From the NCBI GenBank assembly GCA_022843925.1, contig JALHMS010000010.1, positions 134,257 through 167,962 of the forward strand: DNA of 33,706 nucleotides, written 5' to 3'. The first letter of the stretch is position 1; each line of letters starts with the position of its first letter. This DNA comes from Burkholderiales bacterium (GTDB lineage Bacteria; Pseudomonadota; Gammaproteobacteria; Burkholderiales; Ga0077523). The notes under the pieces are model-generated. The model ran no database searches. It was not told where the DNA came from and saw only the letters and a program-made list of their open reading frames with translations. A program made the translations under genes and the position numbers. Below are positions 1 to 33,706 of the stretch, in pieces.

Positions 1-1897
1 ACCAAAGCGTGCCGCTGGGAATGCGCTCCGTGACATGCGCGCGTCCGAGGAGGTCGCCGCGCGCGCTGTAGACCCGGATGGGTGCACCATCCGCCAGCCC
101 CCGTGCGGCGGCGTCCGCGATAGAGATCCATACCCGCGGCTCGAGTTCGCGGCGGGCAAGCGTTGGCAGCTCGCGTCCGTTGTTGTAGAAGCCGTGAAAG
201 TGCGCGAGCGTTCGCCCCTGGGAAAGCGTGAGTGGGTAGCGGGAATTCGCTTCCAGACCAGGTGCGGGCGTCCACTCCGGCAGGGCCGGCAGCCCAAGGC
301 GGGCCGCGTCCTCCGAGTAGAACTCGATCTTTCGCGAGGGCGTGTCGAACGCGAGCGTCGGGTTTGCGACATGGGAGATCCGGAGTTCACCGATGCCACC
401 CTGGGCACGCAACGAGCTCACCGTGGCGCGTCCGGTGGCAGGATGATCGAGGATGGCGTCGAGCAACGCTTCGTCGGAATCCCACGGGAAGAAGCCGTCC
501 AATCCTATTCGGGCGGCCAGCTCGCGCATGACCCAGGTGACGGGCTTCGATTCGCCTGCTGGTGCAAGCGCCGGCTCCATGAGGTACAGATGCGTGAACG
601 CGGACTTGCAGCCCAACTCCTCCAGCCACGCGGTGGACGGCAGAACGACATCGGCAAAGCGCTTGGCGGTGTCGTTGAGAAAGAGGTCGTAGCTCACCAC
701 CAATCGCGTTCGCGCCAGCCCTTCGGCCACCCTGGCTGAATCGGCAAAGGAGGACAGCATGTTCGTCCCCATCAGGAGCACGTTCGCGATCCGGCCATCC
801 TCCATGGCTTCAATGACCGTCGCCATCTGATTGGGCAACGCGGTGCCCGGCTTGCGGCGCTGCGGTTCCATGACGCTCGCCAGCCCCCGACCATGCGCCG
901 AAGCGCCGTGACGGGGGCCGAAGCCGGCGCCGGGGATACCAACGTTCCCCGTCAATCCTGGCAGGCATGCGACCGCGCGCGCCGCCTGCCATCCGTTGTC
1001 TCCCTTGTGCATCGAGCTGCCACCGAGCACGATCATGGCCGGTTTCTTGGTTGCGTAGAGGCGCGCCAACGCGACGATACGTTCGGCAGGGATCCCGGTC
1101 ACGCCGGCCGCCCAAAGCGGCGAGAAGGTACGCACGTGCTCGGCAAGGGCAGCAAAGCCGACGGTGTTCGCTGCGACAAACCCCGCATCGAACAACTGCT
1201 CGGCGCAGATCACGTGCATCAGGGCGAGCGCCAGCGCGGCGTCCGTTCCCGGTCGCAGCAACAGCACATCCTCGGCCTTGGCGGTTGCCTCGGTCTCGCG
1301 CACATCGACGGCCACGATCCGCGCGCCGCGCGCACGCGCTTCGTTCACGAAGCGTGCGGTGTTGGGCTGACTGGTGAAGTTGGCGCCCCAGAGCAGGATC
1401 AAGCGGGAGTGCTTGCCCATGTCTTCCTTGGTGTGCGTCTCCAGCATGCCGGTGAGCGCCAACCCGAAGGCGCCCAGTCCCCAGCAGATCATGGTGGGGT
1501 TGAAGAACTGGCTGCCGTGGAAGTTCGCAAAGCGCGCAAAGAGCTGCGCGCTGACACGCGTCCCGTAGTTGGTCGTGAATGTCCCGTGCCCCGGCCAGAT
1601 GGCCGTGGCGTGCGGCGGGCTGGCGGCGATGGCTTTCGTGACGCGCTCCAGCGCTTCGTCCCAGGTGGCGCGGCGGAACGGGTCTTCGCGACGATCGCGC
1701 ACCAGCGGGTACAACAGCCGCCCGGGGTTCTCGAACACCTCACGCGAGGCCTGGCCACGAATGCACAGGAAGCCGCGACTGTCGGGGTTGTCCGGATCGC
1801 CCCGCACGCCGAGAACCTTGTTGTCCTCGACCTCGACGAGCATTCCGCACAGCGTCGGATGGCAGTTCATGGGGCACATCGTGCGCGTGGTCGTCAT
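1..1897 (-). CDS. Molybdopterin-dependent oxidoreductase (DMSO reductase superfamily), 3' end beyond the window
   Basis: The frame is open from an ATG at 1897 to the left edge (632 codons), so the C-terminus is missing. The N-terminus has a cysteine cluster CPMNCHPTLCG (residues 8-18), then FLCIRG about 28 residues on, which is the usual 4Fe-4S ligand set of this superfamily. Then come LLWGANFTSQPN, a glycine-rich MIVLGGSSMHKGDNGW stretch and VVLPSTAWLEELG, typical of the molybdopterin-binding domains. An AAGGAA ribosome site precedes the ATG. There is no twin-arginine signal, so it is probably cytoplasmic. The substrate is unknown. It lies on the same strand as the XRE regulator, 280 bp downstream of it, and could be linked to the methylated-amine genes. 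That link is inferred from position only. Confidence 0.9.
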   Translation of the reverse strand, partial: MTTTRTMCPMNCHPTLCGMLVEVEDNKVLGVRGDPDNPDSRGFLCIRGQASREVFENPGRLLYPLVRDRREDPFRRATWDEALERVTKAIAASPPHATAIWPGHGTFTTNYGTRVSAQLFARFANFHGSQFFNPTMICWGLGAFGLALTGMLETHTKEDMGKHSRLILLWGANFTSQPNTARFVNEARARGARIVAVDVRETEATAKAEDVLLLRPGTDAALALALMHVICAEQLFDAGFVAANTVGFAALAEHVRTFSPLWAAGVTGIPAERIVALARLYATKKPAMIVLGGSSMHKGDNGWQAARAVACLPGLTGNVGIPGAGFGPRHGASAHGRGLASVMEPQRRKPGTALPNQMATVIEAMEDGRIANVLLMGTNMLSSFADSARVAEGLARTRLVVSYDLFLNDTAKRFADVVLPSTAWLEELGCKSAFTHLYLMEPALAPAGESKPVTWVMRELAARIGLDGFFPWDSDEALLDAILDHPATGRATVSSLRAQGGIGELRISHVANPTLAFDTPSRKIEFYSEDAARLGLPALPEWTPAPGLEANSRYPLTLSQGRTLAHFHGFYNNGRELPTLARRELEPRVWISIADAAARGLADGAPIRVYSARGDLLGRAHVTERIPSGTLW

Positions 1898-2177
1898 CGA
1901 GGTTTCCTTGAAAACGGTCTTCGCTGCAACACCGCACCAACGCAGGGTTCGCCGACGGTTTGCCGCAGTCCGCCGCACCGGCGCGATCACCCGATGGTAA
2001 CGCCGCGCGCCGAGGCACCCCATCTGCAACAGGCGCCAGAACTTCCACTGCCGGTCCACGTTCGCCTTGCCTGACGCCACGTGTCGCGCTCCGACGCCGT
2101 GCGCAATCGACGCCGATCCTCTCCGCTATCGGTCTCCGCGGCACCGACCAATGTTCGCGAACTTCCGTGTCGAGACA

Positions 2178-2816
2178 CTAGTACGTCGGCGGAGAAATGA
2201 CCCAGACAACGACGGCGTTCTCATCGGAGAGATTGGCCCACCGAAACGGTTCTCTCACGATGCGAAAGCTGTCGCCCGCCCTCAAGCGATACCTTCGTCT
2301 TCCGATCCAGAGGTCAAGGGATCCGGACACCACATACCCTTCTTCCTCCGTGTCGCGTCGACTGGCCGCCTTGAGCTCGGAACCCGGCTCGAACGTACTC
2401 AGGAACATCTCGAATGCACCGCCGATGTCGGGGGACAGCAGTTCCTCGACGAGACCCGTGGCCACGGTGCCCAGTTGGCGTCGCTCTGTGCCGCGGACAA
2501 CGCGGCCGCGTTCGTTCGATGGGGCGCCGTCGTGGACAAAGAACCATCCGAGAGGAACGTCGAGCAGCTGCGCGATCCGCTTCAGATCTGCGATGGAAGC
2601 CGTGGCCCGTCCGCGCTCGACTTGGCTCACGAAGCTGATGGATCGCCCGATGGCGCCCGCAAGCTCCGCCAGGGACTTGCCCCGGGCTTTACGAAGCTTC
2701 CGGATCTCTTCGCCAAGCAGAGTGATGTCTCCCGAATCCTTCGCAGGTGCCAATGTGTCGTCCTCGAGGTTCACCCAAGCCCTTGGTGCGCGTCGGCTCA
2801 TGGCACGCAGAAGCAC
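2178..2816 (-). CDS. XRE-family transcriptional regulator with C-terminal cupin domain
   Basis: The 212-residue protein has a lambda-repressor-type helix-turn-helix at about residues 34-90 (GEEIRKLRKARGKSLAELA ... SFVSQVERGRATASIADLKRIAQLL). A small cupin follows at about 130-205 (EEEGYVVSGSLDLWIG, RLRAGDSFRI). This architecture (PuuR/SinR-like with a ligand-sensing cupin) commonly controls amine or amino-acid catabolism from a divergent position. Here it diverges from the FAD-GcvT dehydrogenase, with a perfect inverted repeat in between. The chosen start is a GTG at 2816. An ATG five codons later (2801) is an equally possible start. Ligand and sign of regulation are unknown. Confidence 0.9.
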   Translation of the reverse strand: MLLRAMSRRAPRAWVNLEDDTLAPAKDSGDITLLGEEIRKLRKARGKSLAELAGAIGRSISFVSQVERGRATASIADLKRIAQLLDVPLGWFFVHDGAPSNERGRVVRGTERRQLGTVATGLVEELLSPDIGGAFEMFLSTFEPGSELKAASRRDTEEEGYVVSGSLDLWIGRRRYRLRAGDSFRIVREPFRWANLSDENAVVVWVISPPTY

Positions 2817-2952
2817 CTCACCAGCCGTGGCGCAGATCGTGGTCGCGTACCGGCAGGTGGAGCCAAATGGCCGTGCAGGACCTGATCCGCAAGCTGGGCA
2901 CCTCCCGACAAACGCCGAGCATCACGCACCATCGAGAAACAGTATCCGTTTT

Positions 2953-2968
2953 TTTCGCGCCCGCGAAA
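2953..2968. promoter_or_regulatory. Candidate operator: TTTCGCG-CC-CGCGAAA inverted repeat
   Basis: This is a perfect 7-bp inverted repeat with a 2-bp spacer, in an AT-richer patch of the divergent region, 45 bp before the dehydrogenase start. It is the only clear dyad between the regulator and the catabolic operon, so it is the best candidate binding site for the XRE-cupin protein. A TAAACT hexamer at about 2977 could be a -10 element for the rightward operon. Function is inferred. Confidence 0.45.
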
Positions 2969-3012
2969 TTTGAGGCTAAACTTTTTCTTCCGATCTTTCC
3001 CAGGGGTATCCC

Positions 3013-5466
3013 ATGGCTGCATCAGTCCCGTCCCGGGCGGACGTCGTGATCATCGGTGGCGGCGTGGTGGGATGCTCCATCGCGTATCACCTCACCAAGC
3101 TCGGGATCAGGGAAGTCGTGTTGCTGGAGCGCAAGCAGCTCACCTGCGGTACCACTTGGCACGCGGCAGGACTCGTGGGACAACTGCGCAGCACGCGCAA
3201 TCTGACTGAGTTGGCGAAGTACACGGCTGAACTGCTGCACTCGCTGGAACGAGAGACCGGCCAGGCCACCGGCTTCAAGCAGAACGGCTCGATCTCCGTC
3301 GCCCTCACCCAGGACCGGATGGAGGAGCTCCGCCGGCAAGCGTCGATGGCGCGCAACTTCGGGCTCGAGGTGGACGTCATCACGCCCCAGGACATCCTCG
3401 ACAGGTACCCGTATCTCAGCCGGAAGAACATGGTCGGAGGGGTCTTCCTGAACAAGGACGGCCAGTGCAACCCCGTTGACGTCACGCAGGCGTACGCGAA
3501 GGGCGCACGAATGGGCGGCGCCAGCATCCTCGAAGGCGTCAAGGTTCTGCGCATCTTGAAGGAAGGCGGACGCGCCGTGGGCGTCGTCACGGACCAGGGC
3601 GATGTCCGCGCCTCGACCGTCGTCATCGCGGCTGGCATGTGGTCGCACGAGCTTGGTCGCCAGACCGGCGTCAACCTCCCTCTGCATGCGGCTGAGCATT
3701 TCTACGTGGTGACCGAGCCGATCAAGGGGCTGCCCCCCAACCTCCCGGTGCTTCGAGTACCGGAGGAGTACGCCTATTACAAAGAGGATGCCGGCAAGAT
3801 CCTGCTGGGGTGCTTCGAACCCAAGGCCAAGCCTTGGGGCATGGATGGCATCCGCGAGGACTTCAGTTTCGATTCGCTGCCGGAGGACATCGATCACTTC
3901 ATGCCCGTGCTCGAACTTGCCGCGGCGCGCATGCCGGTCCTCGAGAACACCGGTATCCAGACCTGGTTCAATGGGCCGGAGAGTTTCACCCCCGACGACC
4001 GCTATCTGCTGGGCGAGACCGCCGAGGTACGGGACCTCTTCGTCGCTTGCGGCTTCAACTCCATCGGCATTCAAAGCTCCGGTGGTGCCGGCAAAGTGCT
4101 GGCCGAGTGGATCCGTGACCGTCGCCCGCCGATGGATGTGGTCGACATCGAAGTCCAGCGAATGAACCCGTTCCAGGGAAATCGCCAGTACCTGCATGAC
4201 CGTACGGTGGAAACATTGGGGCTCCTCTACAAGACCCACTTCCCCTTCTACCAGTACACCACTGCCCGAGGCGCTCGACGCACACCGTTCCACGAGAGGC
4301 TGAAGGAACAGGGTGCCGTGCATGGCGAACTGGCCGGCTGGGAGCGCCCGAACTGGTTCGCGCCGGCGGGTGCGAAGCCGGAGTACGAATACAGCTACGG
4401 ACGCCAGAACTGGTTCCCGTACTCGGCTCAGGAATGCCGCATCACGCGGGACTCGGTGGCGCTCTACGATCTCAGCACGTACACCAAGTTCCACGTCGAG
4501 GGACGGGACGCCCTCCGGGTGCTCGAGCGCATCTCAGCCAACCGCATCGATGTCGCGGTGGGCAAGCTGGTCTACACACAATGGCTCAATGAACGGGGTG
4601 GGATCGAGGCCGATCTGACCATCACGCGCACCCAAGAGAACCAGTTCATGGTCGTTTCCGCCGCCGCCACGCATTTCCGCGACCTGACGTACCTGCGCCG
4701 ACATGCGGCCGAGGCGGACCACTGCTTCGTTGCGGACATGACATCGGCCACCCCGATGCTGGCGGTCATGGGGCCGAACTCGAGGCAATTGCTTCAGAAG
4801 CTGGCGCCGCACACCGACTTCTCCAACGAAGCGTTCAAGTTCGGCACATCGCAGATCGTCGAGATCGGTTACGCCCAGGTGCGGGCCAGCCGCATCACCT
4901 ACGTGGGCGAACTGGGCTGGGAGCTCTACATCCCTGCCGAGTTCGCGATGCACGTCTACGAGCGCATCGTGGAGGCTGGCCGCGAGTTTGCGCTGGGCTT
5001 CGCCGGCATGCATGCCATGAACTCCTGCCGCATGGAGAAGGGCTACCGCCACTGGGGAGACGACATATCGGTGGAGGACACGCCGCTCGAGGCGGGACTC
5101 GGCTTTGCTGTTGCCTGGAACAAGCCACACGACTTCCTCGGCAAGGAAGCGCTGTTGCGACAGAAGGAAGCGGGCGCCCCGCGCAAGCGTTTGGTCCACT
5201 TCCGCCTGCGTGACAACCAGCCGCTCCTCTACAAGGAGGAGCCCATCATCGTCAACGGCAGACCCATGGGAGCGATCACATCGGGGATGTACGGTCATCG
5301 CATCGACGGCTCCCTGGGGTTGGGCTACGTACGAGCCGAAGAGCCGATCACGGCGGCATGGATCGCAAACCAGACCTTCGAGATCGAGATCGGTTGGAAG
5401 CGCCATCCCGCACATGCCCAACTCGACGCCTACTACGACCCGACGAACGAGCGCATCCGATCGTGA
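3013..5466 (+). CDS. Dimethylglycine/sarcosine dehydrogenase-like FAD oxidoreductase fused to GcvT
   Basis: This 817-residue two-part enzyme would oxidise an N-methyl group and could pass the one-carbon unit to tetrahydrofolate. Residues about 10-385 form a DAO-type FAD domain with the dinucleotide motif IIGGGVVG (13-20) and [10 protein letters not shown] (45-54). The His at position 50 matches the histidine that carries covalent FAD in mammalian dimethylglycine dehydrogenase. Residues about 430-700 form a GcvT aminomethyltransferase domain ([19 protein letters not shown]), followed by the GcvT C-terminal barrel. Length is close to dimethylglycine dehydrogenases (about 850). An AGGGGT ribosome site precedes the ATG. 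It leads a same-strand group with a polyamine-type ABC importer, which suggests that the importer brings in its substrate or a precursor. Dimethylglycine, sarcosine or another N-methyl amine all remain possible. Confidence 0.93.
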
Positions 5467-5665
5467 ACGATGCAGCAGCACGCCATCACCAATGCCCGCT
5501 CGAGCCGCCACCAATGATCGAACGTTCGAATTGCTCGTACCGAACCACGCTCGCCTGGACGAACCGTCGCCGAAGCGTGCATGCCGTGACGGACGCTGGT
5601 TCTCTCCCGTAGCGTATTCTCGGGTGCGCGCTGTCCACACGAGCCGCGAGGCGCAAGGGGCTTGC

Positions 5666-6748
5666 ATGAACCATCCCATGGTGCAGTTTCGCTCGGTCCA
5701 GAAGACCTACGACGGCGAGAGTCTGGTGGTCAAGGACCTGAACCTCGACATTGCACGAGGCGAGTTCCTGACTCTGCTTGGACCATCCGGCTCCGGCAAG
5801 ACCACCTCGCTGATGATGCTGGCCGGATTCGAAACGGCAACGTCCGGTGACATCCTGCTCGACGGACGCCCGATCACACACATCCCGCCGGAAAAGCGCG
5901 ACATCGGGATGGTGTTTCAGAACTACGCGCTGTTTCCCCACATGACTGTGGCGGAGAACGTGGCGTTCCCTCTCTCGGTGAGAGGCATCCGTGGCGCGGC
6001 GTCGAGCGAAAAAGTAGCGCGAGTGCTCGGGATGGTGGGGCTGAACGATTACGGTTCCCGTCGCCCTGCGCAGCTGTCCGGCGGCCAGCAACAGCGCGTG
6101 GCAGTGGCGCGAGCGCTCGTGTTCGAACCCAAGCTCGTGCTCATGGATGAGCCGCTGTCGGCGCTGGACAAGCAGCTTCGCGAGCAGCTGCAATATGAGA
6201 TCAAGCGATTGCATCACGAGCTTGGGTTGACGATCGTGTACGTCACACACGATCAATCCGAAGCGCTGGCAATGTCCGACCGCATCGCCGTGTTCTACCA
6301 GGGGCGCGTCCAGCAGCTCGCCGATCCCGTGACGCTCTACGAACGCCCAGCCAACTCGTTCGTGGCCCAGTTCATCGGCGAGAACAACGCGATCCACGGC
6401 CGGGTCGAGTCCATCGACGGGCACCGCTGCAGAGTACGTGTCGACGAGAGCTTGACCGTCCCGGCGAGGCTTGTGGCGCCACTCGCAGTCAGCCAACCAG
6501 CCCGCCTTTCGATCCGCCCGGAACGCGTTGTCGTGACACCGCCGGATGGCTCGGTCGACGTTTCGGTGCCTGCCCAGGTTCTGGACGTCACCTACCTCGG
6601 ACGCTACGTACGAATGCGGCTCAGCGCATGCGGCAGTGAAGAATTCATCGTCACGCTGCCCAACGACGGTCGCGAATTCTCCCCCTCATGCACCGCGGTG
6701 CAGATCGGCTGGCGAGCCGACGACTGCCTCGCCTTGGACGTCCTCTGA
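5666..6748 (+). CDS. ABC transporter ATP-binding protein (PotA-like)
   Basis: The 360-residue ATPase belongs to an importer of the polyamine/methylated-amine class. Walker A is GPSGSGKTT (39-47), the Q-loop is VFQNYALFPHMT (from 83), the signature is LSGGQQQR (137-144), Walker B is LVLMDEP (157-163), the D-loop SALD follows, and the switch histidine is in VTHDQ (about 195). Residues from about 280 form a TOBE-type C-terminal domain. The frame is open far upstream, but homology starts at the ATG at 5666, which has an AAGGGG site, so I chose that start. It sits 199 bp after the dehydrogenase and 57 bp before the binding protein. All four importer genes run in one direction. Confidence 0.95.
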   Translation: MNHPMVQFRSVQKTYDGESLVVKDLNLDIARGEFLTLLGPSGSGKTTSLMMLAGFETATSGDILLDGRPITHIPPEKRDIGMVFQNYALFPHMTVAENVAFPLSVRGIRGAASSEKVARVLGMVGLNDYGSRRPAQLSGGQQQRVAVARALVFEPKLVLMDEPLSALDKQLREQLQYEIKRLHHELGLTIVYVTHDQSEALAMSDRIAVFYQGRVQQLADPVTLYERPANSFVAQFIGENNAIHGRVESIDGHRCRVRVDESLTVPARLVAPLAVSQPARLSIRPERVVVTPPDGSVDVSVPAQVLDVTYLGRYVRMRLSACGSEEFIVTLPNDGREFSPSCTAVQIGWRADDCLALDVL

Positions 6749-6805
6749 CGCGAGTTGCTTCCGTCCCTCTGCCATGTCCCCGCTTGACACTCGAAAAGGT
6801 GACTC

Positions 6806-7873
6806 ATGAACATGAACTTGCCGCTGGTCGCCGTGATCCTCGGCGCCTCACTCCTGCCTGTCGTCGGTGCCCAGGCCCAAGGCAGCATCACGGTGACGGC
6901 CTGGGGTGGCGCCTACAGTCGCGTCCAGACCGAGACCATCTACCGGCCGTTCAGCGAGAAGACCGGCATCAAAGTGACGCCTGAAGACTATAACGGCGGT
7001 CTCGCGGAGATCGGAGCGCAAGTGCAGACCGGCAACGTCAAGTGGGACGTTGTGAATGTGGAAGTCTTCGATGCCGTCAAGGGTTGCGAAGAAGGGTTGT
7101 TCGAACGCATCGACTTGAAATCGATGCCCGCCGGCTCCGACGGCACGCCAGCGGACAGAGACTTTACCGCCGGGGCGATGTCCCCCTGTGGCGTCATCAG
7201 CGAGACTTACTCCAACGTGATGGCTTACGACGCGGCGCGCCTGAAGGACAACGGTCCGAAGAAGCTCGAGGACTTCTTCGACGTCAAGCGATTCCCGGGT
7301 AAGCGAGCCCTGCGAAAGGTACCCGGCGTTGCCCTCGAGTGGGCACTGATGGCCGACGGCGTCGCGCCTGCCGATGTCTACAAGGTCTTGAGCACCGCTG
7401 CTGGCCAAGCCCGGGCGTTCAAGAAGCTGGACACGATCAAGGCCGACCTGGTCTGGTGGACGGCCGGTGCTCAGCCGGCGCAGCTGCTGGCCTCTGGCGA
7501 GGTCGTCATGACCAGCGTGTACAACGGCCGCATCTACGATGCCAACCTTCAGGGCAAGCGGAACTTTGCGATCGTCTGGGATGGCCAGGTGCAGGTCGCC
7601 GAGGGCTGGGTCATCCTGAAGAATGGCAAAAACACGAAAGCTGCACTCGAGTTCGTGAAGTACGCCACCAGCACACAACCTCTTGCCGAGCAGGCCAAGA
7701 GGCTTCCGTATGCGCCGCCGCGCGCCTCGGCGTTGGCCAAGGTCGATGGTCCGACCAAGCAATGGCTGCCGAATCTCCCGCGCCCCGGCCGCGCCGTTGT
7801 CACAGACGCGGAGTTCTGGAACGAGAACGGGGACGACCTGAACAAGCGATTCGCTGCCTGGTTGGCGAAGTAG
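6806..7873 (+). CDS. Periplasmic substrate-binding protein of Pot-type ABC importer (PotD-like)
   Basis: The 355-residue protein has a Sec signal peptide (hydrophobic LPLVAVILGASLLPVVG, likely cut after AQA near residue 24). The mature start is SITVTAWGGAYSRVQTETIYRPFSEKTGIKV, typical of the PotD/SBP_bac_8 class. The motif WDVVNVEVFDAVKGCEEGLFERID and the C-terminal WNENGDDLNKRF also fit. An AAGGTG ribosome site lies just before the ATG. It would bind the substrate in the periplasm and deliver it to the two following permeases. The exact ligand cannot be inferred. The neighbouring demethylating enzyme suggests a methylated amine. Confidence 0.93.
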   Translation: MNMNLPLVAVILGASLLPVVGAQAQGSITVTAWGGAYSRVQTETIYRPFSEKTGIKVTPEDYNGGLAEIGAQVQTGNVKWDVVNVEVFDAVKGCEEGLFERIDLKSMPAGSDGTPADRDFTAGAMSPCGVISETYSNVMAYDAARLKDNGPKKLEDFFDVKRFPGKRALRKVPGVALEWALMADGVAPADVYKVLSTAAGQARAFKKLDTIKADLVWWTAGAQPAQLLASGEVVMTSVYNGRIYDANLQGKRNFAIVWDGQVQVAEGWVILKNGKNTKAALEFVKYATSTQPLAEQAKRLPYAPPRASALAKVDGPTKQWLPNLPRPGRAVVTDAEFWNENGDDLNKRFAAWLAK

Positions 7874-7962
7874 CGCGCCCGCGCGGCCCGAGTCAGCGCT
7901 TGCAAGACGCGGCAGACGCCTCAGCGTCAGCGCACGCACCGGACAGCGAACGAGCGACCGTG

Positions 7963-9282
7963 ATGAGCGTACCCATGAGTTCCGACGCGCCGGCTCTGAT
8001 CGAGTCGACGACAATTGATCCCGCCAGCGGTGGCGGGTCCTTGCCACCACCTGGCCCATCGTTGAACGACGATCTCCGGCGCCGCCTGCGCCGCACAGAG
8101 TGGCGTGGGCATCTCCGGGCGTATCTGCTGATCGCGCCGCTCCTGATCTTCGTGTTGGTGAGCTTCGTGCTGCCGCTCAGCACTTTGGTCTACAAGAGCT
8201 TTCACGACCCCGTCGTTCCCACCGGCCTTCCCCTGACTTACAAGGCCTTGCGCGAATGGGGTGGACCTCGCGACGAAGTGCCAACGGAACCGGTCTACGC
8301 GGCGCTCGCGAACGACATGAAGGCCGCCAAGCGCGACGGTCGGGCGGCCGAGATCGCATCGAGACTCAACATCGAGGCGAGTGGACTGCGCACGACGTTC
8401 ATGCGCGCGGTGCGGCGCATCGACAGTGTCGAGTCGGGGCCTTGGAAGCCGTACTTCGCCGGCGTCGATCCAGCTTGGGAGAGCCCCACCACGTGGGCCA
8501 CGGTGCGCAATCTGGCAGACACCAACCACGGACTCTTCTTCCTGTCGGCACTCGACCTGCGAAAGTCATCGCAAGGCGACGTGGTCCGACAGCCGGCGGA
8601 ACAACGCATCTACGTCGAGGTGTTCATTCGAACCATCGGCATCAGCGCACTGGTGGCGCTGCTGTGCATGGCATTCGGGTTCGCGATCGCCTATCTGCTC
8701 GCCCATGCCGGCGACAGAACTGCCAATCTGTTGATGATCCTCGTGTTGCTGCCGTTCTGGACGTCGCTGCTCGTCCGCACCACAGCATGGATCGTTCTGC
8801 TCCAGAAGGAGGGCGTCATCAACTCGATGTTGCTCGGCATCGGCGCGATCTCCCAGCCGTTGCCGATGATGTACAACAAGTTCGGGGTCGCGGTCGCCAT
8901 GACCCATATCCTGCTGCCGTTCGCGATACTGCCGATGTACTCGGTGATGCGGCAGATCCCTCCGTCCTTCGTTCGCGCTGCCCGCTCCTTGGGCGCATCT
9001 CCCACGACGGCCTTTCTGCGCGTGTACCTGCCCCAATGCGCCCCCGGCGTGGCGGCCGGTGTGCTTCTGGTATTCATCATCGCGCTGGGCTACTACATCA
9101 CACCGGCATTGGTCGGTGGCGCCGGCGACCAGATGATCAGCTACTTCATCGCGGACAACCTGACACGAGCGCTGAATTGGGGCCTCGCCTCGGCCATGGG
9201 CGTGTTGGTGCTGGCAGCGGTTCTTCTGCTCTACTGGGCTTACGACAAGCTCGTCGGTGTGACGAACATGAGGTTGGGATGA
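7963..9282 (+). CDS. ABC transporter permease (PotB-like) with large periplasmic insertion
   Basis: The 439-residue inner-membrane permease starts with a first membrane helix (YLLIAPLLIFVLVSFVLPLSTLVY). A roughly 140-residue hydrophilic stretch follows, and then the usual five-helix core. The EAA loop is recognisable (SFVRAARSLGASPTTAFLRVYLPQCAPG). Standard PotB proteins are about 285-300 residues, so the insertion between helices 1 and 2 is extra and should face the periplasm. The ATG at 7963 is favoured because the proline- and serine-rich N-terminus before the first helix is short. GTG 7960 and ATG 7975 are alternatives. Its stop overlaps the next start (ATGA), implying coupled translation. 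Confidence 0.93.
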   Translation: MSVPMSSDAPALIESTTIDPASGGGSLPPPGPSLNDDLRRRLRRTEWRGHLRAYLLIAPLLIFVLVSFVLPLSTLVYKSFHDPVVPTGLPLTYKALREWGGPRDEVPTEPVYAALANDMKAAKRDGRAAEIASRLNIEASGLRTTFMRAVRRIDSVESGPWKPYFAGVDPAWESPTTWATVRNLADTNHGLFFLSALDLRKSSQGDVVRQPAEQRIYVEVFIRTIGISALVALLCMAFGFAIAYLLAHAGDRTANLLMILVLLPFWTSLLVRTTAWIVLLQKEGVINSMLLGIGAISQPLPMMYNKFGVAVAMTHILLPFAILPMYSVMRQIPPSFVRAARSLGASPTTAFLRVYLPQCAPGVAAGVLLVFIIALGYYITPALVGGAGDQMISYFIADNLTRALNWGLASAMGVLVLAAVLLLYWAYDKLVGVTNMRLG

Positions 9283-10115
9283 GCCTCAGAACACGCCATC
9301 CTTACGAAACGCGACTGCAGCGGTGGGGGCGGTACGGCTTCCTGGTGCTGTGCACATTGATCTTCATCTTCCTGCTGGCGCCGATCGTGGCTGTCGCCCC
9401 CCTGGCGCTCAACGACGACCCCTACCTGAGCTTTCCCATCCGCGGCTACAGCTTGCGCTGGTTCGTCGAGGTATTCACTGACCCCACATGGACTCTGGCG
9501 ATCCGCAACAGTCTTCTGATCGGCGGACTCGCCACGCTGTTGTCGACGACGCTCGGCACGCTCGCCGCGCTCGGGCTGTCCCATTCGAACCTTCCCGGTC
9601 GTCGCTTGATCATGGCCCTGCTGATCTCACCGATGATCGTCCCGGTCATCATCCTGGCCGTGGGCGCGTACTTCTTCTATTCGACCCTTGGCATCGCCAA
9701 TAGCATCGCAGGCATTGTGCTGGCGCACGCTGCCCTTGGGCTGCCGTTCGTGGTCATCACCGTCACGGCGACGCTCTCAGGATTCGACCATGGCCTAACG
9801 CGCGCCGCGCGTAGCCTCGGCGCCTCGCCCTTCACGGCGTTCCGCCGAGTCATGCTGCCGATCGTCTGGCCGGGTGTCTTGTCCGGTGCCCTGTTCGCGT
9901 TCGGAACGTCGTTCGACGAGGTCGTGGTCGTCCTGTTTCTTGGCGGGCCCGAGGAACGAACCTTGCCGCGTCAGATGTGGACCGGTCTCAGAGAGCAGTT
10001 GTCCCCCGCGATCCTGGCTGCCGCGGTGCTCCTGGTCGCATTCTCCGTCGGGTTGCTGGTGATTCTCGAGATCCTTCGGCGTCGGAACGTCGCAATGCGC
10101 GGCATTCGCGAGTAG
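9279..10115 (+). CDS. ABC transporter permease (PotC-like)
   Basis: The 278-residue second permease of the importer has about six membrane helices, starting with YGFLVLCTLIFIFLLAPIVAVAPLAL. Its EAA loop reads LTRAARSLGASPFTAFRRVMLPIVWPG. The ATG overlaps the stop of the preceding permease by four bases. It is the last gene of the catabolic/transport group. Just beyond its end the sequence changes to decayed repeat DNA (from about 10166). Confidence 0.95.
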   Translation: MSLRTRHPYETRLQRWGRYGFLVLCTLIFIFLLAPIVAVAPLALNDDPYLSFPIRGYSLRWFVEVFTDPTWTLAIRNSLLIGGLATLLSTTLGTLAALGLSHSNLPGRRLIMALLISPMIVPVIILAVGAYFFYSTLGIANSIAGIVLAHAALGLPFVVITVTATLSGFDHGLTRAARSLGASPFTAFRRVMLPIVWPGVLSGALFAFGTSFDEVVVVLFLGGPEERTLPRQMWTGLREQLSPAILAAAVLLVAFSVGLLVILEILRRRNVAMRGIRE

Positions 10116-10165
10116 AACCAACCCGTCGCCCAGCACGACCCACCCGTGCGGCCACGCTGCACGCC

Positions 10166-10185
10166 GGGGTCGGACCTACGCAACC
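10166..10185. repeat. REP-like repeat unit (GGGGTCGGACC...CGCAACC)
   Basis: A copy of a sequence that recurs through the window: GGGTCSGACCC joined to CACGCAACC or close variants. Other copies are at 11222, 11440, 11564, 18593, 18652, 18956, 27459 and 28272. Here it lies just outside the 3' end of the Y1-transposase derivative, as REP sequences do next to REP-associated transposase genes. Confidence 0.7.
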
Positions 10186-10197
10186 TCCTGATCTACC

Positions 10198-10521
10198 TCA
10201 CGCTTCATTCCGCAGATGGCTGGTTTGCACGCTTGGACGGCCATTTTCGCCAGCCATTTCGTGGCGGCAAGCCGCCTCGGGCTCACGCACGACACCGGTC
10301 GTAACACCCGCACGCACCGTGGTCAGATCGATATGGGCCGCGCACCGCGCGAGGTGACCGTCGGCCTGGACAGCGGCGGCGCGATACTGGTCTTCCCAGT
10401 ACGGCCCTTCCTCCCTTTGCGCTGATTGCACGCCGGGGCCGTCCTCCCCGGCGGCAAGTTGCAGACTCTGCGCCGCCGGTGGCGGGGCGGGCCCGGAGTT
10501 GAGGCTACAGGGTGCCGTCAC
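10198..10521 (-). pseudogene. Internally deleted REP-associated (Y1/IS200-like) transposase remnant
   Basis: The minus-strand translation has AQSLQLAAGEDGPGVQSAQ ... GPYWEDQYRAAAVQADGHLARCAAHIDLTTVRAGV, then directly TTGVVREPEAACRHEMAGENGRPS and a C-terminus ending in NEA. Compared with the copy at 27.5-28.1 kb, about 95 codons between RAGV and TTGV are missing without loss of frame. The N-terminal catalytic half (HUH motif and tyrosine) is absent. It is not expected to be active. Confidence 0.75.
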
Positions 10522-10534
10522 TCAGTTCGCGGGG

Positions 10535-10855
10535 TCACGCGCCAACCTTTGCAAAGGAGCGAGGCGGCATTTCTTGGAGGGTCGCCACGATTGCCGGAAC
10601 CAACTGCGCCATGGCGTCGAGACGATTGATATGCGCGCGCACCACCAAGACCGACATCGGCAGTGCCTCCTGGTTCTGTTGGTACTCCATGCCCTTGTCG
10701 GCCGTGAGGAGGACGTCGAAACGAGAGGCGGCCAAGCGCAGCAGCTTTCCGTTCTTCGTGCTTGCCCATCCCTCTGCTTGAACGCTACTGAACGAGTGGC
10801 CGACCAGTAGACGACCAAGGCGTTGAGGAACCGACTCGTCAAGCAGGATGCGCAT
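10535..10855 (-). CDS. DUF5615 PIN-like toxin of a DUF433/DUF5615 pair
   Basis: The 106-residue protein begins MRILLDESVPQRLGRLLVGH, typical of the PIN-like DUF5615 family with an early aspartate. It continues with RFDVLLTADKGMEYQQNQ and VLVVRAHINRLDAMAQLVP. The start overlaps the end of the DUF433 gene by 17 bp. DUF433-DUF5615 pairs are considered type II toxin-antitoxin modules. The DUF5615 protein is the presumed nuclease. The frame is open far upstream, but family similarity begins at this ATG. Confidence 0.85.
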   Translation of the reverse strand: MRILLDESVPQRLGRLLVGHSFSSVQAEGWASTKNGKLLRLAASRFDVLLTADKGMEYQQNQEALPMSVLVVRAHINRLDAMAQLVPAIVATLQEMPPRSFAKVGA

Positions 10856-11060
10856 CGACCTCGAGCGCCTTCTTGGCATCCTCGAGAACTGCGACGGCAA
10901 CCTCGCGACCGACCGACGGGAAGTCTTCGAGGAAGACCTCCAGAGAGTCTCCGGCCGCGAGGTGCTCGAAGAGGATACGAACGGGCACCCGGGTTCCGAC
11001 GAACACCGGTGTTCCGCCAAGAATTTCGGGGTCTGAAACAACACGAGGCGATTTCATCAT
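10839..11060 (-). CDS. DUF433 antitoxin-like protein
   Basis: The 73-residue protein has the DUF433 signature DPEILGGTPVFVGTRVPV, followed by LFEHLAAGDSLEVFLEDFPSV and REVAVAVLEDAKKAL. It is the presumed DNA-binding antitoxin for the overlapping downstream DUF5615 gene. The start is the first of two adjacent ATGs, with CCGGAGCGC in front. The module lies between two decayed REP/Y1-transposase elements. Confidence 0.88.
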   Translation of the reverse strand: MMKSPRVVSDPEILGGTPVFVGTRVPVRILFEHLAAGDSLEVFLEDFPSVGREVAVAVLEDAKKALEVDAHPA

Positions 11061-11221
11061 GCGCTCCGGCAGGACTGACGCGGCCCAGTCTACTCTCCGG
11101 CGTCGCCTGCGAGGGCTTGCTGACGGCTGCCAGGCCTGAGATCAGATCTTGATGCTGACCGCTCGTTCCACCGCCCCGCCACCACTTCAGCCACGCCCAC
11201 CAAACCGGGAAGGCGGTCTTC

Positions 11222-11457
11222 GGGGTCGGACCGACGCAGCAGCCTGGGGTCCCTCAGGCGTGATTCCAGCGACGGCTGTTTTCGGCGCTTGGACGGCCAT
11301 TTTTCGCCAGCCATTTCGTGGCGGCAAGCCGCCTCGGGCTCACGCCCGATACCGTTCGTTCCTGAAACGTCGAGGTCTCGATGGCGAGCCGAGATTCCGA
11401 GGTCCGATTTCACCTTCGCAACGAAGTGCGGCGATGGCTGCGTGGGTCCGACCCCGG
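11222..11457. repeat. Decayed REP-bounded element with Y1-transposase tail
   Basis: The left end GGGGTCGGACC (11222-11232) and the right end GCGTGGGTCCGACCCCGG (11440-11457) are inverted copies of the REP-like unit. Inside, the minus strand encodes KSDLGISARHRDLDVSGTNG (about 11413 downward), followed by REPEAACRHEMAGEKWPS. This is the C-terminal part of the same transposase as at 10.2, 27.5 and 30.0 kb. The rest of the gene is gone. The stretch 11061-11221 before it shows no gene. Its part at 11142-11175 resembles the 3' end of the PEP-CTERM gene at 24.05 kb. Confidence 0.65.
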
Positions 11458-11563
11458 AATCCGGCGTCTCTCCGGTGCGGCGTGATCATCGAGCACTCTT
11501 GCGGTCGACAGCAGTCTCGGCGGCGGTTCCGTGTCGCCCGACGAAGGTGGTCCCATGCCTGGT

Positions 11564-11580
11564 GTTGCGTGGGTCAGACC
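11564..11580. repeat. Solitary REP-like unit
   Basis: GTTGCGTGGGTCAGACC, an isolated copy of the repeat end, lies 20 bp beyond the stop of the DUF1428 gene. The stretch 11458-11599 has no gene. Confidence 0.55.
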
Positions 11581-11599
11581 TCGATCGCGATCATCGCCA

Positions 11600-12028
11600 T
11601 CAGGACGCTGCGCCGCGCCATTCGCCGTAGCCGCCCACGCCGGGACGGGCCTGCGCCCCCGCCTGCACTTTCACCACCGGCGCAAACCCGCCGTAGATCA
11701 TGCGCTTGCCGTCGAACGGCATGGGGTTCTTCTCCATGTTGTAGCGGTCATCCTGCTTCGACAGCTGCTCCATCCGGCCCATCGCGGCGTCGCGCGTGGA
11801 CTTGTCGGGCCACTCGACCCAGGAGAAGACGACGGTCTCGTCGGCCGTCGCCTGCACCGCCCTGCGAAAGTCGGTCAGCTTTCCGTCCGGTACGTCATCG
11901 CCCCAGCACTCGAGGATGCGGAGCGCGCCGAGGTCGATGAACAGCTTGTCGAAGACGTTCGCGTGTTCGATGAACTGCTGCTTGTTCGCGGTCGGCACCG
12001 CGATGACGAAGCCGTCGATGTAGCTCAT
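11600..12028 (-). CDS. DUF1428-family protein
   Basis: The 142-residue protein starts MSYIDGFVIAVPTANKQQF. It has the DUF1428 hallmarks LGALRILECWGDDVPDGKLTDF, VVFSWVEWPDKSTRDA and MPFDGKRMIYGGF. These are small dimeric alpha/beta-barrel proteins of unknown function. An AGGAGATCG site precedes the ATG, and the ATG overlaps the YCII gene stop (ATGA). It is the last gene of a three-gene coupled operon next to the ECF42 sigma gene. Confidence 0.92.
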   Translation of the reverse strand: MSYIDGFVIAVPTANKQQFIEHANVFDKLFIDLGALRILECWGDDVPDGKLTDFRRAVQATADETVVFSWVEWPDKSTRDAAMGRMEQLSKQDDRYNMEKNPMPFDGKRMIYGGFAPVVKVQAGAQARPGVGGYGEWRGAAS

Positions 12029-12408
12029 GATCGATCTCCTGTGGGGTGGTTGGAATACGGCGCAGTCGCATTCGGCTCGACCTGCAATGCACGAACGGGC
12101 CTGACCTCGATGCTGCCGTAGCGTGCCGGAGGAATGCCGGCGGCCAGCCGGATCGCCTCGTTCAGGTCGTTGGCCTCCACCAGGTAGAAGCCGGCGAGCA
12201 TCTCCCGCGTCTCCGCGAAGGGGCCGTCGAACAGCGTCACCTCGCCGTTCCTCACCCGCACCGTGGTGGCGGTATGGGTCGGATGCAGCGGCTCGCCGGC
12301 GACCATCCGGCCGGCCGCAACGAGTTCGTGAACGTACTCGGCACACACGCCGTCGCTGCACGCGTTCCAGTGCTCCGCGTCCAGGTACACCAGGCACAGG
12401 TACTTCAT
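12025..12408 (-). CDS. YCII-related (DGPF-domain) protein
   Basis: The 127-residue protein starts MKYLCLVYLDAEHW. It contains LFDGPFAETREMLAGFYLVEANDLNEAIRLAAGIP, with the DGPF motif that names the family. DGPF/YCII proteins are the characteristic genomic partners of ECF42 sigma factors. The biochemical role is unknown. The fold resembles small ferredoxin-like enzymes. It overlaps the VOC gene by ATGA at its start and the DUF1428 gene by ATGA at its end, so all three are probably translationally coupled. Confidence 0.93.
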   Translation of the reverse strand: MKYLCLVYLDAEHWNACSDGVCAEYVHELVAAGRMVAGEPLHPTHTATTVRVRNGEVTLFDGPFAETREMLAGFYLVEANDLNEAIRLAAGIPPARYGSIEVRPVRALQVEPNATAPYSNHPTGDRS

Positions 12409-12893
12409 CGCGTTGCGCTCCCGGGGTCGGAATTCGGGAGGTCGATCGCCTCGCCGTTGACGGCCCAGCTCACGCCGAACCGGTCGGTCAGCATCCCGAA
12501 GATCTTCGTCCAGAACGCCGGCGCGAGCGGCATCGTGATCTGGCCGCCCTCGGACAGCGCCCGGAACACGCCTCGCGCCTCCTCGACGCTGTCGTACTGC
12601 AACGCCAGCATGACGCCCTTGACGCCCTCGAACCGCAGCCCGGGCGGCGTGTCGCCGGCGAACAGCATCGCGCCGCCAGGCAGCATCAGGCACGCGTGCA
12701 TGATGCCGTCGCCGCTCGGTGGCGGGCCGTCCCCGCAACCCCGGTCACTGCCTGCAGGGTCCGGGGGCATGGGCGGCATGTCGTCGTAAGTCATCATCGC
12801 CTCGATCTTCGCGCCCAGCGCCTTCGCGTAGAAGTCGAAGGCCTCCCGGGTGGTCCCGTCGAAGGTCAGGTAGGGGGTCAGTGTGGTGGGCAT
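12405..12893 (-). CDS. VOC/PhnB-like glyoxalase-fold protein
   Basis: The 162-residue protein starts MPTTLTPYLTFDGTTREAFDFYAKALGAKI. It has MTYDDMPP, HACLMLPGGAMLFAGDTPPG and GQITMPLAPAFWTKIFGMLTDRFGVSWAVN, all typical of the PhnB / 3-demethylubiquinone-methyltransferase-like VOC family. The ATG at 12893 follows an AGGGAGATTGCG ribosome site. The frame stays open further upstream, but that part is not family-like. It is the first gene of the VOC-YCII-DUF1428 operon and is preceded by a candidate ECF42 promoter. Confidence 0.92.
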   Translation of the reverse strand: MPTTLTPYLTFDGTTREAFDFYAKALGAKIEAMMTYDDMPPMPPDPAGSDRGCGDGPPPSGDGIMHACLMLPGGAMLFAGDTPPGLRFEGVKGVMLALQYDSVEEARGVFRALSEGGQITMPLAPAFWTKIFGMLTDRFGVSWAVNGEAIDLPNSDPGSATR

Positions 12894-12941
12894 CGCAATC
12901 TCCCTGTCGAAGAATGTCGCATGCAAGAGTGCCTGCATGAC

Positions 12942-12971
12942 GTAGTCGAACAGCCGCCACGGCTTTCGACA
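12942..12971 (-). promoter_or_regulatory. Candidate ECF42-dependent promoter of the VOC-YCII-DUF1428 operon
   Basis: On the minus strand, TGTCGA (12971-12966) is followed after 17 bp by CGAC (12948-12945), about 50 bp before the VOC start. Published work on ECF42 sigma factors describes a TGTCGA -35 and a CGA/TC-type -10 in front of their DGPF-protein targets, and this arrangement fits. The neighbouring sigma gene would supply the matching factor. The spacing and match were read by eye. Confidence 0.5.
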
Positions 12972-13041
12972 GGTCAACACAAAAAAGACGGGGATCCAAC
13001 CGGAGGGAAGCATCCCTGACCGCACGTGGCCTGCGCCGCCC

Positions 13042-14307
13042 CTACCCGCCGTCGGTGCGGTCCCAGGACGACGGATTCGCCAGGCTGACCTCTTTCAGCC
13101 GGCGAAGCAGGAACCGACGCTCCGTGTCCTGCCGTACCAGGGCCAATGCGGCGCGATAGTGCGCCTGGGCGTCTACCAGCCGACCTGCACGACGGCACAG
13201 ATCGGCGGCCGCGGCGGGCGCGGCGTGATAGTTGGGGAGCAACGGCAGCAGCGGCTCGATCAGCGCCAGGCCCGCCTCGGAGCCATCCCGCATGGCAATC
13301 GCCACCGCCCGGTTCAGCGCAATCACTGGGCTGGGCTCCACCCGCAGCAGCGCGTCGTAGAGACCGACGATCTGCGGCCAGTCGGTGTCGGCCGCGCTCG
13401 GCGCTTCACAGTGAAGGGCCGCGATCGCCGCCTGCAGCGCGTAAGCCCTGAATCCCGGTCTCGAAAGCGCCGCCTCGGCCAGCGCGCATCCCTCGCTGAT
13501 CGCATCGTGGCGCCACAGCGAACGGTCCTGCTCCTCCAGCGGGACGAGATCCCCGTCCCGCGTGAGACGCGCATCCCGACGCGCATCGTGCAGCAGCAGG
13601 AGCGCCAGCAGTCCGAGCACCTCCGGGTCGGGAAGCAACGCCCGCAGCAGCCGCGCCAGCCGTATCGCCTCGTCGGCCAGAACCGGGGACAACGCCGCGT
13701 GCCCCTCGTTGAAAATCAGATAGACGACCCGCAGCACGCTGGCGAGCCGCGCCGGCAGCTCTGCTGGCCCCGGCACCTCGTACGGGATCCGGGCGGCCGT
13801 GATCTTGGCCTTGGTGCGGACGATGCGCTGCGCCATCGCGGGTGTGGCAACCAGGAAGGCGGACGCGATCGCCTCGGTGGTCAGGCCGCACACCTCCCGC
13901 AGGGTCAACGCGATGCGGGCGGGCTCGGCGAGGCTCGGGTGGCAGCAGGTGAAGACGAGCCTCAGGCGGTCGTCCTCGATCGCGCGCGCGTCATCGGCAC
14001 GCTCTTCCCAGATGGGCGCGTCGTCCGCCACCGATTCGGCCTCATCGACTGCGTCGGCCCAGCCCACGAGGCGCCGATCGCGCCGGATCCGGTCGATCCC
14101 CTTGAATCGACCGGTCGAGACGAGCCAGGCCACGGGATTCTCCGGCATCCCCTGGGCCGGCCATTGCTCGGCCGCCGCCACGAACGCATCGTGCAGCGCT
14201 TCCTCCGCCGCATCGAAGCTGCCCAACAGCCGCACCAGCGTCGAGAACACGCGCCGGCTCTCCTGGCGATAGAGGGCGGCAATGGTGTCTTGCAAGAGGT
14301 GGGGCAT
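13042..14307 (-). CDS. ECF42-type RNA polymerase sigma factor with C-terminal TPR-like extension
   Basis: The 421-residue protein has sigma region 2 near residues 10-75 (YRQESRRVFSTLVRLLGSFDAAEEALHDAFVAA) and region 4 at about 130-190 (ALTLREVCGLTTEAIASAFLVATPAMAQRI). A long C-terminal extension contains PSPVIALNRAVAIAM and helical repeats, as in the ECF42 group (usually about 400 residues). No anti-sigma gene is adjacent. In ECF42 the C-terminal extension is thought to serve regulation. The ATG at 14307 is chosen by family similarity, with no strong ribosome site in front. The first 129 codons and the 11 bases before the ATG are repeated exactly at 18969-19364. The region 14308-14596 upstream holds no gene. 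Confidence 0.93.
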   Translation of the reverse strand: MPHLLQDTIAALYRQESRRVFSTLVRLLGSFDAAEEALHDAFVAAAEQWPAQGMPENPVAWLVSTGRFKGIDRIRRDRRLVGWADAVDEAESVADDAPIWEERADDARAIEDDRLRLVFTCCHPSLAEPARIALTLREVCGLTTEAIASAFLVATPAMAQRIVRTKAKITAARIPYEVPGPAELPARLASVLRVVYLIFNEGHAALSPVLADEAIRLARLLRALLPDPEVLGLLALLLLHDARRDARLTRDGDLVPLEEQDRSLWRHDAISEGCALAEAALSRPGFRAYALQAAIAALHCEAPSAADTDWPQIVGLYDALLRVEPSPVIALNRAVAIAMRDGSEAGLALIEPLLPLLPNYHAAPAAAADLCRRAGRLVDAQAHYRAALALVRQDTERRFLLRRLKEVSLANPSSWDRTDGG

Positions 14308-14318
14308 GGGGCCGAGTC
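13923..14318. repeat. 396-bp exact direct repeat, source copy (sigma-gene 5' part)
   Basis: This segment is identical, base for base by my line-by-line comparison, to 18969-19364 in the same orientation (offset 5046 bp). It covers codons 1-129 of the ECF42 sigma gene plus 11 bp before the ATG. Confidence 0.95.
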
Positions 14319-14596
14319 TAGCGCCGTGGCGCCTGGCGTCGAAAGCAGCCGCATCATCGAAATCGGAGGCTGTTCGTGCCTCTCGCCGCCGGCCTGACCG
14401 GGGCATGCGACCCTGTCGGTGAGTGGTTCCGTAAAAGAGCGGGGATGGGATCACGTCTTGCCAGCAAGCATCTCGTCAGTCATACCCGCCCCTCCCCGCT
14501 TGTGCAAGACCTGCCCCCTTCATTCATGACCGCCATTTGTCGAGGCAGCGCCGGTCAGCCGAGCACGACCAGCAGACCGGCTGTGGAACCCCTTCC

Positions 14597-15112
14597 CTAC
14601 TTTTGGTAGTGAACAGTCCACTGCTCCTCGAAGTCACCTGCCTCGTTGAAGCCGCCCCACCATTGCCCGACACCATCCACGCCGGCGAACTTTCCGGTGC
14701 CGGCTGCGGGAATCATCTTCCACGCCCCGCTGCATTTCGTGGCGGGTTTGCCGTTTCCGCCCATCAGCGTGGCGCAGTAGCCATTGAACTCGATCGCGTA
14801 GCTGTCGGTGCCGCGTGAAGCCTTGCAGTAGCCTTGTCCGGTCCCCGCGCCTCGCGTGAGGTCCCACACGGCGGGGGAACAGGACTTGCTCAAGTTCTGG
14901 AACAGTCCGTCCCCTTTGGTCTCCTTCACGACCTTCGACCGGTTCGAACCGACGGACAGCATCCTGCCGGTCGCCTTGTCCTCCGCGAAGATCTCGACCT
15001 TCTCGCCGGTGATCACCTCGGTGCCCTCCGCGTATCCAATGTCGGCGGCCACTGCGTGGAACCCCATGGCGGACAGGACCGCCATAGCAACCCAGTAACG
15101 TTTGAAGCGCAT
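14597..15112 (-). CDS. Exported protein of unknown function
   Basis: The 171-residue protein has a clear signal peptide MRFKRYWVAMAVLSAMGFHAVA, likely cut after AVA/AA near residue 22. The mature part has four cysteines (in KSCSPAVW, GYCKASRG, NGYCATLMGG and TKCSGAWKM) that could form two disulfides. It ends in repeated glycine/tryptophan motifs (GTGKFAGVDGVGQWWGGFNEAGDFEEQWTVHY). The ATG at 15112 is chosen because GGGAGAA sits at the right distance. Two ATGs upstream lack such a site. It lies 168 bp downstream of the large AAA/BTAD regulator on the same strand. I do not recognise a named family. Confidence 0.8.
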   Translation of the reverse strand: MRFKRYWVAMAVLSAMGFHAVAADIGYAEGTEVITGEKVEIFAEDKATGRMLSVGSNRSKVVKETKGDGLFQNLSKSCSPAVWDLTRGAGTGQGYCKASRGTDSYAIEFNGYCATLMGGNGKPATKCSGAWKMIPAAGTGKFAGVDGVGQWWGGFNEAGDFEEQWTVHYQK

Positions 15113-15280
15113 GCGCTTTTCTCCCATTTCCATGTGTGTGATCGCCCGGCCGTCACCCGATGCGTGACGCAGGCGGCGAACGGCGCCGGCCGGAGGGTCT
15201 CCGGCACAGGCACCGCTCCGAAGGAGTGTCGGGGGACAGGCGTTACGTTTCTGGTACGAATGCCGGTACCGGCTGGCGTA

Positions 15281-18200
15281 TCAGCCGGGCGGGGCGCCGA
15301 GGTCGCCACGGATCGACTCCGCGAGCGCCGTGGTCTCGGTCGAGGGTGGGATGCCCAGTCGCAGCGCCAGCGCCCGGCGAAACTGGACGTACACCTCGAG
15401 CGCGTCTGCCTCTCGGCCGAGTCGTGCAAGGCATCGCATGCGGCCGCGCTGGAACGCCTCACCCATGTCTTCCCGGGTCAATGCCGCCTCGTAGCAGGAC
15501 AGTGCCCGGTTCCACTGGCCCGAACGCTCGTGGCGCTCCGATACGCCGCAGATGGCCTGCTCGAATCGCCTCTGGCAGCGGAGTCTCGCGGTGGCAGCCC
15601 AGGAGGCGTCGAGATCGTGTGGCAGGAATGGCCCGCGGTACAGGTCACAAAGACGATCGACGGCGTCCGCGTTGGAAACCGGATCGGCGTGGAGGTCGCG
15701 GCGCTCGAACGCAAACAGATCGACCCAGACGAGCGTCGGATCGAGTAGTACCCGGCCGTCGGACACGACGAGAGTCCGGGACTCACCCAGAAGCGCTCGC
15801 AGCCGATGAAGTGCAGTCCGCAGCGCCCCTTGTGCACGATCGCCGTCGTCGTCCGGCCAGAGGGCTTCCGCGAGCGCTGTCAGCGGCGCGCCCTTGGGTC
15901 CGTGGCTGATGATGCATTTCAGCAGTGCGAGCGCCTTCCGCGGCGCCTTGCCGGTGAAGACGATGGGCTCGCCCTCCACCTCGACGGTGAAGTCGCCGAA
16001 AGTCCGCACGCGGATGTGCCAGGGCCAGTGCTCTTCGTCAGGTGAGGGGGGCGTGAATCCCCACCCTGTGCACTTGCGGAGATAGGCCGCCGCGATCCGG
16101 GTCTCGATACCGCGACGAATCGCCTGCGTCATCAGCAGCGTGAACCACTCGGGCACCAGCCACACGGCGTACATGCATCCGTGCTCCACCACGAGCGCCA
16201 TGAGGCCCTGGAGCGAACGCTCCGCGACGGCATCATCGCCGCGGTCGAGCGCGAAGATCGTCTCCATGGCGAGCCGCGCCGTGTCGAGCACGGGCATGCC
16301 CGCCTCGACCGACAATGCGTTGTAGCGTTGGAAGACTTCGAGCGCTTCGGCGGTTCTGCCGGTCGCTCGCAGCGCCCAGATGATCGGGATCCGCGAGAAG
16401 ATGCCGTGGTACAGGGAACCGGTCTTCTCCCATAGTTCAGCGAGCGGTACCGCATGCTCCAGCGCAAGCGCCGCGTCTCGCGCGCCCACGGCATGCCAAG
16501 CGTAGCCCATGTGCATTCCGCCCACGTCGAAGGGGCGCCCGGACGCCGCGTGCCGGTTGAGCAGGTGCACTGCGTCGAGTGACGCCTTCGCCTCGCCGAA
16601 GTGGCATGCCAGCATGTAGCCCATCATGTCCGAGAAGCACTGCACGTAGCCCAGCCCGTCCTCCTTGGCAATCCGGTCCAGCACGGCGAGGCAGTGGCGG
16701 ATACGAGTGCGATCCCGGAGATGATCGATGTGATAGCAGAACGCGAGCGCGAACTGCGTGACGGCAGCCACGTGCGGCCGGAGGTCGGGGCGCGACCGCA
16801 AATGCTCGACCAGCGGCTCGATCTGCCGGGCGAGCAATACTCGCCCGGTGAGACTCGCATGCAGCAGCAGCGCTCCCACTGCACCCATACCCACGTTCGC
16901 ATCGCGTACCGCCGGTACCAGAGCCATGAGCCGCGCGACGCATTCCCCGCGAAACGGATGCGCGGAGTACCGGAACGTCATGCCATTGAGCGCGGCCGCG
17001 TGGAGCCAGGTTTCGGTGTCGTCATCCTCAGGGGGCCGGCCGGCGACTTCCAGCGGCGCGATCACCCGGTCGAGCCACTCGTCAATGCCGAGGAAGTTGG
17101 TGTATTCGAGCAGGTACGTGTCGATCATCGCCGCTGCCGCGAACAGGGACGCGCGCGCGTTCCCGAATCGGTTCGCCGTCTCGTAGGCGTCCCTCAGCAC
17201 TGGCCGTGCATCCACCGGGGCCGCCGCGGACGTCGCGAAGCCTTTCCAGAGGATCAGGTCCGGACTGTTCGCGATCCGCGGCGCTGGAACAGCATCCACC
17301 CAGGCCAGAACAGTCTTCCAGCGACCCGCCGACAGCAGGCTGGGCGCCTGTGCCGCCACCAGCGCCTCGGCACGCTCCCAGTCCTCGCCCTCGGAATAGA
17401 GATCGAAGGCGGCCTCGAAGTCGGTGAGCGACTCCAGAACCCGTGCACTGCGCCGCCGGCTCTCCAGAACCGCCTCCAGCGGGAGCATCGATCGCGCACG
17501 CTCTCGAAGAAACTCCTGGAACAGCGCGTGGAACTGGTAGACGTAGCCACGTCCAGCTGCCTGGAATCCATGCAACGACTCATCGTGCGCCGAGCGACGA
17601 TGGGTGAAGAGGTGGTTTCGATACAAGCCATCGAGAAGGCGGGCTGCATTCGCCCCGGGCGCCATCACCTCCAGCGACATGAAGGGAATCCGGGGCAGCC
17701 AGCAGAGTTCCAGCAGCGTCCGCTGATCACCTTCCGAGGCGCGTTCGTAGACTTGGCTCGCGAAGTAATCGAACACCCCCTGGAGATTGTCCGGGCGAAA
17801 GACATCTGCGACCCGTTCTCCTCGCCCGACCTGCTCAAGAAGCAACGTGAGTCCGGCCGCCCAGCCGCCGCTGCGCTCGTGGAGTGCGACGGCGTCGTCC
17901 GTCGACACTGCCGGAAAGCGGCCCTGCACGACCTGGATCGATTCCTCCGCCGCATAGCGAACCGAATCGGCACTGATCGGGCGGAGACGCTCGTTGGCGA
18001 TATGCCGGGCGTAGCAGGCCGGGGCCAGCTCACGACCGACGGCGATGATGCTCTGTCCCGCACGAAGCGCGTCGACGGCTTCGACGATCGCGTGGTGCAC
18101 GAGACAGCCCGCCGAGATCTCCTGCGCGTTGTCGAGGACCAGGGCGTCTGTGTCCCCGAGGATCTCGAAGAGCTGGCGGAAGAATCTGCGCGAGAAACCA

Positions 18201-18523
18201 GCAAGATCCCAGAGGAACTCCGGTGTGAACAGAGGCAAACGTGCAGCTTCGGACGGCCGCGTACCATGTTGAGCCGCGACCCTCAGGTAATGAAAGAACG
18301 TTGCTGGATCCTCGTCACCAGAATCGACCTGATACCAGATCCCGCCACGCCCACGGTGTTCCAGATAACCCGCAACACCGGTGGTCTTGCCAGCCCCTGG
18401 TGGCGCCGTCAGCCAGACCGCCCCACTGCTGCACGCCCGGTCGAGGTTCTGGAACAGGTGATGCCTCGGTATCGCACGATGCAATCGGGGACGGGTGACC
18501 TTGGCGGGACGCAGCTTGTCCAT
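15281..18523 (-). CDS. Large AAA-ATPase regulator with BTAD/OmpR-type C-terminal DNA-binding region
   Basis: The 1080-residue protein has an N-terminal STAND/MalT-like ATPase: Walker A APPGAGKTT (40-48) and Walker B ALVLDN (127-132). The start MDKLRPAKVTRPRLHR is typical of LAL-type proteins. The middle (about 330-830) is helical and repeat-like. Instead of a LuxR helix-turn-helix it ends with an OmpR-like winged helix (about 838-920: VRTFGDFTVEVEGEPIVFTGKAPRKALALLKCI, LAEALWPDDDGDRAQGALRTALHRLRALLG) and a bacterial transcriptional activation domain (VWVDLFAFER to the end). It is probably a signal-dependent activator. The target is unknown. The adjacent exported-protein gene is a candidate. 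Upstream 18524-18651 holds no gene. Confidence 0.9.
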   Translation of the reverse strand: MDKLRPAKVTRPRLHRAIPRHHLFQNLDRACSSGAVWLTAPPGAGKTTGVAGYLEHRGRGGIWYQVDSGDEDPATFFHYLRVAAQHGTRPSEAARLPLFTPEFLWDLAGFSRRFFRQLFEILGDTDALVLDNAQEISAGCLVHHAIVEAVDALRAGQSIIAVGRELAPACYARHIANERLRPISADSVRYAAEESIQVVQGRFPAVSTDDAVALHERSGGWAAGLTLLLEQVGRGERVADVFRPDNLQGVFDYFASQVYERASEGDQRTLLELCWLPRIPFMSLEVMAPGANAARLLDGLYRNHLFTHRRSAHDESLHGFQAAGRGYVYQFHALFQEFLRERARSMLPLEAVLESRRRSARVLESLTDFEAAFDLYSEGEDWERAEALVAAQAPSLLSAGRWKTVLAWVDAVPAPRIANSPDLILWKGFATSAAAPVDARPVLRDAYETANRFGNARASLFAAAAMIDTYLLEYTNFLGIDEWLDRVIAPLEVAGRPPEDDDTETWLHAAALNGMTFRYSAHPFRGECVARLMALVPAVRDANVGMGAVGALLLHASLTGRVLLARQIEPLVEHLRSRPDLRPHVAAVTQFALAFCYHIDHLRDRTRIRHCLAVLDRIAKEDGLGYVQCFSDMMGYMLACHFGEAKASLDAVHLLNRHAASGRPFDVGGMHMGYAWHAVGARDAALALEHAVPLAELWEKTGSLYHGIFSRIPIIWALRATGRTAEALEVFQRYNALSVEAGMPVLDTARLAMETIFALDRGDDAVAERSLQGLMALVVEHGCMYAVWLVPEWFTLLMTQAIRRGIETRIAAAYLRKCTGWGFTPPSPDEEHWPWHIRVRTFGDFTVEVEGEPIVFTGKAPRKALALLKCIISHGPKGAPLTALAEALWPDDDGDRAQGALRTALHRLRALLGESRTLVVSDGRVLLDPTLVWVDLFAFERRDLHADPVSNADAVDRLCDLYRGPFLPHDLDASWAATARLRCQRRFEQAICGVSERHERSGQWNRALSCYEAALTREDMGEAFQRGRMRCLARLGREADALEVYVQFRRALALRLGIPPSTETTALAESIRGDLGAPPG

Positions 18524-18651
18524 TCGACGGTACGGTGGGCGATGTGGAAGGAGGGTGGAACACGCCGGATCTTAACGGGGCAATTGATCAATGGGGTCGG
18601 CACGCAACGGCTACAGGCGCTTTGAGGGTTCGGGCGCTTTGAGCGCTTCAA

Positions 18652-18966
18652 GGGTCGGACCCACGCAACCGGCTGCCAGCAGGCGCAACGAGGACGCGTT
18701 GAGATCAGAGGGTCGGGCGGAACATCGTCAATTGTCCGGCGCGATCGCCGTGGGATACCCGGACTTTCTCGCGAAGGGGACAGCAGACCTCGGAATCGTA
18801 GTCCGACATCGGAGTATCGATCGATCGGGGATGACCAGCGGCCTGCGCGAGCCGACGGTGGACAATGGCAACCAAAACGCTATCGAAAATGGCCGTCTAA
18901 GCTAGGAAAGCAGCCATATCTGGGACGACGTTCAAGCAATGTCATGGGGTTGGGTGGGTCCGACCC
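18652..18966. repeat. REP-bounded MITE-like element with inverted ends
   Basis: The left end GGGTCGGACCCACGCAACC (18652-18670) and the right end, read on the opposite strand (18966-18948), match at 18 of 19 positions. The 315-bp interior has no intact gene. It contains AAAATGGCCGTCTAAGC (about 18889-18905), matching the conserved tail of the Y1-transposase remnants. A partial unit GGGGTCGGCACGCAACG lies at 18593-18609. The duplicated sigma-gene fragment begins 2 bp to the right. This looks like a non-autonomous relative of the REP-associated transposase elements. Confidence 0.65.
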
Positions 18967-18968
18967 TC

Positions 18969-19364
18969 GCTCGGCGAGGCTCGGGTGGCAGCAGGTGAAG
19001 ACGAGCCTCAGGCGGTCGTCCTCGATCGCGCGCGCGTCATCGGCACGCTCTTCCCAGATGGGCGCGTCGTCCGCCACCGATTCGGCCTCATCGACTGCGT
19101 CGGCCCAGCCCACGAGGCGCCGATCGCGCCGGATCCGGTCGATCCCCTTGAATCGACCGGTCGAGACGAGCCAGGCCACGGGATTCTCCGGCATCCCCTG
19201 GGCCGGCCATTGCTCGGCCGCCGCCACGAACGCATCGTGCAGCGCTTCCTCCGCCGCATCGAAGCTGCCCAACAGCCGCACCAGCGTCGAGAACACGCGC
19301 CGGCTCTCCTGGCGATAGAGGGCGGCAATGGTGTCTTGCAAGAGGTGGGGCATGGGGCCGAGTC
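18969..19364 (-). pseudogene. Truncated exact copy of the ECF42 sigma factor 5' region
   Basis: The translation is identical to residues 1-129 of the sigma factor at 13042-14307 (from MPHLLQDTIAALYR to CCHPSLAE). It then runs into repeat-derived sequence (RGSDPPNPM...) and stops at about 18880. It contains region 2 but no region 4, so it cannot be a normal sigma factor. The perfect DNA identity suggests a very recent event or an assembly artefact. Its left end abuts a REP-bounded element. Its right end lies 10 bp from the GNAT gene stop. Confidence 0.9.
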
Positions 19365-19374
19365 CGGGGCCTGT

Positions 19375-19911
19375 TCACCAGTACGCGGGATCGCGCAACG
19401 GTGCCACGCACGACAGCCGGAAGGTCCGCTCGGATGCGACGAACGGGCGCAGCATCCTGGCCTGCCATCCGATCGGCTGCTCCAGCTCGTAGGGCGGCAG
19501 GAACCCGATGGCCGATGCCGCACTGAAACCGAATGCTCCGTAGTACCGGGGATCGCCGTAGACGAAGAGCGCGTGTATCGATCGCTGCGACAGCACATCG
19601 ATGCCGTTCTGCACGAGCTTCGTGCCGATCCCGCGCGCCTGATGCGCGGGCACCACGCCGAGGGGCGCGAGGATGTAACCTCGCCAGGCCCTGTCGATGT
19701 CGGCGGTCAGCGGGCTGACGGCCATGTGGCCGACGACTTCTCCGTCGCACTCCGCGACCCACGAAATCGTTTCGGGCTCGCTCGTCTCGCTCAGCAGATC
19801 GGCTGCGAGCTTCGCGACGAGATGAGCCTCGCTCTCGGGAAACGCACCCAGATGCACGGCGCGGATATCGTCCCGGTCGTCGGCTGTTGCCGGGCGGATC
19901 TGTACGGGCAT
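19375..19911 (-). CDS. GNAT-family N-acetyltransferase
   Basis: The 178-residue protein starts MPVQIRPATADDRDDIRAVHLGAFP. The acetyl-CoA motif A is LGVVPAHQARGIGTKLVQ, and FVYGDPRYYGAFGF is typical of the YhbS-like subgroup. The ATG at 19911 follows GGGGGAA and is the start supported by homology. The substrate is unknown. The gap 19912-20166 contains no gene, only one GGGTCAGGTC repeat (19961-19970). Confidence 0.93.
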   Translation of the reverse strand: MPVQIRPATADDRDDIRAVHLGAFPESEAHLVAKLAADLLSETSEPETISWVAECDGEVVGHMAVSPLTADIDRAWRGYILAPLGVVPAHQARGIGTKLVQNGIDVLSQRSIHALFVYGDPRYYGAFGFSAASAIGFLPPYELEQPIGWQARMLRPFVASERTFRLSCVAPLRDPAYW

Positions 19912-20166
19912 CGGTTCCCCCGGTTCGCTGTGGAGAGGTGGCCGACCGGCACGGCGGCAAGGGTCAGGTCTCGCCAGATGGCAGCCAGTTGCCATCCCCG
20001 ACCGGACCGTCTGCGCCCCGAGAGGCGACCCGGGGACGAAAGCGATGGTACGACGGGGCGGCGTGGGGTCGGGGCTGCTGCCGGGGAGTCGCTCCGGCGC
20101 CACGGCGTCGAACACGTCGGGGACGGACCACGCCACACGAACCGCATTGGCCGTACGGCAGCGCCG

Positions 20167-21186
20167 TCATCTCGGCAAGTCCGGGAGGGAGAGGAGGAAG
20201 TCGTCGACGAGCTCGATGACTGCATCGGGTGCGTCGACGACCGAGATGTGTGCCGTATCGAGAGCCTCGAACCGACCTGCCGGCAGGTCTGCCGCGGCCG
20301 AACGGAGGCCTTCGATCGGGTACATGTCGTCGCGCCGGCCTGCGACGACCAGCGTGGGCGCAGCGATCCGGTGCATTCTCGGGGCGAGCGACTCACGCTC
20401 CGTCAGCACCGAATCGACGGATAGCCGCAGCGCTGGGCCGTCGGCCTCGCGGAGGTGCTGATGGAAGTGCGCGATGATCGGGTCATTGCGGCTGCGGGTG
20501 GCAGGCAGGAAGAAGGCGCGCGCGACCCCGTCACGGTACAAGCCTGTGCCGTGCATCCAGCGCGCACCCCAGACCACGAACCGGTCCTTGAAGGTGGGGC
20601 CGTCTTCAGCGCGGCGGAAAGGCGTGTTCAGCATCACCACAGCCCGTGTGCGCCGTGGCTGGGAGATTGCGAATTCGCCCGCGACGGCGCCACCCCAGGA
20701 GGTACCCACCAGGACGACAGGTCGCGAAACCCCCAGGGTATCGAGAATCTCCACGACTGCCTCGCTGCAGTCGGACATCCTGAAGGGCCCCGGCGCGGGA
20801 CCGCTTGCGCCGTGCCCGGGACCGTCGATGACGATGAGGCGATGGCGGCCGCGCCAGGCATCGATCTGTCTGAGGTATATGCGGTGATCGGCCAGGATCG
20901 ACGGCCAGAGCACGATGGTTTCTCCGCCGGGTCTCGCGGGCCCGGTGTCACGAACCGCCAGATGGCCCACGCGCGTCGGTATCCGTCTCGCGGCTGGTAG
21001 AGCCGTCACGGCCACATCGACGTCTCGAGTCATGCTGGACGAGGGCCCGGGTCCGGCGTCCGGGACGGCGCATGCGCCCAGGGCCACGGATGAAATCAAC
21101 GCGGCGAACGATCGCAGGCCTGAACGAGAGGTCTTCGATGGCTCGGACCGGGACCTTCGTGAAGGAAGAACTGTACGGGACGACAT
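20167..21186 (-). CDS. Lipoprotein alpha/beta hydrolase
   Basis: This 339-residue alpha/beta-hydrolase-fold enzyme has its nucleophile in GTSWGG (Ser163), the likely acid in GRRDDMYP (Asp286 or 287) and the histidine in DTAHISVVD (His313). DGPGHGASGP is the usual loop after the first strands. The N-terminus carries a positively charged stretch, a hydrophobic segment and a lipobox ALGAC (Cys39), which suggests lipid anchoring in the envelope. AGGAG precedes the ATG. It diverges from the TetR regulator gene with a shared 79-bp region. The substrate is unknown. An ester or a haloalkane/enol-lactone type is possible. Confidence 0.9.
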   Translation of the reverse strand: MSSRTVLPSRRSRSEPSKTSRSGLRSFAALISSVALGACAVPDAGPGPSSSMTRDVDVAVTALPAARRIPTRVGHLAVRDTGPARPGGETIVLWPSILADHRIYLRQIDAWRGRHRLIVIDGPGHGASGPAPGPFRMSDCSEAVVEILDTLGVSRPVVLVGTSWGGAVAGEFAISQPRRTRAVVMLNTPFRRAEDGPTFKDRFVVWGARWMHGTGLYRDGVARAFFLPATRSRNDPIIAHFHQHLREADGPALRLSVDSVLTERESLAPRMHRIAAPTLVVAGRRDDMYPIEGLRSAAADLPAGRFEALDTAHISVVDAPDAVIELVDDFLLSLPDLPR

Positions 21187-21240
21187 GGGCGACTCCTGAA
21201 GTACACACCGTTCACTTCATGCTGCTCCTTCCCGACGCTA

Positions 21241-21259
21241 ATGTCAACAGTGGTAACAT
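21241..21259. promoter_or_regulatory. Candidate TetR operator in the divergent region
   Basis: ATGTCAACAGTGGTAACAT is an imperfect dyad (ATGTCAAC against ATGTTACC, 6 of 8) ending 7 bp before the tetR start. Read leftward it contains TTGACA, a good -35 for the hydrolase gene. A repressor bound here would cover both divergent promoters. Confidence 0.45.
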
Positions 21260-21265
21260 CGGCGA

Positions 21266-21913
21266 ATGCCAAGAGCCCGAATGCCTTCGAACCGAGCCCC
21301 CGCGGACGTACCCACGCCACCCGCGAGGAGCTTCCATCATGGCAATCTGCGACAGAGCTTGATGGATGCGGCGCTCGCCGAACCCGACATCGAGAGACTG
21401 TCCATCCGGCACCTGGCGGCCAGCCTCGGCGTCACCCCTGCCGCGGTCTACCGACACTACGCGAGCCGTGAGGACCTTCTCGCCGCAGTTGCGCGGATCG
21501 GTTTCGATCGGCTGGGGCAGCGGTTTCAGGCCGTCATCGAGATCGCCACGCCGCCGCAGGACAAGGGGGAAGCGATCGATCGGCTGACGCGACTGGCGGG
21601 TGCCTATCTCCAGTTCGCCGATGACCACCCTGCCTTGTGGCGCCTGATGTTCGGTGCACAGGCTGAGGTGTACCGGGCAACCGCGAACCCCTACGGCCGC
21701 GCCAACAGCTACGAGTACCTGCCCGCCGCTCTGTTGGGGCTGCACCGCACGGGCGTCACCGATGCGCCTCCGAGCGAGCTCGATGCTCTCTTCGCCTGGA
21801 GCGCCATCCATGGCGTCGCGACGCTACGAAGCGGGCGCATACCGGCGGCACTTGCACCGATTCGTGAACTCTCGAACGAGATCTCGCGGCGCATCGTTCG
21901 GGCACTGACCTAG
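21266..21913 (+). CDS. TetR/AcrR-family transcriptional regulator
   Basis: The 215-residue protein has its helix-turn-helix at about residues 28-75 (LRQSLMDAALAEPDIERLSIRHLAASLGVTPAAVYRHYASREDLLAAVA). A helical ligand domain follows with LAGAYLQFADDHPALWRLMFG, typical of the TetR_C_33/WHG type. It is divergent from the lipoprotein hydrolase and probably represses it and itself. The ATG at 21266 is kept. A second ATG five codons later is possible. Confidence 0.93.
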   Translation: MPRARMPSNRAPADVPTPPARSFHHGNLRQSLMDAALAEPDIERLSIRHLAASLGVTPAAVYRHYASREDLLAAVARIGFDRLGQRFQAVIEIATPPQDKGEAIDRLTRLAGAYLQFADDHPALWRLMFGAQAEVYRATANPYGRANSYEYLPAALLGLHRTGVTDAPPSELDALFAWSAIHGVATLRSGRIPAALAPIRELSNEISRRIVRALT

Positions 21914-22034
21914 TTTTTCGAAACGGAAGTTGCTCGACGTCGGAAGGCGCCGCGCGGCGCCATGCAGCGTTGCGCCTGCCGAAGCTCTCGAGATTGCATG
22001 GGGCCGACCCCCGAATGGTCGTTCGAATGTGGGG

Positions 22035-22391
22035 TCAGGTGTCCCCTTCACTCGATCCGTACCACGCGTCCTCATTCGGGCCAAGGCGCACGTCCACGAC
22101 AGAAGGGCAGGAACGCAGCCACGCGTGCACGGCGTCGCGATCGTCTTCCGTCGTCGAGCCTCGCCCCGCCTTGGTGACGAATCCACTTTCACCACCACCG
22201 AACAGAAGCCGCCGAGACTCGATCGCTTCAGTGATGAACGACATCAGCGCGTCGATCTGCTCGTCGTTCGTTAGGTCGGCCTTGAACTTGAAGTGGACCT
22301 CGAATCCGTCCTCCCTGAATTCACCGATGCGCAGCTTCTTCCGGAGTCTTAGGCTGCGCCTCTTGCCCGTCGACGGTTTCTGTCTGTTCAT
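22035..22391 (-). CDS. yggL: YggL family (DUF469) protein
   Basis: The 118-residue protein contains KRRSLRLRKKLRIGEFREDGFEV, LTNDEQIDALMSFITEAIESRRLLFGGG and VVDVRLGPNEDAWYG, the YggL pattern. E. coli YggL associates with the large ribosomal subunit. The ATG at 22391 is chosen by family length. The open frame upstream is unrelated remnant sequence. Short repeats (GGGGTCAGGT at 22031-22040) lie immediately next to the stop codon. Confidence 0.85.
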   Translation of the reverse strand: MNRQKPSTGKRRSLRLRKKLRIGEFREDGFEVHFKFKADLTNDEQIDALMSFITEAIESRRLLFGGGESGFVTKAGRGSTTEDDRDAVHAWLRSCPSVVDVRLGPNEDAWYGSSEGDT

Positions 22392-22591
22392 TCGGTCGAT
22401 GACCTTTTCTGTTTGGTGGCGGTCGAGCCACAGGTTGCGCGAAGCGCGGCGCGGCTCGAAGAATCCGGGGAACACGGGTTGTTCCCCAAACTCGTGGACG
22501 CTGGTGGACGATTGGCCAACCGGCAAGATGCGTGGGTACGACCCCGGAACAACGGAGTCACTTGCGACCCGCCCAGTAGCCCGGGCGTCTC

Positions 22592-22812
22592 CGCTGATGC
22601 GCAACAGCCACGCCCGGAGTTTGTTGCCGGTGGCCTGGTAGATGACGCTGTTGGGAAACCGACGCAACGAATCACGGCGCGAGGTACCTCGGAACACCGC
22701 GCTCAAACTCGGCAACGAATGCCAAAGCCAGTTCGAGGCTCGCGCTCGCAGCGTAGAACGCGGCGGCGTCATGTAGCTCCGCCAACGCGGCTGGAACGAT
22801 GACTCGTTTCAC
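22592..22812 (-). pseudogene. Broken ParE/RelE-type toxin
   Basis: From a GTG at 22812 (overlapping the antitoxin stop as GTGA), the minus strand reads VKRVIVPAALAELHDAAAFY AASASLELALAFVAEFERGV and then stops early at 22672. The family's C-terminal part (SLRRFPNSVIYQATGNKLRAWLL) continues in another frame down to about 22592. The middle segment between is also short by roughly 15 residues. So a deletion plus frameshift has destroyed the toxin, while its antitoxin remains intact. Confidence 0.75.
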
Positions 22813-23033
22813 GTCAGCGCGGTACGAACGCGCGCCAAAGCCTCTTCAATGGGAACAAGCTGAACCGCACCGGCTTCGACCTCGGCGATCCTTCGCTCAA
22901 CCTCTCGAGCCCAAGCCTCGTCGATATCCGCATCCTCGTCCAGACTGGCCAAGAGGCGCTGTGCAAGGGCCACCCGCTCTCCAGGTGCCAGTTCAAGAGC
23001 GTCTGCCTCGAGCTTTTCCGGATAGTTGTCCAC
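22809..23033 (-). CDS. Addiction-module antitoxin (ParD-like, TIGR02574 type)
   Basis: The 74-residue acidic protein contains LELAPGERVALAQRLLASLDEDADIDEAWAREVERRIAEVEAGAVQLVPIEEALARVR, the typical pattern of the small antitoxins paired with ParE/RelE toxins. It overlaps the broken toxin frame by four bases. As the partner is inactivated it may be an orphan. The gap 23034-23295 holds only repeat scraps (GGGTCAGACACCGG at about 23124) and the next promoter. Confidence 0.88.
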   Translation of the reverse strand: MDNYPEKLEADALELAPGERVALAQRLLASLDEDADIDEAWAREVERRIAEVEAGAVQLVPIEEALARVRTALT

Positions 23034-23278
23034 GGCGCGTGCCTCGTCGAGACCACCGGAAGGATTCTACTGCTGCGACCGGCGCTTGCTAGCGCAGCCC
23101 AGGGGATGATTGCCGGACTTCTTGGGTCAGACACCGGAACGAGACGCAGAGCAGTACTCGAGTAACGCTCTCCAGAGGGTGGGGTATTCGGTCCGCCAGC
23201 GGTCATCGCCACGCTGGCTTCCACGCTGGGGGCGGACCCACGGACCTCCCCTGCGAAACGTGACCATGCTTTGTACTA

Positions 23279-23297
23279 GACCAGTCATCTGACCAGT
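23279..23297 (+). promoter_or_regulatory. Direct repeat GACCAGT x2, candidate antitoxin operator
   Basis: Two GACCAGT copies 12 bp apart (23279-23285 and 23291-23297) lie immediately before the Phd-type antitoxin frame. Autoregulated antitoxins commonly bind short repeats at this place. The second copy overlaps the GTG used here as start codon. Confidence 0.4.
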
Positions 23298-23574
23298 GCA
23301 AGAGGGAGATTTCTCGAAGAAGAGTTGGCCCGTACAAGACGCAAAAGCCCGGTTCAGCGAGTTCCTGGAGACCTGCATGACCGAGGGCCCCCAGATGGTG
23401 ACCAAGCGCGGCGCCGAAGCTGCCGTGCCGGTACCTGCCGACGAGTGGAGACGATTGCAGGCGTCGGCACGGCGCTCTCTCAAGGCACTCCTGCTCACGA
23501 ACGAAGCACGCTCGGAGCTGAGCGTCCCCGCCCGAGGTGCGGCTAGACGACGAACCGCTGCAGCGCTGAGGTGA
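23296..23574 (+). CDS. Phd/YefM-type antitoxin
   Basis: The 92-residue protein contains WPVQDAKARFSEFLETCMTEGPQMVTKRGAEAAVPVPADEWRRLQ, the Phd/YefM DNA-binding fold signature. A C-terminal tail follows that should neutralise the following PIN protein. The only in-frame start is a GTG at 23296. Its stop overlaps the next frame (GTGA). Confidence 0.85.
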   Translation: MQEGDFSKKSWPVQDAKARFSEFLETCMTEGPQMVTKRGAEAAVPVPADEWRRLQASARRSLKALLLTNEARSELSVPARGAARRRTAAALR

Positions 23575-23579
23575 GTGCG

Positions 23580-23993
23580 ATGTACCTGCTGCATACGAAC
23601 GTAGTGTCGGAGTTGCGGAGGCCCAAGCCTCACGGTGGGGTCGTTCAATGGATACAGGGCACGGCAGACGAAGACCTTTACATCTCTGCAGTGACGATCG
23701 GCGAGATCCAGGCCGGGATCGAGATCGCAAGGCACCAGGACGAAACGAAGGCAGAAGCATTGGACCGATGGCTGGACGAGGTTTCGGCAGCGTTCAACGT
23801 GCTACCGATGGACGCCAGAGCCTTCCGCGAATGGGCCCGGCTGATGCACGGCGCCTCGGACACCTTTTACGAGGACGCCATGATTGCCGCGACGGCGCGA
23901 GTACACAAACTGACCGTCGCAACCCGCAATGTCGCCGACTTCAAGGGCTTCGACGTCGACGTGCTCAACCCGTTCACAACGCTGCGGAAGTGA
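23580..23993 (+). CDS. PIN-domain (FitB/VapC-like) protein lacking the first catalytic aspartate
   Basis: The 137-residue protein begins MYLLHTNVVSEL where the family has MYLLDTNVVSEL. A CAT codon replaces the GAC/GAT of the metal-binding aspartate (residue 5). The other acidic positions remain: GEI (about 42), YEDAMIAATA (about 98-107) and ATRNVADF (about 118). GAGGTGAG precedes the ATG at 23580. GTG 23571 is an alternative. In PIN nucleases this aspartate coordinates the catalytic metal, so ribonuclease activity is probably lost or reduced. That is inference from one residue. Confidence 0.88.
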   Translation: MYLLHTNVVSELRRPKPHGGVVQWIQGTADEDLYISAVTIGEIQAGIEIARHQDETKAEALDRWLDEVSAAFNVLPMDARAFREWARLMHGASDTFYEDAMIAATARVHKLTVATRNVADFKGFDVDVLNPFTTLRK

Positions 23994-24042
23994 CGCACTC
24001 CTTCAGGGACGGGGTGGAGCCGCCCGCAAAGCTGGCTTGGAG

Positions 24043-25098
24043 TCAGGTCTTGAATCCTGACCGCTCGTTCCGCCGCACCCGCCACCCCAGCCCAGCCAGG
24101 CCGCCAGCCACCAGCAGCACGCTCGCCGGCTCCGGTACCGGCGCCGGGTTGACCCACGCGTGCTGGGGCAGGACTGTGCCGTCGCCCTCCACGCGCAGCA
24201 CGCTCACGCCGGGGCTCGTGGTGAGCGCGAGCCGGCCGAGGAAGTCGAAGTCGTGGGGGTTGCCCTTGGCGAACTCCGTGCTGCCATCGTCGAGCTTCTG
24301 GCCGCGCATGTCGAAAGCGGCGTACAGGTTGACGAACGCCTCGCAGTAGCCGGCCGCGGCAAAGCATTGCGAGTTGATGAAGCTGCCCCCGATGCTCACC
24401 TTGCCGTTGGCGACGCTGGACTCGTAACGGACCAAGGGCTCGGGCGACGGAAAGGCGAGCGGCGGCAGGCCGGTGGCGACGTTGCCCAGGCCCGCGTACA
24501 CGCCCAGGCCGGCAAGCCAACCGTCGCTGCCGTCGTTTTGCAGCACCTCGCCGTCGACCGTCACGTCGAGCCGGATCTCGACCGGGCCCACGTGGTCCGT
24601 GGCCCAGCGCACCTCGAAGTTCTGGAACAGTTCCGCGAAGGGATAGGCCTGCACATAGGCGACACGGCCCTGGAACGGCGGCGGTGAAGCGACGTAGCCG
24701 CTCTGCGATCTCAGGAGGAGCGTGCCGGCGACGAGATCGCCCTCCACCTGCCGCACCCCGGCTACGGGCAGGGGGTCCCCGCCGCCTGCCTGGAGCAGCG
24801 CACCCTGCGCCTGCATGTCGATGCGGACGCGTTCCAGGCCGTCGTAGACCTGGATGCTGCCGGACGGGGGATCGCCGACCTTATTGACCGTCTGGACGAC
24901 GACGCCGTCGCGGGATCCCGTGCCGGTGACGGACGACGTGGGGTCGAGATTCCAGGTGCTGTAGATACCCAGCGACACCCCGGCCTGCGCGCGGCCGGTG
25001 GCGGCGGCGGAACTGGGCGTCACGGAAAGGCTGGCGACGGCGACGAGGGCGAGTGCAAGCGGGCGCGCGGCCCCGCCGCGGGACGGGCGCAGGTCCAT
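24043..25098 (-). CDS. PEP-CTERM sorting-domain exported protein
   Basis: The 351-residue protein has an N-terminal signal peptide (LALALVAVASLSVTPSSAAA) and a C-terminal PEP-CTERM signal: PVPEPASVLLVAGGLAGLGW, then the basic tail RVRRNERSGFKT. Such proteins are processed by exosortase and released or displayed at the surface, often with exopolysaccharide. The body is rich in beta strands. It has two cysteines (about 253-260), and I recognise no catalytic motif. AGGAGA precedes the ATG. The last codons and the stop fall in a REP-like dyad (GTCAGG...CCTGAC, 24042-24062), so the end of the protein may derive from a repeat insertion. Confidence 0.88.
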   Translation of the reverse strand: MDLRPSRGGAARPLALALVAVASLSVTPSSAAATGRAQAGVSLGIYSTWNLDPTSSVTGTGSRDGVVVQTVNKVGDPPSGSIQVYDGLERVRIDMQAQGALLQAGGGDPLPVAGVRQVEGDLVAGTLLLRSQSGYVASPPPFQGRVAYVQAYPFAELFQNFEVRWATDHVGPVEIRLDVTVDGEVLQNDGSDGWLAGLGVYAGLGNVATGLPPLAFPSPEPLVRYESSVANGKVSIGGSFINSQCFAAAGYCEAFVNLYAAFDMRGQKLDDGSTEFAKGNPHDFDFLGRLALTTSPGVSVLRVEGDGTVLPQHAWVNPAPVPEPASVLLVAGGLAGLGWRVRRNERSGFKT

Positions 25099-25129
25099 GG
25101 AGGTCTCCTCTTATGGTTTGGTCACGAGC

Positions 25130-25600
25130 CTAACGCGGAAGCCGGGCGCCGGCCATCTCGCCGTGGCAGCCGGCGCTGGTTTTGCTGATGCGCTGGAACG
25201 CCTCCGCCCGCTCGGGCGATGCACTTCGGCGCAACAGCCACCCACCTATTGGACCGCTGCTCTCGCCGTCCCTCGGATCGAACGTCTTGATCAGCACCAC
25301 GCTGAACAGACTCCATCGAGTCTTGCGCAAGTTGGCCCCCCTCTTCGTCATCCAGGGATCCTGGTTCTCCTTCAAGGCCTCTAGAACAGGGCGGACATGG
25401 GGGCGCTTCGGCCATGCGAGCACGAAGTCCGGGCCGAGGCCGATGCGACTCCGTACGAGACGGTCGAGAACGGGGAATGTGGCTGAATCGAACGCGTGCG
25501 TGCCAGGACCTGCGGGGTTGGCGGTCGGCGCCACTGGACTGTCAGCCGGGTTTACAAGGAACTCGATCTCTGCGGTCGACCTTCGCTCCAGTTCCTGCAC
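25130..25600 (-). CDS. Hypothetical protein (weakly supported)
   Basis: This 156-codon frame lies upstream of the PEP-CTERM gene, with protein-like segments such as VLEALKENQDPWMTKRG and LFSVVLIKTFDPRDGESS. I see no family, no clear ribosome site and only a GTG start, and frames on the other strand are also long. The rest of 25099-25723 shows no gene. Confidence 0.3.
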   Translation of the reverse strand: MQELERRSTAEIEFLVNPADSPVAPTANPAGPGTHAFDSATFPVLDRLVRSRIGLGPDFVLAWPKRPHVRPVLEALKENQDPWMTKRGANLRKTRWSLFSVVLIKTFDPRDGESSGPIGGWLLRRSASPERAEAFQRISKTSAGCHGEMAGARLPR

Positions 25601-25723
25601 AGGCAGGGACGTATTCCTAGTAGCTCAAAAGCTGCAAGGCGCACCTTCAGCATCCCCTGGCGATGCGCAGCGGTCGGAGTCAGCAGCTTTTCCAAGTCAA
25701 CGAAGACCGAAAAGGCCGTGAAG

Positions 25724-26233
25724 ATGAACATCGTTTCCGCCGCCGGACTGCTGCTCGCCGGGGCTTCCCTCCAGGCCCACGCGCTGGGCTTCGTCAGCGG
25801 TGTGGACGCACTCGACTTGAACAGCCCGCCGAACGGCGGTCCGTTTCGTGCGGACGAGCTCACCTTCGTGAACTCGCTCGACCTGTTCCGCTTCTCGGCG
25901 CAAAGCCAGGCGGCCGGCGTCATCGACTGGACCGCCGACAGCCGCGCCAAGTACTTTTCGATCGACGGCGGCGCGACCGCGGGCCCGCTGTTCTCCACCG
26001 GAGAGAGCTTCGGCGACCGCATGTCGGCCAGCCACTGGAAGGACAACCTCGGCGTCGGCATCATGGACCCGACTGCAGGCTTCGGCGAAATGTTGAGCAT
26101 CGCCGGCAACGACGTCACGACTTTCGACGTCATCGGCTGGAACGTCAGCGCGCTTCCCGAACCCGGCACGCGGGCGATGTTCGGCTTGGGGCTTGCGGCC
26201 ATGGGCACCTACGCGCGCAGCCGCAAGACCTGA
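25724..26233 (+). CDS. PEP-CTERM exported protein with metalloprotease-like C-terminal segment
   Basis: The 169-residue protein has a signal peptide MNIVSAAGLLLAGASLQAHA. It ends ALPEPGTRAMFGLGLAAMGT YARSRKT, a PEP-CTERM signal. The central part ASHWKDNLGVGIMDPTAGFG followed by DVTTFDVIGWN matches the C-terminal portion of PEP-CTERM/dockerin-type metalloprotease-like proteins (HWxDxxGxGIMDPT ... DVIGW). The HExxH catalytic half is absent, so it is either a truncated derivative or a separate small exported protein. AAAAGG lies before the ATG at 25724. Confidence 0.85.
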   Translation: MNIVSAAGLLLAGASLQAHALGFVSGVDALDLNSPPNGGPFRADELTFVNSLDLFRFSAQSQAAGVIDWTADSRAKYFSIDGGATAGPLFSTGESFGDRMSASHWKDNLGVGIMDPTAGFGEMLSIAGNDVTTFDVIGWNVSALPEPGTRAMFGLGLAAMGTYARSRKT

Positions 26234-26802
26234 GGTCCGGCAGCGCCCACCAGTCCTGCCTCGTAGCCTTGCCGCGAGGAAACGACCGTCCGGCTGACGG
26301 CACGATGCAGGCCGCGCCACGGGGCCAGGTCTCTTCCCGTCGCGCGTGGTTCCGCCAGTGCATTCCTCACCCTCGTATCCGCCACGACAACGGCTCCCAG
26401 CCACGTGGACGAAGTTGGGCCAATGGCAATCTCGGCGGGACACCCCGATGCGATGTAGCAATTCCGGGGCGCCAGACCTGGCCCCGTTCTTCGCGGACGC
26501 CGGTAAGCGAGCACTTCCCCCCGCCCCCGGAACCAGGCCGGCGCGATGATCGGCCGGCGTCAGGGAACCTTACAAGGCGCACCTCGGCAGGAGTCGCGCC
26601 GATCTGAATGGGTGAAATTTTCCCTGCGCATTCAATCCGGAGGATGCCGGGACCCCCGCCCGGGGTTGGTTCGTGCTACGGGAGCCTCTGCACCGCCTGT
26701 GCGATCGCGACGGAGGTCGTCCGGGCGGTCGACGCGAAGGACCAGGCCGCTGTCGGACACGGCGGTGTTGTCGACATCAATCAGAGAGTCAAAAGGAACA
26801 CC
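26234..26802. other. Gene-free stretch between two PEP-CTERM genes
   Basis: This is 569 bp with several open frames but none that resembles a protein on either strand. I found no clear dyad, sigma-54 promoter (TGGCAC-N5-TTGC) or repeat unit. The short sequence CAAGGCGCACCT occurs here (about 26573) and in similar form before the preceding gene (about 25636), which may be chance. Confidence 0.4.
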
Positions 26803-27291
26803 ATGGATATCCGAAACATCGCCGCTGCGCTGGCACTGACCGCCGCCTCCGGCGCCACCCTCGCCGTCGGCCCGGGGCCGCTCGGCACCATCGACAACCA
26901 GCCGATCGCCATCAGCAACATCGTCCCGATGGGGATCTTCCAGGACGTGTACTCGTTCACCATCACCGATCCCGGCAGCCTGTCGGGCAACGCCGTTGCG
27001 GTCAACTTCAGCCCATACAACATCCTGGGCCTGACGGTCACGCTGCAGGACTCGAGCTTTGCAGTTCTCGGCAGCGACGCCACGCCGGCCGACGGCTTCA
27101 GCTTCGTCAACCTGGCCGCCGGCACCTACGCACTGAACGTACTCGGCTTTGCCACCGGCGCTTCGGGCGGTTTCTATAGCGGCGGATTCGTCGCGACGAC
27201 GGCGCCGATCCCCGAGCCCGGGACGTACGCCTTGATGCTTGCCGGCCTGGGCATCATCGGCGCCATCGCCCGCCGTAGCCGCTCGGCTTGA
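26803..27291 (+). CDS. FxDxF-type PEP-CTERM exported protein
   Basis: The 162-residue protein has a signal peptide (MDIRNIAAALALTAASGATLA) and a short motif FQDVYSFTI near residue 47, resembling the FxDxF-type PEP-CTERM family. Beta-rich repeats follow, and the C-terminus is PIPEPGTYALMLAGLGIIGAIARRSRSA. AAAAGGAACACC precedes the ATG. The likely location is the cell surface or the extracellular matrix. Confidence 0.9.
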   Translation: MDIRNIAAALALTAASGATLAVGPGPLGTIDNQPIAISNIVPMGIFQDVYSFTITDPGSLSGNAVAVNFSPYNILGLTVTLQDSSFAVLGSDATPADGFSFVNLAAGTYALNVLGFATGASGGFYSGGFVATTAPIPEPGTYALMLAGLGIIGAIARRSRSA

Positions 27292-27300
27292 CCAGGGCCC

Positions 27301-27326
27301 CAGGGGAAAGCGCGGGGTATCCCCTG
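27301..27326 (+). terminator. Possible GC-rich hairpin after the PEP-CTERM gene
   Basis: CAGGGGA and TCCCCTG form a perfect 7-bp stem with a 12-base loop, 9 bp after the stop codon. No T-tract follows, so it may be only a stabilising hairpin. Confidence 0.3.
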
Positions 27327-27458
27327 TCACCGGGTCGCGTCCTTCGCGGCGCTGCCCGGTGAAGCACCCCATTTCTTCTGTCTTCGGGGCAGCGCGAAGA
27401 CGCCGTGGGGAACGCATGGGGTCAGGTGCTGAGGCGTTGGTCATCGGCCTGGTCCTCC

Positions 27459-28293
27459 GGTCGGACCCACGCAACCTCCTGATCTAGCTCACGCTTCATT
27501 CCACGGATAGCTGTTTCTCACGCTTGGACGGCCATTTTCGCCGGCCATTTCATGGCGGTGAGCCGCCTCGGGCTCACACAGGACACCGGTCGTTCCTGAA
27601 ACGTCGACGTGTCGATGGCGAGCCGCAATGCCGAGGTCTGATTTCACCTTCGCAACGAAGTCCGGCGATCGCGCCGGCCCATTCAGGCGCTTGCGCGCGA
27701 CCGTCCGATTGCAGCGACTCGTCGACCCATTCGCGGTGCGCCGCCTGAAGCGCGGCCGGTTCAGCCCATCCGGGCAGTTCGCACAGCGCCTCGATGTCGA
27801 TGACGCCGTCGCGCGCGGGAGGCGCCTGGATCTGCGCATAGCCGCCATGGGCCCACTCTGCGGGATGGGAGACAACTCCCGCACGCGCCAAATTCAGATC
27901 GATGTACGCCCTGCACCGCATGAGATGACCGGCGGCCCGGACAGCCGTGGCGTGATACCGGTCTTCCTAGTACGCACCTGTCCTCCCTTTGCGTTGGTTG
28001 TACTCGGGAGCCGTCCTCCCGGCGACGAGTTGGAGGCTCTGCGCGATGACGTTCGGGGCAGTGTGTTTCACCGATCCCGGGCGGACTCGAGAAGGAACTC
28101 CCTTTGGTGGCACCGGTGGGTCAGGTGCCAGACATGACCAGGTAGGTGGTATCGGTTCGCTCGGGGCATCGTGTCGACCCGCCAGGCTCGACGGCCCGTA
28201 CTGGCAACGAAACACGTGCTCCAAGGCTTGGAACAGGCGGTCTCTGACGCCGTTGTTTCGCGCGATCAGGAGGTTGAGTGGGTCCGACCCCGG
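27459..28293 (-). mobile_element. REP-bounded element carrying a decayed Y1 transposase
   Basis: The left end (from 27459, GGTCGGACCCACGCAACC followed by TCCTGATC) and the right end (28262-28293, read on the other strand) match at 25 of 26 positions as inverted repeats. Between them lies a transposase pseudogene on the minus strand. A second repeat type, GGGTCAGGT, occurs at 27418 and 28118. The arrangement is that of a REP-associated tyrosine transposase locus. Confidence 0.7.
27489..28085 (-). pseudogene. REP-associated (Y1/IS200-like) transposase, C-terminal part, decayed
   Basis: The minus strand reads VIAQSLQLVAGRTAPEYNQR KGRTGAY, an amber stop (27969-27967, where relatives have Trp), EDRYHATAV, then RCRAYIDLNLARAGVVSHPAEWAHGGYAQIQ. 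This is the classic C-terminal half of Y1 transposases. Near 27665 the frame shifts and continues with DFVAKVKSDLGIAARHRHVDVS and EPEAAHRHEMAGENGRPS. The HUH/tyrosine catalytic half is not recognisable upstream. At least one nonsense change and one frameshift make it inactive. Confidence 0.82.
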
Positions 28294-28315
28294 AGAGCTG
28301 AGTGCCCCGCTTCCG

Positions 28316-28966
28316 CTACCTCCGCCCTGGCAGGCTGACGAACACGAAACACTGCTCCAGCCGCGAGAGCCCGGGCACCCGCAGGGACAGCACACGAGCA
28401 TGGCAGTGCGGCTCGTGCACGCCGAACAACCGGCCGAGTTCCTCGCCCTCGCGCAGCAGGGGCGAGTGGGGCGTGAAGAACGAGCCGTGCCGGATGCTGA
28501 ACAGGAGGTCGTCGTCCGTTCCCCGATAGAAGTCGGTGCGCCAGGTGCCGTGCCAGCACGACAGGACGATCTCGCCGCTGGCTTCGTCGCGCAGCCACGA
28601 CCGGCCACGCAGCAGCCCTTCGTTGACGCACGCATAGCGCCGACCGTCGAGCGTGAAGGCCTGCATCACGCCGTCGAGCGGCACGTGGAAGAACGTGATC
28701 TCCGTCATCGGATCGCCACGGTCGTCGTGCAGCCGCAGGCGCAGTTCCCGGAAAGAGAGCAGTTGCTGCCAGATACCCCACGCGAACGGTCCGCCCTGCA
28801 GTCGCGCGGCGGCCGCGCGGCGCACCATATCGACGGTCACGTGCCGATCCGTCGCCTCTCGCCGGCGCTCCTCCCGGATGGCCCACCACGACATCAGCGC
28901 GACGATGACCGCGACCGTAGAGAGCGTGCCGTAGATGACAAGGTCGGCGTAGCTGTCCAGGCTCAT
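28316..28966 (-). CDS. Hypothetical membrane-anchored protein
   Basis: The 216-residue protein has one N-terminal membrane segment (LVIYGTLSTVAVIVALMSWWAI), then a basic stretch and a cytoplasmic domain. Recognisable features are WGIWQQLLSFRELRLRL, EITFFHVPLDGVMQAFTLDG, LSCWHGTWRTDFYRG and LFSIRHGSFFTPHSPLLREG. I do not recognise the family. The ATG at 28966 has only GGGG in front. The same frame stays open and protein-like upstream to the GFA stop, so the true N-terminus may be longer. Confidence 0.75.
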   Translation of the reverse strand: MSLDSYADLVIYGTLSTVAVIVALMSWWAIREERRREATDRHVTVDMVRRAAAARLQGGPFAWGIWQQLLSFRELRLRLHDDRGDPMTEITFFHVPLDGVMQAFTLDGRRYACVNEGLLRGRSWLRDEASGEIVLSCWHGTWRTDFYRGTDDDLLFSIRHGSFFTPHSPLLREGEELGRLFGVHEPHCHARVLSLRVPGLSRLEQCFVFVSLPGRR

Positions 28967-29290
28967 CCCCGAGGCATCCCGGACGGAGAGCGCTGCGAGC
29001 GCCGGTGCCAGGTGTTGTGCCCTTCGCGGTCGATAGCCGCCCTCGAACGCACGCCACCCTCGGTCGACGATGAAGAGCTTCGCGCCGCCGGGTGCGCGGG
29101 AGCGATGGGGCTCCGCACCGTCGGGCCAGCCGATGCCCGGCGGAGGGTCGCGGAAGACATCGAACCATCTGCGCCAGTCCTCCGCCCGCAGCGAGACCAG
29201 TGCCTCGTGCTCCAGTTTGCGCGGCGCCCGTGCGGATCGGCGGGCGCCGGGTACGCATCGGGACGGCTCACGTGGTTGTCGTCGGCGACA
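28967..29290 (-). other. Open coding-like frame without a normal start, in frame with the downstream gene
   Basis: Between the GFA stop codon and the ATG at 28966 the same minus frame is open for 108 codons. It reads KLEHEALVSLRAEDWRRWFD, VFRDPPPGIGWPDG and AKLFIVDRGWRAFEGGY, with G/C-rich third positions like a gene. It contains no ATG, GTG or TTG. It could be an N-terminal extension starting at CTG, or a gene whose 5' end was lost. Confidence 0.5.
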
Positions 29291-29689
29291 TCAGGAAGGG
29301 TACCGCTCGAACTCGGGCAGCGCATTCATGCGACTCACCCAGCCGAGCCGCTCCGCCGTCTGGATCTGGACGGCCGGGGGCAGTGCATCGGGGTCGCCGA
29401 GCGTGGCGGCATGGACATCGACGCGCCCCGGGATCACCGCTTCGTTCCGGTAGAAGAGCCCGGCGCCGCAGTCGGAACAGAAGGATCGCATCGCCGTCCC
29501 CGACGCGTTGATCGTTCTGGGCGTGCCCGAGCGGATCGTGAGCGCGGCCTCCGGATAGATGGCCCACGCCACGAACGGCGCGCCGGCGCTGCGACGGCAG
29601 TCGGTGGAATGGCAAACGGCGGCGACGTGGGGTTCGCCCGACAGCTCGCAACGGATGGCGCCGCAGCGACCGCTTCCCGCATGGATCAT
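29291..29689 (-). CDS. GFA/CENP-V-like zinc-binding protein
   Basis: The 132-residue protein has the paired cysteine motifs of the glutathione-dependent formaldehyde-activating (GFA) fold: GRCGAIRCEL, CHSTDCRRSAGAPFVAWA and FCSDCGAGLFYRNE. These cysteines bind structural and catalytic zinc in the family. The ATG at 29689 follows GGAGG at ideal spacing. Most GFA-like proteins have no proven substrate, and a formaldehyde role should not be assumed. 29690-29904 upstream holds no gene, only one GGGTCTGACCC unit (29757-29767). Confidence 0.9.
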   Translation of the reverse strand: MIHAGSGRCGAIRCELSGEPHVAAVCHSTDCRRSAGAPFVAWAIYPEAALTIRSGTPRTINASGTAMRSFCSDCGAGLFYRNEAVIPGRVDVHAATLGDPDALPPAVQIQTAERLGWVSRMNALPEFERYPS

Positions 29690-29905
29690 GGTGTGGCCTC
29701 CGTCCCGCGATATCGATGGCGCGGAGTGTAGCGAGCGGGAGATCGGGCGTTTGGGCGGGTCTGACCCGAGGACCCAATTCTGCGATGACGGCGTCGGGGG
29801 GACTCGAAACGTCGGGAACAGACCGGACAGGGGTACATCCTCCGCTTCTCGCCTTACGGCCTCCGCGAGGTGCATGGCACGGACCGTATCGCGAGCCTCG
29901 CATCG

Positions 29906-30119
29906 AGTAAGCCACCGCGGCTTCGTGCAGGACACCGCTCGTTCCTGAAACGCCCAGGTCACGATGGCGGGCCGCGTTGCCAAGGTCCGCCTTTGCCTTC
30001 GTGACAACGTCTGGCGAGCCCATTGCGATCGCGGAGATCCAATCGGGCATCCGCGCGCGAACTTCCGATTTCAGCAACTCATCGAGCCATTCATGCTGTG
30101 CTGCCTGAAGCTCCGACAC
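29906..30119 (-). pseudogene. Fragment of the same Y1 transposase (C-terminal)
   Basis: The minus strand encodes SELQAAQHEWLDELLKSEVR, PDWISAIAMGSPDVVTKAKADLGNAARHRDL and VSGTSGVLHEAAVAYS. This aligns with the C-terminal part of the copy at 27.5 kb, but here frame is kept across the site where that copy is shifted. No upstream half is present. Instead it joins an IS1182-like fragment. Confidence 0.72.
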
Positions 30120-30187
30120 GACACCAAATCCGAGAGATTGCACCGGTCCGCCTCCGGAAGGTCCGGCCTCCAGCAAGAAAGGAGACC

Positions 30188-30229
30188 TGACCCTTTAGGC
30201 TTGCCCCTTGACCCTTTAGGCTTGCCCCT
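30188..30229. repeat. Exact tandem duplication of a 21-bp unit
   Basis: The unit begins TGACCCTTTAGGC and ends TTGCCCCT, and it occurs twice head-to-tail (30188-30208 and 30209-30229). It lies exactly where the IS1182-like transposase fragment is cut off and overlaps an ACCTGACCC repeat (30185-30193). In the minus frame it gives RGKPKGS twice. Confidence 0.9.
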
Positions 30230-30520
30230 GAGGGCGATGAAGACGACGTGATCTCGACACGCGGCTTCGATGCGCCGTGAGCTGATGATGCCGCGGCTAT
30301 AGGCGAACAGGACGATCTTCAGCAGCACGCCGGGGTGGTACGCGGGGGCGCCGGTCAGGTCGTTCTTGAGCGCCGCGGAGAACGGTGAGAGGTCGAGCTC
30401 GTCATCGATGAGCACGTGCAGCGCATGCTCGAAGGTGCCGGGAAGGATTTGCTTGGCGAAGTCCACGGGGATGAACTTGGGCTGCATGTCGACGTCCCGA
30501 TAGCGCGCCATCTCGACCAC
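30230..30520 (-). pseudogene. IS1182-type (DUF772) transposase, 5' fragment only
   Basis: The minus-strand translation MARYRDVDMQPKFIPVDFAK QILPGTFEHALHVLID and LDLSPFSAALKNDLTGAPAYHPGVLLKIVLFAYSRGI is the typical N-terminus of IS1182/ISNCY-like transposases. It ends near HVVFIALRG. The DDE catalytic domain is missing. An ATG at 30511 (MARYRD) is the likely original start. The fragment lies between the repeat region and the distal end of the attC array. Confidence 0.85.
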
Positions 30521-30597
30521 CCATGTAGCAACGAGGTTGCGCAGATGATGCCGAGCGCTATCCCTCGGGGCAAGGGGCGGGAGGGGGTTTTTCTACA

Positions 30598-30694
30598 GCC
30601 TCAACGTGAAGCTAACCGGCCGCCGGAGCGCGAAGCGCGGAGGGAACCCAACAGCGCTGCTGTTGGGCGGTCCGCGTTGAGCGCCGAGTTAGGC
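30598..30694 (-). other. Integron attC site 1
   Basis: Read on the minus strand it begins with R'' GCCTAAC (30694-30688) and L'' GCTCAACGCGGACCGCC. After a central hairpin (CCCAACAGC/GCTGTTGGG) come L' GGCGGCCGGTTAGC and an R'-like GTTGAGGC (30605-30598). The L arms pair with unpaired bases on one strand only, the hallmark of attC. The stop codon TAA of the upstream cassette gene lies inside R''. Confidence 0.78.
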
Positions 30695-31018
30695 CGCACC
30701 GACCGAGGGAAACCACGTGTCGAGCTTGGAGTCACCGTACGTTCGCAGCACTTGAGAGATTACGACTTGGTAGCCGTTGAGCCAAGAAGACTGCTTGGAC
30801 TTGGCCTGTAGATGCGCGGGGTGCCGCATGAGTTGCTCCAGTGCCTCCATTGACTCCCAGTAGTAGACGTTGGAGACCAGCCCCGTCTTCGGGTTCTCCC
30901 AAGATTCTTCGCCCAGGTAACCGGGTGTCGTCTTTGCGATCTGCGCAATCGTTTCGTCGAGCCGGTAGAACTCATCGTCCCACTCGCCCTTGGCAAAGAT
31001 GAAAGTTGCTGAGTACAC
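30689..31018 (-). CDS. Antibiotic-biosynthesis-monooxygenase-like protein (gene cassette)
   Basis: The 109-residue protein starts VYSATFIFAKGEWDDEFYRL. It contains DETIAQIAKTTPGYLGEESW, NVYYWESMEALEQLMRHPAHLQAKSK and LNGYQVVISQVLRTYG, a ferredoxin-like ABM-fold protein of a type often found in integron cassettes. The GTG at 31018 follows AAAGGACC. The frame upstream is not family-like. Its stop codon is embedded in attC site 1, the usual cassette arrangement (gene, then attC). Function is unknown, possibly a small oxygenase or heme/hydrophobe-binding protein. Confidence 0.85.
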   Translation of the reverse strand: MYSATFIFAKGEWDDEFYRLDETIAQIAKTTPGYLGEESWENPKTGLVSNVYYWESMEALEQLMRHPAHLQAKSKQSSWLNGYQVVISQVLRTYGDSKLDTWFPSVGAA

Positions 31019-31124
31019 GGCGGTCCTTTTCGTCCTGTGGTTCACACACGCATGAGGTTTACCTGTTCTCTCGTGCATCGTCTCCGAAGCGCAAGGGTTT
31101 GTACGACAGCAACGCGCATGCGCG

Positions 31125-31235
31125 GCCGAACGTTCGAGGTAACAGGCGCGGAGCGGCATGGCTGGCATGGGCAAGAATGAAATGGTGCCCATGCGAGCTA
31201 TGCCGTGGAGCGTCCGGTTCACCGCGGGGTTCGGC
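31125..31235 (-). other. Integron attC site 2
   Basis: On the minus strand it starts with GCCGAAC (31235-31229) and ends with GTTCGGC (31131-31125). The inner arms GGTGAACCGGACGC...CGGCAT and GGTAACAGGCGC...CGGCAT (the latter read on the plus strand) pair with extra unpaired bases. Site length is 111 bp. The brnA stop codon lies 1 bp before it. The site belongs to the brnTA cassette. Confidence 0.7.
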
Positions 31236-31236
31236 G

Positions 31237-31518
31237 TCATTTCGGCGCAGAGCGCGCCAATTCTTCGGCCATGCGGGTTTGCCAACCAGGCCCAGTTGCC
31301 CGCCAACGCTGAATGACATCTTCTGTCAGTCGAATCGAGATGAGTCGCTTCGGATTGGGTGAACGGGGGCGGCCTCCTTTGTTCACCTCGCCTCGAGCGA
31401 GCATTTCATCTGTGAGTTCGGGAAGCTCCTCGTACTCGTGCGGCTGAATCACATGGTCAGCCACGCGAGACAGATCAGACCCCAAGGAGGGGTGCGATGC
31501 GCGCTTGCTCACGGTCAT
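31237..31518 (-). CDS. brnA: BrnA antitoxin (gene cassette)
   Basis: The 93-residue protein ends PNPKRLISIRLTEDVIQRWR ATGPGWQTRMAEELA, the ribbon-helix-helix-type C-terminus of BrnA. ELPELTDEMLARGEVNKGGRPRS precedes it. It follows and overlaps the BrnT gene by 44 bp, as usual (toxin first). It should bind BrnT and repress the shared promoter. Confidence 0.92.
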   Translation of the reverse strand: MTVSKRASHPSLGSDLSRVADHVIQPHEYEELPELTDEMLARGEVNKGGRPRSPNPKRLISIRLTEDVIQRWRATGPGWQTRMAEELARSAPK

Positions 31519-31750
31519 TGGCTTTCCTCATGCTGAAAATGTGACGATCCGCGCCACGCGGTGTGTACCCGACGACGACCATGCGATCGCCGACGTAGCC
31601 AAAACAGATCATGCGGCTCTCACCATAGTCCCGACGCTGATCTTCCACCTCGAAGTGCGGCCCCTGGAAAACGAGGCGCGCATCTTCAAAATCAAGGCCG
31701 CGAGCGGCAAGAGTGTGTTCCCGCTTAGCGATGTCGTATGTCAGATTCAC
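31475..31750 (-). CDS. brnT: BrnT toxin (gene cassette)
   Basis: This 91-residue RelE-fold ribonuclease toxin has the family pattern ARGLDFEDARLVFQGPHFEV, DQRRDYGESRMICFGYVGDR MVVVGYTPRG and ISMRKAN-type IFSMRKANDREQ. All conserved regions seem intact. It is the first gene of the cassette, 61 bp after the preceding attC site, a typical position for a cassette carrying its own promoter, which toxin-antitoxin cassettes usually do. Confidence 0.93.
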   Translation of the reverse strand: MNLTYDIAKREHTLAARGLDFEDARLVFQGPHFEVEDQRRDYGESRMICFGYVGDRMVVVGYTPRGADRHIFSMRKANDREQARIAPLLGV

Positions 31751-31811
31751 ATGGTTACTGTATCTACATTAACCGGGGAGGACAAGCGAAGAGGGAGGTC
31801 ATCTCCATGAC

Positions 31812-31895
31812 GCCGAACGCTTAGTTGAGCAGCCGCCGTGCACGGCGGCGAAATGGGAAGAAGCGCTCATACGGCGGGGTGCTCGAACGTTGAGT
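31812..31895 (-). other. Integron attC site 3
   Basis: On the minus strand it reads R'' ACTCAAC (31895-31889), L'' TTCGAGCACCCCGCCGT, a central hairpin, L' pairing (TTGAGCAGCCGCCGT on the plus strand) and R' GTTCGGC (31818-31812). Site length is 84 bp. R' here is the perfect complement of R'' of attC site 2, as expected for the two ends of one cassette (brnTA). Confidence 0.78.
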
Positions 31896-33444
31896 TGGAC
31901 GAGTGCCGCTTCGCCAGCGGCGCGTGCTTATCGGAAATTCTATTCGCCCCGTGCGCGCCCCGATAGCGCAATCCGCCCTCGACATCGGTAAGTGGCGCGA
32001 GGTCAGACAGCGCAAAGCGGCAGTAGGGGCGTGAGTTGCGTGATGAGGCGAGGTGGACGGTCCACCGGGAAGACGCGGGCTTCGTCTTCTCGGGTCCACG
32101 GGGCGCGATCGCACCTGCGCATCGGCGCATCGAAGGGCTCATGGGGCGACTCCCGTATCGGCGCTCGGAGGCGAGGCGCCGCAGCGGATGCGCGGTCCGC
32201 GCACGAAGGCACAGCCGCACGTCGGGCAGTGTGTGTGCGTACGCGGTGCGCCGAGGCGCTGAAGGTAGTGGGACCAGTGCTCCGGTGGGGTGGTGACGGG
32301 CGATGGTGCGGAGGCGGACGCAGCCGCGGGGGCGATCACGGCGAGTGCTCTGGCGCGGCGCGCCGTGGCGCGTGGGGCGTACAGGCCGTAGGCGCGCAGC
32401 TGATGCTGGCCGGTGGGCGCCACGTGACTGAGGACGCGCTGCAGGAAGGCCGCCGGTGCGAGCGTGAGGAATGCCTGGTCCCCGGTGGCGTGGTCGAGAT
32501 GCCGGAATCGGACCTGGGTGGCGTCGGCGTGGACGATCTGGGAATTGTTCATGGGGCCGCCGCGCACGTAGCGCGCGAGGTAGGCCGCGACACCGTGACC
32601 ATGGGCATAGCGCGTACGCACATGCACGTTCCACTTCAGTCGATGCAGGCGGGTGAGCGTGCGTCGCCACAGGGCGAGGTCCCAGTCGCGCGGCAGGCGC
32701 AGGGCACCGGCGTCGAGTTGGGCGCACACGTCGGCGAGCAGGCGTCCGCGGAAGGCGGCCATGAGGGCGCGCGCGGGGAGGAAGTGGCTGCGTCGCGGGG
32801 CATGCCAGTGGCCGGCGTCGGTGAGTCCACCATCGGTGATGAGCACGTGCACGTGAGGATGGATGCCCAGGGCGCGGCCCCAGCTGTGGAGCGCCATGAG
32901 GATGCCGGGGGTGGCCCCCAGATGCCGTGGATCGGCGAGGAAGTGCTGCAAGGTGCGGTGGGTCACGGCGAAGAGCAGCTGGCCCATGGCGCGGCGATTG
33001 GCGCACCACAGGGCATTGAGTTCGTGCGGGATGGTGAAGATGAGGTGGTGATGCGCCACCGGCAGGAGTCGGGTCTCGAGGCGCGCGAGCCAATGGGCGC
33101 TGGCGAGGCGCTGGCACTGCGGGCAACTGCGATGGCGGCACGAGTGGTACCAGCGACGTTGCGTGTGACCGGCAGGACAGATCTGGAGATGGCCACCGAG
33201 GGCCGGCGTGCGGCATCGGCCGATCTGCCGCGCGGCATGGCGCTGTTCGGCACTCAGCGCGTAGCGCTGAGTACAGGTGGCTTGGTGTTGCCGGACGATC
33301 GCCCCCAGATTCGCCTGCACCGTTCGGCCTCCGCTGGCCATCGTTGCCACGACATCCTGACTTCAGGATCACTTCGCCGCACAGCACCGCGCCTCTCACG
33401 AGCGACGCGGCTTCACACCTCCCGCGAAGCGGGACTCGTTCAAC
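31894..33444 (-). mobile_element. IS91-family element between two attC sites
   Basis: The two ends are inverted copies: GCGAAGCGGGACTCGTTCAAC at the right (33424-33444) matches the left end read on the other strand at 19 of 21 positions. Each includes a small perfect hairpin (GCCGCT/AGCGGC at 31905-31921; CCCGC/GCGGG at 33421-33433). The only gene inside is an IS91-type transposase. GTTC/GAAC tetranucleotides, the known IS91 target type, are present at both borders. The borders coincide with attC core sequences. 31896-32138 (behind the transposase) has no gene. Confidence 0.6.
32139..33350 (-). CDS. IS91-family transposase (Y2 HUH)
   Basis: The 403-residue protein has an N-terminal zinc-binding region (CPAGHTQRRWYHSCRHRSCPQCQ, residues 58-80), the HUH motif HPHVHVLITDGG (164-175) and the double-tyrosine motif YLARY (Tyr257 and Tyr261). 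It is full length for the family and shows no frame damage, so it may be active. It would mobilise the element by rolling-circle transposition. Orientation is the same as the flanking attC sites. Confidence 0.95.
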   Translation of the reverse strand: MATMASGGRTVQANLGAIVRQHQATCTQRYALSAEQRHAARQIGRCRTPALGGHLQICPAGHTQRRWYHSCRHRSCPQCQRLASAHWLARLETRLLPVAHHHLIFTIPHELNALWCANRRAMGQLLFAVTHRTLQHFLADPRHLGATPGILMALHSWGRALGIHPHVHVLITDGGLTDAGHWHAPRRSHFLPARALMAAFRGRLLADVCAQLDAGALRLPRDWDLALWRRTLTRLHRLKWNVHVRTRYAHGHGVAAYLARYVRGGPMNNSQIVHADATQVRFRHLDHATGDQAFLTLAPAAFLQRVLSHVAPTGQHQLRAYGLYAPRATARRARALAVIAPAAASASAPSPVTTPPEHWSHYLQRLGAPRTHTHCPTCGCAFVRGPRIRCGASPPSADTGVAP

Positions 33445-33533
33445 GTTCAAGGTGAGGGGCTGCCGGAGCCCGAAGGGCGGAGGGAACCGAGATGCGCAGC
33501 TTCTCGGCAGTCCCCTCGACCGCAGGGTTAGCC
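33438..33533 (-). other. Integron attC site 4
   Basis: On the minus strand it reads R'' GGCTAAC (33533-33527), L'' GGTCGAGGGGACTGCCG, a central hairpin, L' pairing with GGTGAGGGGCTGCCG (plus strand) and R' GTTGAAC (33444-33438). L'' and L' are complementary except for one extra C and one extra A on one side, exactly the extrahelical-base pattern of attC. Site length is 96 bp. 33351-33437 between the IS91 gene and this site is non-coding. Confidence 0.82.
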
Positions 33534-33594
33534 GCCATGTGTTCCCTCCAGTGCGGACAGGGTCTGGCGGAGCCGCTTAACAGCGCGCCTAGTA
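33528..33594 (-). pseudogene. 3' remnant of a cassette gene ending inside attC site 4
   Basis: The minus strand encodes RAVKRLRQTLSALEGTHGG and then TAA (33530-33528). The stop lies inside R'' of attC site 4, the same arrangement as the monooxygenase cassette. The upstream part is missing. Beyond about 33595 the sequence belongs to an IS630-like transposase region on the other strand, so the gene was probably cut by that insertion. Confidence 0.5.
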
Positions 33595-33610
33595 CATTGA
33601 ACCAATGAAT

Positions 33611-33632
33611 ATGCACCTAGTCGAAGGTGCAT
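33611..33632. repeat. Perfect inverted repeat upstream of IS630-like transposase
   Basis: ATGCACCT and AGGTGCAT (8 bp each, 6-bp spacer) lie right at the transposase start. They could be a terminal or subterminal IS repeat or an operator. Confidence 0.5.
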
Positions 33633-33706
33633 GAACAAAATGAACCTGAGTGCTTCCGAGCGGCAGGAACTGATGGCGATGCAACGCAGCCGCACATTGG
33701 CCGTGG
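33631..33706 (+). CDS. Transposase N-terminus (IS630-like), cut by the window edge
   Basis: MNKMNLSASERQELMAMQRS RTLAV resembles the first helix region of IS630-type transposases (LxxxERxELxxLxRxRTxA). An AAGGTGC site lies before the ATG at 33631, and a second ATG is three codons on. Only 25 codons are visible, so the family call is tentative. Confidence 0.5.
   Translation, partial: MNKMNLSASERQELMAMQRSRTLAV

Follow-up and report, generated by a model that had tools for sequence, protein, structure and literature searches.

A four-site integron cassette array in a Burkholderiales genome, with an IS1182-family remnant and a cassette-borne IS91-like transposase at its attC sites

The window (the whole stretch of 33,706 nucleotides analysed, which lies on the contig that we term C10) contains near its right-hand end an integron cassette array, in the sense that at least two attC sites of the same orientation separate small genes. 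All the genes of the array are on the minus strand. An ORF resembling antibiotic-biosynthesis monooxygenases (ABM-like; 30689..31306), whose matches to PF13826 (E 3e-4) and PF03992 (E 8e-4) are both under the curated cut-offs and whose start position is uncertain, has its stop codon (TAA, 30691–30689) within the R'' box of attC1. A type II toxin–antitoxin pair is likewise borne as a cassette: the brnA antitoxin (31237..31518; PF14384, 55.6 bits, cut-off 26.1), with a stop immediately preceding R'', and the brnT toxin (31475..31750; PF04365, 71.4 bits, cut-off 34.5), in which cassette the leading R' (GTTCGGC) perfectly complements the cassette's own R'' (GCCGAAC). A 403-residue transposase of the IS91 family follows (32139..33350), and then a further cassette gene of which the 3' end alone is present (33527..33588), with its stop (TAA, 33530–33528) in R'' of attC4 and its sequence truncated by an insertion sequence (IS) at a TA. 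The earlier note, made from the letters alone, had described the brnT/brnA cassette with its paired boxes, the truncated right-hand gene and the two stops inside R'', and all of these particulars hold.

The truncating element is one end of a multicopy IS (33589..33706, plus strand; repeat boundary at about 33588/33589), which we take to be IS630-like from a helix-turn-helix protein in the copy of genome G003 and from the TA target. Contigs C35 and C31 terminate in the same sequence, with 100% identity, and C10 stops within it, 173 bp beyond attC4, so that the contig end is a repeat-induced assembly break; since the array runs into that break, its right side is unseen.

An earlier heuristic attC finder gave many false matches, and we used instead a covariance model (R1) built from 22 attC sites of the same genus, none of them from the window. 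Run over the whole window with the filters off, R1 found exactly four significant attC sites, all on the minus strand: attC4 (33533–33438; 66.0 bits, E 3.4e-13), attC1 (30694–30599; 60.4 bits, E 6.5e-12), attC2, which belongs to the brnTA cassette (31235–31125; 46.3 bits, E 1e-8), and attC3, the weakest of the four (31900–31812; 33.1 bits, E 1e-5); among the 27 matches listed, the best after these had an E of 0.35. The covariation score of the R1 alignment was 0.389 versus 0.136 for shuffled alignments, this alignment (A2) excluding the reverse-oriented sites L015:59-122 and L092:13704-13767. The model was trained on one genus, and since IS ends adjoin 5 of the 22 sites in its alignment, its last columns slightly favour IS junctions. 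At each of the four sites the overlapping match on the opposite strand scored below 10 bits, and the orientation is thus minus, as had been claimed. The four sites proposed in the earlier note are accordingly confirmed as real, with some revision of their limits: attC2 (31125..31235) and attC4 (33438..33533) keep their boundaries, attC3 (31812..31900) reaches 31900 rather than 31895, and attC1 starts at 30603 (30603..30694), positions 30598–30602 being the end of an IS.

All four sites have R''/R' boxes, L''/L' arms and one-sided unpaired bases in L'', which last feature, read by eye from the R1 alignments, had previously been credited to only three of them. In attC1, R'' is GCCTAAC (30694–30688) and R' is reduced to GTT (30605–30603) because the IS end directly abuts it. 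Plain DNA folding, a further check that had been proposed, strongly supported attC2 alone (z −7.0 and −5.2 for the two strands), the values being −1.9/−2.0 for attC1, −0.6/−1.2 for attC3 and −1.0/−1.1 for attC4, and the minimum-free-energy fold of attC3 not being attC-shaped. Scans with Rfam, which is not known to hold an attC family, returned no attC match, and their weak miRNA matches resemble chance hairpins.

Integrases (IntI) capture and excise cassettes through the folded single-strand attC. A TIGR02249 search gave ten matches, none of which was on C10; a single intact intI is present, on contig C37 (475.6 bits). Two attI copies, 94–95% identical, lie beside intI stubs on C14 and C46. 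On C46, two minus-oriented attC sites (1120–1212 and 441–530) are followed by attI (1601–1774) and the stub (1808–2023, plus strand), and the array continues past the left end of the contig. The stubs of C46, C14 and contig C39 of the sister species (G003:C39) are truncated at nearly one common junction, and the flanks of G003:C39 match those of G000:C14 at 94.5% over 5.4 kb; this orthologous platform carries a different first cassette in the sister species, which difference suggests an integrase acting in trans. The first cassettes next to attI, in the five instances compared, are unrelated genes, each joined to attI at CTAGTT. Homologous recombination that swapped cassettes between platforms could produce the same differences, in place of IntI acting in trans.

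The explanation that we favour, with a probability of roughly 0.7 for the whole, is that what we see in the window is the distal part of a cassette array of the sedentary type, truncated by the contig end; that the IntI of C37, the only full-length one found, probably works in trans for several attI platforms and their arrays; and that the array is at the same time a niche for transposons, with an IS1182-family element at attC1 and an IS91-like transposase as a cassette. An attI to the right of the array, as the earlier note predicted from the orientation, is plausible. The array might instead be a true CALIN, a relic attC cluster without attI or intI that was stranded by rearrangement, which reading we consider doubtful: the lack of an intI match on C10 and the IS debris on both array edges speak for it, as does the frequency of such clusters beside intI-bearing integrons in Shewanella and Xanthomonas (PMC9229058, PMC12444791), but the array meets an assembly break and its right side is out of view. 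Equally doubtful is that it forms the distal portion of the C46 platform, whose geometry is as predicted (minus attC, then attI, then the stub) with an array leaving the left contig end; the ends of C10 and C46, however, share no overlap, and the left end of C46 is a different element with a reverse-oriented attC (59–122), so that at least two elements would be needed in the gap between the contigs.

The Xanthomonas report (PMC12444791) states that a functional IntI is able to mobilise CALINs in trans, and the CALINs and sedentary chromosomal integrons of Xanthomonas and Shewanella (PMC12444791, PMC9229058) resemble the present case in having attC clusters away from intI, small cassettes, truncated intI genes and an ancestral genus-wide platform. 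An apparent difference is that the genome studied here combines one intact intI with attI copies that are nearly identical and share an intI stub, and that two species have one of the stub platforms in common.

The left edge of the array is an IS1182-family remnant (30218..30602, minus strand), which the earlier note had missed. The remnant keeps the first 98 or so transposase codons (30218–30508; DUF772 match), the remainder being lost, and ends in a terminal repeat (30588–30602; GAGGCTGTAGAAAAA on the minus strand) placed exactly at the GTT core of the R' box of attC1, where the element would have inserted. Residues 2–98 align at 60% identity with a full-length copy from the genus (P0001), which has the domains DDE_Tnp_1_6, DDE_Tnp_1 and DUF772 and belongs to the IS1182 family (NF033551, 303.3 bits, cut-off 270).

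Within the genus this IS end abuts an attC in 10 of 11 copies, although five of these attC sites were training rows of R1; independently of these, in other, named bacteria R1 placed an attC at the junction in 35 of 81 sites, versus about 0.04 expected, the other 46 having no R1 match there. Miniatures of the lineage devoid of transposase also lie at attC. Structural scoring of the junctions, which separates less well than the covariance model, gave scores of 7 or more in 39 of 79 sites versus 7.3% of 3241 CGTT controls; a second model from 30 IS-junction attC sites (R2) was set aside, its last four columns being IS sequence (GAGG). The lineage has an attC hairpin on its left and, at most of the right ends read, a sequence starting with GTT: GTT came next in 9 of 9 right ends in named bacteria, while in 2 of 5 in the genus (both G002 copies) it did not follow directly.

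On these junctions it seems likely that an IS1182 lineage, together with its miniatures, enters the folded attC at its G^TT crossover triplet, and does so across many Pseudomonadota as well as in at least some assemblies of Desulfuromonadales, the choice of target probably being directed by the transposase. The lineage also goes to other targets, 2 of its 4 copies in genome G300 lying at ACGTT sites that are not attC. That IntI itself delivers the element, by recombining an excised circle with abutted ends (CAGCCTCGTTGAGGCTG) at G^TT as a non-classical site, would explain why the junction coincides with the IntI crossover triplet and why GTT follows all nine right ends read in the named bacteria, but we consider it unlikely: the ACGTT sites in G300 would offer IntI no attC partner, and the miniatures behave in the same way as the full elements.

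The IS91 family is defined by a Y2/HUH transposase with a zinc-binding N-terminal domain, and has oriIS and terIS ends and inserts at a tetranucleotide. The window's enzyme belongs there by NF033538 (347 bits, cut-off 125), PF04986 and alignment, with its HPHVH (HUH) and YLARY (YxxxY) motifs intact. The earlier note had called it an IS91 element; a reading as an interrupting insertion is not supported, and it is instead a cassette gene, with its own attC downstream (attC3) and a start at the G^TT of the preceding attC4, and it falls in a supported clade of which 8 of 8 members are flanked by an R1 attC on at least one side, versus 0 of 23 among the relatives that fall outside it, those relatives including control plasmid copies. 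Downstream the attC was found in 7 of the 8 (weakest E 0.011) and upstream in 6 (one partial, E 0.12). An ordinary IS91 that fell by chance between attC sites would also have a Y2 transposase and small hairpins within both ends, such as those seen by eye in some members of the clade; this we consider improbable, given the contrast just stated, the cassette-like agreement of the leading R' (GTTGAAC) with the cassette's own R'' (GTCCAAC) at 6 of 7 positions, and a plasmid-borne clade member whose neighbours on either side are aadA2 and qacEdelta1. The element boundaries coincide with attC boxes, and no clear target tetranucleotide was seen at the clade's ends. The enzyme may act on the cassette that carries it, or on the hairpins of attC; more speculatively, and against the odds, such transposases might use the adjacent attC hairpin as their own end, whereby cassettes would move by rolling circle without IntI.

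That the four sites belong to some scattered hairpin repeat that has nothing to do with integrons, as might be suggested by the 74–81% sequence likeness of some of them to one another or to other sites of the genus, is hardly credible. Such sites cluster in arrays beside intI/attI in the genus, which largely refutes this reading; against it are also the covariation, which preserves the features of attC (the R and L arms, and an unpaired C and A on the L'' side), and the small same-strand genes that the sites flank.

Other elements associated with attC are known. The IS1111-attC group (Tetu and Holmes, 2008; Post and Hall, 2009; via PMC12444791 and PMC11187229) likewise consists of ISs at one end of attC, but IS1111/IS110 elements have DEDD transposases (PMC11187229) and RNA-guided target choice, whereas the IS1182 lineage has a DDE transposase, GAGGCTGTAGAAAAA terminal repeats and miniatures. 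Membership of the lineage in that group was ruled out, the P0001 transposase being DDE and not DEDD. Group IIC-attC introns (PMC9229058) are also mobile parasites of attC, but retroelements rather than DDE transposons. ISShvi3, an IS91-like element adjoining attC in Shewanella sp. Choline-02u (PMC9229058), is a single case, whereas here attC sites flank 8 of 8 members of a supported clade. ISAjo2, of the IS1202 family, is also specialised on a tyrosine-recombinase site (PMC10132070), but that site is pdif/dif with XerC and the IS family is another. In titles and the beginnings of abstracts, with the subscription literature mostly outside that compass, we found no description of IS1182 elements at attC.

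Integrons are a main natural device that shuffles small genes, and two little-noticed transposon lineages appear to specialise on their attC sites. The fuller proposition that two unrelated transposase lineages are so specialised, the one by inserting at G^TT of the folded attC and the other as a cassette-borne HUH enzyme that possibly uses the attC hairpin, is a tentative one, to which we would give rather long odds. If IS1182-family elements and their miniatures do select attC by its folded shape, they would be an extra class of parasite in integron arrays, and they could disrupt or fix cassettes and help to explain the break-up of arrays into fragments like that of the window. The cassette-borne HUH transposase, which occurs also in a resistance-plasmid integron, raises the question of a second route of cassette movement, and a genome with several platforms would be a natural test of one IntI serving several attI sites.

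To avoid circularity, we built the attC covariance model R1 from 22 sites of other loci of the genus and from none of the window, the sources being arrays that adjoin intI, attI or N-terminal remnants (stubs) of intI, together with five sites beside related IS ends (L013:10074, L017:11528, L069:1447, L081:1437, and L097:3374). The R and L arms were assigned in the alignment of those 22 sites (A2), from which the calibrated model was obtained; the alignment scored 0.389 for covariation versus 0.136 when shuffled, and 83.8% of its cells were paired versus 26.6–43.3% when slid. Run unfiltered over the entire window, R1, which is a one-genus model with rough E-values, recovered all four of the attC sites claimed by the earlier note, and all in the minus orientation there assigned to them, with E-values of 3.4e-13, 6.5e-12, 1e-8, and 1e-5, the best of the remaining matches (27 being listed) having an E of 0.35. 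Since minimum-free-energy folding alone was clear for only attC2 of the four, the support for attC3 comes from the model. The array belongs to a known class of locus, the integron cassette array, and is ordinary for that class.

Read in the cassette direction, from the right, the array begins with a gene that ends in the R'' of attC4 (33438–33533) and whose 5' part is lost at about 33588, where an IS630-like element, inserted at a TA, cuts it. After attC4 comes the gene of an IS91-family transposase with its own attC3 (31812–31900); third is brnT-brnA (PF04365, 71.4 bits; PF14384, 55.6 bits) with attC2 (31125–31235), and fourth a monooxygenase-like gene (Pfam matches below the cut-offs) with attC1 (30603–30694), the left limit being an IS1182-family remnant whose end lies at 30602. 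The right edge of the window (G000:C10:134257-167962) is the end of contig C10 (base 167962) of a 5.57-Mb genome in 64 contigs. Its final 118 bases recur with 100% identity at the ends of contigs C35 and C31, the former stopping at the same base of the IS630-like element and the latter (51889 bases) one base further. Because these three contigs share the element's end, with different sequence before the TA in each, the right-hand stop of the array is a repeat-induced assembly break.

To the left of the array lies a GFA-family gene (formaldehyde-activating enzyme-like by Pfam; 29291–30007, minus strand), next to which the R1 scan of the entire window found no attC. Two window proteins (26608–27291, plus; 24046–25098, minus) carry PEP-CTERM sorting motifs. 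The stretch at 27489–27921, which gave no Pfam match in the domain searches of the window proteins, looks by eye like what is left of a REP-associated (RAYT) transposase, and repeats of the GGGTCCGACCC type near it occur also where the intI stubs on contigs C46 and C14 are truncated.

The terminus of the remnant at the left edge, ...TTTTTCTACAGCCTC, abuts the GTT of attC1 directly. Its full-length relatives in the congeneric genome G002 are IS1182 by NCBIfam (one copy tested). A protein search of the 12 genomes of the genus gave 13 matches, eight of which reach the transposase N-terminus; an R1 attC lies directly upstream of seven of these eight, two of the seven sites being training rows of the model (5/6 among the non-training copies), and the eighth copy, on G002:C15, has a possible attC remnant by eye only. 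Three more copies, consisting of the IS end or the C-terminal part only (C37, C22, and G002:C34 near 803 kb), all abut an attC; these three sites are training rows, and the queries that retrieved them contained the IS end plus some attC sequence. For the genus this makes 10 of 11. Where right ends were read in the genus, GTT follows in three of five, and GTC follows both G002 copies.

Beyond the genus, 16 of the 369 genomes of a class-wide sample contained a relative, and R1 matches fell at the left end or close to it in loci L114, L117, L120, L121, L123 (E 0.08), L125, and L130. By eye, 11 of the 14 loci with a readable flank were attC-like, two of the four copies of genome G300 were not, and one was unclear. 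An exact search for the 18-base IS end in named genomes gave at least 117 stretches; the 80 loci listed were all used and contain 81 sites. At 35 of these 81, an R1 match (E up to 0.5) ended no more than 2 bases from the IS junction, and at the other 46 none did; those 35 were drawn from 94 R1 matches in 532 kb, for which uniform placement would predict, arithmetically, about 0.04. Among the 35 are sites from Marinobacter, Nitrotoga, Thiothrix, Acidithiobacillus, Methyloversatilis, Denitromonas, Zoogloea, and one Desulfuromonadales assembly; the genomes are mostly drafts, and several taxa are metagenome bins that may be misnamed. The hairpin covariation on 30 of the 35 (0.410 versus 0.111) is descriptive, the rows having been picked by R1. 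A transposase like P0001, a full-length copy from the genus, lies downstream at 21 of the 81 sites listed, eight of the 21 having an R1 junction, and at right ends found in the named genomes without requiring GTT, GTTA came next in 9/9. Many copies have no recognizable transposase (36 such sites with at least 700 bases downstream); among the 24 of these inspected, 15 were miniature elements with a right end within 82–482 bases, ten of them at an R1 attC. On these counts, the element commonly occupies the crossover triplet of attC. As a target, attC is already known from the IS1111-attC elements and the group IIC-attC introns. The IS1182 lineage is set apart from these by its transposase family, its ends, and its miniature forms; we found no description of it at attC in the literature searched.

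The source genome has one complete intI, on C37 (333 aa; TIGR02249, 475.8 bits), and three N-terminal stubs, on C46, C14, and C22; sequence copied from, or shared with, the C37 attI region is present at C14 (95% identity) and C46 (94%). In the GTDB family, which here is one genus of 12 genomes, intI was above the cut-off in 11 and matched across all 315 positions in eight, with extra N-terminal matches beyond the main copy in the source genome (G000), G001, G003, G007, and G008. The intact intI locus of the sister genome G003 (C45) is syntenic with C37, and its stub locus on C39 with G000:C14 (94.5% over 5.4 kb), the truncation junction being nearly the same in C14, G003:C39, and C46; from that synteny and nearly common junction, a platform with attI but without a full integrase probably predates the split of the two species. 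The attI-proximal first cassette differs between G000:C14 and G003:C39, as do those of C46, C37, and G003:C45, and every compared first cassette meets attI at the same CTAGTT point. Homologous exchange between platforms would be an alternative explanation for these differences; the simplest reading is that the cassettes would have been inserted by an integrase acting in trans.

Locus L016 (G000:C14) contains, at 8600–15130, an array of five R1 attC adjoining attI and an intI stub. An IS1182-family transposase is represented in this array by its C-terminal part, and there is also a PIN-domain toxin gene, next to which a likely antitoxin was noted by eye. A long array with 11 R1 matches occupies L097 (G002:C34:800001-820000), whose intI matched over model positions 1–228 only and which has an IS1182 end at an attC (3374–3451). 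Nearly identical 64-nt attC, reversed relative to the array, occur in L015 (G000:C46; 59–122) and L092 (G007:C35; 13704–13767), adjoining an element common to two species that ends ...CTCGTCCAAC at the contig end and is possibly a mobile element with its own attC.

As to the transposase within the array, the 403-aa protein belongs to the IS91 family (NCBIfam, 347 bits); a single IS91-like case beside attC, ISShvi3, has been published (PMC9229058). Across an alignment of six members, the HUH and YxxxY motifs do not vary. The class sample (369 genomes) yielded five relatives from other genera, at 40–46% identity, and each is closely followed by an R1 attC of like orientation (weakest E 0.011). 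A plasmid search of 3652 records listed 40 matches, two of which were taken first: the copy on Thiolapillus pTBH10 has an R1 attC on both sides, and that on a Phytobacter IncN plasmid (human source), with an upstream R1 match and a downstream attC by eye only, sits between aadA2 and qacEdelta1-sul1, so that by its flanking genes the locus would have the layout of a class 1 integron.

In a tree of 26 proteins, the eight attC-flanked members, seven of which were labelled before the Thiolapillus locus was scanned, form one side of a 100/100 branch. The other 18 rows are from a phylum-wide sample (22 loci minus three near-copies and one fragment), none of whose 22 loci outside the clade had an R1 match; nor did five more listed plasmid copies taken as a further control (Sulfitobacter, Sinorhizobium, Paraburkholderia, and two Rhizobium), and a quick tree including these again set the eight apart with full support. 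In several of the five, a tyrosine recombinase gene is annotated directly upstream, which is a different organization. According to these R1 scans, attC flanks 8/8 members inside the clade versus 0/23 outside. R1 might overlook attC belonging to other classes, but eight of the 18 tree rows outside the clade are of the same class or order. In the window, the IS91-like transposase is encoded by a cassette gene; that its catalytic residues are conserved over such distances speaks for selection on activity, and the enzyme may act on the cassette that carries it or on attC hairpins.
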